NCBI RefSeq assembly: GCF_000526155.1
Contig: NZ_JAFN01000001.1
Coordinates: 454,824-518,823 of the forward strand
Origin: Deferrisoma camini S3R1
GTDB lineage: Bacteria > Desulfobacterota > Deferrisomatia > Deferrisomatales > Deferrisomataceae
Length of the DNA stretch: 64,000 nucleotides
Direction: 5' to 3'
A model generated the notes under the pieces. The model worked only from the letters and a program-made list of their open reading frames with translations, searched no databases and was not told where the DNA came from. Shown piece after piece: positions 1 to 64,000 of the stretch (positions within the stretch are counted from its first letter, which is position 1; the number at the start of each line of letters is the position of its first letter). The position numbers and the translations under genes were made by a program.

Positions 1-300
1 AACGGCGTCCACAGGGTGCAGGCCCCTCACCAACCGGGCCAACAGGGCGTCGAGCCTTCGGCCCCACCGGGTGAACCGGGTGGCCGCCTGCCCGGCCGCG
101 GTGAGCAGGGCGCCCAAGGCGAGACCCCAACCGGCCCCGGTCGACGGGGCCGACCCGAGCAGGAGGGCGCCGTGGTGGGGCTGCCCGTAGCGCACGAGCG
201 GGGCGTGCAGGTGGGGCAGGATCAGGAGCGCCACCACCGATGCCGTGGCATAGGCAAACGCCGCCGGAGTCAAGGGGGATCTGGGGGCCACGGTGTCCAA
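1..300 (-). CDS. N-terminal part of a membrane protein (runs off the left edge)
   Basis: The minus strand is open from base 300 to the window edge and keeps the G/C third-position bias of its neighbours, so it is very likely the 5' part of a real gene. The visible 100 residues hold a hydrophobic stretch near residues 14-30 and another near 45-65, then an Arg-rich segment, as in an inner-membrane protein. I do not recognise the family. The start is uncertain: TTG at 300 or GTG at 291, neither with a strong Shine-Dalgarno. A weak sigma-54-like match lies about 75 bp upstream (see findings). Confidence 0.45.
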   Translation of the reverse strand, partial: MDTVAPRSPLTPAAFAYATASVVALLILPHLHAPLVRYGQPHHGALLLGSAPSTGAGWGLALGALLTAAGQAATRFTRWGRRLDALLARLVRGLHPVDAV

Positions 301-429
301 TGGATCCGCTCGGGTTCGTCCGGGTTCAAGGGAGTCGGAGAAGCGACCGAATGTACCGTTGAGCCCTGCGGGGAGCAAGCCCCTGCCCCCGCCGGAAGGA
401 GACGCCACCCCGGGGAGCGGAGGTGCCGG

Positions 430-831
430 GTGTTCAGATGGGTTCGGAGACGGCGGGCGGTGCGGCGACGGCGGGGAAGGGGCGCGTCGGGGTGCAGGGG
501 GTGCGGCATCTGCTGCGACCTCTACGGCCACCAGCTTCGGGCCACCCGCGCGGACCTGGAGCGGTGGAACCGGGAGGGCCGCGCCGACCTTCTGGCCCGG
601 GTGGGGGAGGACCAGCGAATATGGTGCGATCCCCTCACCGGGGAGCCCCTGCCGGACTGCCCCTTTCTGGAACGCACGGGCCCGGAAGAGGCCCGGTGCC
701 GCATCCACGCGACCAAGCCCGAGGTGTGCCGCCGGTACCCGACCCCGGCCCACGGGGGCAGGTGCGTGCGCGGGGTGAAGATCGATCCGGAGCCCGGGGG
801 CCCGACCCGTGGACCGGGCAGGCCCGAGTGA
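430..831 (+). CDS. YkgJ-family cysteine-cluster protein
   Basis: A protein of 133 residues carrying the Cys cluster CRGCGICC near residues 22-29, then single Cys residues before Asp-Pro and near the end (EVCRRYPTP). This is the Fe/Zn-binding pattern of the YkgJ/CxxCxxCC family (UPF0153). The family probably binds a metal cluster; its reaction is unknown. The GTG start is chosen because a purine-rich GGAGCGGAGG lies just upstream and the homologous part begins soon after; the frame is open much further upstream but without bias. The N-terminus is unusually Arg-rich, so the true start could be a later GTG at 460. The Fe-S protein gene follows 27 bp downstream, probably in the same transcript. 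Confidence 0.75.
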   Translation: MFRWVRRRRAVRRRRGRGASGCRGCGICCDLYGHQLRATRADLERWNREGRADLLARVGEDQRIWCDPLTGEPLPDCPFLERTGPEEARCRIHATKPEVCRRYPTPAHGGRCVRGVKIDPEPGGPTRGPGRPE

Positions 832-858
832 ACGGCCAGCGAACGAAAGGAGGAGCCC

Positions 859-1548
859 ATGGACGAGACGACATGGTTGGAGGAGACGGTTCGGGATCTG
901 GGAGCCGACCGGGTGGGCGTGGCGGACCTGGATGCGGCCCGGGGGCTCGAGGCCCAGCCCCGGGACCTGCTGCAGCCCTATCCACGGGCGGTGGTCTACG
1001 CCGTCCGGCTCCCCGGCGCGGCCGTGGAGACCTGTCTGGAGGGACCGACGCCCGAGTACGCCCACTGCTATCGGGTGGCCAACGAGGAGTTGGACCGGAT
1101 CGGGTTCGCCGTGGCCCGGGCCCTGGAGCGCAGGGGGCACCGGGCGCTCCCCCTGCCGGCCTCGCAGCTGCTGGACCGGGAGCGGCTCACGGGCCACGTG
1201 TCCTACAAGGCCCTGGCACGGCTCGCGGGGCTGGGGTGGCAGGGGAAAAGCCTGCTGCTCGTGACCCCCGAGTTCGGCCCGCGGGTGCGGCTGGGCGTGG
1301 TGCTCACCGACGCCCCGCTTCCGGCGGGGCGGCCCGTGCCCAACCGCTGCGGCTCGTGCACCGCCTGCGTCGACGCCTGCCCGGTGGGGGCGATCCGGGG
1401 CGTGGGGACCGAGGACCACTACCGGAGCCGGGAGGAGGCCGTGGAGTTGTCCCGGTGTGCGGAAGCCTGCTTCGGGTTCGCCGCGCGGCCCCACATCGAG
1501 AAGCCCATCTGCGGGGTGTGCGTGAGGGCCTGCCCCTGGGGGGCGTGA
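859..1548 (+). CDS. QueG-like double [4Fe-4S] cluster protein (short form)
   Basis: A protein of 229 residues. The C-terminal half has two ferredoxin-like Cys sets, CGSCTACVDACP near residue 156 and CGVCVRACPWG at the extreme C-terminus, with a further CAEAC between them. Epoxyqueuosine reductase QueG has this double-cluster arrangement together with an upstream cobalamin-binding region. At 229 residues it lacks the C-terminal repeat domain and is much shorter than QueG (about 310-380), so tRNA queuosine modification is not certain; short QueG-like proteins of unknown role are common in anaerobes. AAAGGAGG lies 7 bp before the ATG. It probably forms an operon with the YkgJ gene. Confidence 0.8.
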   Translation: MDETTWLEETVRDLGADRVGVADLDAARGLEAQPRDLLQPYPRAVVYAVRLPGAAVETCLEGPTPEYAHCYRVANEELDRIGFAVARALERRGHRALPLPASQLLDRERLTGHVSYKALARLAGLGWQGKSLLLVTPEFGPRVRLGVVLTDAPLPAGRPVPNRCGSCTACVDACPVGAIRGVGTEDHYRSREEAVELSRCAEACFGFAARPHIEKPICGVCVRACPWGA

Positions 1549-1608
1549 GTTCGCCCGGAGGGCTGGGAGGCTATTGACCCGGCGACAAAATGGGCCCGTT
1601 TCCTTGGA

Positions 1609-1800
1609 GGCGGGGCAACGGACCTGCCTCCGGCCGGGCGCGAGTGCGGCATCCGATCGCCGCGCCGTCTTATGCCGCCGCTTACCCGTCGATCCAGGCC
1701 ACGATAGCGGAAACCTCGGGATCCGGCGGCGATCCGGGCGTTCGGAGGGCGCGGCGAGCTAAGGGGCCGCACCCGGCGCTCCACCAGGCCCCCACCCCGT
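1609..1800. repeat. Dispersed hairpin repeat, long copy A
   Basis: The left core (GGCGGGGCAA.GGACCTG, then CGGCCGGGCGCGA) and right core (GCGGCGAGCYAAGGGGCCGC, then CTCC.CCAGGCCCC) recur in the same order and at almost the same spacing at 48701-48890. The two cores are partly complementary and would fold into a long hairpin. The middle ~110 bp is diverged between copies. No protein is encoded. Confidence 0.65.
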
Positions 1801-1842
1801 ACTCACCAAGGGGAAGGGGGCACGGGCCTGGCCATACTTTCG

Positions 1843-2027
1843 TTGGAATTAGTAAAAATGCGGGCTAGCGGGGCGAAAAAAATGGCCGAGGCACGGGAAA
1901 GGAGGGAAACCGTGCCCCGGCTAGAGGGGTTCGCGTCGGGTTGGGTCAGCCAGTCAGGCTCCGACGCTGTGGGTTTCGGTTCGGCCGAGGGGGGACGAAA
2001 CTTTAGGCCGAAACCGAACTTTTTTTC
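1843..2027 (+). ncRNA. Candidate structured RNA ending in an intrinsic terminator
   Basis: The 1549-2251 gap has no convincing gene. After repeat copy A comes a series of stems: CTAGCGGGGC (from 1864) can pair with GCCCCGGCTAG (to about 1924), enclosing GGCACGG/CCGTGCC, followed by CGTCGG/CCGACG (about 1936-1968). The series ends in the terminator annotated separately. That order suggests a small RNA or a riboswitch-like leader. I could not match it to a known class; the GGGAAA and CAGTCAGG pieces only loosely recall cobalamin or c-di-GMP riboswitches. No protein gene follows before the terminator. The promoter is not clear (weak TAAAAAT near 1852). Confidence 0.35.
1975..2027 (+). terminator. 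Rho-independent terminator
   Basis: TTCGGTTCGGCC pairs with GGCCGAAACCGAA (one bulge), followed by a run of seven T. It lies in a gene-free region upstream of the diguanylate cyclase promoter. Confidence 0.75.
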
Positions 2028-2171
2028 GGAGAGGGCGGGCGCCGGGGGTCGGGATGGCATCGGCGTTGCAGAGCAGTCCCCCGAGACCCCGACCCGGTGG
2101 AGAAGAGCCCGTGTGGCCCGGCGTGGACGGCTGCGCCATCCCCCGGCGTGTTTTCACTGGGTTACCCCTGC

Positions 2172-2199
2172 TTGACCCCTTTTGACACACGGTTATAGA
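2172..2199 (+). promoter_or_regulatory. Sigma-70-type promoter for the diguanylate cyclase
   Basis: TTGACC, 16-bp spacer, TATAGA. Predicted start of transcription is near 2206, giving a leader of about 45 nt to the ATG at 2252. The short alternative TTG start at 2216 would also lie inside this transcript. Confidence 0.55.
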
Positions 2200-2251
2200 G
2201 TGCTCGGGCGGGGTTTTGGCGCAAGTCGTGGAAACGAGGCAAAAACGCCAC

Positions 2252-4261
2252 ATGAGGGAATCCTCCCTTCCCAAAATCGGGAAAATCCTTCCTCCATCCG
2301 AATGGAACCGGTTCGCGCAGACCTTCGGCAAGGTGACAGGGTTGCGGTTGTCCCTGGCGGCCGCGCCAGGGGGGATCGTGGCCGGCAGCCTGGAGGAGTT
2401 GGGGCTGCCGGGGGCCGAGGCACCGGAGGACCCGGCCCAGTGGCCGCCGTTCCTCCGGAAGATCGTGAAGCAGGCCCACGCGGGGGACGAGACCGTCCTG
2501 TTCCGGGATCCCTCCGGTCGGCTGGTGTTTGCCGGGCCGGTGACCAAGTCCTCGCGCCTGCCGGTTCTCACCCTCCTGGGAAGCCCGGCCGACGACAAGG
2601 AGACCGAGCCTCGCCGGTTGCAGGAGTGGGGAACCCTGGCCCGGCTGTGCCTGGCGGGCCTGGTGCGCGGGCATGCGGAGCGCATCGAGGCCGAGCGGGA
2701 TCGCGTTCGGGCGGTCACCCTGTTCGACCTCCTGCCCGACCTGGTCCAGGCGGGGAGCGTGCTCGAGGTGTGGGGGCTCGCCCTCAGTACCTTGGGGGTC
2801 CTGTTCGAGGTGGAGAATGCGGCCGTGCTGGTGCGGGACCCCGGCGCGGAGCGCCTGCGGGTGCAAACGGCCACCGGCCCGCTGGAAAAGGCCCTGCTCA
2901 CGTGGTCCGCGCCCGTGGAGGGGCCGGCCGGGTCCGAATGGATGGGGCGGCGGCCGGTTCGGATCGACGATCCCCATGAGCTCACCCGCTTGGGGTTGCC
3001 CGAGGCCGTGGAGCGCCTGGCCCTGTTCCCGGTGGGAACCGAAGACCGGCCCGCCGTGGCCCTGGCGGTGGTGAACCGGGAGCTGGACGGGGAGGAGTGG
3101 GCGCTCCTGCGGGGGTTCGGGGTGCAGCTGGGAATCGTGTTGGAGAACCGGCGTCTGCGCGAGGACGCCCAGCGCCGGCACGAGCAGGTGGCGGCCGTAC
3201 GGAGCCTGTCCCAGCGGTTTCTCGGAAGCCTGGACCCCGGGGAGCTGTTCCGGGTGATCCTGGACGAGGCCCGCAAGCTCACCGGCGCGCGCAAGGGCAG
3301 CCTGATGGTTCCCGAGGAGGACGACGGGGCGCTGCGGGTGCGGGCCGCGGTGGGCATGGCGGAAAAGGTGGCCGGCCGGCTCAAGGTGAGGCCGGGGGAG
3401 GGCATCGCGGGCCGCGTGTTCGCGACGGGGGAGCCGATCATCGTGCACGACATCGAGCTGGACCCGAGGTTTCGGCGCAAGAACCGGCCCCGGTTCGACA
3501 CCCGCAGTTTCTTGAGCCTCCCCATCCGCCGGAACGGCAGCACCGTGGGCGTGCTGAACCTGGCGGACAAGGCCACGGGCGAGCCGTTCTCCCCCCAGGA
3601 CCTGGACGTTCTCGAGACCGTGATGGCCCAGGCCACCCTGGCCATCGAGCGCTCCACTTACTGGGCCCAGTCCCGGGAGCTGCGCCGGATCTCCATCACC
3701 GACGGCCTGACCGGGCTGTTGAACCGCCGGTACTTCCAGGAGCGCCTGGCCCAGGAGCTGGATCGGGCCTCCCGCCACAGCCACCCCTTGGCCCTGATCA
3801 TGATCGATATCGATCACTTCAAGCCCTACAACGACACCAACGGTCATCCCGCCGGGGACAAGGCCTTGGTGCTGCTGGGCCGGATCCTCCGGGCCGGCGT
3901 CCGGGCCATCGACGTGGTGAGCCGGTTCGGGGGGGAGGAGTTCGCCATCATCCTGCCCGAGACCCGCAGGGCCGAGGCCCTGGAGATCGGCGAGCGGATC
4001 CGGCGGGAGGTGGAGGCGTTCTACTTCCCGGGGGAGGAGCGCCAGCCCCTGGGCCGGCTCACCGTGTCCATGGGGGTGGCCGCCTTCCCCGAGGACGCCC
4101 GGGACCTGCGGGGCCTGATCCAGCGGGCCGACCGGGCCCTGTACCTGGCGAAGGCCCGGGGCCGCAACCGCATCGAGGCCTACGCCCCCTCTCCCCCCCA
4201 ACCCCAGCCCGACGCGCCGGAGCCCGCCGCGGAGAACGGCGGCTGGACCCGCGTGTTGTGA
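2252..4261 (+). CDS. Diguanylate cyclase with PocR-like and GAF sensor domains
   Basis: This 669-residue protein should make cyclic di-GMP from two GTP. The N-terminal ~150 residues resemble a PocR ligand-binding domain (W..FA..FGKVTGLRL near residue 18). Two GAF-like regions follow (roughly 165-300 and 310-465), and the C-terminal ~170 residues are a GGDEF domain with an intact GGEEF active site near residue 559. The product-inhibition I-site RAID sits five residues before it, so feedback inhibition is expected. There is no EAL domain and no membrane segment, so it is probably cytosolic. The ATG is preferred over an in-frame TTG at 2216. It has its own promoter and is probably monocistronic. 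The signal sensed is unknown; PocR-type domains often bind small hydrocarbon derivatives. Confidence 0.9.
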   Translation: MRESSLPKIGKILPPSEWNRFAQTFGKVTGLRLSLAAAPGGIVAGSLEELGLPGAEAPEDPAQWPPFLRKIVKQAHAGDETVLFRDPSGRLVFAGPVTKSSRLPVLTLLGSPADDKETEPRRLQEWGTLARLCLAGLVRGHAERIEAERDRVRAVTLFDLLPDLVQAGSVLEVWGLALSTLGVLFEVENAAVLVRDPGAERLRVQTATGPLEKALLTWSAPVEGPAGSEWMGRRPVRIDDPHELTRLGLPEAVERLALFPVGTEDRPAVALAVVNRELDGEEWALLRGFGVQLGIVLENRRLREDAQRRHEQVAAVRSLSQRFLGSLDPGELFRVILDEARKLTGARKGSLMVPEEDDGALRVRAAVGMAEKVAGRLKVRPGEGIAGRVFATGEPIIVHDIELDPRFRRKNRPRFDTRSFLSLPIRRNGSTVGVLNLADKATGEPFSPQDLDVLETVMAQATLAIERSTYWAQSRELRRISITDGLTGLLNRRYFQERLAQELDRASRHSHPLALIMIDIDHFKPYNDTNGHPAGDKALVLLGRILRAGVRAIDVVSRFGGEEFAIILPETRRAEALEIGERIRREVEAFYFPGEERQPLGRLTVSMGVAAFPEDARDLRGLIQRADRALYLAKARGRNRIEAYAPSPPQPQPDAPEPAAENGGWTRVL

Positions 4262-4583
4262 GGGGCCGTCGGCCCCCTGGCAGCGGCCACGTCGAGGCGC
4301 ATCCGGCCGACGGCCGTTGCCCGTTTCGTACGTGATCCTTGCCCGCCTCCCATCCCGTCTCCCCCGCCTTTCCCCCGTCCAGCGGTTGCGCCCGACGGTC
4401 CGATTCTAGGAAGATGCGGGTCTTAGGAAGCTCCCCCAGGCCCCGCGTTCACCGAGGCCTCGGGGCGGCTCGGGAGCGCCCGGGCCGCCCGGCTGCCCGG
4501 CGGGCCGAGGGCCCGAAGACGGGGCAGGGCGAACCGCGCTGCGGCCGGGGGGTACGGCGCGGCAATCGACTCGAGGAGGACAG
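4262..4583. other. Intergenic region
   Basis: A short GGGGCC/GGCCCC hairpin directly after the cyclase stop may end that transcript, although no T-run follows. Otherwise only the Shine-Dalgarno GAGGA before the next ATG is visible. No RNA gene or clear promoter was seen. Confidence 0.4.
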
Positions 4584-5915
4584 ATGCCCCCCTACGGTCG
4601 GATCTTCCAGGAGATCGTGCTGCCGGTGGTGGTGCTCTTCGCCGTGGAGCGGTTTCTCGTGTACCGCTACATCCGCACGCCGGCGCAAAGGGCGTTCGTA
4701 CGCCGCACCCGGTGGCTGCGGCCCAACAACATCAGCCGGCTGCGCTACCCCATGGGGTTCGTCACGGTGGCGCTGCTGGAGGCAGGGTGGCCCCGCGCCG
4801 CGTTCTTGTTCTTCGCGTTCTGGATGATCACCGACCTGACCGACGGGGACATCGCCCGCCGCACCGGCTTGTCGAGCGCCCGGGGGGCCACCATAGACCC
4901 CCTGTCGGACAAGCTGATGTACGCCCCCCTGCTGGTGTACTTCGCCTGGAAGGGGGTGTACTCGCCGTGGCTGGTGGCCGCGCTGCTGGGGTTCGACGCC
5001 CTGGGACAGTTCTCCCGCCGGTTTCTCGAGGAGAAGTCCGCGAATCTGTTCGGGAAGGCCAAGACCTTCCTGATCGTGGTCCTCCTGGCCGTGACCGGCG
5101 TCGAGTGGATCTACGGCCCGCTCCCCCTGCACCGGACGATCCGGCCCCTGCTCGTCATCTGCACCGGCCTGGCCTTCTGCTCCTGGGCGTTCAAGGTGGT
5201 GCCCAACTACTGGTACGCCAACATCCTGAGCCTGCTCAACCTGGTGTGCGGGCTCGGGGGGATCTGGGTGATCGTGACGGGCCGCGACCCGGTGTACGCC
5301 TTCGGGTTGGTGTTCCTGGGCCAGTTCCTCGACCTGTTCGACGGCAGAGCCGCGGAGAAGTGGGGGTCGACCCCCCGCGGAGAGATCTTCGACGACGTGG
5401 CGGACGGCACGAGCTTCGGGGTGACCGTGGGCTTGATCGTGGCCACCGCGTTCGACCGGGTGTGGCTGGGGGTGGGCTTGGGGTTCGTGCACCTGGCGGC
5501 CACGGTGTACCGCCTGATCCGGTTCGTGGTGGAGAAGCGCAAGGAGGGGGTGGCCGGGGGGGTGCACGAGTTCAGCGGGCTGCCCTCGCCGGGCGGGGCG
5601 CTGTTGGTGGGGAGCGGCTGCCTCTTGTTGCCCTCGGACGGCTGGAAGGCGGCGGTGGTCCTCGCCTCGGCCGCCCTGATGGTGTCGCGGGTGTCCTACG
5701 CCCATTTCGGCCGGGCGGTGCTCCCCCGCACGCCCAAGCTCCTGCGGGTGGGTTTTCTGGCCCTTTTCCTCCTGCTCCTGGCCCAGGGGGTGCGCACGGA
5801 CGAGTACGGAGCGCCCCTGGCGATCTCGTTCGCCGCGGCCGTGATCTACGTGGCATCGCCGGTGTTTCGGCGGATCGGAGGGCGGCCGGCCCGCGAATCC
5901 CGCGGGGCGCCTTGA
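4584..5915 (+). CDS. Tandem CDP-alcohol phosphatidyltransferase
   Basis: A membrane protein of 443 residues with two complete-looking CDP-alcohol phosphotransferase modules. The first has the full signature D-x2-DG-x2-AR-x8-G-x3-D-x3-D (DLTDGDIARR near residue 84). The second, near residue 250, reads DLFDGRAAEK...FDDVADGTSFG, close to the phosphatidylserine synthase form, but with AE for AR and one residue fewer in the spacer. Known family members transfer a phosphatidyl or similar group from a CDP-alcohol to glycerol-phosphate, serine or inositol-phosphate. Most are about 200-250 residues with a single module, so this looks like a fusion or duplication. The second module may be inactive or have changed specificity. 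It stands alone, 88 bp before the exosortase. Confidence 0.85.
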   Translation: MPPYGRIFQEIVLPVVVLFAVERFLVYRYIRTPAQRAFVRRTRWLRPNNISRLRYPMGFVTVALLEAGWPRAAFLFFAFWMITDLTDGDIARRTGLSSARGATIDPLSDKLMYAPLLVYFAWKGVYSPWLVAALLGFDALGQFSRRFLEEKSANLFGKAKTFLIVVLLAVTGVEWIYGPLPLHRTIRPLLVICTGLAFCSWAFKVVPNYWYANILSLLNLVCGLGGIWVIVTGRDPVYAFGLVFLGQFLDLFDGRAAEKWGSTPRGEIFDDVADGTSFGVTVGLIVATAFDRVWLGVGLGFVHLAATVYRLIRFVVEKRKEGVAGGVHEFSGLPSPGGALLVGSGCLLLPSDGWKAAVVLASAALMVSRVSYAHFGRAVLPRTPKLLRVGFLALFLLLLAQGVRTDEYGAPLAISFAAAVIYVASPVFRRIGGRPARESRGAP

Positions 5916-6003
5916 CGGGGTTCGGCCCCACTCGGTAGGCTCGGTGTCCAACCCCTCGTGAACACAACCCGTTTCCCCGCGGACCGACATTCCAGGAGGG
6001 ATC

Positions 6004-6858
6004 ATGGCGCGCACCCGGGCGGTACCGGCCGGTCTGGACCTTGCGGTCGTCTTGGGAGCCACGGCGGTGCTCTACGCCGCGGTGATCCCCTCGATGGTCC
6101 AGGACTGGTACCTGGACGAGAACTACTCCCACGGGTTTCTCGTGCCGTTGGTGTCGTTGTACCTGCTCTGGGATCGCCGCCGGGAGGTGGCCGAGGCGGC
6201 CCGGCGGGCCCGTGGATCCTGGGCGGGGTTGGTGCTGTGCCTGGTGAGCCTGGCCCTGTTCGTGTTGGGCCGGGCCGGTGCCGAGCTGTTCCTCCAGCGC
6301 TCCAGCCTGGTGTTCCTGCTGATGGGCGCGGTGCTGTGGCTGTGGGGCTGGAGGGTGTTCGCCAAGGTTTTGTTCCCTCTGGCCTTTTTGCTGTTCATGG
6401 TTCCGCTTCCGTACCTGGTGTACGATTCCGTGGCGTTCCCCCTGAAGCTCCTCGCCGCGCGGGTGGCCACCGACAGCCTGTTTTGGCTGGGGGTGCCGGT
6501 GTTCCGCGAGGGGAACATCATCCACCTGGCCTCCCAGACCCTGGAGGTGGCGGACGCCTGCAGCGGGATCCGCAGCCTGATGAGCCTGTTGGCCCTGGGG
6601 GTCGTGTACGCGTACTTCATGAGCCGCGGTTGGTGGCGGCGGGTGCTGGTGGTGGCGGCCACTGTGCCGATCGCCATTGCGGCCAACGCTTTGCGAATCA
6701 CGGGCACGGGGCTGCTCACCCACTACGTGAGCCCCGAGGCGGCCGCGGGGTTCTTCCACACCTTCTCGGGGTGGGTCGTGTTCGTGGCGGCCTTCGTCAT
6801 GTTGTTCGTGGTGGGGTGGGTCCTGAACCGGATCGGTCCCCGCCGGTCCCGGCTCTGA
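6004..6858 (+). CDS. Exosortase (XrtA-like transpeptidase)
   Basis: An integral membrane protein of 284 residues with about eight hydrophobic segments. The exosortase catalytic triad is visible: Cys186 in ADACSGIRSL, Arg231 in ANALRITGTG and His252 in FFHTFSGW. Exosortases cleave C-terminal PEP-CTERM-type sorting signals of exported proteins, usually together with exopolysaccharide production. A textbook AGGAGGG precedes the ATG. epsI follows after 17 bp. No PEP-CTERM substrate or polysaccharide cluster is seen here, so the substrates must be elsewhere. Confidence 0.93.
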   Translation: MARTRAVPAGLDLAVVLGATAVLYAAVIPSMVQDWYLDENYSHGFLVPLVSLYLLWDRRREVAEAARRARGSWAGLVLCLVSLALFVLGRAGAELFLQRSSLVFLLMGAVLWLWGWRVFAKVLFPLAFLLFMVPLPYLVYDSVAFPLKLLAARVATDSLFWLGVPVFREGNIIHLASQTLEVADACSGIRSLMSLLALGVVYAYFMSRGWWRRVLVVAATVPIAIAANALRITGTGLLTHYVSPEAAAGFFHTFSGWVVFVAAFVMLFVVGWVLNRIGPRRSRL

Positions 6859-6875
6859 GGCTCCCGGAGGCTTTC

Positions 6876-7517
6876 ATGCACCGCCGAACGATCGTGTTGG
6901 TCCTGTTGGTGCTCGCCACGGCCGGCTACACCCGGTTCCTGAGCGACGTGCACGCGGTTCCCCTGCGCAAGCCGTTGACCAGCGTCCCCCTGCGGATCGG
7001 GGAGTGGACGGGGATCCCCAGCAAGCTCGAGGAACGGATCGTGCAGGTGGTGGGGGTGGAGGACTACCTCCTGCGCACGTACCGGGCGCCGGACGGGTTC
7101 TCGGTGTCGGTGTACGTGGGGTATTACGAACGACAGGGAGAGGGCGACCAGATCCACTCGCCCCGCCACTGCCTGCCCGGCGCGGGGTGGCGGCCGGTGG
7201 CCTCGCGGGTGCGGGAGTTCGAGACCCCCGGCCTGAACGGCGGTCTCACCCGGGCGAACCAGGTGATGATCCGGAAGGGGGAGGAGCGGCAGCTCGTTCT
7301 GTACTGGTACCAGAGCCGCGGCCGGAACATCACCAACGAGTACTGGGCCAAGGTATGGCTCGTGGTGGACTCGATCTTCCGGAAGCGCAACGACGGCGCC
7401 CTGTTGCGGTTCATCGCCAACGTGCCCCCGGGCACGGATCCGGAGCGGGTGGCCCAGAGGGCCGAGGGGTTCGTCCGGGAGTTCCTGCCCTTCTTGGAGG
7501 AGGCGTTCCCCACCTGA
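6876..7517 (+). CDS. epsI: EpsI-family exosortase-associated protein
   Basis: A protein of 213 residues with an N-terminal signal anchor (residues 5-20) and a periplasmic domain with the conserved GDQIHSPRHCLPGAGW and LVLYWYQSRGR blocks of the EpsI family. EpsI proteins are encoded next to, or fused to, exosortases and are needed for exopolysaccharide or sorting systems; the chemistry is unknown. In many bacteria the two are one polypeptide, which supports a joint role. GGAGG lies 7 bp before the ATG. Confidence 0.92.
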   Translation: MHRRTIVLVLLVLATAGYTRFLSDVHAVPLRKPLTSVPLRIGEWTGIPSKLEERIVQVVGVEDYLLRTYRAPDGFSVSVYVGYYERQGEGDQIHSPRHCLPGAGWRPVASRVREFETPGLNGGLTRANQVMIRKGEERQLVLYWYQSRGRNITNEYWAKVWLVVDSIFRKRNDGALLRFIANVPPGTDPERVAQRAEGFVREFLPFLEEAFPT

Positions 7518-7572
7518 AGGCTCCGATTCTTCGGACCCGTTCCGGGGCCGGACGGCGCAATAGGCTTTTTCG

Positions 7573-7650
7573 CCTTCTAGCTTTCCAGCCTTCAAGGGGG
7601 CCGAAGGCCCGAGACCGACGACCAACGACTGACGACCCTCGACCGAAGTT
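7573..7650. repeat. Octad plus heptad degenerate tandem repeats
   Basis: Three 8-bp units of the type CTTTCCAG are followed by a GGGCCGAAGGCCC mini-hairpin and then five 7-bp units of the type NNGACCG, ending in AAGTT. The DUF1844 Shine-Dalgarno begins immediately after. The same composite recurs at 14248-14313, 20515-20559 and 55381-55463. Confidence 0.8.
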
Positions 7651-7664
7651 GCTGGAGGTTGCGG

Positions 7665-8036
7665 ATGTCGGAGGAACGCGGATTCACGGTGCGCGATCGG
7701 CGGCGCATGAGGCCGGACGCGGGGGCGTCCGAGGCCCCCGGCACGCAGACCCCGAAGGGGGCGGACAGGCCCAAGACCTCCCTGCCGCCGGTGGATTTCA
7801 CCGGGTTCGTGGTGGGGCTGGCCCAGATGGCGCTCGTTCACCTGGGAGAGGTGGCAGACCCGGCCACGGGCGAGGTGAGGCCGGACCTGGAGCAAGCCCG
7901 CCACACCATCGACATCCTGGACATGCTCCAGGAGAAGACCCGCGGCAACCTGACCCCGGACGAGGCAACGCTCCTGCGTACGGTGAGCGCGGATCTCAAG
8001 CTCAAGTTCGTGCGGGCCTCCCGTGGACGCGACTAG
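7665..8036 (+). CDS. DUF1844 protein
   Basis: A small soluble protein of 123 residues. Residues ~45-115 match the DUF1844 pattern (VDFTGFVVGLAQMALVHLG, then ARHTIDILDMLQEKTRGNL). The function is unknown; the family is common in Deltaproteobacteria, Planctomycetes and Chloroflexi. The N-terminal 45 residues are charged and probably disordered. The ATG is preferred over TTG at 7659 because GGAGG at 7654 is spaced correctly for it. The next gene starts 69 bp downstream and may be co-transcribed. Confidence 0.8.
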   Translation: MSEERGFTVRDRRRMRPDAGASEAPGTQTPKGADRPKTSLPPVDFTGFVVGLAQMALVHLGEVADPATGEVRPDLEQARHTIDILDMLQEKTRGNLTPDEATLLRTVSADLKLKFVRASRGRD

Positions 8037-8105
8037 GAACCCGGCGGCAAGACGGGTGCGTTTTCGCAGCCGGGCCGGGGAGCCGAAGCCCGGCGGGAAA
8101 GGGGG

Positions 8106-9884
8106 GTGGCCATCCGGCGGGTAGCGCTGGCCCTGGTCGTGCTCGCCGTGGCCGCGGGGGCTGCGGCGGCCATGCCGCCGGGATGGCGGGAGGCGGCCCG
8201 ATCCGACCGGGCCCGGGAGGCGGTGCGGGCGTGGATGGCCCGGGAAAAGGTGGAGAGTCTGGCCCCGGACCTGGTGCCGGTGGCCCTGCGTTTTCTGCGC
8301 GAGGCCCGGTCGGCATCGGTCCCGGAAGAGGCCCGGGTGTGGGCGGAGCTGGCCGCCGAGGCCGCCCCCGACGACCCCCGGCCCCGGTGGGCCCTGGCCC
8401 GGCAGGCGGGCGTTCCCTGGCCGGACCGGGTCCGGCACGCGGCCGAGGCGGCGTGGGCGGTGATCCTCGATCCCTGGGTCCAGGGCCAGGGGATCGCCCG
8501 CCTGGCGCTGGCGGCGGCAGGGGCGGGGTGGGCGGTGCTGCTGGCCTTCGGGGCCTGGGCCCTGGCGGCCCGGGGGCGGCTCCTGGCCCACGACTACACG
8601 GACGCTTTCCCCTGGAGGTTCCGAACCTGGACGCCGGTGGGGTTCCTGGTGCTCCTGGCCGGTGCGGCGTGGTCCGCGGGGTTCGGCCCGGCGGCGGTTC
8701 TGGGAGCCCTCACCGCAACCCTGGTCCCCTACCTGCCCCGCCGCGGGAGGATGTGGGGAGGCCTGGCCCTGGCCGTGGGGTTCGGGCTGCCGGCGATCCT
8801 GGGGCTGGGGGCGTACCGGCCCGCGGCCTGCCAGGAGGCGTGGGTCCAGTACCTGGTGCGCAACGGCGCGGGGCCCCGGGCGTTGGCCGAGGCCCTGGGC
8901 GGGATCGGGGCCGACGACTCCCCCCGGCGGCTGCTGGCCCTCCACGTCAGGGCCCGGCGCGCCGGGGCCTGGGCCGAGGCGGTACGCCTGGGCGAACGGG
9001 CCCTGGCCTCCGGCGGGGATCCAGGGTTCTGGCAGCTCGAGCTGGGCAACCTGGCGTTCCTCCGGGGCGATCTGGAGCAGGCCGAGCGGCGGTTCCGGGC
9101 CGCCGCCCAGGCCCGACCGGACGACCCCCTGCCCTGGTACAATCTCCACCTGGTGTATCTGGCCAATCTGGAGCTGACCGCGGCCGATGAGGCCCTGGCC
9201 CAGGCGCGCAGCCTGGGAGCCGAGGCGGTCGAGCGGTTCGAGGCCCAGGGATCCGCCGGCCAGGGAAAGGCCCTGCCCGGGTCGGCCCCCCTTCCCCGTT
9301 CCTGGGTGGTCTCCCCCTTGCTCCGCCCCGGCCCCCCTGCGGCATGGGCCGGGGCGACCTCGGATCTGCTGTTCTGGCCGTGGCGGGGGATTCCCGCCTG
9401 GCCCCTGGGCCTCGTCGGCCTGGCCATCGCCCTAGGGGCCGGCCGGCTGGCCGGGGAGCGACGCAGCCGGGTGTGCCCCGGATGCGGCGTGGTGGTGTGC
9501 CCCCGGTGCGGGTACCGGGTGAAGGGAACGCCCCTTTGCGCCGCGTGCTGGGCCTTGGACCGCGACGAGTCGGTGGACCCCACCGAGCGGCAACGGGTCC
9601 GGGAGCGCAAGGCCTGGTGGGCCCGCCGGTCGGCCGCTTGGGCCCGGGCGGGCGAGGCCCTGCTGCCCGGGTGGGGACGTTTTCTGGTCCAGGGCGGTTG
9701 GGGCGCCGCGGTCACGGGCGCCGTGTGGGCGGGGGTGGCGGGGCTGTGTCTGGCGGCGGCCGCGCCCGTGCCCCTGTTTCCCTGGGGCGCGGGGCGGGGG
9801 CTGCTCTGGACGGGGGTGACGGGGCTGGGCCTGCTGCACCTCGGGGCGTTGGTGCGGGCGCTTCGGGGGAGGAGAGGGGGATGA
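8106..9884 (+). CDS. Membrane protein with TPR-like repeats and a zinc ribbon
   Basis: 592 residues. It begins with a signal-like hydrophobic segment (residues 4-22). A helical region and a cluster of membrane segments (~140-250) follow, then TPR-like helix pairs (~265-370; for example LELGNLAFLRGDLEQAERRF). Another membrane segment near 430 leads to a zinc-ribbon/treble-clef-like Cys set, CPGCG...CPRCG...CAAC (about 457-482), and the C-terminus is again hydrophobic. I cannot assign a function. The GTG start has GAAAGGG upstream. The stop overlaps the ATG of the DUF4388 gene (ATGA), so the two are translationally coupled. Confidence 0.75.
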   Translation: MAIRRVALALVVLAVAAGAAAAMPPGWREAARSDRAREAVRAWMAREKVESLAPDLVPVALRFLREARSASVPEEARVWAELAAEAAPDDPRPRWALARQAGVPWPDRVRHAAEAAWAVILDPWVQGQGIARLALAAAGAGWAVLLAFGAWALAARGRLLAHDYTDAFPWRFRTWTPVGFLVLLAGAAWSAGFGPAAVLGALTATLVPYLPRRGRMWGGLALAVGFGLPAILGLGAYRPAACQEAWVQYLVRNGAGPRALAEALGGIGADDSPRRLLALHVRARRAGAWAEAVRLGERALASGGDPGFWQLELGNLAFLRGDLEQAERRFRAAAQARPDDPLPWYNLHLVYLANLELTAADEALAQARSLGAEAVERFEAQGSAGQGKALPGSAPLPRSWVVSPLLRPGPPAAWAGATSDLLFWPWRGIPAWPLGLVGLAIALGAGRLAGERRSRVCPGCGVVVCPRCGYRVKGTPLCAACWALDRDESVDPTERQRVRERKAWWARRSAAWARAGEALLPGWGRFLVQGGWGAAVTGAVWAGVAGLCLAAAAPVPLFPWGAGRGLLWTGVTGLGLLHLGALVRALRGRRGG

Positions 9885-10819
9885 GCCTCCAGGGGACCCT
9901 TGACTCGTTCAACCTGTCGGAGCTGCTCCAGCTCATCGCCCACCAGGGCAAGACCGGCACCCTGGAGATCGAGGTGGACCGGTCCGTGGCCCGATTGAGG
10001 TTCCGGGACGGGCGGCTGGTGGAGGCGTGGCCCGATCGCCGCAGTCCGGCAGAGCTGATCGGAGCACGGCTGGTCCGGGCGGGGCTGATCACCCCGGCCC
10101 AGCTGGGCATGGCCCTGGAACGCCAGCGTCAGAGCCTGCGCAGGCTCGGGGACATCCTGGTGTCCATGGGGGTGCTGCGGCTGGGTGAGTTTCGGGAGGT
10201 GCTGACCCTCCAGCACCGGGAGACGGTGTACCGCCTGCTGGGCCTCAACCGGGGCTCGTTCCGGTTCCGCGACGAGCCGGTGGAGCTGGAGGAGGGGGTG
10301 TCGGTGCCCCTGGACGTGGGCGAGCTCCTGATGGAGGGGTTCCGTCAGATCGACGAATGGCCCCGGCTGCAGGAGAAGATCCCCTCGGACCGGATGGTCC
10401 TCGTCCGACGCGCCGGGGGCGGGCTGCCCGAGGATCTGGACCCGGTGGCCGTCAAGGTGTTGTCCCTCGTGGACGGGGTCGCGAGCGTGCGCGAGATCGT
10501 GGACCGGGCCCGGGTGGGGGAGTTCCGGGGGATGGAGGCCCTGGCCGAGCTGATGGACCGGGGCCTGGTGCAGCCGGCCGGGGTGTCTCGGTCCGTGCGG
10601 GCCAAGAAGCCCCGCCTCCGGCGCCGGCCGCCGTGGGACCTGGCGGGCGGCCTCGTGCTGGCCGCGGCCGGCCTGTGGCTGCTATGGAGCGCCGGTCCCC
10701 ACCGGCTCTCCGAGGTCGGCCGGGGGTGGGAGCGGCGCCAAGAGGTTCGCTCCGTGTGGGCGGAGCGCGTGGCCCGGTGGAACCGGGAGCCGTCCGAGCC
10801 GCCGCCGAAGGGCCGGTGA
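9881..10819 (+). CDS. DUF4388 (PATAN-like) protein with C-terminal membrane anchor
   Basis: 312 residues starting MSLQGTLDSFNLSELLQLI, the classic opening of DUF4388/PATAN domains, followed by GTLEIEV...RFRDGRLVEA. DUF4388 is frequent in Deltaproteobacteria and Myxococcota, often linked to response regulators and small GTPase signalling. The middle (~70-230) looks like a winged-helix or GSPII_E N-terminal-type region (LGDILVSMGVL), and a hydrophobic stretch near 265-285 could anchor it in the membrane. It overlaps the preceding gene by 4 bp. The role is unknown; a signalling or scaffold function is inference. Confidence 0.8.
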   Translation: MSLQGTLDSFNLSELLQLIAHQGKTGTLEIEVDRSVARLRFRDGRLVEAWPDRRSPAELIGARLVRAGLITPAQLGMALERQRQSLRRLGDILVSMGVLRLGEFREVLTLQHRETVYRLLGLNRGSFRFRDEPVELEEGVSVPLDVGELLMEGFRQIDEWPRLQEKIPSDRMVLVRRAGGGLPEDLDPVAVKVLSLVDGVASVREIVDRARVGEFRGMEALAELMDRGLVQPAGVSRSVRAKKPRLRRRPPWDLAGGLVLAAAGLWLLWSAGPHRLSEVGRGWERRQEVRSVWAERVARWNREPSEPPPKGR

Positions 10820-10873
10820 GCGCTCCGAGGGGACCGGTTTTCCCGACGCTGCGAGCATCCGAGACATCCTGCC

Positions 10874-11668
10874 ATGGTGATCATCGCCGAGAACCTGACC
10901 GTGACGCATGCGGGCGTGGCCCGCGCCCTGGCCGAGCGCGATCCCGGCCCCCTGCGCGCCCTGGCCCGGGCCGCGGGGGAGGCCGGGGCCTCCTGGCTGG
11001 ACCTGAACCTGGGCCGCTCCGCCGGCCGGGAGGAGGTGCGGTTCGTGCTGGACGCCATCGCCGGGGTGTGGTCCGGCGGTGTCCTGGTGGACGCGACCCG
11101 CCCCGAACCCATGGCCTGGGCGGCCGAGGCGTGGTCGGGTCCCCTTGCCCTCAACGGCTACTCGGGCGACCCGGGGCGCGAGGGCATCCTAGACCTGGCC
11201 GCGCAGCTGGGGGTGGACCTGGTGGTCTTCTGCATGGCCTCCGGCGTCCCGCGCGAGGCGGACGAGCGGTTGGCGTTGGCGGCCGAGCTGGTGGGGCGGT
11301 GCGAGGCCGCCGGGGTGCCGCTGGAGCGGATCTGGATCGACCCGGTCCTGGTCCCCCTGGGCTGGCAGGAGGGGCAGGCGTACAACGCCGCCCTGATCGA
11401 AGTGCTTCGGCGGCTTCCCGAGGTGTTCGGGGCGCCGGTGAACACGGTGGTGGGGTTGTCGAACCTGACCACAGGGGCCGCCGGCGGCCGCGGGACCGGC
11501 TGGCTGCAGGGGGTGTTCCTGGCCGCGGCCGCCGGAGCGGGCCTGACCCACGTCATGCTCGACGCAACCCGGCCCGATCTGGTGCGCACCGTGGCCGCCC
11601 TCGAGGTGCTCCAGAACCGGCGCCTGTACGCCCCCGAGGAGTTTCGGGTTCCACCGGGCACCCCCTGA
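10874..11668 (+). CDS. Pterin-binding (DHPS/MtrH/AcsE-like) protein
   Basis: 264 residues with the TIM-barrel layout of pterin-binding methyltransferases: MVIIAENLTVTHAGVARAL, an ASWLDLNLG strand, IWIDPVLVPLG and VVGLSNLTTG near the C-terminal sheet. Family members transfer methyl groups between methyltetrahydrofolate and a corrinoid protein. A second, more canonical member lies at 48930-49736 beside a corrinoid protein; this one has no corrinoid partner nearby. The conserved DVNAG becomes DLNLG, so activity on methyl-H4folate is uncertain. The start is at the ATG after GAGCATCCG...; the Shine-Dalgarno is poor. Confidence 0.75.
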   Translation: MVIIAENLTVTHAGVARALAERDPGPLRALARAAGEAGASWLDLNLGRSAGREEVRFVLDAIAGVWSGGVLVDATRPEPMAWAAEAWSGPLALNGYSGDPGREGILDLAAQLGVDLVVFCMASGVPREADERLALAAELVGRCEAAGVPLERIWIDPVLVPLGWQEGQAYNAALIEVLRRLPEVFGAPVNTVVGLSNLTTGAAGGRGTGWLQGVFLAAAAGAGLTHVMLDATRPDLVRTVAALEVLQNRRLYAPEEFRVPPGTP

Positions 11669-11799
11669 CCCCCGAGACGGTTCCCCGGGGGCGGCCCCTC
11701 CGGCGGTGCCGGTACCCGGAGCCCGTCCACCGGGGGGCTTCCCGCGGGTGGACCGTCGGGTGCAAAATGTTCATCCCTTCGTCCGAGAAAGGAACGCCG

Positions 11800-13221
11800 A
11801 TGAGCGAGTCGTCCGTCCAGACGGTGACCCTCCACTACGCCAACGCGCTCGCCGACCGGGTGGGCCCGGCCGGGCTCACCCCGGCCGACCTGGAGGCCCA
11901 GGCCGGGGCCGTGGCCCGCGTGCACCGCGACATCAACGAGCGCCGAACCGCCGGGGATCTGGGGTTCTACGAGTTGCCCCACCGCACCGACGGCCTGGAG
12001 GCGAGCCAGGCCATGGCCCGGCAGGTCGGGGAGAGTTGCGAGAACCTGCTCGTCCTGGGAATCGGGGGGAGCGCCCTGGGCACCCTGGCGGTCCACCGGG
12101 CCCTGTGCCCGGCCCTGCACAACCTGTGGCCCCGGCGCCGGCGCGGGGGCATGCGGCTGTTCGTGTGCGACAACGTGGACCCCGAGACGATCGCCGAGTT
12201 GCTGGAGTGGCTCGACCCCAACGAAACCGCGGTGAACGTGATCTCCAAGTCCGGCGGCACGGCCGAGACCCTGGCCCAGTTCCTGCGGGTGTACGGGTGG
12301 CTCCGGGACGCCCTGGGCCCCGATGCGGCCCGGCGGCGGGTGGTGGTGACCACCGATCCGGACAAGGGGTTCCTGCGGCGCCTGGCCCGGCAGGAGGGCC
12401 TGCCGGCCCTGGACGTGCCCCCCAACGTGGGGGGGCGGTTCTCGGTGCTCACCCCGGTGGGGCTGTTCCCCCTGGCCTGCGCGGGGGTCGACGTGGAGGG
12501 CCTGCTGGCGGGGGCCGCGCACATGGAATCCCACGTGTCCCGGCCCGACCTGTGGGAGAACCCCGCCTACCTGTTCGGGCTGATCCACGTGCTGTTCTAC
12601 CGCCGGGGGCGCAACGTGAACGTGATGATGCCCTACAGCGACGCCCTTCGGGACGTGGCCGACTGGTTCCGTCAGCTCTGGGCCGAGAGCCTGGGCAAGC
12701 GTTACGCCCTCGACGGGGGGGAGGTGTTCGTGGGGCCGACCCCGGTCAAGGCGCTGGGAACCACCGACCAGCACAGCCAGGTGCAGCTGTACATGGAGGG
12801 CCCTCCGGACAAGGTCATCACGTTCCTCGAGGTGGCACACCCCCGCCGGGAGGTCCGCTGCCCGCCGCTGTTCCCCGAGGCCGAGGAAGCGGCGTACCTG
12901 GGGGGGAAGACCCTGGGGGAGCTGCTGGGGGCCGAAAAACGCGCCACCGAGGCGGCCCTGACCGAGAACGGACGGCCCAACCTGACCCTGGCCCTCGACC
13001 GGGTCGACGCCCACCAGGTGGGCCAGGTGCTGTTCCTGCTGGAGGCGGCCACCGTGTTCGCCGGGGGCCTCCTGGGGATCAACCCCCTGGACCAGCCGGG
13101 AGTGGAGCTCGGCAAACGCCTGACCTTCGCCCTCATGGGCCGGCCAGGGTACGGGGACCTGGCCGGACGGGTGGGGGAGCTGTCGGATCCGGATCCCCGG
13201 TGGAGGTGCCCCCGGCCGTGA
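11800..13221 (+). CDS. pgi: Glucose-6-phosphate isomerase
   Basis: 473 residues. Interconverts glucose-6-phosphate and fructose-6-phosphate in the cytosol. Visible family blocks are LGIGGSALGT (sugar-phosphate loop), VISKSGGTAET, NVGGRFSVLTPVG and the active-site LGTTDQHSQVQLYMEGP. The length fits the shorter bacterial/archaeal-type enzymes. The ATG at 11800 has GAGAAAGGA upstream; an in-frame ATG at 11767 is also possible. The 3' end overlaps the Ppx/GppA start. Confidence 0.95.
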   Translation: MSESSVQTVTLHYANALADRVGPAGLTPADLEAQAGAVARVHRDINERRTAGDLGFYELPHRTDGLEASQAMARQVGESCENLLVLGIGGSALGTLAVHRALCPALHNLWPRRRRGGMRLFVCDNVDPETIAELLEWLDPNETAVNVISKSGGTAETLAQFLRVYGWLRDALGPDAARRRVVVTTDPDKGFLRRLARQEGLPALDVPPNVGGRFSVLTPVGLFPLACAGVDVEGLLAGAAHMESHVSRPDLWENPAYLFGLIHVLFYRRGRNVNVMMPYSDALRDVADWFRQLWAESLGKRYALDGGEVFVGPTPVKALGTTDQHSQVQLYMEGPPDKVITFLEVAHPRREVRCPPLFPEAEEAAYLGGKTLGELLGAEKRATEAALTENGRPNLTLALDRVDAHQVGQVLFLLEAATVFAGGLLGINPLDQPGVELGKRLTFALMGRPGYGDLAGRVGELSDPDPRWRCPRP

Positions 13222-14243
13222 CCCTGTGGGCCTCGGCAGACCTGGGCTCCAACACCTTCCGCCTCCTGGTGGCCGAGGAGGTGCGACCCGGGGTGGTGCG
13301 GCCGGCCGAGCTGCGGCAGCGGGTGGTGCGGCTGGCCGAGGGCCTTCGGCCGGGGGGCGCGATCCAGCCGAGGGCCCGGGCCCGGGCCGAGGCCCTGCTC
13401 GGTGAGTTCCGGCGGCACCTGGACGCCCGGGGGGTGGAGCACCGGGTGGGGTTCCTGGCGGCCGCCGGCCGCAACGCCGTGGACGGGCAGGAGTTTGCGG
13501 CCCGGGCCGGGGAGATCCTGGGGGGCCCGGTCCGGATCGTCTCGGGCGGCGAGGAGGCCCGCCTGTCGCTGCGGGGGGCCCTGGGGCTGCTCGCCCGGCC
13601 CGCGTCACGGGTGCTGTTCCTGGACATCGGGGGCGGGTCCACCGAGGTGGCGGCCTGGGAGGGGGACGCCCCGACCGGAGGGGTGAGCCTCCCGGTGGGG
13701 GTGGTGGGGCTCTGGGAGGCCCGGACCTGGGCCGACCCCCCCGGCCCGGGGGACCTCGGGGCCGCCCGGGCCGCCTGCCGGGCCGCCTGGGAGCGGCTCG
13801 GGCCGGCGTTCGATCCCTGCCGGTGGGCGGACGACCTGGGGAGCGGTCGGGCCGAGGTGGTGGCCACGGCCGGCACCCCCCTGACCGTGGCGGCCCAGGT
13901 CACCGGCCGGCCGGTGAGCCAGACCCGCGGGCTCTCGGGGGTGTGGGTGGAGCGGCGCGGGTTCGACGAGGTGTTCCGGGCGTTCCGTACCTGCCGCCGG
14001 GCGGATCGGGCGCGGCTCCCGAGCGTGGAGCCGGGCCGGGAGGACGTGATCCTGCCCGGCCTGGTGCTGTTGGAGACGTTTTTGGACCGGTTCTCGGCCC
14101 CGGGCTTTCGGGTGAGCGACGGCGGCCTGCTGGAGGGGGGCCTTCTCCACGCCGTGGAGCAGGCCCGGGGAGCGGCCCGCCTGGAGCCGTACGCGGCCCT
14201 CCAGCAGACCCCGTGTCCCCCGGAGCTTTGGCGTGGATCGTGA
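13218..14243 (+). CDS. Ppx/GppA-family phosphatase
   Basis: About 341 residues of the ASKHA fold. The N-terminus ADLGSNTFRLLVAE and LDIGGGSTEVA (near residue 137) are the two phosphate-binding loops of exopolyphosphatase/guanosine pentaphosphatase. The single-domain length suggests a Ppx/GppA homologue without the C-terminal HD domain. It should hydrolyse polyphosphate or pppGpp; which one cannot be told. The GTG start overlaps the pgi stop (GTGA) with GGAGG 11 bp upstream; GTG at 13200 or 13206 is possible. The last 15 codons coincide with a sequence resembling the right end of the dispersed hairpin repeat. Confidence 0.88.
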   Translation: MTLWASADLGSNTFRLLVAEEVRPGVVRPAELRQRVVRLAEGLRPGGAIQPRARARAEALLGEFRRHLDARGVEHRVGFLAAAGRNAVDGQEFAARAGEILGGPVRIVSGGEEARLSLRGALGLLARPASRVLFLDIGGGSTEVAAWEGDAPTGGVSLPVGVVGLWEARTWADPPGPGDLGAARAACRAAWERLGPAFDPCRWADDLGSGRAEVVATAGTPLTVAAQVTGRPVSQTRGLSGVWVERRGFDEVFRAFRTCRRADRARLPSVEPGREDVILPGLVLLETFLDRFSAPGFRVSDGGLLEGGLLHAVEQARGAARLEPYAALQQTPCPPELWRGS

Positions 14244-14247
14244 GCCC

Positions 14248-14313
14248 CCGGCCGCCTAGCGGGCCGAAGGCCCCAGACCGACGACCGTTGACCGTAGACC
14301 GACGACCGAAGTT
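14248..14313. repeat. Heptad degenerate tandem repeat with GAA mini-hairpin
   Basis: A CCGCCTAG octad, then the GGGCCGAAGGCCCC hairpin, then five 7-bp units (CAGACCG, ACGACCG, TTGACCG, TAGACCG, ACGACCG) closing with AAGTT. It lies between the Ppx stop and the protease start, so any message crossing it would carry the repeat in its leader. Confidence 0.85.
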
Positions 14314-14341
14314 GCGAAGTTACATGGAAGGAACGAAGGAC

Positions 14342-15713
<1,372 letters not shown>

Positions 15714-15724
<11 letters not shown>

Positions 15725-16757
15725 GGCCGAACGGAAGGCGCCCCGAACCCGCAGGTGGGTATGGGTGGGGGCGTGGCTCGCGTGCATCGCCCTGGTGGCG
15801 CTGGCCTACCTGCTGGGCCGCCGGGCGGCCCAGCAGCCCCCCTCGCCCCCGCCGCCGGCCCTCACCGCGCTCCAGGACCTCCTCGGCCCCCTCGAGGGCC
15901 CGTCGGCCGAGATCCGGGTGGCCGACGCGGCCGCGGCCGCAGCGTTCGTGGACGAGCTTCGCCAGGCCGCCCGGCGCGACGGGGTGCCCGTGGCCGGGGA
16001 GTCCCGCGGCCCCTCCCGCATCCGGGTGCGCCTCGACCTGCCCGGCGGCCCCTACCCGGTGGTGGTGCGATGGGCCCGTCCGCCTGCCGAGGCCCCGCGG
16101 CTCGCCGTGGTGATCGACGATATGGGCCGGAACCTCGAACGGGCCCGGGCGTTCCTAGACCTGCCGATCCCGGTGACCCCCTCGGTGCTGCCGTACCTCA
16201 AGCACAGCGCGGACGTGGCCCGCCTGGCCACGGCCCGGGGCCGGGTGGTGCTGCTGCACCTACCCATGGAGCCGCGCGGCTACCCCCGGCGGGCCGATCC
16301 CGGCCCCCACGCCCTCATGGTGGGCCTGCCGGAGGCCGAGGTGCGCGCCCGGGTTCGGCAGGCCCTGGAGTCGGTGCCCGGGGTGAGAGGGGTGAACAAC
16401 CACATGGGCAGCCGGTTCACCGAGCAGTCGGAGCCCCTGGCATGGGTGATGGACGAGCTGGCCAGCCGGGGGCTCTTCTTCCTGGACAGCCTCACCACGG
16501 CGCGCAGCGTGGCGTTCGAGGCGGCCCGGCGGGCCGGGGTTCCGGCCCTGCGGCGGGACGTGTTCATCGATAACGAGCGCACCTCCGAGGCCATCGGCCG
16601 GCAGCTCGAGCGGGCCGTGGCCCGGGCCCTGCGCACCGGCCGGGCCGTGGCCATCGGACACCCCTACCCGGTCACCCTGAAGACCCTGCGGGCCTGGGCC
16701 CCCCGGTTCGGCGAGGCCGGGGTGCGGGTGGTGCCCCTCGAGGCGCTCCTGCCCTAG
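15714..16757 (+). CDS. Divergent polysaccharide deacetylase (YibQ-like)
   Basis: 347 residues with an N-terminal membrane anchor (about 15-35), a Pro-rich linker and the divergent polysaccharide deacetylase domain (DUF610): LAVVIDDMGRN, VLLHLPMEP, GVNNHMGSRFTE and FFLDSLTT. The Asp-Asp and His residues of the NodB-like metal site are present. The likely site of action is the periplasmic cell wall or a glycan. The stop codon shares the palindrome CTAG (16754-16757) with the convergent AMMECR1 gene. Confidence 0.9.
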
Positions 16758-17305
16758 CCCCCTTCCTCCCCGAACACCTCGGCCTCGAACACGTAGATCT
16801 CGGCGCCGGAGCGCCAGGCCTTCTGTGGAAGGCCGGCCTTGAGGCAGGTGTGGTCCAGGAACGTCTCCCGGTCCCACCCCTGCTCCACGGCCACCTGGGG
16901 CAGCAGCACCCCCCGGTGGGGGCCGTGGACGATGTACACCCCGTGCCGGCCCACCTCCACCTCCTGGGGCGATTCCACCCGCCTCATCGGGGTGAGCACG
17001 CTGATCTCCAGGTCGATCCGGTCGAACTCGTCGGGCCGCAGGGGCGGGAACCGGGGGTCTTCGAACGCGGCGGCCCGGGCCATCTCGACCACGTTTCGGT
17101 ACAGGGGGCGGTCCGCCTGAAACGTGCCGATGCAACCCCGCAGGGCCCCGGCCTCGTGCAGGGTCACGAACGCCCCGGCCGGCTCCCGTAGGGAGGGCCG
17201 ACGCGGCACCGGCGGGACGTACCGCCGGCCCCGGAGCCCCTCGCGGATCGACTGCCTCGCGATGGTGAGCAGCTCGTTTCGAGCCTCGTCGTCGAGCCGT
17301 GCCAT
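16754..17305 (-). CDS. amrA: AMMECR1 domain protein (AmmeMemoRadiSam system A)
   Basis: 183 residues covering a full AMMECR1 domain, with the signature LRGCIGTFQADRPL, PRFPPLRPDEFD and the ISVLTPM block. AMMECR1 proteins are often coupled to a MEMO dioxygenase-like protein and a radical SAM enzyme; neither partner is next to it here. The biochemical role is unknown. AGGAGGGG lies 7 bp before the ATG. It is divergent from serS, whose promoter is about 75-105 bp away. Confidence 0.92.
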   Translation of the reverse strand: MARLDDEARNELLTIARQSIREGLRGRRYVPPVPRRPSLREPAGAFVTLHEAGALRGCIGTFQADRPLYRNVVEMARAAAFEDPRFPPLRPDEFDRIDLEISVLTPMRRVESPQEVEVGRHGVYIVHGPHRGVLLPQVAVEQGWDRETFLDHTCLKAGLPQKAWRSGAEIYVFEAEVFGEEGG

Positions 17306-17378
17306 GGGATTCCCCTCCTGGCAAAGGAACGGTCGGGCTTCACTGTGGGCCGGATCGGGCCGATGTCAAGGCCGTGCG

Positions 17379-18744
<1,366 letters not shown>

Positions 18745-18752
18745 AATCCCCC

Positions 18753-18840
18753 GGAGGGGTGGCCGAGCGGTTTAAGGCAGCGGTCTTGAAAACCGCCGGG
18801 GTGCAAGCCCCCGTGGGTTCGAATCCCACCCCCTCCGCCA
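18753..18840 (+). tRNA. tRNA-Ser(UGA)
   Basis: An 88-nt tRNA with GGAGGGG/CCCCTCC acceptor, discriminator G and encoded CCA. The anticodon TGA is at 18787-18789 in loop CTTGAAA, and the long variable arm is typical of tRNA-Ser. It follows serS directly. Confidence 0.96.
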
Positions 18841-19070
18841 CGAGAACGGACCGGCCCTGGGCGGGCCGGATGGAGCGGGCAGCCGGCGTTGGGGCCGGCT
18901 GTTTTCGTAAGGGGAGGGGGTGGGTGAGAACCCACGGCTGGGTTCGACGGATCCGCAGGAGAGCGGATCCGGACGCTCCGAAGGAGCGCCCGAAGGGCGA
19001 GGCCCAGGGAGGGGCCGAGTCCATCCCACCCCCTCCGCCACGAGAACGGACCGGCCCTGGGCGGGCCGGA
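18823..19070. repeat. 48-bp direct repeat of the tRNA-Ser 3' end
   Basis: Bases 18823-18870 (last 18 nt of tRNA-Ser plus 30 bp downstream) are repeated exactly at 19023-19070, a 200-bp offset. The DNA between holds a terminator and several small hairpins (GGATCCGC/GCGGATCC, GCTCCGAAGGAGC, GCCCGAAGGGC). A tRNA 3' end repeated downstream is the pattern left by integrase-mediated insertion at an att site. A collapsed second tRNA-Ser copy is the alternative. Confidence 0.85.
18881..18905 (+). terminator. Terminator after tRNA-Ser
   Basis: AGCCGGC pairs with GCCGGCT across a 6-nt loop, followed by GTTTTC. It should end the serS/tRNA-Ser transcript. Confidence 0.65.
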
Positions 19071-19078
19071 CGAAGAAA

Positions 19079-19113
19079 GGGCTTGCGGCCGAAACCGCAA
19101 GCCCTCGATTTTT
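19079..19113. terminator. Bidirectional terminator between convergent tRNA units
   Basis: A perfect 10-bp stem GGGCTTGCGG/CCGCAAGCCC. T-rich DNA follows it on the + strand (GATTTTT) and on the - strand (TTTCTTC), so it can end both the tRNA-Ser and the tRNA-Pro-Arg-His transcripts. Confidence 0.85.
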
Positions 19114-19188
19114 GGGGTGAGTGATGGGATTTGAACCCACAACCACCGGATCCACAGTCCGGTGCTCTACCATTGAGCTACACTCACC
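19113..19188 (-). tRNA. tRNA-His(GUG)
   Basis: Anticodon GTG in loop CTGTGGA. The extra G-1 opposite C73 expected for tRNA-His is encoded, as is CCA. Third gene of the minus-strand tRNA operon. Confidence 0.96.
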
Positions 19189-19214
19189 ACGCTCTCAGGT
19201 TGTGAATCGTCGAG

Positions 19215-19291
19215 TGGCACGCCCGGAGGGACTCGAACCCCCGACCCGCGGCTTAGAAGGCCGCTGCTCTATCCAGCTGAGCTACAGGCGC
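19215..19291 (-). tRNA. tRNA-Arg(UCU)
   Basis: A 77-nt tRNA with anticodon TCT (loop CTTCTAA) and encoded CCA. The acceptor stem closes with G-T at both ends of GCGCCTG/CGGGCGT. Middle gene of the operon. Confidence 0.95.
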
Positions 19292-19310
19292 ATCGGCGTT
19301 GGTGGCTGCT

Positions 19311-19387
19311 TGGTCGGGGCGAGAAGATTCGAACTTCCGACCCCCTGCGCCCAAGGCAGGTGCGCTACCAGACTGCGCCACGCCCCG
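19311..19387 (-). tRNA. tRNA-Pro(UGG)
   Basis: A 77-nt tRNA with anticodon TGG (loop CTTGGGC), acceptor CGGGGCG/CGCCCCG and encoded CCA. First gene of the Pro-Arg-His operon. Confidence 0.96.
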
Positions 19388-19399
19388 ACAAGGGGCGAG

Positions 19400-19429
19400 A
19401 TGCTACCACAGCCTCCGGCCCCGGCTCAA
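19400..19429 (-). promoter_or_regulatory. Promoter of the tRNA-Pro-Arg-His operon
   Basis: On the minus strand: TTGAGC, 18-bp spacer, TAGCAT, with the predicted start a few bases before tRNA-Pro. The rest of the 19388-19691 gap holds no gene. Confidence 0.5.
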
Positions 19430-19572
19430 CGCCAAAAGAGCGTCCTTTTTCGGCCCCCGCCCCCGTCCGTGCCACCCGGCCGGATTCCCCTGCTGCGGCG
19501 CCCGAAAAATCGCTGCCCGTCGTCCGGCGAGGCCCCGGGAAAGAGGTGCAGGCAAACTGCGTTTGTTGGGCG

Positions 19573-19601
19573 TTGACTTGGGAAGGCTTTTTCTCTAAGG
19601 T
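19573..19601 (+). promoter_or_regulatory. Possible promoter of the liv operon
   Basis: TTGACT, 17-bp spacer, TAAGGT. The -10 is poor, so this is tentative. It lies about 90 bp upstream of the TTG start of the first ABC gene. Confidence 0.35.
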
Positions 19602-19691
19602 CTCATGGAGCGACGATTTGTCGCCGGGGTGTCAGTGCTCTGTGCTTAGAACGCATTTTTGTTCGATCCTGACTCGGAACGGGAGGAGGGG

Positions 19692-20537
19692 TTGGCCGAG
19701 ATCCTGCGGGTGGAGAACGTGTCCCTGGCGTTCGGCGGGCTCCAGGTGCTTGACGACGTGGGGTTCTCCGTGGAGGAGGGCAGGATCACCTCCGTGGTGG
19801 GGCCCAACGGCGCCGGCAAGACGAGCCTGTTCAACGTGATCGGGGGGTTCTACCGGCCGGACCGGGGACGGGTGTGGTTCGACGGCCGCGACATCACCCG
19901 TTTGCCCCCCCACCGCCGCGCCGCCCTGGGGCTGGGCCGCACGTTCCAGAACATCGCCCTGTACCGGGGCCTGAGCGCCCTCGATAACATCAAGCTCGGC
20001 GCCCATCCCCACGTGCGCTCGGGCATCCTGGCCTGCGGGTTCCGGCTGCCCCGGGCCCGGCAGGAGGAGCTGGAGCTGCGCGAGCGGGTGGAGCGGGAGG
20101 TGATCGACTTCCTGGAGATCGAGCACGTGCGGGGTGTGCCCGTGGCCTCGCTGCCGTACGGCCTGCAGAAGAGGGTGGAGCTGGCCCGGGCCCTGGCCCT
20201 TCGGCCCCGGCTGCTCCTCCTTGACGAGCCCGTGGCCGGCATGAACCGGGAGGAGACCGAGGACATGGCCCGGTTCGTGCTCGACCTGGTGGAGGAGCGG
20301 GGCATCACCGTGCTCCTGGTGGAGCACGACATGGGGGTGGTGATGGACCTGTCGGACCACGTGGTGGTCCTGAACTTCGGACGGGTGATCGCCCAGGGCC
20401 GGCCGGCGGAGGTGGCCGAGCACCCCGAGGTGATCCGGGCCTACCTGGGGACCCGCCGGGAGGGAGATCCATCAGGCCCCCCGCTCCCGGGTTCGGCAGA
20501 GCCACTTGCCCGGGGGCCAGGAGACCGAAGACCGTAG
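19692..20537 (+). CDS. livG: Branched-chain amino acid-type ABC transporter ATPase (LivG)
   Basis: 281 residues. Walker A GPNGAGKTS, signature region SLPYGLQKRVELARAL (a degenerate LSGGQ, normal for LivG), Walker B LLLLDEPVAGMN and the H-loop VEHDMGVVM are all visible. It powers import by the LivHM permease. The TTG start is chosen because GGGAGGAGGG sits directly before it; upstream codons are poor. The reading frame ends inside a heptad-repeat array, so the last residues are probably not conserved. Liv-type systems linked to acyl-CoA synthetases often carry carboxylic acids rather than amino acids; the substrate is unproven. Confidence 0.92.
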   Translation: MAEILRVENVSLAFGGLQVLDDVGFSVEEGRITSVVGPNGAGKTSLFNVIGGFYRPDRGRVWFDGRDITRLPPHRRAALGLGRTFQNIALYRGLSALDNIKLGAHPHVRSGILACGFRLPRARQEELELRERVEREVIDFLEIEHVRGVPVASLPYGLQKRVELARALALRPRLLLLDEPVAGMNREETEDMARFVLDLVEERGITVLLVEHDMGVVMDLSDHVVVLNFGRVIAQGRPAEVAEHPEVIRAYLGTRREGDPSGPPLPGSAEPLARGPGDRRP

Positions 20538-20559
20538 ACCGACGACCGGAGACCGAAGT
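20515..20559. repeat. Heptad degenerate tandem repeat
   Basis: Five or six NNGACCG-type 7-bp units (GAGACCG, AAGACCG, TAGACCG, ACGACCG, GAGACCG) ending in AAGTT. It overlaps the 3' end of livG, including its stop codon, and precedes livH. Confidence 0.8.
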
Positions 20560-20579
20560 TACATGGAAGGGGCTGGGAC

Positions 20580-21467
20580 GTGGACTTCCTGATCCAGCTT
20601 CTCGTGAGCGGGGTGGCCGTGGGGGGGGTGTACGCCCTGGTGGGGCTGGGGTTCGTGGCCATCTTCAAGGCCACGGGCATCCTCAACTTCGCCACGGGCG
20701 AGTTCATGATGATCGGCGCCTACTTCGGGTACACGGCCCTGGTGGGCCTGCACCTGCCGTTCTGGGCCGCCCTGCTCGTGGCCCTGGCCGGGGCGGCGGC
20801 CGTGGCCCTGGTGGTGGAGCGAGCCCTGCTCCGGCCCCTGTTCGGCCAACCCACCATCACCGTGGTCATGGTGACCCTGGGCCTCTCGAGCATCCTCAAG
20901 GGGCTCGCGCAGATCATCTGGACCGCCGAGTTCCGCAGCTTTCCCCGCATCTTCCCCCGAAAGCCCGTGTTCCTGGGGCCGGCCGTGGTGCCGAGCCGGC
21001 TGTTCTACGGGTTCCTGATCGCCCTGGCCGCGGTGGCCGTGCTGGCCGCGTTCTTCCGGTACGCCCGGGCGGGGGTGGCCATGCGGGCCACGGCCTCGGA
21101 CCAGGGCGCGGCCTACTCCCTGGGGGTGGACATCCGGCGCATGTTCGGCCTGGCCTGGGGCATCGGGGCGGCCGCGGCGGCCCTGGGGGGGGTGGTGGTG
21201 GGGGCGATCGGCGGCATCAGCCCCCAGTTGGGGGCCTTGGGGCTCAAGGTGTTCCCGGTGGTGATCCTGGGGGGGCTCGACAGCGTGGCCGGGGCGATCG
21301 TGGGGGGGATCCTGATCGGGGTCCTCGAGAACCTGGCCGGGGGATACCTGGACCCCTACGTGCCCGGGGGGTCGGTGAAGGAGGTGGTCCCGTTCCTGGT
21401 GCTGCTGCTGATCCTGCTGGTGCGGCCCTACGGCCTGTTCGGCACCCGCGAGATCGAACGAGTCTAA
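20580..21467 (+). CDS. livH: Branched-chain-type ABC permease (LivH)
   Basis: 295 residues and about eight membrane segments. The family block GGVYALVGLGFVAIFKATG near the N-terminus and the coupling-helix region (MRATASDQGAAYSLGVD) identify LivH. It forms the inner-membrane channel with LivM. The start is GTG with GGAAGG upstream. Confidence 0.93.
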   Translation: MDFLIQLLVSGVAVGGVYALVGLGFVAIFKATGILNFATGEFMMIGAYFGYTALVGLHLPFWAALLVALAGAAAVALVVERALLRPLFGQPTITVVMVTLGLSSILKGLAQIIWTAEFRSFPRIFPRKPVFLGPAVVPSRLFYGFLIALAAVAVLAAFFRYARAGVAMRATASDQGAAYSLGVDIRRMFGLAWGIGAAAAALGGVVVGAIGGISPQLGALGLKVFPVVILGGLDSVAGAIVGGILIGVLENLAGGYLDPYVPGGSVKEVVPFLVLLLILLVRPYGLFGTREIERV

Positions 21468-21474
21468 AGGCAGT

Positions 21475-21657
21475 GACGAGTGATCGGTGACGGGTGACGG
21501 CCCGGCCACCCCCCCTACGATTCACGATTTACGATTCACGGCCGTTCAGATTCACGGCCGTCCAACGGTGACGGGCGACGAGGCCGAGACGGGAGACGAA
21601 CCCGGTGAGACGCTTTCCAGCCTTCCAGCCTTCTGGCCTTCCAGCTTTCTAGCCGGG
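21475..21657. repeat. Composite heptad/octad repeats between livH and livM
   Basis: GTGACGA/GTGATCG/GTGACGG-type heptads, then ACGATTC-type units, then 8-bp units of the type CTTCCAGC (five or six). This separates livH from livM by about 190 bp of non-coding repeat in the middle of an operon. Confidence 0.8.
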
Positions 21658-21661
21658 TCCC

Positions 21662-22705
21662 ATGCGCATCGGCGACTTCAAGGAGACCTACGCGGCCGAC
21701 GAGGCCCTGCTGCGGACCCCGCCCGTGCGGTTCTGGATGGCGGTGTTCGGGGTGGCGCTCGTGGTGTTCCCGTGGGTGGCGGGCGACTATCCCGTGTACC
21801 TGGCCGACCTGGTGGGCATCACCGTGATCTCGGCCCTGGGGCTCAACCTGCTCACGGGGTTCACCGGCCAGATCAGCCTGGGCCACGCGGCGTTCATGGG
21901 GGTGGGGGCGTACACGGCGGCGGCGCTGTCGTCGCGCTGGGGCCTGGGGCTGTGGGCCACCCTGCCGGCGGCCGGCGGCGTGGCCGCGGCGTTCGGCCTG
22001 GTGGTGGGCGCGCCGAGCCTGCGGATCAAGGGCCTGTACCTGGCCATGGCCACGCTCGCGGCCCAGGTGATCGCGGAGTTCGGGTTCGTGCACCTGGAGT
22101 CGATCACCGGCGGGATCCGGGGCATCAACGTGCCCCCGGCCCGGCTGGGGCCCCTGGAGTTCGGCACCGACCGGGCCCTGTACGCCGTGATCGTGGCCGT
22201 GGCCGCCCTGGCCACCTGGTTCGCCGCCAACCTCAAGCGCTCGGCGCCGGGCCGGGCCTTCGTGGCGGTGCGCGACCGGGACATCGCGGCCGAGATCATG
22301 GGCGTGCCCCTGTTCGGGACCAAGCTCCGGGCCTTCGCCCTGGGCGCGTTCTACGCGGGCGTGGCCGGCGCCCTGTGGGCCTACTTCATGAAGGTCGTCA
22401 CGCCCGAGCACTTCCCCCTGAGCCTGTCCATCCACTACCTGGCCGTGATCATCGTAGGCGGGCTCGGCACGGTGATCGGGTCGGTGTTCGGGGCCGTGTT
22501 CATGACGCTGGTGCCCGAGATCCTGCGGGGGCTCGCCAGCCTGGCCCGGCCCCACTACCCGGAGGCGATGGTGCTGCTCTCGCCCATGACCGACGTGGTG
22601 TTCGGGGGCTTGATCGTGGGGTTCCTGCTATTCGAGCCCCACGGCCTGGCCGAGATCTGGCAGCGCACGAAGCGGTTCTTCCGGCTGTGGCCGTTCGTCC
22701 ACTAG
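21662..22705 (+). CDS. livM: Branched-chain-type ABC permease (LivM)
   Basis: 347 residues, about ten membrane segments. ALGLNLLTGFTGQISLGHAA is the LivM family signature, and the coupling region is VRDRDIAAEIMGVPL. It pairs with LivH. The ATG lies directly after a repeat array and has no clear Shine-Dalgarno (only GGGTCC), so translation may be weaker or coupled. Confidence 0.92.
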   Translation: MRIGDFKETYAADEALLRTPPVRFWMAVFGVALVVFPWVAGDYPVYLADLVGITVISALGLNLLTGFTGQISLGHAAFMGVGAYTAAALSSRWGLGLWATLPAAGGVAAAFGLVVGAPSLRIKGLYLAMATLAAQVIAEFGFVHLESITGGIRGINVPPARLGPLEFGTDRALYAVIVAVAALATWFAANLKRSAPGRAFVAVRDRDIAAEIMGVPLFGTKLRAFALGAFYAGVAGALWAYFMKVVTPEHFPLSLSIHYLAVIIVGGLGTVIGSVFGAVFMTLVPEILRGLASLARPHYPEAMVLLSPMTDVVFGGLIVGFLLFEPHGLAEIWQRTKRFFRLWPFVH

Positions 22706-22743
22706 GGGCCGGCCCGCGACGGGCCGGGAAAGGAGGAAGGGAG

Positions 22744-23907
22744 ATGCTGCGTAAAGGTTTGGCGATGGCGGTGGGGATCCTCATGGCGGTGCCGGCGTTC
22801 GGGGCCGACACGATCAAGGTGGGGGCGTCGCAGCCCCTGACCGGCCGGTTCGCGTTCGCCGGGGTCCAGCTCAACCAGGGCCTGGCGGACGTGTTCGCCT
22901 GGATCAACGAGAACGGCGGCATCAAGGGCCGCAAGATCGAGTACATCTTCGAGGACTCGGGCTACCAGGTGGACCGGGCCGTGGCCGTGTTCAAGAAGAT
23001 CATGGCCGAGCACAAGCCGCCCATGTTCTACGGGGAGAGCACCGGGCAGGGCAAGGCGCTGGCGCCCGAGATCACCAAGACCTACAAGATCCTCTACGGG
23101 TCCACCTCGTTCAGCTCGGAGCTGGCGAACCCCGAGAAGTACCCCTACACCTTCGTGTCCGGGCCCACCTACTCAGACATGTTCGGCGTGCTCCTGGAGT
23201 ACATCGCCAAGAACCCCAAGGGGGGCAAGCCCACGGTGGCGTTTTTCTACAGCGACACCGAGTTCGGCAAGGACCCGATCCCCTACGCCCGCAAGAAGGC
23301 CAAGGAGCTTGGGGTGGACGTGGTGGCCGAGATCGTGACCAAGGTCGGCGCGGTGGACGTCACCAGCGAGGTCCTGGAGCTCGTGAAGAAGAAGCCCCAG
23401 TACGTGATCATCCACGGGTTCGTGCTCTCGCCGATCCCCCAGGTGATCCGGGGCTCCAAGGACTACGGCCTCGACATCTCGTTCATGGGCACGTTCTGGT
23501 CCATGAGCCAGATGATCATCGACAAGCTGGGCGAGGACGCCGACGGGTACATGGGCATCAACCCCTACGCCTACTACTACGAGACCGACGTGCCCATGAT
23601 CCAGAAGATCCGGGCGTTCAACCAGAAGGCCCACCCGGACGTGAAGCACCGGCCCAACAGCTACCTGCAGGGGTGGTTCACGGGCATGGTGTTCGCCAAG
23701 TGCGCCGAGATCTGCCTGGAGAACGGCTGGGAGATCACCGGCGACAACCTGGTGAAGGCCCTGGAGTCAATCCGCGACTGGGACGTGGGCGGGCTCATGC
23801 CGCCGGTGACCTTCGTGAACCACAAGGTGCCGGTGGGTCGGGTGTACCGGGCCGACGCGGCCAAGAAGCGGTTCGTGCCGGTGTCGGACTGGATCCGGCT
23901 GCAGTAG
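22744..23907 (+). CDS. ABC transporter substrate-binding protein (LivK-like)
   Basis: 387 residues. Signal peptide (residues 1-20, cleavage after AFGA), then IKVGASQPLTGRFAFAGVQ, the usual start of type I periplasmic binding proteins of the HAAT family. It should capture the substrate in the periplasm for LivHM-GF. It has the strongest ribosome-binding site in the operon (AAAGGAGG), fitting the need for excess binding protein. The ligand cannot be read from the sequence. Confidence 0.92.
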   Translation: MLRKGLAMAVGILMAVPAFGADTIKVGASQPLTGRFAFAGVQLNQGLADVFAWINENGGIKGRKIEYIFEDSGYQVDRAVAVFKKIMAEHKPPMFYGESTGQGKALAPEITKTYKILYGSTSFSSELANPEKYPYTFVSGPTYSDMFGVLLEYIAKNPKGGKPTVAFFYSDTEFGKDPIPYARKKAKELGVDVVAEIVTKVGAVDVTSEVLELVKKKPQYVIIHGFVLSPIPQVIRGSKDYGLDISFMGTFWSMSQMIIDKLGEDADGYMGINPYAYYYETDVPMIQKIRAFNQKAHPDVKHRPNSYLQGWFTGMVFAKCAEICLENGWEITGDNLVKALESIRDWDVGGLMPPVTFVNHKVPVGRVYRADAAKKRFVPVSDWIRLQ

Positions 23908-23959
23908 CGCCGCGCGGGGCACCAGGGGGGCCGGGGCTCGCCCCGCCCCCTCGGGCCGG

Positions 23960-24033
23960 ACGTCCCAACGTCCCAACGTCCCAGCGTCCCGACATCCGAA
24001 CGTCCCAGCGTCCTAACGTTCAACCGTCCCAAC
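23960..24033. repeat. Octad tandem repeat (GTCCCAAC type)
   Basis: About nine 8-bp units of consensus GTCCCAAC with one or two changes each, ending just before the livF start. The inverse complement type (GGGACGTT) is found at 26700-26740 on the other side of livF and the synthetase gene. Confidence 0.85.
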
Positions 24034-24041
24034 GGACCCCC

Positions 24042-24845
24042 ATGAACGCACTGCTCGAGCTCAACAATGTGGAGGTGGTGTACAACCACGCCGTGCTGGT
24101 CCTGAAGGGCCTGTCGCTGCGGGTGCCCGAGGGCGAGATCGTGGCGCTGCTGGGCACCAACGGCGCGGGCAAGTCCACCACCATGAAGGCCATCTCGGGG
24201 CTCCTGCCCCTGGAGGACGGGGAGGTCACCGACGGCGACATCCGGTACCAGGGCGCCTCGATCCGGGGGCGGCTGCCCCACGAGATCGCCCGGCTGGGGC
24301 TGGTGCAGGTGCTGGAGGGCCGGCGGATCTTCGAGGACCTCACGGTGGAGGAGAACCTGGCCGTGGCCCGGTACGCCCGCAGGGGCCGGCCCGGCGCGGG
24401 GCTCGAGCCCGAGGCGGTGTACGCCTACTTCCCCCGGCTCAAGGAGCGCCGCCGCCAGACGGCCGGGTACCTCTCGGGGGGCGAGCAGCAGATGCTCGCC
24501 ATCGGCCGGGCCCTGGTGGCCGGCCCCCGGCTGCTCCTGCTGGACGAGCCCAGCCTGGGCCTGGCCCCGCTCCTGGTGGACGAGATCTTCGAGATCCTGG
24601 TGCGGATCAACCGGGAGGAGGGGGTGACCATGCTGCTGGTGGAGCAGAACGCGGCCATGGCGCTCCAGATCGCCTCGTTCGGCTACATCATGGAGGGCGG
24701 CCGGGTGGTGCTCGAAGGTGCCCGGGACGTGCTGGTGCGGGACCGGGACGTGCAGGAGTTCTACCTGGGCGTGCGGGGCGGCCACGGCGCGGTGAACTAC
24801 CGCGAGGTCAAGCACTACAAGAGGCGCAAGCGGTGGCTGTCGTGA
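24042..24845 (+). CDS. livF: Branched-chain-type ABC transporter ATPase (LivF)
   Basis: 267 residues. Walker A GTNGAGKSTT, signature YLSGGEQQMLAIGRAL, Walker B LLLLDEPSLGLAP, and VEQNAAMAL at the H-loop, where LivF proteins usually have Gln/Asn. It is the second ATPase of the transporter. The Lys/Arg-rich C-terminal extension (VKHYKRRKRW) overlaps the start of the acyl-CoA synthetase gene by 13 bp. Confidence 0.93.
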   Translation: MNALLELNNVEVVYNHAVLVLKGLSLRVPEGEIVALLGTNGAGKSTTMKAISGLLPLEDGEVTDGDIRYQGASIRGRLPHEIARLGLVQVLEGRRIFEDLTVEENLAVARYARRGRPGAGLEPEAVYAYFPRLKERRRQTAGYLSGGEQQMLAIGRALVAGPRLLLLDEPSLGLAPLLVDEIFEILVRINREEGVTMLLVEQNAAMALQIASFGYIMEGGRVVLEGARDVLVRDRDVQEFYLGVRGGHGAVNYREVKHYKRRKRWLS

Positions 24846-26653
24846 CGGCCGACACCCTGGTGGGCCTGCTGCGGGAGCGGGCCGGGGCCCACCCGGATCG
24901 GGTGGCCCTGCGGGAGAAGGAGTTCGGGATCTGGCAGCGGGTCACCTGGGCCGACTACCTGGGTCACGTGCGGCGCACGGCCCTGGGGCTGCGGCGGCTG
25001 GGGCTCGAGCCCGGCGACAACGTGGCCATCCTGAGCGAGAACCGCCGCGAGTGGCTCTACGCCGAGCTGGGCGCCATCGCGGCCGGGGGGCGGGCCGTGG
25101 GCGTGTACCCCACCAGCCCCGCGCCCGAGGTCCGGTACGTGGTGGACCACAGCCTCGCCCCCATCGTTGTGTGCGAGGACCAGGAGCAGACCGACAAGAT
25201 CCTGGAGGAGTCGGACCGGCTGCCCCGGGTGCGCCACATCGTGGTGATGGACCCCAAGGGGCTCCGGAACTACACCGACCCCCGTATCCTCACCTTCGAC
25301 GACCTGGAGCGCCTGGGCGCCGAGGAGGAGGCCCGGGACCCCGGCCGGTTCGAGGCCCTGGCCTCGGCCGTGCAGCCCGACGACGTGGCCATCATCATCT
25401 ACACCTCGGGCACCACCGGCCATCCCAAGGGCGCCATGATCACCCACCGGAACATCCTGGCCATGACCCGGGCCATGGTGGAGGCCTGCGAGATCGTAGC
25501 CTCCGACTCGGTGGTGAGCTACCTGCCCCTGTGCCACGTGGCCGAGCAGATCTTCAGCGTGTTCCTGAGCGTGTACCTGGGCGTCACGGTGAACTTCGCC
25601 GAGTCGATCCGCACCATCCAGGCCGACCTGCGGGAGATCGCCCCCACGGTGTTCCTGGGCGTGCCCCGCATCTGGGAGAAGCTCCAGTCCTCCATCGTCA
25701 TCGGCGTGCGCGACGCGCCCCGGTGGCGCCAGAGGCTGTTCCGGGCGTGCCTGGCCCGGGGGTACCGGCTGGCGGACAAGCGCCTGGCCCGCGAGCCCTG
25801 GTCCGCGCTCGACCGGCTCACCTGGTGGGCCTGCTACGGCCTCATGTTCCGGGCGCTCCAGAACTACGTGGGGCTCCGGAAGGCCCGGTTCTGCTTCTCG
25901 GCCGCCTCGGCCATCTCGCCCGAGGTGCTGCGGTTCTTCCACGCCATCGGCATCCGGGTCAAAGAGGGCTACGGCATGACCGAGTCCTCGGGCCTGTCGT
26001 TCATCCACATGGGCGACGACATCCGGCTCGGCACCGTGGGCCGGGTGGTGCCGGGGCTGGAGTTCCGCATCGCCCCGGACGGCGAGCTCCTGAAGCGCGG
26101 CGAGCAGATCTTCGCCGGCTACTTCCGCGACCCCGAGGCCACCCGGCAGACCGTGGACGAGGACGGCTGGCTCCACACCGGCGACATCGCCGAGCTGGAC
26201 GAGCACGGGCACCTCCGGATCGTGGACCGGAAGAAGGCCATCCTGATCACCGCGGGCGGGAAGAACATCGCGCCGAGCGAGATCGAGAACGCCCTCAAGG
26301 TGAGCCCCTACATCAAGGAGGCCGTGGTGCTCGGCGAGGGCGAGCGGTTCATCGCGGCCCTGATCCAGATCGACTACGACACCGTGGGCAAATGGGCCAC
26401 CGAGCGCAAGGTGCCGTACACCAACTTCAAGAGCCTGGCCCGCCGGCCCGAGGTGCGCGAGCTGATCGCGGCCGAGGTGGACCGGGCCAACCAGGGGCTG
26501 GCCCGGGTCAAGCAGGTGCGGGAGTTCCGCCTGCTGGAGAAGGAGCTGGACCACGACGACGACGAGGTCACGGCCACCATGAAGGTGCGCCGCCGCACCA
26601 TCTACGAGAAGTACGCCGATCTCATTCAAGAGATCTATGGGGGGAAAGGGTAG
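24833..26653 (+). CDS. Long-chain-type acyl-CoA synthetase (AMP-forming)
   Basis: 606 residues of the ANL superfamily. The AMP-binding P-loop IIYTSGTTGHPKGAM (about residue 190), the GYGMTES motif, the hinge DGWLHTGDIAELD and IVDRKKAILITAGGKNIAPS are all present, with the catalytic C-terminal Lys in EVTATMKVRRR. It activates a carboxylic acid to its CoA thioester with ATP. Its overlap with livF suggests that the transported compound is the acid it activates, possibly a fatty, dicarboxylic or aromatic acid. The GTG start lies within livF. Confidence 0.92.
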   Translation: MAVVTADTLVGLLRERAGAHPDRVALREKEFGIWQRVTWADYLGHVRRTALGLRRLGLEPGDNVAILSENRREWLYAELGAIAAGGRAVGVYPTSPAPEVRYVVDHSLAPIVVCEDQEQTDKILEESDRLPRVRHIVVMDPKGLRNYTDPRILTFDDLERLGAEEEARDPGRFEALASAVQPDDVAIIIYTSGTTGHPKGAMITHRNILAMTRAMVEACEIVASDSVVSYLPLCHVAEQIFSVFLSVYLGVTVNFAESIRTIQADLREIAPTVFLGVPRIWEKLQSSIVIGVRDAPRWRQRLFRACLARGYRLADKRLAREPWSALDRLTWWACYGLMFRALQNYVGLRKARFCFSAASAISPEVLRFFHAIGIRVKEGYGMTESSGLSFIHMGDDIRLGTVGRVVPGLEFRIAPDGELLKRGEQIFAGYFRDPEATRQTVDEDGWLHTGDIAELDEHGHLRIVDRKKAILITAGGKNIAPSEIENALKVSPYIKEAVVLGEGERFIAALIQIDYDTVGKWATERKVPYTNFKSLARRPEVRELIAAEVDRANQGLARVKQVREFRLLEKELDHDDDEVTATMKVRRRTIYEKYADLIQEIYGGKG

Positions 26654-26830
26654 AAGGCTGGAAAGCTGGAAAGCTGGAAAGCTGGAAGGCGAGGACGTTG
26701 GGACGTTAGGACGTCGGGACGGTGGGACGTTCCGCCCGCACCTCCGCGCGTCCGCACGGTGAAACGACGAACGACCAACGACTCCCGGTGGTCCTGAGCC
26801 GCCCAGCTGCCTAGCCGCCTAGCGGCCTAG
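26653..26830. repeat. Composite octad/heptad repeats
   Basis: Four or five GGAAAGCT octads, then five GGGACGTT-type octads, then ACGACGA-type heptads, then four CCGCCTAG-type octads. At least four different short-unit arrays lie side by side within 180 bp, with no gene. Confidence 0.85.
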
Positions 26831-26853
26831 CCGACAGAGGAGTCATCAGAGCC

Positions 26854-27852
26854 ATGGGCGTGGATCGCGTGTTCGTGACCCGGAGGATCCCGGACGAGGG
26901 GCTCGATCTTCTGCGGCCGGTCTGCGCCGTGGACCTGTGGGACGACGACCTGCCCCCTCCGGCCGACGTGCTCCGGGAGCGGGTCCGGGGTGCCGCAGGG
27001 CTCCTGTGCCTCCTGACCGACCCCGTGGACGAGGCGCTCCTCGATGCCGCCGGCCCGGGTCTGCGGGTGGTGAGCCAGATGGCCGTGGGCGTGGACAACA
27101 TTGAGCTTGCGGCCTGCACCCGCCGGGGCATCCCCGTCGGGCACACCCCGGGCGTGCTCACCGAGACCACGGCCGACCTGGCCGTGGCGCTCCTCCTGGC
27201 CGCGGCCCGCAGGCTTCCCGAGGCCCAGGCCGCGGTGAGGGCAGGGGAGTGGACCACCTGGAAGCCCCTGTGGCTCGCGGGCCGCGACGTGCACGGCTCC
27301 ACCGTGGGCATCGTGGGCCTGGGCCGCATCGGCCGGGCCGTGGCCCGCAGGCTCCGGGGGTTCGGGTGCCGCATCCTCTACACCGGCCCGCGCCCGGTTC
27401 CGGAGGCCGACGAGGTGGGGGCCCGGTTCGTGGAGCTGGAGGAGCTGCTGCGCCGGAGCGACTTCGTGACCCTCCACTGCCCGCTGACCCCCCAGACCCG
27501 GCACCTGATCGACGAGCGCGCCCTGGCCCTCATGAAGCCCACGGCCATCCTGGTCAACACGAGCCGGGGCGCCGTGGTGGACCCGGACGCCCTCCACCGG
27601 GCCCTGGCCTCGGGCCGGATCGCGGCCGCGGCCCTGGACGTGACCGATCCCGAGCCCCTGCCGCCCGACCACCCCCTTCTGGCCCTGCCCAACTGCCTGG
27701 TCGTCCCCCACATCGGCAGCGCCTCGGTCGCCACCCGCACCCGCATGGCGGTCATGGCCGCCGAAAACCTCCTGGCCGGCCTGAGGGGCGAACCCCTCCG
27801 CCACTGCGCCAACCCCGAGGTGTACAGGCCGCCGAAGCACCCCCCGCGTTGA
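26854..27852 (+). CDS. D-2-hydroxyacid dehydrogenase (glyoxylate/hydroxypyruvate reductase-like)
   Basis: 332 residues. NAD-binding [15 protein letters not shown] near residue 150, catalytic Arg in NTSRGAVVD, Glu in DVTDPEPLP and His in VPHIGSAS. These enzymes reduce 2-keto acids such as glyoxylate or hydroxypyruvate to D-2-hydroxyacids. AGAGGAG precedes the ATG by 11 bp. It stands alone between repeat DNA and the island boundary; operon membership with the liv genes is unlikely because of the ~200-bp repeat. Confidence 0.9.
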
Positions 27853-27987
27853 CGGCGGCGACCTCTGAGCCGAACCCCGGCCGGCGTTGACACTCGGCCC
27901 AGTGAAGTGGTATCCGAAACCTGGTTTTGGGGAGACATCACGCTACAGGGGGGCGCTAATGTCCGGGCACTTGCATCCCCTTCCCGA

Positions 27988-28045
27988 AAAAACAACGGCC
28001 GCGCCCTGTCCTCACCTGGTGGACGGTCGCGGCCGTTTCTGTTTC
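27988..28045. terminator. Bidirectional hairpin terminator
   Basis: AACGGCCGCG pairs with CGCGGCCGTT over a 24-nt loop, with A-rich DNA on the left and TCTGTTTC on the right, so it can act in both directions. It is the only clear structure in the 27853-28186 gap. A TTGACA at 27887 has no good -10. Confidence 0.6.
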
Positions 28046-28186
28046 ATCCCCAGCATGTGCGAAATGGAGCCGCCCCTCACCCTCGGATCGTTCACGCCCC
28101 AAACGCCTCACCCGGGGCGTTCGGGAGACGAAATCTACAACATGTTCGGCGAGCTTTTTTACATAACGACTGAGTGACAGGAGACG

Positions 28187-28633
28187 ATGATGGATCTTTA
28201 CGTGTTCAGTTCAGTGAATGTGACCAACGTATGGGCTGGGATTGGCGCTCGGCGATGGGCAATATCATCTAGACAGGCGCAGAACCCGAAAACACCGACT
28301 AAGGCTAGATCATTTAAAGTTGGATCGCTCGGCATCATTTACTGTAAAGAGACGAAGTCGTTTATGGTTCCATTTATAGTTTCTTCTCCTCCTGAGTTGG
28401 ATACGTCTGTTCGCGATATTTGGCCAGAGGAGTGGTGGTTTCCGTTCTCTATTTATCCTCTCGGGTCTCCAGCAAAGCAAATGAGCACTTCGGAGGTATC
28501 AGAACTGCCCGGTCTTCGAACTTCTGGAAAAACGTGAAATCATGTTCTCTTTGTGCAACCTGATTTTGTTTTTCAGCCGTCCAAGATTAGTGATGAAGAC
28601 TGGGCGATAATCTTCCAGAGGTTGTCGTGTTAG
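28187..28633 (+). pseudogene. EVE-like domain protein interrupted by an in-frame TGA
   Basis: The frame starts at an ATG with AGGAG 4 bp upstream and runs 116 codons to TGA (28535-28537). It then stays open in the same frame for 31 more codons to TAG. The part after the TGA (FVFQPSKISDEDWAIIFQRL) looks like the natural C-terminus. The whole resembles the PUA-like EVE fold: Trp early, VGSLGIIYC, PFIVSSPPE, IWPEEWWFPF, a late SDEDW. EVE domains bind modified bases and often sit in restriction or defence loci. The TGA most likely replaces a Trp codon (residue 117). GC content drops to roughly 45%, far below the neighbours, indicating recent transfer. The EVE assignment is tentative. Confidence 0.6.
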
Positions 28634-28635
28634 GC

Positions 28636-28730
28636 GGAGGTTCGTTCGGAGGTTCGTCGGAGGTTCGTCGGAGGTTCGTCGGAGGTTCGGAGGTTCGGAC
28701 GGGAGGTTCGGGAGGTTCGGGAGGTTCGGG
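28636..28730. repeat. GGAGGTTCG tandem repeats beside the transposable element
   Basis: Four 11-bp units (GGAGGTTCGTC) pass into about four 9-bp units (GGGAGGTTC), ending exactly where the left end of the transposase element begins. There are no unique spacers, so it is not a CRISPR array. Confidence 0.9.
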
Positions 28731-29947
28731 ACGCTGGTCGAAAATGAAGCTTGATGGCAAGGTCAGGCCGATGGTGAAAGGACGGTGCCATGCCGAGGAG
28801 CGCAACGGGAGGTTCGGGACGCTGGTCGAAAATGAAGCTTGATGGCAAGGTCAGGCCGATGGTGAAAGGACGGTGCCATGCCGAGGAGCGCAAGGTTGGA
28901 TGTGCCCGGGGTGCTTCAGCACGTGATGGCTCGGGGGATCGACGGGTACGACATCTTCCAGGATGAAAAGGACCGGGAGACGTTCCTGGAGCGCCTGGCG
29001 GCAGTGGTGGAGTGGGCCCGGGCAGATCTTTTGGCGTGGTGCCTGATGTCGAACCACTTCCACCTGCTGATCCGTCCGCATGAGGTGCTGCTTGCACCGA
29101 TCATGCGCCGGCTGATGACCGGCTATGCCGTGTGGCACAACCGGCGGCACCAGCGGCGGGGCCATCTGTTTCAGAATCGCTACAAGAGCATTGTTGTGGA
29201 GGAGGACCCGTACTTTCTGGAGCTGGTGCGCTACATACACCTGAACCCGGTGCGTGCCGGACTGGTGGAAACGATGGAGGTGCTGAACCGGTACCCGTAT
29301 ACCGGCCATGCGGTGATCCTGGGTCGCCGGAAGTACCCGTGCCAGAACGTGGACGAGGTTCTTGGGATGTTCGGCCGACGGGTGCGGGAGGCCCGGGTGC
29401 GGTACCGGGAGTTCGTGGCGGCGGGGTTCGGGCAGGGGGTGCGGGGGGAGCTTCGGGGTGGGGGGCTGGTCCGGAGCGCCGGGGGGTGGGCGAACCTACT
29501 GCGGCGAAAGCGGGAGGAGTGGGAGCTCGGGGACGAGCGGGTTTTGGGGGGCGGGGAGTTCGTGCGGGAGGTGCTAGGCCAGGTAGAGGAGGAGGTGCCG
29601 CGGCGTCCGGCAAGGGAGGTGCGGGAGATCCTGGGGGAGGTGTGCCGGGAGCATGGTGTGGGGGAGGAGTTGGTGCTGGGGCGAACGCGCCGCCAGGGGG
29701 TGGTGCGGGCCCGGGAGGAGTTTCTGCTGCGGGCGCACGAGGAGGCGGGGGAGAGCTATGCGGCGTTGGGTCGGCTGTGCAAGATGTCGCACACGTCGGT
29801 CCGGGCGGCCGTCGAGCGGGCGCGGAGTCGCCGAGCGGAGAAGGCCAAGGCCGTGTGAGGAAACCTTCGTTATCGACCAGCGTCCCGGATCTACGTTGAG
29901 AAGGCCAAGGCCGTGTGAGGAAACCTTCGTTATCGACCAGCGTCCCG
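28727..29947 (+). mobile_element. REP/RAYT-type element with inverted, duplicated ends
   Basis: The left end starts CGGGACGCTGGTCG..ATGAAG (28727-28749, repeated at 28815-28837). The right end is its inverse complement, CTTCGTTATCGACCAGCGTC (29865-29887, repeated at 29925-29947), matching at 21 of 23 positions. The left end is duplicated as an 88-bp tandem block and the right end as a 60-bp block. The transposase gene lies between. A decayed relative with the same end type lies at 32637-32989. Confidence 0.8.
28878..29858 (+). CDS. REP-associated tyrosine transposase (Y1, IS200-like)
   Basis: 326 residues. It starts MPRSARLDVPGVLQHVMARG, typical of the REP-associated branch of the HUH/Y1 transposases. 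The HUH motif is NHFHLL (His60, His62), and Tyr102 in FQNRYKS is the likely nucleophile. The last ~90 residues (REILGEVC..., GRTRRQGVVRAREEFLL, SYAALGRLCKMSHTSVRAAVER) resemble the helix-turn-helix DNA-binding domain IV of DnaA, an appendage seen in some RAYT proteins. It should nick single-stranded REP-type ends. Catalytic residues look intact, so it may be active. Confidence 0.9.
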   Translation: MPRSARLDVPGVLQHVMARGIDGYDIFQDEKDRETFLERLAAVVEWARADLLAWCLMSNHFHLLIRPHEVLLAPIMRRLMTGYAVWHNRRHQRRGHLFQNRYKSIVVEEDPYFLELVRYIHLNPVRAGLVETMEVLNRYPYTGHAVILGRRKYPCQNVDEVLGMFGRRVREARVRYREFVAAGFGQGVRGELRGGGLVRSAGGWANLLRRKREEWELGDERVLGGGEFVREVLGQVEEEVPRRPAREVREILGEVCREHGVGEELVLGRTRRQGVVRAREEFLLRAHEEAGESYAALGRLCKMSHTSVRAAVERARSRRAEKAKAV

Positions 29948-29990
29948 GATCTACGACGGATCTACGTTCGGATCTACGCGGATCTAACCG
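29838..29990. repeat. 60-bp tandem duplication and GGATCTACG repeats at the right end
   Basis: Bases 29838-29895 recur exactly at 29898-29955 (58 identical bases, period 60), covering the last codons of the transposase gene and the right end. The second copy runs into four spaced GGATCTACG-type units. Confidence 0.92.
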
Positions 29991-30221
29991 ATCGAAGGCC
30001 GAAAGGAGTGCTTGTCGGGTTCGCCAGGCGGTACGCTCGGGAGCACAACATCTCGTCGCAGGTCGCCGGTCGTAGGTCGTGAGTCGCCGGTCGCCTCGAA
30101 CTCCCCTGCCATGAGTTCCCGCCGCTTCCCCGGCTCGCTACGCTCACCGGGGAAGCGGACCCAAACCCCACTTCACACGACAACCACCCCGACACAGGGG
30201 GGATGCGGACCTGGGGGCCGT
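29859..30221. other. Intergenic region with heptads and a strong hairpin
   Basis: Besides the duplicated right end, the gap holds six GTCGNNN heptads (30055-30096), the inverse type of the GACCG heptads elsewhere, and a perfect 12-bp hairpin CCGCTTCCCCGG/CCGGGGAAGCGG (30122-30158, 13-nt loop). The hairpin may end the lipoprotein transcript arriving on the minus strand. No gene was seen. Confidence 0.6.
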
Positions 30222-32342
30222 TCAGTAGAACAACCGCATCTTCCTGAGCTGTCGCTGAGACATCCGTATCGTACCGAAGAATTGGAACCCGCCCTCGCAT
30301 TTGGCGGATCCTCCCCCGCCCTCACACTCACTCCAGCGTTCGACCTCCCCGAGGGCTGCCATGTGGATATAGATGCGGTAGCGGTGTCCCTTTTTCAGGC
30401 GGATCCTGTGCCGGATCGGATCGTCGTAGCTTCGCCTCAGGTCATCTCCGTGAACCTCTTTCAGAACGTCAAAGCCCGGGGAGATCTCCTCGACCGTCTT
30501 CCCTTCGGTCATGTCGTACAGATACATCCTCGAGACGGTTTTCGCCGTCGTATCCGACCTTATGGCGATGTCTGTATCGACGTGATAATCACGGTCGAAT
30601 CGAGTATCCAGGACAAAGGTGTGATCCGACTCGCCTTCGTAGACGAATTCTTTGTAGATGCTCAGCTTGTCGTTGAAGAAATGGTTCGGTTTATCATTAT
30701 AGTTGTTTTGACGATACGAAGCGTAGGGATTTCCGAATGCGTCCGTCCCGGCCGGATCGAACCTCATGGAGATCTCTAGAGGGTAGTCCAGGCGTTTGGA
30801 CGTGACGAAGGAGTAGCTGGCGTCTGGGTACGTTGTATGAGTCACTTCAGTGGTGCCCGCGCGGGTGGTCCTTAGGGTCGTGTAGCGAGCCTTGATACCC
30901 CGATAACGGGAGCTCGTCCGCCAGGGCAGTTTCTCCAGTTGGGCGCTGTGGCGTGAGGACACGATGCCGAAACCGTAACGGAAGGCCCCTTCGGGATCGC
31001 TTTGCAACCTGTCGTCGTAGCGTTCCACGGAGACGTAGTCCCGTACCGTTTCCCCTGCTTCGTCTTCCAGTTGGTACTCGCCTTCCGGGACGTCGCACTC
31101 GTACAGGGTGATCCGGTAGACGTCGCTGTAGCTCAGCACATTGCCGTCCCAGAGATCGTAGGGCTCCCCTTTTCGCTCGAATCTCTGCACGCTGCATTCG
31201 TACACGCTCCCGTCCTCCAGCGACCTGGCATAGAGCGGGCCCGGCGCGCTTTGGGCGGTCCGGATGTCGTAGAAGATCAGTCCTATCTCCATCTGGTCGG
31301 TCAGGGCCCTCCGGAAGAACTCCGCGCGCTTCAATACGTCTTCGGTCCCCTCCGGCAGAAACGATCGATCGTGGTCTGGGTGGGCGTAGTACGGGTCCGT
31401 ATAGGTAATGACCAGTTTCCACACGTTGTTGATGAAGCTGTATTCGGCCTCGTAATTGTTTAGGTCTTCTTCTATGTACTCCTTGAGCCACTCGTATTTT
31501 GTTCTTGCGATGCCGGTCTCGTCGTAGTCCTTGACGCCTGCCATATGTGCTTCTATTACCAGGTTTGTTCCTCTGGTCATTGTGTTGACCCAGTAGTAGG
31601 TGTAGTGCTCCAGGGAGTTGTAGGCGTTGATCAGGTCTTGGTTGTTGAGTTCGAGGAGGTCCCCGATGTTGTCTATCAGGTAGTTCGTATGAGTGGACAA
31701 GATGGGCGCGCCGGGAAGGGTTATCTTGTCCTGGATGTTGTTCACCTTCTCCCACGTCCCGTAGGTGTCCATGATGAGATCGTAGAGGTCCTTCATCGCC
31801 TGGCCATCGGCTTCGTCCGGGCCGAAGCCGGCGGTTCGGGCGATGAACTCCTGCTCGGCAGTACGGATGGTGCTGCGCGCGTCGTAGGGGGAGGCGATCA
31901 GATTCAGGAGCTCGTCGTGGTTCTTCTTCATCTGGCCTACGATCGTGTCGAGTTCGGTGCGGATCTCGTCGAGGTTTCCGACGATGTCGTCCAGGGTGCC
32001 CCGCATCGCCCGGAGCATCTCGGTCTGCTCCTCCTGGCCCTGGATCAGATACCCCTGCGGGTTGATCACCCGCATGATGAGCCCGCTGTCGACCTCGCCG
32101 TCGTTCTGGTACACCGCGTATCCCAGGCCACCGATCGTGGTCACGGCTGAGAGGATGCTGGAGTAGGGGACCGAGGTCTCCGATGGCCCCTCCGGCGAAG
32201 CGCCCAGCGCGGGGGCCGGGCTCTCCAGTATGGGGGGAGGGGATGCGTCCCCCTCGGGGTCAGAGTCCGAGTCCGAACCGCAACCGACCACCAGCCCGAC
32301 GCAGGCCAGGACGAGGAACAGCCAGCGCATCTTTCCGAACAT
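30222..32342 (-). CDS. Large lipoprotein of unknown function
   Basis: 706 residues. A type II signal peptide ends in VGLVVGC, making Cys21 the lipidated residue, followed by an acidic Ser/Asp-Pro linker (22-55). Then come a hydrophobic helix (about 58-80), a long amphipathic helix with coiled-coil character (about 103-150) and further helical segments to ~330. The C-terminal half is Tyr-, Asp- and Arg-rich and looks beta-rich. I do not recognise a family. The helical front with one hydrophobic helix loosely recalls alpha-helical pore-forming proteins, but this is speculation. AAAGGAG sits before the ATG. The GC content (mid-50s %) and codon use differ from the flanking genes, suggesting transfer. 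Confidence 0.75.
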   Translation of the reverse strand: MFGKMRWLFLVLACVGLVVGCGSDSDSDPEGDASPPPILESPAPALGASPEGPSETSVPYSSILSAVTTIGGLGYAVYQNDGEVDSGLIMRVINPQGYLIQGQEEQTEMLRAMRGTLDDIVGNLDEIRTELDTIVGQMKKNHDELLNLIASPYDARSTIRTAEQEFIARTAGFGPDEADGQAMKDLYDLIMDTYGTWEKVNNIQDKITLPGAPILSTHTNYLIDNIGDLLELNNQDLINAYNSLEHYTYYWVNTMTRGTNLVIEAHMAGVKDYDETGIARTKYEWLKEYIEEDLNNYEAEYSFINNVWKLVITYTDPYYAHPDHDRSFLPEGTEDVLKRAEFFRRALTDQMEIGLIFYDIRTAQSAPGPLYARSLEDGSVYECSVQRFERKGEPYDLWDGNVLSYSDVYRITLYECDVPEGEYQLEDEAGETVRDYVSVERYDDRLQSDPEGAFRYGFGIVSSRHSAQLEKLPWRTSSRYRGIKARYTTLRTTRAGTTEVTHTTYPDASYSFVTSKRLDYPLEISMRFDPAGTDAFGNPYASYRQNNYNDKPNHFFNDKLSIYKEFVYEGESDHTFVLDTRFDRDYHVDTDIAIRSDTTAKTVSRMYLYDMTEGKTVEEISPGFDVLKEVHGDDLRRSYDDPIRHRIRLKKGHRYRIYIHMAALGEVERWSECEGGGGSAKCEGGFQFFGTIRMSQRQLRKMRLFY

Positions 32343-32708
32343 GTCTTCTCCTTTCGTCTCACGACCTGGTCCGATCCTCGTTCCGGGCCGTTCGGGTGGA
32401 AGGAAGGGGGTGGGAGAAGGGGAGGGGAAAGCGGTGCCCTTGCGCACCCGGCCGCCTGAGCCCTTGGAGCGCCATCCGAGCCCGTCAATACCCGCCTTGT
32501 TTCGGGTCATCCTTCTTATCGGCCCCCACCGCCAAAGATTGAAACGCGTTCCCTGGTACGGCGCGGGTGCTCGGTCGACCAGTGGCTAACCGTTGGTGGG
32601 TAGGCGGACCGCCTCCACCCGGCATGGGTCGGGTTTCGAGACGCTGATCGGGGATCGGGTTTGTTGGTCAAAAACCACAAGTCAGACCGAAGACGAAAGG
32701 TCGGTGCC

Positions 32709-32973
32709 GTGCCAAGGAGCGCGAGGTTGGGCGTGCCCGACGTGCTTCAGCACGTGGTGGCTCGGAGGACCGACGGGTACGACATCTTCCAGGATGAAAA
32801 GGACGGGAGACGTTCCTGGCCTGGAGCGCTCGGCGGCAGTGGTGGGATGGGGCGGCGCGGATCTTCTGTGGTGTGTGCCGATGCTTTGGAGGGATGTCTC
32901 ACACGTCGGTGCTGTCGGCCGTGGAACGGGCGCTGCTGCCGCCTGGGACGGGGGATCTGGCGAAACCTTCGTG
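32709..32973 (+). pseudogene. Decayed copy of the RAYT transposase
   Basis: The start (VPRSARLGVPDVLQHVVARR, then DGYDIFQDEKD) matches the intact transposase closely. The frame then shifts, most of the protein including the HUH motif is missing, and the extreme C-terminus reappears (MSHTSVLSAVERAL at about 32894). Left (32637) and right (32967-32989) ends of the same type flank it. It is an internal deletion derivative. The rest of the 32343-33192 gap holds no gene; a TTGACA at 33101 lacks a good -10. Confidence 0.85.
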
Positions 32974-33192
32974 ACCGACCCGCGTCCTGAAGCCCCGCCC
33001 TTTTCCCCCGCGAGGGCCCGTGTTTTCGTACACCACGCACCTGGACTAACCGCCCCGGGCGCAGGGCCCCTCTGAGGAGATTCCGTCCGTTCCCATTCCC
33101 TTGACAAACCGGCGGTAGCCTGTTTCGTTGGGCGGACAAGGCAGCTCTCCGGCACCCCTCCCGTGCCCTTCCCCGGACCCGGAGGCCCTCCC

Positions 33193-36180
33193 ATGTGTGC
33201 CGCTTCCCTGTCCAGCCGGCTTATCCCCTTGGTCCTCGTGGCGGCCTTCGCCCTGGGCCCCTGGGCCTGCGGCTCGCGGCCCCCGGAAACCGCGGGCCGG
33301 GCGCTCGCCCGCCCCGCGGTCCAGACCTCTGCGGATCCCAGGGTCGAACTCCTGGATCACCAGGTCTGGGGTCGCGACGGCGAGCAGTGGGCCGCGATCC
33401 GGCTGGTGGACGGCTCGGGCGGCTTCGTGACGGGGCGGACGATCTCGGACTTCCGGGTCACCGAGACCCGACACCTTTCCGATGGCACCACCGAGGGCCC
33501 GGAGGAGATCGCCTTCGACGACCCCGGGTCCCAGTTCAACGGGCCGGGGTTCTGGGAACGCACCGTCACGGGCGAGAAGGTGGACCTTGCGGTCATCCTG
33601 GACCATTCCCTCGGGGAGCAGGCATCCGCGGTCAAAGGCGAACTGCACGAACTCGTGGACCGGCTGGCCGCGTCCCGGCTCGACTTTCGCCTGGCGCTGT
33701 TGGAGCAGGAGGCGTGCATCACGATCCATTGCGGCTCGGTGTTTCCCTTCCACGGCCCCATGGAGATCCAGGAACTGCATGAGGCCGTGAACACGCTGAA
33801 TCTGGAAGGCACGGACTTTTCTCCCGCCGCCACGTACGACGGCGTCCTCTGGGCGGCCACCGACCTGCTGTGGCGCGACGACCCCGGCGTGACCCGCATG
33901 GTCGTGGTGGTCACGAACGACATCCCCCAGTCGGTGTACGGCAACATCTGGGCTCTCGATTCCCACGGGACGGCGACGAACCGGGAGGCGGCGCGGCTGG
34001 CCCTGGAGGAGGCGGGCCTCACGCTGTACTACGCCCAGCCGGCCGATCCCGACGGGCTGGGGTACACGGAGAACTACGCCGACCCCGACCGGAACCCCCG
34101 GGCCGGGTGCTCCGCCGGGGAGGACGGCTGGGACTGCGGGTTCGGGGGCCTGGGCGTCCGCCTCGGCTGGCCCTTCGATCAGGACGAGATCCCCCTTCCG
34201 GATTCCGGACCCGTGGCCGACTCCCGGTACTACTTCGCCTGGCTGAGCCCGTTCGGGCCGATCGAAGACCCGGATGAGCGCCGCGTGGTGGAGATCCGCA
34301 CCGCCGACCCGGACGACTCCTCGGCCGAGATCGCGCTCACCTTTGAGTACGGGTATCCGGGTGAAGAGGGGGCCCTGCGCCTCGTGCTCACCGACGAGGC
34401 CGGCGCCCCCCTGCCCGCGTCGCTGGACGAGTGCGCGAGCGTGTACCGGGCCATGGGGGACCGGGCCGTGAAGCTCAAGGAGGTCTGCCCCGGGGACGCG
34501 GGGGAAGACGGCGTGGCGGTGGCCGACCTGCTGATGCCCGGCCCGGTGGTCCTGGAGATCGGGTACGAGTTCGCGACCGCCGGCTGGACCAACTCCTACT
34601 ACTCGGACCTCGGCTTCCAGTCCGCCCGGTTCGACGTGGAGGTCCCGGCCGGGGACACGTTGGAGGTCCCCTGGCAGGTGGAGGTGGCCAACCGGCGCGC
34701 GGACCTCTGGCGGATCCGCGGGCTTCTCAGGGACCTGAGGGGCTGGGGGCTCGGGAGCCGGCCGTTCGCCGGGGCGGCCGACCGGATCACGGCCTGGGTC
34801 GAGGGGCTCGAGGCCGGCCCCATGACGCTGGACGACAAGGACCGGCTCGTCCGGTTCACCCACGCCCTCGGGGGCTACCTTTACGCGGCGGGCTACGCCG
34901 AGACCCAGACCCGGAAGGTGGAGGCCGGCCTCATCGACGTGATCCGTCGGCTCCGGGCGATCATCCAGAAGCTTCGGGACCTCGCCGACGAGGTGGACAC
35001 CACGGCCTCGCTCACCGACGCCGAGGCCTCGGCCCGGCTGGCCGCGACCCTGGGGCTCGATGTCGAGGCCATCGAGGCGATCGGGGAGGCGGAGAGCCTG
35101 CGGGCCCTGGCCCGGGCACTCCTGGAGTACGTAGAGGATGAGCTGGTGCCCGAGGTGATCGGGAAGATCCTGGACCAGATCCCCCTGGGCCCTGCGGGCC
35201 CGTACGTGGAGCAGTTCCTCCTCGGCGTGGTCCTGGACGACTGGGACTCCACGGACAGCCTCTGGGACACCCTGGCCGAGCTCTCCCTGGACGGGGTGCT
35301 GGACGCGGCGCTGGCCGAGGCGCCGGACCTCCTGGGCGCGGTCCAGGACGAGGTGTTGGTCCGGATGCCCCAGGAGGCGGCCGACGCGTACCACCTCCTG
35401 TCCTCCCTGGTGGAGGCCCTGGCCCAAGACGGCACCGACGGCCTCGCCGAGGCGGTCCGGTCGGCCGCCCAGGACCTCCTCAACCGCTACGCGACCCCCG
35501 AGGCCGCCTTGGCCCGGGTGCGCGACGCCGTGTCCGGCCTCACCGACGCCCTCTCACCCGGGCCGGTGCGCGACGCCCTGGTTCCCTTGCTGGACCTCAT
35601 GCTGCGCGTCGCCCTGGAAGAGGGGGACTTCGACAACGACGCCGCGATCGGGGTGCTCGCCACGCTGTTCGCGCGCTACGCCATCCTGGACCCGCAGTTC
35701 AACCGCCCCGTGGCGGGGCAGATCGGTGGGCTTCTCGACGCGGCGCTCGCGTTCCAACCCACCCCGGCCGGGCCGGACTTCAGCGAGTACGACCGGGAGG
35801 TGGCGATCGACGATGCCATCGGGTACCTGCGCGACGCCTACTGGCTCGACGATGAACCGCCGGCGGAGGGCTGGAAGGGGTTTCACGAGATCGGTACCGA
35901 GGCCTGGGACGTCCTCGCCGCCCTGGAGCCCCTGGACGACATGGCCGACGCCCTTTCGACCGTGAAGCAGATCACCGAGGTGGCCATGTACCCCGTGGTC
36001 CTCGGCTTGTGCGCCCGGGGCTACCCCACCTGCTCCCTTGCGGACGACCTGCCGAACTTCACCCTGGCCCTCGACGCGGTGGGCCTGTTCACCCGGGCCG
36101 TGGAGCTGGCCCTCCGGCTCGACGACCTGCTGGAGATGCCAGACGAGATCGGGCCGGCAGCCGACGCAATATTCTTCTAG
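33193..36180 (+). CDS. Large VWA-like lipoprotein
   Basis: 995 residues. The lipobox GPWAC makes Cys26 the lipidated residue. Residues ~129-330 look like a von Willebrand factor A domain: VDLAVILDHSLGE (a degenerate DxSxS metal site), GTDFSPAATYDG with the MIDAS Thr, and VVVVTNDIPQS. An immunoglobulin-like beta region (about 360-500) and a long helical region to the C-terminus (about 510-995) follow. VWA lipoproteins usually bind protein partners at the cell surface. The function is unknown. The ATG is chosen for GGAGG 7 bp upstream over an earlier GTG. It is followed after 12 bp by the propeller protein gene, so the two are probably co-expressed and may interact. Confidence 0.8.
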   Translation: MCAASLSSRLIPLVLVAAFALGPWACGSRPPETAGRALARPAVQTSADPRVELLDHQVWGRDGEQWAAIRLVDGSGGFVTGRTISDFRVTETRHLSDGTTEGPEEIAFDDPGSQFNGPGFWERTVTGEKVDLAVILDHSLGEQASAVKGELHELVDRLAASRLDFRLALLEQEACITIHCGSVFPFHGPMEIQELHEAVNTLNLEGTDFSPAATYDGVLWAATDLLWRDDPGVTRMVVVVTNDIPQSVYGNIWALDSHGTATNREAARLALEEAGLTLYYAQPADPDGLGYTENYADPDRNPRAGCSAGEDGWDCGFGGLGVRLGWPFDQDEIPLPDSGPVADSRYYFAWLSPFGPIEDPDERRVVEIRTADPDDSSAEIALTFEYGYPGEEGALRLVLTDEAGAPLPASLDECASVYRAMGDRAVKLKEVCPGDAGEDGVAVADLLMPGPVVLEIGYEFATAGWTNSYYSDLGFQSARFDVEVPAGDTLEVPWQVEVANRRADLWRIRGLLRDLRGWGLGSRPFAGAADRITAWVEGLEAGPMTLDDKDRLVRFTHALGGYLYAAGYAETQTRKVEAGLIDVIRRLRAIIQKLRDLADEVDTTASLTDAEASARLAATLGLDVEAIEAIGEAESLRALARALLEYVEDELVPEVIGKILDQIPLGPAGPYVEQFLLGVVLDDWDSTDSLWDTLAELSLDGVLDAALAEAPDLLGAVQDEVLVRMPQEAADAYHLLSSLVEALAQDGTDGLAEAVRSAAQDLLNRYATPEAALARVRDAVSGLTDALSPGPVRDALVPLLDLMLRVALEEGDFDNDAAIGVLATLFARYAILDPQFNRPVAGQIGGLLDAALAFQPTPAGPDFSEYDREVAIDDAIGYLRDAYWLDDEPPAEGWKGFHEIGTEAWDVLAALEPLDDMADALSTVKQITEVAMYPVVLGLCARGYPTCSLADDLPNFTLALDAVGLFTRAVELALRLDDLLEMPDEIGPAADAIFF

Positions 36181-36192
36181 GGGAGCGGGATC

Positions 36193-38940
36193 ATGCGGGC
36201 GCTTCGGTGGTTCGGATGGGCCGTTGTCTGGGCGGCGATCGGGGCCGGCCCGGCCGGGGCCACGGTGTGGCAGATCGAGGACGTGGAGGAGGCCGGGTTC
36301 CGGGACCTCTCGCCCAAGGCGCTGGTGGCCGCGGGAAGCGAGGTGTACCTGGCGTACGGGCGGTCGCACCTGGTGACCCGGCGGTTCGAGGGGGGCGGGT
36401 GGAGCGACGCCACCGTGGTGGACCCCGACCCGGGCACGGGCTCGTTCGCCGCGGCCGCGGCCGACGGCCAGGGCGCCGTGCACATCGTGTACTACGACCG
36501 GGCGAACGGCGACCTCCGGTACGCCACGAACGCCGGGGGCGACTGGGCCGTGGAAGTGGTGGACCGCACCGGCGACGTGGGCCGGTACCCGAGCGTGGCG
36601 GTGGGGACCGACGGCCGGGTGCACGCGGCCTACTACGACGCCACCCAGGCCCGGGTCCGATACGCCGTGCGAAGCGGCGGGGTGTGGTCGTTCGAAACCC
36701 CCGACCCGGCGGACCGCCGGGGCCGGTGGACCGCCCTGGTGCTCGGGGAAAGCGGTGAGCCCGTGGTCTTCTATTACGACGCCGAAAACGGCGCGCTGGT
36801 CGCCGCCTGGCGGGCCGCCGACGGGACGTGGACCGTGGAGACCGTGGACGACGACGGCGACGCCGGCCGGGAGGCCGTGGCCGGGGTGTACGGCGGAACG
36901 ATCTGCGTGGCGTACACGGCCTGGGCGGATCCGGGCGGCGGAACCATCCGCACCGAGGTGCGCCTGGCCTCGGACACCCCCGGCGGGTGGACCGTCGAAG
37001 CGGTGGACACCGCGGCCACGGCCGAACGGGGCGGCCCGGCCTACCCGGCCCTGAGCGTGGCGTCCGACGGCACCGTGGAAATCGCCTACCGGGCCTGGTG
37101 GACCGAGACCTGGACGGATGACGAGGGCACGGAGCGCGCCGCCTACCACGTGGAGCTTCGCCACGCGATCGGCGGGCCGGGATCGTGGTCCATCGAGACC
37201 CGCGCCGAGGAGACGGAGAAGCCCGACCTGGGGCGCGGCATCTCCCTCGTGCACCGCGCGGGCCCGCACGGGGAGGAGCGGGTGCTCGCGTACGCGGGCC
37301 CGGAGGGGGAGCTCACGAGCCGCGGGTACACGTTCGATGCCCTGCCGGCGCCTTCTGCGGCCTGGCGCGGGCCCTGGCCCGTGGACCAGCCGGCCCTGCC
37401 GGGCCGGGCTGCGGCGCTCGCCCTGGATGCCGACGGCATCCCCCGCGCCGTGTACGTGGACGAGGTGCGCCGGAAACTCCGGCACGCCGTGCGAACGGCC
37501 GGGGGGTGGTCGGCCGAGGACGTGGCCGACGCCCACCCCGGGGCCGAGCAGACCGGCCTTGCGGTGCTCGACGACGGGAGTCTATTCGCGGCGTACCAGG
37601 GCAAAGACGAGAAGCTTCGGATCGCCTGGAAAAGCGGCTCGGCCGGGTGGCAGAGCCAGGAGGTCGGCGGGGCTCGGACCGGGCGGTTCGCCGATGCCGT
37701 GGCCGCGGCGGACGGCACCGTCCATGTGTTCTTCTCGGACGAGGACGCGAGCGCCCCAGGGCACGGCACCGCGACGGTTCCCGCGAACGCGGGGGGTTCC
37801 CCGTCCTGGTCCTCGGAGACGTTCACGTGGTCCCCGGACTACAGCGGATGGTGGCCCTCGGCCGCGGTGGACGCGGACGGGAACCTCCACCTGGTCCACG
37901 CGTCCCGCGACCTGGGCCACAGCGCCGACACCATCTCGTTTCGGCTCTTCTACGACACGAACGCGGGCGGCTCGTGGGCCGAGGAGACCGTGGACGAGGG
38001 GCCCCGGGTGGAGTACGCCTCGCTTGCGCTCGCGCCCGACGGCACCCCGCACGTGGCGTTCTTCGACGGCGTGTCGGGCGCGTTGAAGGTGGCCTCCCGA
38101 ACCGGCGGCGCCTGGTCGGTCCAGACCGTGGACGACGAAGGGTACGTGGGGCTTTATGCCGATCTGGCCGCAGACGCCGAGGGGAACCTCCACGCGGTGT
38201 ACATGGGGTGGGGCGCCGACCTCACCCGCTCGTTCGTGCGGTACGCCAACAACACGAGCGGCGCCTGGCACGCCGAGACCGTGGCCGAGGGGGCGGACGT
38301 CGGCGCGTTCGCCCGGCTGGCCGTGGCCGACGACGGCACCGTGCACCTCGTGTTCCAGGACCGGGACATCGGCACCCTGCGCTACGCCCGGTCCACGAGC
38401 CACGAGGTGAGCGTGGCGCCCGCCAGCGCCGACCTCGGCCCGGTGGAGGTGGGGGACTCGGCCGAAGCCGAGGTCACCCTGACGAACCTCGGACCCACGG
38501 CCCGCCGGGTGGCGTCGATGACCCTCACCGGCTCGGACGCGTTCACCCTGGTCACCGGCCTCACCGACCGCTACTGCGGTTCGACCACCCCCTGGCTCCA
38601 CCCGGGCCGCCCCGCGTGCACCGTGGCCGTGCGGTTTGCGCCCTCCCAGGCCGGGGCCGCAACCGCGACCCTCACGATCGCCTTCGAGGACCCGGACCTC
38701 CCTCCGGCCGCGGTGAGCCTCGCCGCCGAAGCCACCGACACCGGCGGCGACACCGGATCCGAAGGTGGAGGCGCGGGCGGAGACGAAGGGGATACCGGCG
38801 GAGACTCCGAGGGTGAAACCGGAGGAGGCGGGGATACCGGTGGAGGCGGTGGCGACGTGGACTCTGGCGGCGACACCGGCTCTGGAGGCGCGGACGCGGG
38901 CGGAGGAGGGGGGTGTTTTCTCCAGGCACTGGGGGGGTGA
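36193..38940 (+). CDS. Exported beta-propeller-like repeat protein, C-terminus probably truncated
   Basis: 915 residues. A signal peptide (1-23) is followed by a dozen or so ~50-residue repeats of the type G.W..E.VD..GDVG.YPS.AV..DG..H.AYYD (residues ~30-740), like sialidase-type propeller repeats. Next is a choice-of-anchor/ASPM-like beta domain (about 745-850; [19 protein letters not shown]), then a Gly/Asp/Thr-rich stretch ending [13 protein letters not shown]. Related proteins often end in Gly-run plus CFI-type cysteine domains, so the frame seems cut short. Its stop coincides with the breakpoint of a truncated moeB gene on the other strand. It may act as a secreted or surface binding protein. 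Confidence 0.82.
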
Positions 38941-39109
38941 GCCCCAGGGTCCCAACCCCTGCGGCCGCCAAATAGAGCAGCGCGGGCGAGCCCAGTCCCC
39001 CGGTCCTCACCACCATCACCCGCGCGGCCTTCAGCCGTTCCTGGCCCTTGCCGCCCACCTGAGGCAGGATGATCTGGCGGGAGTAACGGAGGACCTCGGC
39101 CGGGTGCAT
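38939..39109 (-). pseudogene. 5' fragment of a MoeB/ThiF-family adenylyltransferase gene
   Basis: On the minus strand 57 codons from an ATG read as the conserved N-terminus of MoeB/ThiF enzymes: [13 protein letters not shown], then [21 protein letters not shown]. The similarity stops abruptly at the stop codon of the propeller gene, and the following Asp of the nucleotide site is lost. The normal GAGGLGSP is RTGGLGSP here, a sign of decay. It marks a deletion or insertion breakpoint. The rest of the 38941-39319 gap, from 39110, has no gene until the promoter at 39268. Confidence 0.85.
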
Positions 39110-39267
39110 TCGCCGCTTGTCTCACGACTCCTCGACCCGAGAGAGCCCTCACCTTCGCCCTTTTGCTACTTGTAATCAACAGTTGGCCAGGCCTGCCGGA
39201 CGGCCGGCGTAATCGTTCCGTGAACCCGAGATGTATGAGGGGGGATCAGGGTGTAGAAAAAAAGGAT

Positions 39268-39296
39268 TTGACCGCTTTGCCTTACTCGAATAGTCT
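39268..39296 (+). promoter_or_regulatory. Promoter of the AbrB/PIN module
   Basis: TTGACC, 17-bp spacer, TAGTCT, about 20 bp upstream of the Shine-Dalgarno AAGGAG. Such promoters are typically repressed by the antitoxin/toxin complex. Confidence 0.5.
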
Positions 39297-39319
39297 TTGC
39301 GGTAAGGAGATCGTTGACG

Positions 39320-39562
39320 ATGTTGCTCAAGATTACATCGAAACGGCAAGTGACCTTCCCGGCTCGGGTGCTAGAAGCGCTGGGCGTGAAACCGGGAGAC
39401 CGACTCGAGCTGCAGGAGAGCCCCGAGGGGTACATCCTTCGGCCGAGGCGCATTGATCCTTCCCGGCTGGCTCCCTTGCGGGACAAGCTGCGGCGAGGCA
39501 AGGGAACCTTTGACCTCGAGGCGTTCCGGAACGAACCCTATGACCCCTCGCTTCGGGATTGA
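39320..39562 (+). CDS. AbrB/MazE-family antitoxin
   Basis: 80 residues. The N-terminal swapped-hairpin AbrB domain is clear (KITSKRQVTFPARVLEALGV, then KPGDRLELQES). Residues 50-80 are the toxin-neutralising tail. It should bind its own promoter and the PIN toxin, whose gene overlaps its 3' end by 23 bp. A TTG at 39314 is an alternative start with better Shine-Dalgarno spacing. Confidence 0.9.
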   Translation: MLLKITSKRQVTFPARVLEALGVKPGDRLELQESPEGYILRPRRIDPSRLAPLRDKLRRGKGTFDLEAFRNEPYDPSLRD

Positions 39563-39938
39563 CACCTCGATCCTGGTGCGGCTCCTCACGGGGGATCCGG
39601 AAGAGGTCTTTCGGGCCTGTGTGGAAGCGCTGACTTCGCTCGTCGAGGGGGAGGGGGCCGAAGTGTTCGCTTCGAACATGGTCGTCGGAGAGGCGTACAT
39701 CGCGGTGCAGCACCACTACGGGGTAACCAAGGCCGAGGCTCGTGCCGGCCTTGCGAGCGTGCTCCAGAGCGGACTGGTCGCCCCCCTTAACGGGAACGGG
39801 GTGATCGCCGCCCTGGAGGGTCCTTCCGGATGTGGGCTGGTCGACCGCCTCATTGCCGACGACTACCGTCGCGCCGGGCTCGTCACCCTGACCCTGGACC
39901 GGAAAATGGCCGCGCTTTGTGACGTTCGCCGGCTGTAG
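39540..39938 (+). CDS. PIN-domain toxin (VapC-like)
   Basis: 132 residues. Acidic residues of the PIN RNase site are visible: Asp in GIDTSILVRLL, Glu in VVGEAYIAV, Asp in GLVDRLIADD and Asp in TLTLDRKMA. It is predicted to be an Mg-dependent RNase inhibited by the AbrB-type partner. The overlapping start is typical of type II modules. Confidence 0.9.
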   Translation: MTPRFGIDTSILVRLLTGDPEEVFRACVEALTSLVEGEGAEVFASNMVVGEAYIAVQHHYGVTKAEARAGLASVLQSGLVAPLNGNGVIAALEGPSGCGLVDRLIADDYRRAGLVTLTLDRKMAALCDVRRL

Positions 39939-39968
39939 GACACGAGCGATCCCGAGGAAGGACCCCCT

Positions 39969-40331
39969 TTACCCCTCCTCCCGTCCTTCCTGGATCGCGA
40001 GCGGCTCCCCCCATAACGCGACCGCGTGCTCCACGGCGTTTTGGGCGAGGGGCACGCGGGGGAGCTCTTCCTCGGTGTAGCAGAACAGGTCCACGCCGAG
40101 TCCCACTTCCGCGAAGAACGGGAGGTACTCCAGGGGCCGGTCCAGGAACCGAACCTCCGAGCGGTCCACGATCACGATCACGTCCGCATCCGAGCCCGGC
40201 ACCGCCGTTCCCCGCGCCAGCGACCCGAAAAGCCCCACGAACCGCACCTCGGGCCGCGTTCTCCCCAGGTGTCCGGCAGCCTCCCTCAACCGGCGGACGG
40301 CCTCCTCACGATCGAGCCAGAAGACCGTCAC
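39969..40331 (-). CDS. MNT-type nucleotidyltransferase (antitoxin)
   Basis: About 120 residues. GLFGSLARGTAVPGSDADV is the GS-x10-DxD nucleotidyltransferase motif, and a third acidic residue follows in GVDLFCYTEEEL. In HEPN/MNT pairs this protein neutralises the HEPN RNase, in some cases by adding AMP residues. The GTG start is a guess; an ATG at 40367 would add 12 residues. It overlaps the 3' end of the HEPN gene. Confidence 0.88.
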   Translation of the reverse strand: MTVFWLDREEAVRRLREAAGHLGRTRPEVRFVGLFGSLARGTAVPGSDADVIVIVDRSEVRFLDRPLEYLPFFAEVGLGVDLFCYTEEELPRVPLAQNAVEHAVALWGEPLAIQEGREEG

Positions 40332-40701
40332 AGAACCGTAGGACTCTTTCCGCACAACCGATCGCATGGTCCGCGTCTTCTCGGGTGAACATGTCCTTGG
40401 GCGCTCCCTCGGCCCAGCCGTTGGGGTAGCGGGCCGGAATGTAGTACCGGTCGAGGTCCCTCGCGTCGGTCCAGAGCTCCGGTTCCACCGGCGTCCTCTG
40501 GGAGAGCCCTTCCAGGAGCCCCAGGACCGAGTGCCCCCAGGCGTCGCCGCCGAGGGCCTGATACACCGCCTTCAACGCCTTCTCCGCGGCCTGTTGGGCC
40601 GCGAAGCAGGCCCACTCGTGGAATCCGCCGGACCGGCTGTGCCGGGCCTGATCCAGATCCCTCCATGCCTGGGCCATCCAATCTCGTGTGCGCGCCGCCA
40701 T
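40306..40701 (-). CDS. HEPN-domain protein (toxin)
   Basis: 131 residues of a HEPN domain (PF05168-like): DWMAQAWRDLDQARHS, CFAAQQAAEKALKAVYQALG and DLDRYYIPARYPNGW. HEPN/MNT pairs act as toxin-antitoxin modules, the HEPN protein as an RNase; the strict RNxxxH motif is not evident, so catalytic activity is uncertain. The ATG at 40701 is chosen after GAGGCAGGGC. First gene of a two-gene minus-strand operon, back to back with the AbrB/PIN module. Confidence 0.88.
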   Translation of the reverse strand: MAARTRDWMAQAWRDLDQARHSRSGGFHEWACFAAQQAAEKALKAVYQALGGDAWGHSVLGLLEGLSQRTPVEPELWTDARDLDRYYIPARYPNGWAEGAPKDMFTREDADHAIGCAERVLRFCDGLLARS

Positions 40702-40932
40702 GCCCTGCCTCCTCGCCCCGACGACTCGCCCCACCTTAGCATCCGGTGCCCCCCTCCACAACGCCGCTCCCCATGGCACAGGGGTGAGGGTGCCCGGGGG
40801 CGCAGGGACAGGGAAATGGGGCGGTGCAGCGGCTCCGCGAGCGGTTCGCGGGCGTGGAGACCATCGGGCTGTGGGTCGGCGACGACCGGCGGGTGCGGGA
40901 GATCCCGGCAGGGGAGGGGCGGTGACCGGCCC

Positions 40933-43900
40933 TCAGTGGAAGTCCCGGCTGGGTGCGGTCTCGGGATGGGCGGGCAGGGGCGGGCGCCACAGCCGATCGG
41001 CCACCAGGTGCACCACGCCTTCCCGCGACTCCACCCGGCCGCTCACCCCCAGGACCGGCGCTGCCGCCACGAGCGCGGCGTGGCGCTCGATCACCCGCTT
41101 CCACACCACCACGTTCACGAACCCGGTCTCGTCCTCCAGGGTGAGGAACACGGTGCCGCCCGCGGTCCCGGGCCGCTGCCGGCAGATCACGACGCCGGCG
41201 TAGGACGCCCGGGTCCCGTGGGGGAGCCGGGCCAGGGTGCGGGCGTCGGGCAGGCCCCGTTCCCGGAGCCACGGCCGCAGGGGCTCCAGGGGATGGGCCC
41301 GGGGGCTCAGGCCCGAGGCCCGGTAGTCCCAGGCCACCGCCTCCGAGGAGCTGAGGGCCGCGAGGGGCGGGGCGGGCTCCGGGCCGAGGGGGAGCGCGGG
41401 GCGGCGGCTCGATCCGGCGCCTTTCGCGGCCCACAGGGCCCGACGCCGGCCCCGGCACAGGCCTTCGAGGGCCCCGGCCTCGGCGAGCCGGCGCAGCGCG
41501 TTCCGGCCGAGGCCGGTGCGCCGCGCCAGGTCCTCCACCGAGGCGAAGGGCTGTTCGCGCCGGGCCCGCTCGATGCGGGGCCAGTCCCGGGTGGGGGACA
41601 GCCCCTTCACGTACCGCAGACCCAGCCGCACGGCGTAGCAGGTCCTAGTGGAGAGGTGCCGGGCTGGCCCGGCGCGGACTCCAGAGCCCATGTCTCCTGT
41701 CTTCTGTCCTCTGGCTTCTGACTTCTGAAGTGTGCAGTCCCAGTCGCTGAACCGCACGTCCACGGGAAGGATCTCCAGGCCGTGGCGTTTGGCGTCGTCC
41801 ACGATGGTGGCCGGCGAGTAGAACCCCAGGGGCTGGGCGTTCAGCAGGGCGCAGGTGAACACGTCGGGGTGGTGGCACCGGAGCCAGGCCGTGGCGTAGG
41901 CGATCAGGGCGAAGCTCGCCGCGTGGCTCTCGGGGAACCCGTACTCCCCGAACCCCCGGATCTGCTCGAACACCTGTTCGGCGAACCGCCGCTCGATCCC
42001 CTTGGCGGTCATGCGCGCGATCAGCCGCTCGCGGTGGCGCTCGATCCGGCCGTGCCGGCGCCAGGCGGCCATGTCGCGCCGGAGCTGGTCGGCCTCGCCC
42101 GGGGTGTAGTCGGCCGCCACCACGGCGAGCCGCATCACCTGCTCCTGGAACAGGGGCACCCCCAGGGTCTTGGCCAGCACGGGCTCCAGGCACGGGTGGG
42201 GGTAGGTCACGGGCTCCTCGCCCCGCCGCCGCCGGAGGTAGGGGTGGACCATGCCGCCGGTGATCGGCCCGGGCCGCACGATGCTCACCTGGATCACCAG
42301 GTCGTAGTACGACCGGGGCCGGAGCCGCGGCAGCATGGACATCTGGGCCCGGCTCTCGATCTGGAACACCCCCACGGTGTCGGCCCGGCCGATCATGTCG
42401 AAGGTGGCCGGGTCGTCCGGGGGGATGCGGTCCAGGGAGAGCTCCACCCCGCGGTGCTCCCGCAGCAGCCGGAAGCACCGGTCCAGAAGGGTCAGGGCCC
42501 CCAGGCCCAGGAGATCCACCTTGAACAGACCCAGGTCCTCCAGGTCCTCCTTGTCCCACTGGATCACGGTGCGGCCCGGCCGGGCCGCGTTCTCCACGGG
42601 CACCAGGTCGCGGACCGGCTCGTGGCCCAGGAGGAACCCGCCGGGGTGGATGGAGAGGTGGCGGGGAAACCCCTGGATCTCCCCCACCAGCCGCCGGAGG
42701 AGGGCGTGCAGGGGATTCCCGGGGTCGAGCCCGGGGCCCTGCCACGGGTCCCCGTCCCCGCCGCGGGACGGCACGAGCCGGGCGAGCCGGTCCACCGCCG
42801 TGGCGGGCAGGCCCAGGGCCCGGCCCACGTCCCGCACGGCCGACCGGGCCCGGTACCGGATCACGTTGGCCACCATGGCGGCCCGATCCCGGCCGTAGCG
42901 CTTGTACACGTGGCGGATCACCTCCTCCCGGCGCTCGTGCATGATGTCCAGGTCGATGTCCGGGGGCTCGGCCCGCTCCCGGGAGAGGAACCGCTCGAAC
43001 AGGAGCTCCACCCGGGTGGGGTCCACGGCCGTGATGCCCAGGCAGTAGCACACCGCCGAGTTGGCGGCCGAGCCCCGGCCCTGGCACAGGATTCCCCGCT
43101 CCCGGCAGAACCGCACGATCTCCCACATGGTGAGGAAGTAGCCCGGGTAGTCGAGCTCCTCAATCAGGGCGAGCTCCCGCTCGATCTGGTCGCGCACCCG
43201 GGCCGGCACCCGACCGCCGAACCGCTGCCGGGCCCCCTCCCAGGTGAGCCGCCCCAGGAGGTCGGCCGAGGTGGTGCCGTCGGGAAGCCGCTCGGCAGGG
43301 TAGCGGTAGCGGATCTCCGCAAGGGAGAAGGCGCACCGCTCGGCCACCTCCAGGGTGCGGGCCACCGCGGCCGGGTCGTCGGCGAACCGCTCGCGGAAGG
43401 ACGGCGGGGCCTTGAGGTCGTGCCCGGCGTTGGGCTTGAGGCGGGTGCCGGCGGCCTGCACGGCGAGGCCGTGGCGGATGGCGGTGAGCACGTCCTGGAG
43501 CGGCCGGCGGTCCGGGGTGGGGTAGAGCACCTCCACCGCGGCGACCACCGGCAGGCCCAGCCGGCGGGCCCGCTCCCGGAGCCGGGCCTCCTGGGCCGGC
43601 TCGTCGGCCCGGCGGTGGCGGGCCACCAGGGCGTAGAGCCGGTCGCCGAAGGCCTCTTGCAGCAGGTCGGGCATGGGGCCGGGGTCCGCCTCCCGCACCA
43701 GCAGGCTCCGGTCACCGCCCCACAGGGCCACCAGGCCCGGGGCGTGCTCGCACACCTCGGCCCAGGTGACCCGGCTCGTCCCCTTCGGGCTCCGGAGCCG
43801 GCCCCGGGTGAGGAGCCGGCAGAGGTGAGCGTACCCGGCCCGGTCGGCGGCCAGGAGCACCAGGGTGGAGTCCGGCTCGCCGGGCCCCGGCCCGGCCACC

Positions 43901-44100
43901 GTGACCTCGGCCCCCACCAGGAGCTTCACCCCCAACTCCCGGGCCCGCACGTGGGCCCGGACGACCCCGTACACCCCGTCCCGGTCGGTGACCGCCACCG
44001 CCGGGAGCCCCAGGCCGTGGGCCCGCTCCACCAGCTCCTCGGGGTGGGCCGCCCCCTCCAGGAACGAGTAGTTGCTCTTGCACCACAGGGGAACGTACAT
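40933..44100 (-). CDS. dnaE2: Error-prone DNA polymerase III alpha (DnaE2/ImuC)
   Basis: 1055 residues. It opens with the PHP domain ([20 protein letters not shown]) and has the polymerase acidic motif [16 protein letters not shown] near residue 380. The [15 protein letters not shown] and [17 protein letters not shown] blocks follow, then the helix-hairpin-helix and OB-fold near the C-terminus. It performs translesion synthesis with ImuA and ImuB during SOS. Between FSDWDCTL and [13 protein letters not shown] it carries about 28 extra residues, part of which is encoded by a heptad repeat (41691-41731). The frame stays intact. The ATG is chosen because homology starts there; the open frame upstream has no homology. 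Confidence 0.95.
41691..41731 (-). repeat. Heptad repeat inside dnaE2
   Basis: Six 7-bp units (on the + strand TGTCTCC, TGTCTTC, TGTCCTC, TGGCTTC, TGACTTC, TGAAGTG). Read on the minus strand they encode a Lys/Glu/Arg-rich stretch ([11 protein letters not shown]) that is not part of the DnaE2 family pattern. The unit type resembles the intergenic arrays but lies within a gene and keeps the frame. Confidence 0.85.
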
Positions 44101-44132
44101 GGGGGGCCTACCCTCCCGGCGGCCAGCCGACC

Positions 44133-45569
44133 TCACTCCACCGTGCCCTGCCGGAACCACCGGCCCCGGGCCCGGTCGTGGAACGCCCACAGGATCTCGC
44201 CGCCGGCCAGACGGACGAAGCGGTACTCCCGGTGCGTCCCCCGGCCCCACCAGCCCCCGCTCACCCCGTAGCCGCCCCGCGTCTGGCCGGCCGGCTCCGC
44301 CAGGGGCGCGGGCCGGTCCAGGATCCGGCGGACCAGGGGGCGGAGCGCCACCTGCCGGGGCCGGGCCGGGGGGAGGTCCTCCAGGGGCTCCCAGGCGAAC
44401 CGGGCCTCGGGAAGGTGCCGGTCTGCCAGCCGGGCCCGCACCACGGCCCCCTCTCCCAGTTCGGCCCGGACCCGGGCCAGGGCCTGCAGGGCCGCCTTCG
44501 GGTCCCGCCGGGGGGCGGCCTGGAACAGGCCGGCCTGGGTCGGCCGGGCCGGCACGGCCCGGCCGGAGAGGACCACCTCCTCCACCCCGGCGGGGACGCC
44601 TGCCCCGGCCAGGCGAAGGTGCACCAGGTTCATGAGCTGGCGAGCGTCCCGGGTGGGCGCGGCGGGCCGGAGCCGCTCGGTTCGCACCGCGCCCCCCTCC
44701 AGCCGCAGGTGGATTCCCAGCTCCGCCAGCAGCATCCCCCGGCCCCCCATCCGGCCCAGCAGGTCGTCCAGGAGGCCCTTGATCCGGAACACCAGCCGGT
44801 GCAGGTCGGCCTCGGGCGGCTCGATCACCGCGCCCACCCGCAGGGGCTCGGGCGGGGCGATGGGCTGGAGGGGAAGCTCCCCCCGGCCCGAGACGAACCG
44901 GTGGAGCGCCGAGGCCGCCGGGCCGAACCGCTCCGCGAGCGAGGCCGCCGGAAGGGCCAGGAGGTCCCCGGCGGTGCGCACCCCCAGGGCCCCCAGCTCC
45001 GCCGCCAGGCCCGAGTCTGCGCCGAGCCGCGCAAGGGGCGCCCCCCGCACCGCGGCCGCCTCCTCGCCGGGGCTCCGGAGTACCCGGATCCGGGCCCTTC
45101 CGGAGCGCACGGCCGCCAGGGCGCCGCACCGGGTGAACCCCACGGCCACCCGGCCGGCCAGGCCCAGCCCGGCCAGCTCCCGCCGGATCCCGGCCGCCCA
45201 CCGGGCCGGCTCGGGATGGAGCCGGCCCAGGCCGGAGGCGTCGAGCCAGAACACGCCGGGGTCCCGGTCCCAGGGCTCCACGCCGGGGGTGAACCGCAGG
45301 AGCCGCCGCAGGATCCGGTCCCTCCAGCGGGCCACCTCGGCCGGGGGCACCGCGGCCGCCCGCAGCCCCGGCGCCGCGGCCAGGGCGGTCACGTAGCGCA
45401 TGCCCGGCGCCACCCCCTGGTGCCGGGCCCGGGCGTTGGCCCACAGGACCCGGCCGTGGGGGTGGTCCCGGTCCACCACGGCCACGGGCCCCGTGGCCCA
45501 GCCCGGCCGCCGGAGCACGAGGACCTGGAGCGGCAGGGCCGGCACCTCAACGCAGGCCGTCCGGTCCAC
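44133..45569 (-). CDS. imuB: Y-family polymerase-like protein ImuB
   Basis: 478 residues. It follows the Y-family layout: N-terminal palm/fingers ([20 protein letters not shown]), a helix-hairpin-helix thumb ([16 protein letters not shown]) and a little finger. ImuB proteins usually lack the catalytic acids and act as a hub linking the beta clamp, ImuA and DnaE2; the DxD of active enzymes is not evident. The GTG start overlaps imuA by 23 bp. dnaE2 follows 32 bp downstream. Confidence 0.9.
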
Positions 45570-46179
45570 GGCACACCTCCCCGTGGCCCCAGCCCGGGAG
45601 CCGTCGCTTGTCCCGTAGCACCCGCACCCGGCACCGGAACCGGCCGGGCCCCAGCGGCTCCCGCACCGCCTCGGCCCGCACCGCCACCAGCGAGCCCAGC
45701 GAGGGCGCGCCGGCGGGCTTGCGGGTCAGGAACAGCACGAGCATCCGGTGCTCTCCGGCGAGCCCGGCCAGCCGCCCCTGGGCCGCCGCCGGCACCCGGG
45801 GCTCCTCCCCCAGGTCCACCACCACGAGCCCGAACCCCCCGGACCGGGCCAGCAGCTCCGCCGCCCGCAGGGCCTGGCGGGCGTCCCGGGCCCGCACCAC
45901 GGCCAGGGCCTCCAGGTCCACGCCCCCCTCGGCCGCGTCGGGCGGGTAGAAGGAGCTCCCGGCCGGGGTGATCCAGGCCGCGGGCTCGCCCCGGCGCTGG
46001 GCGTCGAGCACCAGGGAGAAGGCCAGGGTGAGGGCGGCCGAGGCCCCCCGGGCCGAGAGCTCGGCCAGCCGGCCGGCCAGGGTCGGGAGCTCCCACCGGG
46101 CCGGGGGAAGCTTCTCCTCCAGCCGGGCCGCGGGCACCACGGGGATGCGGGCCAGGGCGCCGGCGGGCCTCGGGCTCAC
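45547..46179 (-). CDS. imuA: ImuA-like RecA-related SOS mutagenesis protein
   Basis: 210 residues. RIPVVPAARLEEKLPPARWE is a RecA/ImuA-like N-terminus. The middle has a RecA-like core (AAWITPAGSSFYPPDAAEGG, FGLVVVDLGEEPRVP) without a recognisable Walker A. That matches ImuA, an accessory factor for ImuB/DnaE2. The start GTG overlaps the lexA stop (GTGA). The assignment rests on size, core pattern and position between lexA and imuB. Confidence 0.82.
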   Translation of the reverse strand: MSPRPAGALARIPVVPAARLEEKLPPARWELPTLAGRLAELSARGASAALTLAFSLVLDAQRRGEPAAWITPAGSSFYPPDAAEGGVDLEALAVVRARDARQALRAAELLARSGGFGLVVVDLGEEPRVPAAAQGRLAGLAGEHRMLVLFLTRKPAGAPSLGSLVAVRAEAVREPLGPGRFRCRVRVLRDKRRLPGWGHGEVCRGPDGLR

Positions 46180-46778
46180 TCCAGCCTCCTGCGCACCTCG
46201 ACCACCTTGCCCAGGATCTCCACCTCGCCCGGGGCGGGCACGATGGGGGCGAAGGCCGGGTTCTCGGGCAGGAGCTCGACCCGGCCGGACCGGGTGCGCA
46301 GGCGCTTCACCGTGGCCTCGTCCCCCACCCGGGCCACCACGATGTCGCCGTCCCGGGCCTCGGGCTGGCGCCGCACGACCACCAGGTCCCCCGGCAGGAT
46401 GCCCGCGCCGGTCATGCTCTCGCCCCGGACCCGCAGGGCGAACAGGTCCTCGCCCCGGCCGCGGGTCTCCACGGGCAGGTAGCCCTCGGCCTCCTCCACC
46501 GCCGTGTCCAGGGGCCCGGCCGGCACCCGGCCCAGCAGGGGCACGAGCACGGTGGAGCCCGGGTGCCCGGGCAGGCGGTACCCCCGGGCCCGGCCCCGCT
46601 CCACCACCAGCCTGCCCTCGGCCACCAGCCGCTCCAGGTGGGCCCGGGCCGTCTGGACCGCCCGGAACCCCAGGGCCTCCTGCACCTCCCGTACCGTGGG
46701 GGGCCGGCCGGCGAGGATCCGGTCCCGCACGAACTCGAACACCTTCTGCCGGGTCTCCCCCGGCCGCGTGCGCGGCAT
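46176..46778 (-). CDS. lexA: LexA repressor
   Basis: 200 residues. Winged helix (TVREVQEALGF), autocleavage site Ala87-Gly88 in GRVPAGPL, catalytic Ser121 in RGESMTG and Lys158 in EATVKRL. It represses SOS genes until RecA-stimulated self-cleavage. Here it heads the imuA-imuB-dnaE2 operon, so it presumably controls itself and the mutasome. Some bacteria carry a second LexA dedicated to such an operon. The start ATG has AGGAGG 8 bp upstream. Confidence 0.95.
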   Translation of the reverse strand: MPRTRPGETRQKVFEFVRDRILAGRPPTVREVQEALGFRAVQTARAHLERLVAEGRLVVERGRARGYRLPGHPGSTVLVPLLGRVPAGPLDTAVEEAEGYLPVETRGRGEDLFALRVRGESMTGAGILPGDLVVVRRQPEARDGDIVVARVGDEATVKRLRTRSGRVELLPENPAFAPIVPAPGEVEILGKVVEVRRRLE

Positions 46779-46808
46779 GGTCGACCTCCTGGAGAGGGAT
46801 GGGTCCTC

Positions 46809-46837
46809 TGTATAGCAGACAAATGTATGCTTGGCAA
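46809..46837 (-). promoter_or_regulatory. Sigma-70 promoter of the lexA-imuAB-dnaE2 operon
   Basis: On the minus strand: TTGCCA, 17-bp spacer (AGCATACATTTGTCTGC), TATACA. The AT-rich spacer is the likely LexA operator position, but no E. coli-type CTG-N10-CAG or Gram-positive GAAC-N4-GTTC box is present, so the operator is of another type. Confidence 0.7.
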
Positions 46838-47002
46838 CCGCCCCCCATTCCGCCGTGACGGCGGGCCGCCGAGCAGAGGTGTCGAGTGCCCCCGGGGAGA
46901 TCCGGGGCTCCGGGATGGGCCGAGATCCGGTCCTTTGCGGGCCGAACCCGCCGGTTGGTACCATGGCCCGCCCCGCCCCCCACCGAATCCACCGGAGACG
47001 GC

Positions 47003-48475
<1,473 letters not shown>

Positions 48476-48622
48476 CCCGGCTCGTCACACGGCGACCCTC
48501 ACCCACACGCCGGCCCCGGCACCAGGGGATCACACGGATCGGACGGGGCCCGCCGCGAGGGGCAGGAGCCCCTGGCGCAGAGCCGGCAGGGAACGATGGC
48601 GATTCCGGCGGGGAAAAAGGGC

Positions 48623-48648
48623 CCCGGGCCGGCGGAGGCCGGCCCGGG
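48623..48648. terminator. Perfect 11-bp hairpin downstream of the activator gene
   Basis: CCCGGGCCGGC/GCCGGCCCGGG with a GGAG loop and no T-run. It may stop transcription from both sides of the convergent region or stabilise the 3' end. Confidence 0.45.
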
Positions 48649-48665
48649 CGGAGGGAATGCGGGTC

Positions 48666-48930
48666 ATACCAAGTTGCCATCCATCGGATCCGAAGCCGGG
48701 GGCGGGGCAAGGGACCTGGCTGCGGCCGGGCGCGAAGCCAGGCATTGAGATTCGCCGCGTAGGCACAGGGCGGGCGAGCCGGCTCCATGGCAACCCACTG
48801 GAACCCGCACCATCTCGCAGTCCAGACGCCGGAGGCGCTGCGCGGCGAGCCAAGGGGCCGCACCCGGCTCTCCGCCAGGCCCCTTGCCCCTCTGGCCAGG
48901 GGGCCACCAGTTCTAAAGGCGACTTGGTAT
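48666..48930. repeat. Dispersed hairpin repeat, long copy B, with outer inverted ends
   Basis: Cores at 48701-48737 and 48840-48890 match copy A (1609-1800). In addition ATACCAAGTTGCC (48666-48678) and GGCGACTTGGTAT (48918-48930) form a 12/13 outer inverted repeat, and GGGGCAAGGGACCTGG pairs with CCAGGCCCCTTGCCCC inside. The right end abuts the stop codon of the methyltransferase gene. No coding is seen in 48476-48929. Confidence 0.7.
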
Positions 48931-49736
48931 CAGAGGTCTGCGAAGCGTTTCGCCCGAAAGGCCTTGAGGTAGTTCATGCAGTAGCCGTCGCGGCCGGCCA
49001 GGGTCTCGGCCGCCACGATCTGGGCCATCATCCGCCGGTCCAGGGGGTTCACGATCGCCCCGTCCAGCCCCTTGGCGATGGCCATGACCATGAAGGTCTG
49101 GTTGAGGAGCTTCCGTTCCGGAAGCCCGTAGCTGATGTTGGAAAGCCCGCACATCGTGTGGATGCCCGGGAACCGGCCCCGGATCGCCTCCACCGCGTTC
49201 AGGAACTCCACCCCGAAGTCGCTGCGGGTCGAAAGGGGCTGGACCAGGGGATCCACGAAGATGTTCCCCACGCCCACCCCGGCTTGGACGAGCCCGTTCA
49301 CGAGCCGGTCGGCGATCGCCAGCCGCTGGTCCGTGGTCTCGGGCATGCCCTCGTCGCTCATGCACAGGGCCACCACCTTCAGCTCGGTGCCGGCAATGAG
49401 GGGCAGCAGGGCCTCGTAGCGGTCCTTCTCCAGGCTGATCGAGTTGATCATGGCGGGCTCGGGGCCCCGGTGGACGGCGAGGGCCGCCTCGATGGCCCTG
49501 GGGTCGGGGCTGTCGAGGCAGCAGGGGGTGTCCACCTCGGACTGCACGGTCTCCACGAGCCAGCGCAGGTAGTCGGCCTCCTGGCCCACGAAGATGCCGG
49601 CGTTCACGTCGATGTAGTCGGCCCCGGCGTCGTGCTGGTCCCGGGCCACCTGGGCGATGGCCCGGGCGTCGCGGGCCTCGATGGCCGGTGCGATCGCCTT
49701 GCGGCTGGCGTTGATGAGCTCTCCGACGATGATCAT
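48930..49736 (-). CDS. Methyltetrahydrofolate:corrinoid methyltransferase (MtgA/AcsE-like)
   Basis: 268 residues of the pterin-binding TIM barrel: MIIVGELINASRKAIAPAI, AGADYIDVNAGIFVGQEADY, CLDSPDPRAIEAAL, INSISLEKDRYE and MCGLSNISYGLPER. This is the AcsE/MtgA type that moves a methyl group between the corrinoid protein and tetrahydrofolate. In glycine betaine demethylation the MtgA step forms methyl-H4folate. The corrinoid gene lies just upstream, separated by a 236-bp inverted-repeat element. GGAGG precedes the ATG. Confidence 0.9.
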   Translation of the reverse strand: MIIVGELINASRKAIAPAIEARDARAIAQVARDQHDAGADYIDVNAGIFVGQEADYLRWLVETVQSEVDTPCCLDSPDPRAIEAALAVHRGPEPAMINSISLEKDRYEALLPLIAGTELKVVALCMSDEGMPETTDQRLAIADRLVNGLVQAGVGVGNIFVDPLVQPLSTRSDFGVEFLNAVEAIRGRFPGIHTMCGLSNISYGLPERKLLNQTFMVMAIAKGLDGAIVNPLDRRMMAQIVAAETLAGRDGYCMNYLKAFRAKRFADL

Positions 49737-49754
49737 GGGACTCCTCCGTCCGGG

Positions 49755-49990
49755 CTAGTGTCATGCTCTGCAAGTTCGTGCATTTCCCGAGGCGGTGGGG
49801 CCGGGGGCCCCTCTTTCGCTGAACGGCCTCGCAGGGGCCGCCTCGGCTCGGTCCGCTGCGGCGCGTGAGAGCACGCGCCGCGGCCGCTCCCCTGCACCGG
49901 GCGGCCCGGGCTGCTCGGCCGTCGCGCTTCGTCGGAGCCCCCGGCCCCACCGCTGCAATCCGTAAACCTTTTTGCGGAACGGGACACTAG
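49755..49990. repeat. 236-bp MITE-like inverted repeat within the methyltransferase operon
   Basis: The ends are CTAGTGTC (49755-49762) and GACACTAG (49983-49990). Further in, a 17-bp perfect inverted pair (GCGGTGGGGCCGGGGGC at 49792-49808 with its complement at 49937-49953) is followed by a central 10-bp palindrome GCGGCGCGTG/CACGCGCCGC (49858-49881). The whole can fold into one long hairpin. It encodes no protein. The right end contains the stop codon of the corrinoid gene. Confidence 0.8.
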
Positions 49991-50613
49991 GCCGCGATCA
50001 GGCGGCGGGCCAGTTCCACGGCGCCGGGGGCGTCCTCGCTGTAGCCGTCGGCCCCGATCTTCCGGGCGAAGGCCTCCGTGACCGGAGCGCCTCCGACCAT
50101 GGTCCGAATGGCCAGCCCGTTGTCCCGGATGGCCTTCACCGTGGCCTCCATGGCCGGCATGGTGGTGGTGAGCAGCGCCGACATGCACACGATCTGGGCC
50201 TGGTGCTCTGCGGCCGCGGCGAGGAACCTGTCGGTGTCCACGTCGACCCCAAGGTCGATCACCTGGAACCCGGCGCCCTCGAGCATCATGGCCACGAGGT
50301 TCTTGCCGATGTCGTGGAGGTCGCCCTTCACGGTGCCGATCACCAGGGTCCCCTTGGGCTGGGCGTCGTCCGCGCCCAGCCGGGGCCGGAGCACCTCGAG
50401 CCCTGCCTTCATGGCCTGGGCGGCCATGAGCATCTCGGGCACGAACAGCTCGCCTTCGCTGAACTTCTGGCCCACCTCGTCCATGGCTGCGATGAGCCCT
50501 TGGTTGAGCACCGAGTGCACGTCGGAGCCGGCGTCCAGCTCGGCCCGCACCAGCTCGGCCACGCGATCCTCGTCAAACTCCAGCACGGCATCGTAGATGT
50601 CTTGGACGGCCAT
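49987..50613 (-). CDS. Corrinoid (B12-binding) methyltransferase protein
   Basis: 208 residues. N-terminal helical cap (about 10-80), then a Rossmann-like B12 domain with the base-off motif GDLHDIG (Asp98, His100, Gly103). It accepts a methyl group on cob(I)alamin from the MttB-type enzyme and hands it to the MtgA-type enzyme. Oxidised Co(II) would be reset by the RACo protein encoded at 55642. It lies 15 bp downstream of a BCCT gene in the same operon. Confidence 0.94.
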   Translation of the reverse strand: MAVQDIYDAVLEFDEDRVAELVRAELDAGSDVHSVLNQGLIAAMDEVGQKFSEGELFVPEMLMAAQAMKAGLEVLRPRLGADDAQPKGTLVIGTVKGDLHDIGKNLVAMMLEGAGFQVIDLGVDVDTDRFLAAAAEHQAQIVCMSALLTTTMPAMEATVKAIRDNGLAIRTMVGGAPVTEAFARKIGADGYSEDAPGAVELARRLIAA

Positions 50614-50628
50614 TGGTCTCTCCTTCGG

Positions 50629-52140
50629 TCAAGGGTTGGGTGGGGAGGTACGGATCTCCTCCCACATGTCTCGGACGGTGGCTGCGAGGAGCAGCACCAT
50701 TACGGCGAGAAACGGCAGGGAGCCCACGATCGAGGCGGTCTGGAGCGCGTTGAGCCCCCCGGCGTACACGAGAACGGCGGCCACGGCCCCCAGGGTCGCC
50801 CCCCAGAACACGATGAGCCGGCGGCTTGCCCGCTCGGCGCCGCCCGTGGAGAAGGTGCTCACCACGTAGGTGGCCGAGTCGGCCGAGGTGATGAAGAACG
50901 AGGCGATCAGGAGGTTCGCCAGGGCGGTTAGGAGCCCGTAATGGGGCAGCTGGCGGAGGGTCCCGAACAGGGCGCTCTCCACGGCGGTCTGCACCATCCT
51001 CGCGATGGCCCCGCCCTGGGCCAGGTCGATGTGCACGGCGGTGCCGCCCAGGGCCGACGCAAAGGCGAACGAGAACAGGGACGGCAGCACCATGACCCCG
51101 ATCACGAACTCGCGCACGGTTCGGCCCCGGGAGATGCGGGCGATGAACGCGCCGACGAACGGCGCCCAGGCGACCCACCAGGCCCAGTAGAACACGGTCC
51201 ACGCGCGGGTCCACTCGGGGTTCCCGAACAGGGTCGTGCTCGTGGACAGCGGCACGATGTCCCGCAGGTAGTCTGCCAGGGCCCGGCCGAAGGTCGCGGC
51301 GAGGGCCCGGGTGGGCCCGTAGGCCAGGAAGAACCCCAGGAGCGTGAGCATCAGGAGCACGTTCAGGTTCGACAGCAGCTTGATGCCCCGGTTCACCCCG
51401 CTCACGGCCGATGCGATGAACAAGAGCGTGATCACGCCGATCACGGCGAGCGTGGTGCCCGCCCCGCCGGGCAGGCCAGCGCTCAGGTGGAGCCCGCTCG
51501 TGATCTGGAGGGCGCCGAGCCCCAGCGAGGTCACGACCCCCATCACCGTGGCCCAGATCGCGAGCACGTCCACCACCACCCCGGGCCATCCCTCGGCCCG
51601 GCGCCGGCCGATCAGCGGAGCCAGGCATCGGGAGACGAGGGCGGGCTCGCCCTTGCGGAAGTGGAAGTAGGCGATGGCCAGCCCCACCACCACGTAGGTG
51701 CCCCAGGCGTGCACGCCCCAGTGGAAGAAGAAGATCTTGAAGGCGAGCCGGGCCGCCTCGGGGGTGCCGGACGGCCCCGTGGGGGGCGAGGTGAAGTGGG
51801 TCATGGGCTCGGCGACCGACCAGAACACCAGCCCGATGCCCATGCCGGCGGAGAAGAGCATGGCGAACCAGCTCGTCCGGCTGAACTCGGGAGGCTCGTC
51901 GTCCCGGCCCAGGCGGATTCGGCCGAGGGGCGAGAGGGCCAGGACCAGCCCGGCCCCCACGAACAGGCTCACGAGCCCCAGGTAGAGCCCCCCGAGGTGT
52001 GTCGTGACGGCCTGGAGGACCCCGTTGGCCGCCCCACCGGTGGCCTCGGGCGCCAGGGCACCGGCCAGGAGGAACGGCAGCACCAGCAGGGCCGCGCCCC
52101 AGAACACCCTGCGGTCGATCCGGGAGTCGAGCCAACGCAT
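50629..52140 (-). CDS. BCCT-family transporter (second in operon)
   Basis: 503 residues with twelve membrane segments. BCCT signature FYWAWWVAWAPFVGAFIARISRGRT, and the substrate-site Trp-rich region in segment 8. Imports betaine, carnitine, choline or similar trimethylammonium compounds, coupled to ions or by exchange. Two BCCT genes in one operon suggest uptake plus exchange of the demethylated product, or two substrates. The start ATG is 11 bp past the MttB-type stop. Confidence 0.94.
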   Translation of the reverse strand: MRWLDSRIDRRVFWGAALLVLPFLLAGALAPEATGGAANGVLQAVTTHLGGLYLGLVSLFVGAGLVLALSPLGRIRLGRDDEPPEFSRTSWFAMLFSAGMGIGLVFWSVAEPMTHFTSPPTGPSGTPEAARLAFKIFFFHWGVHAWGTYVVVGLAIAYFHFRKGEPALVSRCLAPLIGRRRAEGWPGVVVDVLAIWATVMGVVTSLGLGALQITSGLHLSAGLPGGAGTTLAVIGVITLLFIASAVSGVNRGIKLLSNLNVLLMLTLLGFFLAYGPTRALAATFGRALADYLRDIVPLSTSTTLFGNPEWTRAWTVFYWAWWVAWAPFVGAFIARISRGRTVREFVIGVMVLPSLFSFAFASALGGTAVHIDLAQGGAIARMVQTAVESALFGTLRQLPHYGLLTALANLLIASFFITSADSATYVVSTFSTGGAERASRRLIVFWGATLGAVAAVLVYAGGLNALQTASIVGSLPFLAVMVLLLAATVRDMWEEIRTSPPNP

Positions 52141-52150
52141 CCGGGTCTCC

Positions 52151-53575
52151 TCACGTCCCGCGCTTGCGGGTCTCCACGTAGGCGGCCAGGTCCCGCTCCA
52201 CGGCCGGGTCGATGTCGGGCTTCCGGTACCGGGCCAGGCGCTCCTCCACCGCCCGGGCGGCGCGGCGGGCCGCGTCCAGGCCGCCGGCCTGCTTCCAGCC
52301 CTCGTGGCTGGCCCGGTTCGCCAGCTTGGGCAGGAAGAACTCGGTGCGGCACAGTTTGAACGTCTTGGGCTGGGTCAGGTACTGGCCGCCGATCCCGACC
52401 TGCTGGATGGTGGGCAGGTCGATCGCTTCATCGGTCACGGCCACGGGCGAGGTGATCTTGCGGACCATGCCGCACAGCTCCTCGTCCAGCAGGAACTTCT
52501 CGAAGCTCATCGCAATGTACGACCCCAGGATGCCGGCGGAGTGGAGCACGAAGTTCACGCCGTTTCGCACCGTGGTCAGAAGGGAGAGGGCCGACTCCAT
52601 GCCCGCCTGGGCGTCGGGCACGTGGCTGTCGGTCAGGGCGCCGCCGCTTCGGCAGGGCAGCCCGTAGAACCGGGCCATCTGTGCCGCGGCCGACACGAAC
52701 ATCGGGTACTCCGGGGCGCCGATCGAGAGGCCGCCGCTGCGCATGTCCATGGCCGACGAGGTGGAGCCGTACACGACCGGGGTGCCGGGGTTCACCAGCT
52801 GGGCCAGGGTGATGCCGGCCAGGATCTCGGCGTTCTGGAGCGCGAGCACCCCGGCCTGGGTCACCGGCCCCGACGACCCGGCCATGATCAGGGCGGCCAC
52901 GACGCAGGGCTGCCCGTACCGGGCCAGCTCGATGAGGCTCGCGGCCATCTCCTCGGAGAACTGCAGGGGGGAGAGGGAGTTGATCAGCGAGATCGTCACC
53001 GGTTTGTTCCGGATCGCCTCGGTGCCGCCCCAGATCCGGCCGGCCATCTCCAGGGTGTCCCGCGCGCCCTGCCGGGACACCGGGGCCCCCATGAACGCCT
53101 TGTCGCACAGGACGATGCTCGAAAAGAGCATGTCCAGGTGGGCGGTGTCGCTCGGCACGTCCGACGGCTCCACCATCATGAACCCGTTCATGTCCAGGTA
53201 CGGGGAGGTCTGGATGAGCTTGCAGAACCGGTTGTAGTCCTCAAGAGTCGCCTCCCGCTGGACCCCTTCGGCCGTCGCCACGAACGGAGCGCCGTAGCCG
53301 GGGGCCAGGACGAAGTCGTCCCCGCCCACGGCCACGTCGTGCTCGGGGTTGCGGGCGTGGATCACGAACCGGCCGGGCGCGGTCTCCAGGGCGGCGCGGA
53401 CATCGGCCTCGGTGAGCCGGACAACCTTGCCGTCCACGCTCTTGCCGTGCTTCTCGAAGATCTCCAGGGCCTCGGGCTCGTTGAACGCCACCCCCGTGCT
53501 GGCCAGAAGCTCCATGGAGGCGTCGTGGAGCCGTAGAAGCTCCTCGGGTGTGAACTCGTGCATGCGGTCGTGCAT
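52151..53575 (-). CDS. MttB-superfamily methyltransferase, non-pyrrolysine (MtgB-like)
   Basis: 474 residues of the trimethylamine methyltransferase family (MHEFTPEELLRLHDASMELL; GVAFNEPEALEIFEKHG; VYGSTSSAMDMRSGGLSIGAPE). The true MttB carries pyrrolysine at an in-frame UAG; here the frame has no internal stop. It therefore belongs to the non-Pyl branch, which includes glycine betaine methyltransferase MtgB and relatives for carnitine, proline betaine and other N-methyl compounds. It transfers one methyl to the corrinoid protein. Two BCCT genes favour a betaine-like substrate. GAGGAGA lies before the ATG. Confidence 0.93.
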   Translation of the reverse strand: MHDRMHEFTPEELLRLHDASMELLASTGVAFNEPEALEIFEKHGKSVDGKVVRLTEADVRAALETAPGRFVIHARNPEHDVAVGGDDFVLAPGYGAPFVATAEGVQREATLEDYNRFCKLIQTSPYLDMNGFMMVEPSDVPSDTAHLDMLFSSIVLCDKAFMGAPVSRQGARDTLEMAGRIWGGTEAIRNKPVTISLINSLSPLQFSEEMAASLIELARYGQPCVVAALIMAGSSGPVTQAGVLALQNAEILAGITLAQLVNPGTPVVYGSTSSAMDMRSGGLSIGAPEYPMFVSAAAQMARFYGLPCRSGGALTDSHVPDAQAGMESALSLLTTVRNGVNFVLHSAGILGSYIAMSFEKFLLDEELCGMVRKITSPVAVTDEAIDLPTIQQVGIGGQYLTQPKTFKLCRTEFFLPKLANRASHEGWKQAGGLDAARRAARAVEERLARYRKPDIDPAVERDLAAYVETRKRGT

Positions 53576-53610
53576 GGATCGGATCTCCTCTTCGTGACGT
53601 CGCGGCCGCC

Positions 53611-55140
53611 TCAGGCAGCCCTTTGGGTGACGGTGTCGGTCGTCATCTCCCGGCGGTAGCGCGAAAGCCCCCGGAACGTGCCGTAGATCACGGCCAGCAG
53701 CAGGAACATCAGGGGGAACGCCGTGGCGATCGAGGCGGTCTGGATCGCCTTGAGGCTTCCGGTGCCGGCCAGCACCGCGGCCACCCCGCCCAGGGCGATG
53801 CCCCAGAAGGCCCTCAGGTTCCGGCTCGGGGTCTCGTGGCCCGACACGAACATGGCCAGGGCCATGGCGGCCGAGTTGGCGCTGGTCAGCACGAACACGC
53901 CCACGAGCACCACGAGGCCTACGGTGAGCACCTGGGTGAGGGGCAGGTGCCGGGCGATGGCGAAGATCGCGCTCTCCACGCCGTGGTCCGCGATGGTCTG
54001 GGTCACGTCCCAGTGGATGCCGGCCCCGCCGATCACGGCGTACCACAGGAAGTCGGCCAGGGTGGGCAGGATCAGGGTGGCGGCCACGGTCTGCCGGATG
54101 GTGCGGCCCTTGGAGATCCGGGCGATGAACATGGCCACGAACGGGGCCCAGCTCATCCACCAGGCCCAGTAGAACACGGTCCAGGCGCCGATCCACTTCT
54201 CGGCCGCCCCGGGCTCGGTGTAGAGGCTCAGACCCAGGAAGTTCTGAAGGTACTGGCCCAGGCTGTTGGTGAACAGGTCCATGAAGTACCGGGTGGGCCC
54301 CACCAGGAACACGAACAGCCACACCGCGATCGTGGCGTACATGCGCCAATCGGCCAGCAGCTTCACGCCCTTTTCGAGGCCCGTGTACACGGCCAGGGTG
54401 AACACGGCCGTCAGAACGCCGATGATCGCGTAGGTGCCCACGGTGCCCACGTCGAACCCGTATGCGAACTGGATGCCGCTCTTCATCTGCAGGGCCACCA
54501 GCCCGGTGGTGGTGGCCAGGCCCCCCAGGGTGGCGAACACGGCGAAGATGTCCAGTACCTTGCCCCAGACCCCGAAGATCCGGTCGCCCAGCACGTAGTA
54601 GAAGGCGCTCGAGAACCGGAACGGCAGGTCCTTGGTGTAGCAGGCGTGGGCCAGGGGGACCGTGAGCATGAGGTAGATGGCCCAGGCCGACAGCCCCCAG
54701 TGGAAGAACGACTGGGTCATGGCGTTGGCCGCGGCCTCGGGGGTCTTGGCCGCCCCCCCGAAGTACGGCGGCGGGGTCATGTAGTGGTAGGCCGGCTCGG
54801 CCGGCCCCCAGAAGATGATGCCGGCCGCGATGGCCGCCCCGAACAGCATGGCGAACCAGGAGAAGTTGGAGAACTCGGGCCGGTCGTCGGGTCTTCCGAG
54901 GCGCATCTTCCCCAGATCGGTGACCAGGAGCAGGAACGACGCGACCACGAGCAGGAAGGCGGTCAGGAGGTAGAGCCAACCCCACTGGGTGGTGGTCCAG
55001 GAGAACACGGCGTTGATGGTGTCGGAGAACGATGTGGGCGCCACCACGGCCCACAGGACGAAGGCGGCGGTGACCGCGGCCGACACCCCAAAGGTGATCG
55101 GGTCGAAGGGGCGGGCGGACGAACCACGGGGCTCCGGCAT
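53611..55140 (-). CDS. BCCT-family transporter (first gene of operon)
   Basis: 509 residues with twelve membrane segments. FYWAWWMSWAPFVAMFIARISKGRT is the BCCT signature. The N-terminal segment (MPEPRGSSARPFDPITFG) is short, and there is no long regulatory C-terminal tail as in osmo-sensing BetP, which favours a catabolic importer. GGAGG is 7 bp before the ATG. A sigma-54 promoter element lies about 45 bp upstream of the start. Confidence 0.94.
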   Translation of the reverse strand: MPEPRGSSARPFDPITFGVSAAVTAAFVLWAVVAPTSFSDTINAVFSWTTTQWGWLYLLTAFLLVVASFLLLVTDLGKMRLGRPDDRPEFSNFSWFAMLFGAAIAAGIIFWGPAEPAYHYMTPPPYFGGAAKTPEAAANAMTQSFFHWGLSAWAIYLMLTVPLAHACYTKDLPFRFSSAFYYVLGDRIFGVWGKVLDIFAVFATLGGLATTTGLVALQMKSGIQFAYGFDVGTVGTYAIIGVLTAVFTLAVYTGLEKGVKLLADWRMYATIAVWLFVFLVGPTRYFMDLFTNSLGQYLQNFLGLSLYTEPGAAEKWIGAWTVFYWAWWMSWAPFVAMFIARISKGRTIRQTVAATLILPTLADFLWYAVIGGAGIHWDVTQTIADHGVESAIFAIARHLPLTQVLTVGLVVLVGVFVLTSANSAAMALAMFVSGHETPSRNLRAFWGIALGGVAAVLAGTGSLKAIQTASIATAFPLMFLLLAVIYGTFRGLSRYRREMTTDTVTQRAA

Positions 55141-55184
55141 GGCGAACCTCCTCGAGATCGGGGAAACGGTCGGCCCTGCCGGGG

Positions 55185-55199
55185 AGCAAGCCCCGTGCC
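55185..55199 (-). promoter_or_regulatory. Sigma-54 promoter (-24/-12) of the methyltransferase operon
   Basis: On the minus strand GGCACGGGGCTTGCT keeps GG and GC ten bases apart and matches TGGCACG-N4-TTGCW except for the first T. The start would be near 55173, giving a ~33-nt leader that includes the Shine-Dalgarno. CGAAAA/TTTTCG (55304-55319) and two TTTGCGGC direct repeats (about 55344-55366) upstream are candidate activator sites. Caution: the sequence also resembles the right half of the dispersed hairpin repeat. Confidence 0.6.
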
Positions 55200-55380
55200 T
55201 CCCAAGGGCGTTGGGGTGGGGAGTCGCGCGAACCGGCCGGGAACAGCGCAAAAAAACAGGTTTTGGGACCCCCCAGGCCGGCCGGGCGGAGGGCGTGGAG
55301 TGCCGAAAAGATTTTTTCGTCTTCCCGGGGAACGGAAAAAGAGTTTGCGGCAAAAGTTTTTGCGGCGAGGCCCAAAGCCC

Positions 55381-55463
55381 CAGCCCGCCGGCCGCCCGGC
55401 CGCCCAGGGGCCGAAGGCCCCAGACCGGCGACCGTTGACCGTAGACCGACGACCGAAGTTCCA
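55381..55463. repeat. Octad/heptad repeats with GAA mini-hairpin
   Basis: CCGCCCGG/CCGCCCAG octads, then GGGGCCGAAGGCCCC, then five NNGACCG heptads ending AAGTT and CCATGGAAG. It is nearly identical to 14265-14313. The rest of 55141-55641 holds the sigma-54 promoter, A/T-rich possible activator sites and short repeat copy C. Confidence 0.85.
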
Positions 55464-55541
55464 TGGAAGCCCCCTTCGGCCCCGGGGGCCCTTACAACGG
55501 GGAAGGGTAACCTTAGTTGGTCCGGGGCCATTGCCGGCGGC

Positions 55542-55594
55542 GGGCATGGGGCCTGCTTCCGGCCGCGCGCGGCTCTCCAGCAGACCCCATGCCC
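55542..55594. repeat. Dispersed hairpin repeat, short copy C
   Basis: GGGCATGGGGCCTGC pairs with GCAGACCCCATGCCC (14 of 15) over a GC-rich 23-nt loop. Its two arms match the left and right cores of copies A and B without the ~110-bp middle. It lies about 50 bp before the RACo start. Confidence 0.7.
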
Positions 55595-55641
55595 CCCGAG
55601 GGCCCTCGGTTTGAACGCAACCCGATGTGACGAGGTATGGG

Positions 55642-57324
55642 ATGACGACCTTCCGAATCGAACCGGGCGGCCGGACCGTGACGGCGCGGCCCGGAGAGAC
55701 CCTGTGGCAGGCACTGCAGAGGGCGGGGCTCGCCCCGGACGCCCCGTGCGGGGGCAACGGCGTGTGCGGCGGGTGCCGGGTGAGGGTGCGCGGCTCCCGG
55801 CCCGCTCCGCCGACCCCCCACCGGAACCTGACCCCTGCGGATGGGGCGTCGGGGATCCGGCTCGCGTGCCGGCTGGTGCCGCAGGAAGGGTGGGTGGTGG
55901 AGCTCGTCGGGCCCGACGCCGCCGTGAAGATCGTCGAGGCCGGGGGCTGGGAGGGGCCTCCCGGGGAGCCGTGGGCCCGGGTGGAGGGGGCTTCCGGCGC
56001 CTGGGCCGTCCGGTTCGGCAGGGCCCGGCCGGTTCCCCTGCGGGTGTGGCACGAGGGATGGCGACCCCGGGGGGTCGCCATCGACCTCGGCACGACCACG
56101 CTCGTCGTGTCCCTGGTGGACCTCGGGTCCGGTCGGCGGCTCGCGTCTCGCAGCGGGCTGAACCCCCAGACGCGGTTCGGCCACGACGTGGTGAGCCGGA
56201 TCTTGGCCGGTTCCCGGCCGGAGGGGCTCCGCACCCTTCGGGACCAGGTCCGGGCCGCGGTGCGCGGCCTCGTGGCCGGGTGCTGCCGGGACGCCGGCGT
56301 GGCCCCCGATGAGGTGCTGGAAGCGGTGGTGGGCGGCAACACCACCATGCTCCACCTGGCCCTCGGAAAGGATCCCGCCCCGCTCGGCCGGTTCCCGTTT
56401 CGGCACGGGCTGCGAACCGGTTGCACCCGCTCCCTTCGGCCCTGGCGGCTCGGGGTCAACCCGGCGGCCCGGCTCTACGTGCCGCCCGTGGCCCACGCCT
56501 TCGTGGGGAGCGACGTCACCGTGGGGCTCTGGGCCACGGGGTTCTTCCGGGCCGAACGGCCCGAGCTGTTCTTGGACGTGGGAACCAACGGCGAGGTGGC
56601 GCTGACGGCCGGCGGCCGGCGCCTGGTCACCTCGGCCGCGGCCGGGCCGGCGTTCGAGGGAATGGGGATCCGGTTCGGCATGCGGGCCGCGGCCGGTGCG
56701 ATCGAGGGGGTGGGGTGGAACGGCCGCGACCTGGTGGTGCGCACCGTGGGCGGCGGGCCCGCCCGGGGGATCTGCGGAAGCGGGCTCGCCGACGCGGTGG
56801 CCGTCCTTCTGGACCTCGGCGTGATCGACCCGACGGGCAGGGTGCTCCGAAGGGAGGAGTTCGGGGGGGCGGCGGCGCTGCGGGAGCGGCTCCGGCTCCT
56901 GGAGGGCAAGCCGGCGGTACACCTGGCGAAGGGGGTGTACCTGACCCAGGCGGACGTGCGACAGGTTCAGCTGGCCAAGGCCGCGATTCGGGCGGCCGTG
57001 GACTGCCTGCTGGACGTTGCAGGGGTGGGGCCAGAGGCCCTGGGGCGGGTGGTCCTGGCCGGCGGGTTCGGCCGCCACCTGCGGCCCGAGGGCCTGGAGC
57101 GGATCGGCCTTCTTCCGCCGGGCCTCGTCTCGCGGGTGGTCTCCGCCGGGAACACCAGCCAGGCCGGGTGCGAGGCCCTGCTCCGGGACGCTCGGGCCCG
57201 CTCCCGTTTGAAGCGGGCGGTGCGGTCGCTGGAGCACGTGGGCCTGGCGGGGTCTCCGGGGTTCCAGGACCGCTTCCTGGCCGCGATGCGGTTCCCAACG
57301 ATGTCAAAGCCCTGGATACTTTAG
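55642..57324 (+). CDS. RACo-type reductive activator of corrinoid proteins
   Basis: 560 residues. N-terminal [2Fe-2S] ferredoxin domain with Cys36, Cys42, Cys45 (CGGNGVCGGC) and Cys76. A linker follows, then a large ASKHA ATPase domain starting at VAIDLGTTTLVVSLVDLG, with FLDVGTNGE and AGNTSQAG. It uses ATP to drive electrons to Co(II)-corrinoid, restoring Co(I). It is divergent from the methyltransferase operon it presumably serves. The ATG at 55642 has GAGG 6 bp upstream. Confidence 0.93.
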   Translation: MTTFRIEPGGRTVTARPGETLWQALQRAGLAPDAPCGGNGVCGGCRVRVRGSRPAPPTPHRNLTPADGASGIRLACRLVPQEGWVVELVGPDAAVKIVEAGGWEGPPGEPWARVEGASGAWAVRFGRARPVPLRVWHEGWRPRGVAIDLGTTTLVVSLVDLGSGRRLASRSGLNPQTRFGHDVVSRILAGSRPEGLRTLRDQVRAAVRGLVAGCCRDAGVAPDEVLEAVVGGNTTMLHLALGKDPAPLGRFPFRHGLRTGCTRSLRPWRLGVNPAARLYVPPVAHAFVGSDVTVGLWATGFFRAERPELFLDVGTNGEVALTAGGRRLVTSAAAGPAFEGMGIRFGMRAAAGAIEGVGWNGRDLVVRTVGGGPARGICGSGLADAVAVLLDLGVIDPTGRVLRREEFGGAAALRERLRLLEGKPAVHLAKGVYLTQADVRQVQLAKAAIRAAVDCLLDVAGVGPEALGRVVLAGGFGRHLRPEGLERIGLLPPGLVSRVVSAGNTSQAGCEALLRDARARSRLKRAVRSLEHVGLAGSPGFQDRFLAAMRFPTMSKPWIL

Positions 57325-57393
57325 CCGGGCTTTTCGTCCGTAAGGGGCGATGGTCCCTACTCGTTCGCTCGGGGCTGGGTCTGATCCAGCCGG

Positions 57394-57419
57394 AAGGCCT
57401 GCCCCTCTGGGCAGGCCTT
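57394..57419. terminator. Bidirectional hairpin between convergent genes
   Basis: A perfect 11-bp stem AAGGCCTGCCC/GGGCAGGCCTT with loop CTCT, between the RACo stop and the response-regulator stop. No T-run. Confidence 0.6.
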
Positions 57420-57420
57420 G

Positions 57421-58775
<1,355 letters not shown>

Positions 58776-58776
<1 letters not shown>

Positions 58777-59978
58777 TACGGTGCCCCTCCCGCCGCCGGT
58801 AACACGACGGTGAATGTCGTCCCTCCGCCCACCTCGCTGTGGACTGAGATCTCGCCGCGGTGGCGTCGGACGATGTTGTAGCTCACCGAAAGGCCAAGCC
58901 CCAGTCCTTCCCCCACTCCTTTCGTGGTGAAAAAGGGATCCCAGATCCGCTCCAGCAGATCCTCAGGGATGCCCGGGCCGTTGTCCTCTACCTCGAACAC
59001 CACCGAATACTCTTGCGGAAAGGCCCTGAGCTCGACCTTGCCTCCGCGTCCAACGGCTTGAAGGGCGTTTGTGGCCAGGTTCAGGATCACCTGGCGCAGG
59101 GCTGCCGGGTCTCCCTGCACACACGGAACCGCTGGGGCTGCCTCCACGTGAAGCTCCACGTCATGGTACCGGGCCATGTGGCCCAGGAGCTGGACCGCCT
59201 CGTCCATCAGCTGCCGAAGGTCCACCGGTCCTGAGCTGTGCTCGGACTTCCGGCTGAAACTCAGGAGGCTGTCAATGATCCCCTTGCACCGGTACACCTC
59301 GCGGACGATGACCTCCAGGTATTCGGGGAAGTCCTCCAGGCGAGGATCGGCCGCAAGCTCGGATTGATCCCGAAGCCGGCGTTGCAATGCCTCAGCGTAC
59401 CCGGCTACCGAACTCAACGGGTTGTTGATCTCGTGGGCCACGCCGGCGGCAAGCACCCCCAGGCTCGTGAGCTTTTCCGCTTGGAGGAGTTGGAGCTCCC
59501 TCACCCTCTTTTCCGTCACGTCCCGCAAGAAGACCAGAGCCCGGGCGAATCGTCCGTCCGCATCCGCAATGGGGGTGGCCGTGGTCTCCAGGTACCTGGC
59601 GCCCTTAGGCCCTTCGATGGTGAGGGAGTCGTCCCGAACCTCGCCCCGCAGAGCGCCGGCCACCGGGCAGCCCGGGGCACCGCACTCCCTTGCCGGATGG
59701 AAAAACCGTCGGCAGGTGGCGGGCTCGGAGACCGCGTCGGGAAAGATCTCTGCCCACACGTGATTGGAGTACTGGAGGCGGCCGGCCGCGTCGAACACGG
59801 CGACCCCATCCTTGATGGCTCCGAAAACGGCCTGCAGCTCGTTGGTCCGGACGCGGAGATCCCGGTTGATGGCCTCGAGTTCACGGATCTTCTGCTTGAC
59901 GTCCGCGTAGAATCCGATCTTCGAGCTCTCGAGCCCGAGCAGATGCTCCAGTTGGTTCTCATCGATTGGACGGTTCAT
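58776..59978 (-). CDS. PAS-containing sensor histidine kinase
   Basis: 400 residues, no membrane segment, so a soluble sensor. Coiled coil (about 20-50), then a PAS domain (about 50-165) with an unusual Cys set CRRFFHPARECGAPGCP that could bind a metal or Fe-S centre. The HisKA domain has the phospho-acceptor His in AAGVAHEINNPLSS, and the ATPase domain has DNGPGIPEDLLERIWDPFFT and GLGLSVSYNIV. A cytosolic redox or metabolite signal is plausible. It is encoded between the dehydrogenase and the regulator, nearly without gaps. Confidence 0.94.
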
Positions 59979-59987
59979 CGTGTCCCG

Positions 59988-61151
59988 TCAAAATGCACGG
60001 ACTAGGATCTCCTGCAGCTCCTCGGGGCCGGCCTCCCGAGGCGCGGTGAGAATGCACGTGTCCTCCACGGCCCGTTGGGCCACCAGGCTCAGATCCTCCT
60101 CACGGACGCCAAGTCGTCGCAGGGATCGAGGGGCTCCGGAGCGGTCGATGAGCAGGTCCACCTGTTCCTGGACGATCTCCGAGGCCCGGAACGCGTCCCC
60201 TTCGGAGCGGTGCCCCAAGCCCCAGGCGAGTTCCGGCAGTTTCTCCGTGACCGCGGAAAGATTGTATCGAATGACCTGGGGCAGCAGCACGGCGTTGATG
60301 CTTCCGTGTCCCACCCCGTAAAGGCCTCCGATCGGGTGAGCCAAGGCGTGGACGATCCCCAAAAGGGCGTTGGAAAACGCCATGCCCGCGTGGAGGCTGG
60401 CCCGCGCGAGATTTTCCAGATCTCCGTCCTTGCGTTCTCGAACCGCCGGCACGAGGCTCGCCGACAGAAGCCGGACGGCCCTGATCGCGTGTACGTCAGT
60501 GAGGCTGGTGGCCGCCACCGAAAAAAAGGCTTCCACAGCGTGGCTCAAGGCGTCGAACGCAGTGCTGCAGACGTACTCTTCTGGAAGCGTGCGGAGCGTG
60601 TCGGGATCGGTGAGGCTGATGTCAGGGGCCACGGTACGGCTCATGATGGTCATTTTGCAGCGCCGTTCGGTGTCGTTGATGATCGCAAACTGGGACACGT
60701 CCGATCCCGTGCCGCACGTCGTGGGGCACAACACGATGGGGGGCAGCGGTCTGTGTATGCGATCGGACCCCTCGTAGTCCTGGATCCTCCCTCCGTTCGC
60801 CGCCAGAATGGCGATGCCTTTGGCGGCGTCCATCGGGCTTCCGCCCCCCAACCCCACGATCACGTCGGCTCCCTGCCTCCGATACTCCTCGGCGCCTCGG
60901 GCCACCTCCACGTCCTTCGGGTTTTCGGTCACGTCGTCGAAGCAGACCACCTCTAGATCCGCTCTCTTGAGGCTCCGAATCGCCACGTCCGCCCACCCGG
61001 CCCGGCGTACGCCGGGGTCGGTCACGAGCAGGACCTTCCGTCCCCCAAGCCGGCGCGCGCAGAGCCCAACCCTCGAAAGGAGCCCGCGACCAAACACGAT
61101 TTCTGGAACCTCGAACTTGTAGTGCGAGAGATAGGTCTTTCCCGCTTCCAC
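59988..61151 (-). CDS. Iron-containing alcohol dehydrogenase
   Basis: About 387 residues of the group III Fe-ADH family: nucleotide site GLGGGSPMDAAKG, CPTTCGTGSDVSQFA, and metal ligands in DALSHAVEAF and ALAHPIGGLYGVGHG. It oxidises an alcohol or reduces an aldehyde with NAD(P); the substrate is unknown. GTG at 61151 is chosen because GGGAGG sits 7 bp upstream; ATG at 61166 has no Shine-Dalgarno. First gene of an operon with the kinase and regulator, divergent from the DUF4242/DUF362 genes. Confidence 0.92.
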   Translation of the reverse strand: MEAGKTYLSHYKFEVPEIVFGRGLLSRVGLCARRLGGRKVLLVTDPGVRRAGWADVAIRSLKRADLEVVCFDDVTENPKDVEVARGAEEYRRQGADVIVGLGGGSPMDAAKGIAILAANGGRIQDYEGSDRIHRPLPPIVLCPTTCGTGSDVSQFAIINDTERRCKMTIMSRTVAPDISLTDPDTLRTLPEEYVCSTAFDALSHAVEAFFSVAATSLTDVHAIRAVRLLSASLVPAVRERKDGDLENLARASLHAGMAFSNALLGIVHALAHPIGGLYGVGHGSINAVLLPQVIRYNLSAVTEKLPELAWGLGHRSEGDAFRASEIVQEQVDLLIDRSGAPRSLRRLGVREEDLSLVAQRAVEDTCILTAPREAGPEELQEILVRAF

Positions 61152-61302
61152 GGTCGTTCCTCCCATTTCACTGTTGGGGGTCAAGGGTAGGAGACGAGAG
61201 GGTGACGTGCAAGTGGGGTGCCTGGGGTCGGGCCGGGTTCGGTTCATATCCTCCTGTTTTTACGAAAATATGCCTTCCATCGAGGGCCGAGCCTCCCCGT
61301 CT

Positions 61303-61396
61303 CTGTGGAGATGTTCCACACTGTCGAGAACCTCCCCATCGAGAGAACCCAATCCCCTCGGCTGATGCGAAACGGGGGTGTCCGGTTTCTCCACAG
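61303..61396. promoter_or_regulatory. Candidate NtrC-type upstream activator sites
   Basis: The palindrome TGTGGA-N5-TCCACA lies at 61304-61320, and CTGTGGAGA (61303-61311) recurs inverted as TCTCCACAG at 61388-61396. They lie about 80-170 bp upstream of the sigma-54 promoter, the usual enhancer distance, in an otherwise gene-free region (61152-61557). Confidence 0.55.
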
Positions 61397-61470
61397 GCCC
61401 CATCCCCGAGGCCGAGGGCTCGGACATGGAAAGCCCGTGATCACGGGAAAAGAAGACCACGTTTGGTGCG

Positions 61471-61485
61471 GCACGCTACTTGCTC
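61471..61485 (+). promoter_or_regulatory. Sigma-54 promoter (-24/-12)
   Basis: GGCACGCTACTTGCT: GG and GC are ten bases apart, and all conserved positions of TGGCACG-N4-TTGCW match except the first T. The start would be near 61496, about 60 nt before the DUF4242 ATG. Confidence 0.8.
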
Positions 61486-61557
61486 ACCAGTGAGATGCAG
61501 CTCGCCCGGGGGCTCTTGCCCTCGCCGTCCACCCCACCAGTCCGTGGAGGTACGCCC

Positions 61558-61830
61558 ATGCCAAAGTTTCTCATCGAGCGGGACATCCCAGGTGCCGGAA
61601 ACCTTTCGCCTGCCGAACTTGCGGCGATCTCCAAGAAGTCTTGCGGGGTGCTGGCGGAGTTGGGGCCCAGGATCCAATGGGTCCACAGCTATGTCACGGA
61701 TGACAAGGTCTACTGTGTGTACATCGCAGACAGCGAGGACACCGTTCGCCGCCACGCCGAACAGGGTGGGTTTCCCGCCGACCGTGTCTCGGTGGTGCGA
61801 GGGATCATCGATCCGACCACCGCGGAGTGA
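61558..61830 (+). CDS. DUF4242 small protein
   Basis: 90 residues. MPKFLIERDIPGAGNLSPAEL, then IQWVHSYVTDDKVYCVYIAD and the C-terminal RVSVVRGIIDPTTAE, is the DUF4242 (nickel-binding SCO4226-like) ferredoxin-fold pattern. The function is unknown; a small metal-binding or sensor role is possible. GGAGG is 7 bp before the ATG. First gene behind the sigma-54 promoter, so probably co-regulated with the downstream DUF362 genes. Confidence 0.85.
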   Translation: MPKFLIERDIPGAGNLSPAELAAISKKSCGVLAELGPRIQWVHSYVTDDKVYCVYIADSEDTVRRHAEQGGFPADRVSVVRGIIDPTTAE

Positions 61831-62041
61831 GCGGCAAGTGAGGGCCAACATCACGAAGGCGTTGCCCAGAACGTCGCGCGAGGCGAGAGCCGGCCGAGTC
61901 CGGGAGAGAAAGGAGGGTTGCTCACCCCCGAAGATCCGGAACACACCGGCGGGAAAGGGATCTTCGGGCGTTCCAGCCGGCCCCGAGTCCCGTGAACCCC
62001 GCCGCCCTTCCTATGAAGACGAGGCGTAAAAGGAGTCTGCG

Positions 62042-63538
62042 ATGAGCGAACCGAAGTGCGAGCCAACGAAGTGGCATGAGCTCTCGGCGCCCGTGGAGGG
62101 TGACCGGGAGAACTACCAGAAGAAGAGCTGGAACCCCGTCAAGCACACCTGGGGGCCCTACACCCAGAAGGGCCCCGCTCCCGTCTGGTTCGCGGATGCC
62201 AACGCCACGAACTGGACCGAGTCCATGATCGCCAAGACCAAGGACCTCTTCTACGAGGCCAAGCTCAACGAGTGTTTCGACAAGGGCGACGAGGTGGCCA
62301 TCAAAATCCACTACGGCGAGTGGAACCGCACCGCCGTGCTCCGGCCCGAGTACATCGCGGCCATTGTCGAGGAGGTCCGTGCGTGCGGCGGCCACCCCTA
62401 CGTGGTGAACGACACCACCCTGAGCTACCACATCTTCAACAGCATGGCCTACTCCAACTATCAGATGGAGGGGGCCATCCGGCACGGCTATACGTCGGCG
62501 ACCTTCAAGTGCCCCGTGATCGTGGCAGACGGCTTCTCCGGAGAGGACGACTACCGGGTGGAGCTCCCGGAGGGGCTGATCTTGAAGGAGACCTACATCG
62601 GCAGGGCCGTGGCCGAGGCCGACGCCATGATCGTGATCGCCCACGCCCGGGGCCACGCCATCACCATGTACGGCGGGGTCCTGAAGCAGCTCGGCATCGG
62701 GTGCCAGTCCAAGCGGGGCAAGTACATCACCCACCTGGCCCACTGGGGCGATCCCCACGACGCCATCGGGTGGCCCAAGTTCACGGACCAGTGCCCGGGT
62801 AAGGCCTGCAAGTTCCACGAGATGTGCGACAACTCCTGTCCCCGGCAGGCCCACCGGGTGCTGGAGCACGGCAAGGAGTGGTACCCGGAGCGGTGCCGGC
62901 TCTGCTACTCGTGCCAGGTGACCTGCATTTTCTCGGGAATGGGCGGGATCACGTTCGAGGAGAACTACTTCCCCAACGCGATGATCGCCCACGCCGATGC
63001 AGCCCTCGGGGCCATGAAGTGTTTCGAGCGGGGCAAGGTGGGGTTCATCAACTGCGCCATCGACGTGGTTCCCGAGTGCGACTGCTTCCCGTGGGCCAAC
63101 AAGGCCATCTGCCCGGACGTGGGAATTCTGGCCAGCAAGGACCTGGTGGCCCTGGAGGAAGCGACCCTGGACCTCATCGACCAGGCCCCGGTGAGCCCGG
63201 GATCGGTGGCCGAGGAGAAGGGGTGCAAGGTGGGCGACGACAAGTTCCGGGTCGTCAACGGGTTCAGCCCCCGGATCACCATGGCGGCTGCCGAGAAGAT
63301 CGGGCTGGGCACCCGGCAATACCAACTGATCCACCACGAGCCGGTGCTCACCCCTGAAAACGCCGCCAAGTGGCAGATCCGACCGGACCAGCCCACCACG
63401 GTGCGGCTGCGCGAGACCTTCCACCGCAACGACCTGGCCACGGAGGTCATGCCCTTCCGGCGGGCGGCGTACAACAAGGAGTGGGTCTGGAACGAGTGGA
63501 AGAAGTTCGACCCCTTCAAGGGTGAGCCCGTGGGTTGA
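62042..63538 (+). CDS. DUF362 protein with two ferredoxin-like Cys clusters
   Basis: 498 residues. DUF362 core: VAIKIHYGEWNRTAVLRPEY, GGHPYVVNDTTLSY, ADAMIVIAHARGHAITMYGG. The middle has CPGKACKFHEMCDNSCP (about 245-261) and CRLCYSCQVTC (about 282-292), then CAIDVVPECDCFPW. This resembles 4Fe-4S ligation, though in unusual spacing. The reaction is unknown; DUF362 Fe-S proteins are common in anaerobes and probably transfer electrons or act as oxidoreductases. AAAGGAG precedes the ATG. The 210-bp gap upstream holds no other gene. Confidence 0.88.
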   Translation: MSEPKCEPTKWHELSAPVEGDRENYQKKSWNPVKHTWGPYTQKGPAPVWFADANATNWTESMIAKTKDLFYEAKLNECFDKGDEVAIKIHYGEWNRTAVLRPEYIAAIVEEVRACGGHPYVVNDTTLSYHIFNSMAYSNYQMEGAIRHGYTSATFKCPVIVADGFSGEDDYRVELPEGLILKETYIGRAVAEADAMIVIAHARGHAITMYGGVLKQLGIGCQSKRGKYITHLAHWGDPHDAIGWPKFTDQCPGKACKFHEMCDNSCPRQAHRVLEHGKEWYPERCRLCYSCQVTCIFSGMGGITFEENYFPNAMIAHADAALGAMKCFERGKVGFINCAIDVVPECDCFPWANKAICPDVGILASKDLVALEEATLDLIDQAPVSPGSVAEEKGCKVGDDKFRVVNGFSPRITMAAAEKIGLGTRQYQLIHHEPVLTPENAAKWQIRPDQPTTVRLRETFHRNDLATEVMPFRRAAYNKEWVWNEWKKFDPFKGEPVG

Positions 63539-63613
63539 AGAAACACGGTGGGTGGGGGTCGAGGGACCTCCGCCCACCTTTTCCCGTACTCGCGAACGAT
63601 CCGAGAGAACGCC

Positions 63614-64000
63614 ATGGGTGAAGTGATCTGGGTGGACGCTCAGGCCATGGGACCGGAGAACTCCGTGGGCCAGAAGATTCGCCGACTGGTGCGCGAAGCC
63701 GGGGCCCTCCACGGGGTCGACGCCGGAGCCCGGGTCGCCCTCAAGATCAACGCGGCGGAGGAGGGATACGAGTATGGCCTGCGGCCGGTGTTCCTCCGCA
63801 CCGTGGCCGAAGCCGCCGCAGAGGTCACGGGCCAGGTCCCCACCCTGTGCGACGGGCTCAAGCTGGTGGACTACTGGCGCCGGATGTCCGGGAGTTCGTT
63901 CATGGACGTGGTGAGCCGAGGGGGCTACTCGTCCGACACCTTGGGGGGGAACTTCGTCATCAACGGGGGGTTCAGCGGCGACGAGGGCAACATCTACCCA
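63614..64000 (+). CDS. Second DUF362 protein (runs off the right edge)
   Basis: 129 codons are visible: VIWVDAQAMGPENSVGQKI, then ARVALKINAAEEGYEYGLRP, LCDGLKLVDYW and NFVINGGFSGDEGN. This parallels the N-terminal half of the upstream DUF362 protein, with KIN in place of KIH, and is probably a paralogous partner subunit. The frame is open to the window end. The ATG is 75 bp after the previous stop with only a weak GAGAGAACG upstream. Confidence 0.8.
   Translation, partial: MGEVIWVDAQAMGPENSVGQKIRRLVREAGALHGVDAGARVALKINAAEEGYEYGLRPVFLRTVAEAAAEVTGQVPTLCDGLKLVDYWRRMSGSSFMDVVSRGGYSSDTLGGNFVINGGFSGDEGNIYP

Follow-up and report, generated by a model that had tools for sequence, protein, structure and literature searches.

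A degenerate tandem array of 7-bp units lies in frame inside dnaE2, the gene of an SOS-associated, error-prone DNA polymerase, in the 64,000-nucleotide stretch of the Deferrisoma camini S3R1 genome analyzed here (the window). We consider it most likely, with a probability of about 0.8, that a dispersed repeat has settled in frame in a disordered, tolerant loop of DnaE2, where the encoded peptide does nothing beyond serving as a flexible linker. Repeat DNA recurs in one loop of this SOS mutagenic polymerase among unrelated bacteria, whereas the equivalent turn of its replicative paralogue holds none.

The dnaE2 gene and its SOS cassette

The intact dnaE2 (imuC) gene occupies window positions 40936 to 44100 on the minus strand and encodes a protein of 1055 aa, which was assigned to DnaE2/ImuC by its match to NCBIfam PRK05672 (1356 bits against a curated cut-off of 939) and by a PHP-Pol3-HhH-OB architecture (Pfam PHP, DNA_pol3_alpha, finger, HHH_6, and OB; PDB relatives 2hpi and 4iqj). 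It is the last of four consecutive minus-strand genes that form a LexA-linked cassette, preceded by lexA (46179 to 46964; TIGR00498, 159.6 bits, above cut-off), an imuA-like RecA-related gene (45550 to 46176; NF033429 ImuA, E 2e-8, below the curated cut-off), and an imuB-like Y-family polymerase gene (44136 to 45569; Pfam IMS, E 8e-12). Compared with its ortholog in a congener (G001) and with the insert described below excluded, dnaE2 has a dN of 0.0088 and a dS of 0.043 (dN/dS ∼0.2), and is therefore under purifying selection; the reading frame was open in the dnaE2 homologues examined in relatives.

A degenerate heptad array inside the coding sequence

The array spans 41691 to 41731 on the minus strand, its consensus reading CAGAAGA in the coding direction and TGTCTTC on the plus strand, and encodes DnaE2 residues ∼790–804; it lies at about codon 790 of 1055, with three quarters of the gene before it. 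Tandem Repeats Finder (TRF) reported a period of 7, 5.3 copies, 83% match, and a score of 46 over 41691 to 41727. The units are degenerate (TGTCTCC, TGTCTTC, TGTCCTC, TGGCTTC, TGACTTC, and a partial TGAAG), and no perfect repeat exceeds 14 bp, or about two units. At a lag of seven, 27 of 34 positions were identical, and the best 41-mers in twenty random 64-kb sequences that kept the short-range composition of the window reached only 21–24; thus, the array exceeds chance. The heptad array is real and in frame inside dnaE2, as an earlier note on this DNA had claimed: the 1055-aa frame is open, with conserved blocks on both flanks. The six heptads counted in that note amount to five full units and a partial sixth. 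Its view that they encode part of an insertion of ∼28 residues is close to what was found, since the loop is ∼24–26 residues longer than usual and the heptads span only the first half of the insertion.

The variable segment between the conserved WDCTL motif and the next conserved block comprises 31 codons (residues 792–822; 41635 to 41727, minus strand), as delimited by codon mapping and comparison with the congener; the same gap holds 18 codons in G001 and a median of 7 residues among homologues. Beyond the heptads, the second half of the insert is non-repetitive and includes a small perfect hairpin, GCCGGGC-TG-GCCCGGC, at 41658 to 41673. In an AlphaFold model built from a 22-sequence alignment (mean pLDDT 83), the segment links a strand at residues 790–793 to one at residues 822–825, and pLDDT falls below 50 at residues 797–818. 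The segment is thus predicted to form the disordered tip of a β-hairpin immediately before the (HhH)2 region, with the polymerase core on its other side, and the loop is probably solvent-exposed. The solved structural relatives are DnaE1-type alpha subunits (2hpi, 4iqj, and 2hnh); in 22 DnaE1 proteins the homologous turn was constant, at 18–19 residues over the interval used, and none carried an insert.

A dispersed family of heptad-built repeats

The CTTCTG heptad family recurs elsewhere in the 4.24-Mb genome, where 25 pattern matches fell at ∼18 other places on the single contig searched (4,236,551 bases); a reversed-pattern control is not a fair one here, since reversal of the heptad gives nearly the same repeat. 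A codon-usage test placed none of these ∼18 other places within a gene, and the same test called the dnaE2 copy in-gene. Many of the copies could be aligned beyond the heptads themselves, with a left arm of CAGAATT-, CAGAGGG-, or CAGTGGA-type units, a short spacer, and a CTTCTG arm, and the five copies inspected had inverted arms of 20–37 bp that were 70–85% complementary and separated by spacers of 14–24 nt. Judged from these alignments, the source of the heptads is most aptly regarded as a dispersed palindrome with a stem composed of heptads, and similarity to it suggests that the dnaE2 array was derived from this element. The dnaE2 copy consists of a single heptad arm and so lacks the inverted-arm hairpin of REPs and MITEs, but like in-frame intragenic dispersed repeats of the REP or Rickettsia palindromic element (RPE) type, it sits in an intact ORF and has family members elsewhere in the genome. 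Arrays in the window matched no Rfam family, tRNAs being the only Rfam matches, and searching the literature for the heptad sequence itself retrieved only unrelated papers.

Different repeats at the same site in relatives

Relatives carry different sequences at this point of dnaE2; the class-wide search covered 12 genomes. DnaE2 of G001 is 97% identical to that of the window genome (G000), and the flanks of the insert are 97–99% identical, but the 18 codons at the same point in G001 are made up of an 8-bp array, GGCTGGAA AGCTGGGA GGCTGAGA GGCTGGGA. The two inserts cannot be aligned, have periods of 7 and 8, and belong to separate dispersed families. The GGCTGGAA octad pattern matched 150 times in G001, 176 times in the window genome, and 31 times in an order relative (G007), with no matches in G003, G004, or G029 and none in reversed controls. 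Another order relative, G004, carries a third array at the same point, of CAGGGGG type (7 bp, 8.6 copies), and the loop is short in the family member G003 and in G029.

The same loop across phyla

Across 82 DnaE2 homologues, drawn from the 80 most similar sequences together with eight hits in whole genomes and hence not a random sample, the gap holding the array was the most insertion-prone position of the protein (L010 was excluded from this profile). At least 12 residues were present there in 25 of the 82 and at least 20 in 16, the median being 7, and many of the proteins have only 5–7. Second in rank was a loop of the PHP domain, near residues 71–78 of the window protein, with 20–78 residues in seven of the 82, including L011. 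A wider survey of phyla added few DnaE2 loops, and the regular expression used to find the loop missed several loci.

The inserts share no common sequence, length, or composition, and several proved to be repeats of other kinds. Near-perfect in-frame arrays fill the loops of a Blastopirellula homologue (L093; 15 bp × 6.0, 98%) and a Myxococcales homologue (L085; 12 bp × 4.3, 95%); these could vary in copy number without a frameshift, and are more promising candidates for variable length than the array in the window. Some inserts are palindromes. In an Acidobacteriota homologue (L062), the insert of ∼95 bp belongs to a palindromic family of at least 40 copies, most at 88–96% identity, and pieces of the inserts of L064 (Hydrogenedentota) and L135 (a gammaproteobacterium) match >60 and >25 places in their own genomes, respectively. 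The insert of L139 resembles a REP pair by eye, yet no dispersed copies of it were found in the genome that carries it, and the long inserts of L015, L108, and L067 contain no strong tandem repeat; therefore, not every insert is a repeat. A dispersed-repeat origin was found for five of the six inserts tested, a sample that includes the two congeners and was taken from the most similar homologues.

Origin of the insert and alternative explanations

The heptad array in dnaE2 would be a single arm of a heptad-built repeat dispersed through the genome, now lodged in frame in the turn of a β-hairpin. If the polymerase tolerates additions at this loop, selection would purge only frameshifting insertions and those that introduce a stop codon, and the loop would therefore gather whichever repeats abound in each genome. 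Entry may have occurred by a transposition-like event that inserted the palindromic element, one arm of which was then lost, or the array may have grown de novo by slippage. What we infer is tolerance of the insert, rather than a benefit from it. An unlikely alternative is that the insert is functional and tunes the (HhH)2 region where it meets the ImuB thumb or DNA, with repeats recruited because they change length quickly. A study of the mycobacterial mutasome models the adjoining (HhH)2 region as an ImuB contact (PMC12926913), so that an effect of the insert on mutasome assembly is possible; inserts also recur in DnaE2 of many phyla and in none of the 22 DnaE1 proteins sampled, and genes for DNA synthesis and repair are reported to be prominent among REP-tagged genes (PMC3733652). 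Against this reading stand the heterogeneity of the inserts, the many DnaE2 proteins with only 5–7 residues at this point, and the predicted disorder of the segment. It is distinctly unlikely that the loop is a cross-phylum docking site because inserts alter the (HhH)2–ImuB contact or the grip on DNA and so tune induced mutagenesis, with repeat load feeding back on mutation rate. A single ancestral insertion that was inherited and then diverged in sequence, in place of repeated arrivals of repeats, would explain why this point is occupied by an insert in each of G000, G001, and G004, whose ancestor may have had one, and it fits the near-identical flanks of the two congeners; however, the unalignable inserts of those congeners, with their different periods and separate dispersed families, and the short loop of the family member G003 make it very unlikely.

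The earlier note had also proposed a phase-variable mutator switch, in which slippage of the heptads toggles DnaE2 and three-unit changes keep the frame. The arrangement has the geometry for it, being a tandem array in frame within a mutator gene, where gain or loss of one or two heptads would truncate the protein at 813–835 aa (820–828 aa for one unit) and a change of three would preserve the frame, and octad arrays elsewhere do vary between the congeners (9.4 against ∼3 copies at 23960). As in the simple sequence repeat (SSR) contingency loci of Haemophilus influenzae, the tandem unit is not a multiple of three and lies in or near a gene, but the array has no long run of identical units, its perfect repeats ending at 14 bp, and it is far from the start codon or a promoter; the phase-variable heptads of Haemophilus number 13–38 copies in promoters upstream of the gene, and its tetranucleotide repeats within ORFs lie near the start codon (PMC2651432). 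Moreover, G001 differs from the window genome by replacement with another repeat family and not by heptad count, every orthologue examined has an open frame, and purifying selection acts on the gene, which together leave the switch highly improbable. The broader suggestion of the same note, that repeats can enter genes, has been strengthened, because the heptad belongs to a dispersed family and repeats unrelated to it occupy the DnaE2 loop of many bacteria; these unrelated inserts are also equivalent insertions in species without the heptads, one of the two observations that the note had named as evidence against its switch. Finally, repeats are prone to misassembly, and the array could be an assembly error or lie in a mis-called reading frame, but its shortness, the frame open over 1055 aa between conserved blocks, and codon-usage scores that indicate coding in the same frame on both flanks render this extremely improbable.

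Relation to known repeat systems

Repetitive extragenic palindromes inside dnaE2 are already known: GTAG/CGTC REPs were reported within ORFs including dnaE2, uvrA, recB, and polA, with DNA-repair genes prominent among them, and flexible linkers or loops were proposed as the sites at which REPs are tolerated (Di Nocera et al., 2013; PMC3733652). The array described here resembles those elements in being a dispersed repeat in frame in a DNA-repair gene, DnaE2 itself having been named, but it differs in that a REP is a tagged palindrome of 20–40 bp, whereas the occupant here is a heptad array, and in the congener an octad array. That study (PMC3733652) also gives a common site only for recB, whereas in the present comparison one DnaE2 loop is the recurrent site across phyla. 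The RPEs, the classical example, are likewise repeat DNA translated in frame inside normal proteins (PMC10969869, PMC3733652); they are palindromes of ∼150 bp with a conserved encoded peptide and are found in many genes, whereas the dnaE2 array is 41 bp long, one-armed, and, of all the places examined, the sole copy inside a gene. Heptamers are known to be abundant in bacteria (PMC4679880, PMC4692102). Long SSRs and heptameric repeats of bacteria also have 7-bp units and are dispersed and mainly intergenic (PMC4679880), the GGGNATC repeats of Xanthomonas and Nostoc being a case for comparison (PMC4692102); those have a set unit and an intergenic bias, whereas the dnaE2 array has degenerate units, lies in coding sequence, and is akin to an inverted-repeat element.

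As far as the literature search reaches, the new elements are a site common across phyla, heptad and octad occupants that are not REPs, and different occupants in two congeners; keyword searches of two surveys of DnaE polymerases (PMC3919608, PMC12926913) brought up no mention of inserts in this loop. The inserts are natural insertion alleles with which to approach an issue already brought up for REPs in 2013, namely whether repeats lodged in repair genes alter induced mutation or are carried along neutrally. The presence of distinct repeat families at one coding position in two congeners also offers a case for studying the origin and turnover of heptad and octad arrays.

Other repeats in the window

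The octad family that occupies dnaE2 in G001 is also present in the window, at 26653 to 26687 and 21615 to 21654. A consistent strand polarity of octad arrays along the chromosome was considered and rejected, as exact matches occurred on mixed strands. The intergenic octad array ACGTCCCA at 23960 to 24034 has 9.4 copies in the window genome and ∼3 in G001, a difference between congeners from which it follows that arrays evolve between species. The GACCGAC and AGACCGA heptads (14276 and 20522) are embedded in repeats of ∼120–150 bp (14183 to 14332 and 20458 to 20578), and these longer repeats have >30 matches at 76–95% identity in G001.

In the window, ∼10.9 kb (∼29891 to 40820) separate the tandem-repeat zone from the end of dnaE2, compared with ∼1.9 kb on the corresponding contig (C28) of G001, which suggests that the segment adjoining the SOS cassette is a species-specific island. 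Two perfect tandem duplications reported by TRF, at 28718 to 28893 (88 bp) and 29838 to 29955 (60 bp), are close to the ends of two G001 contigs.
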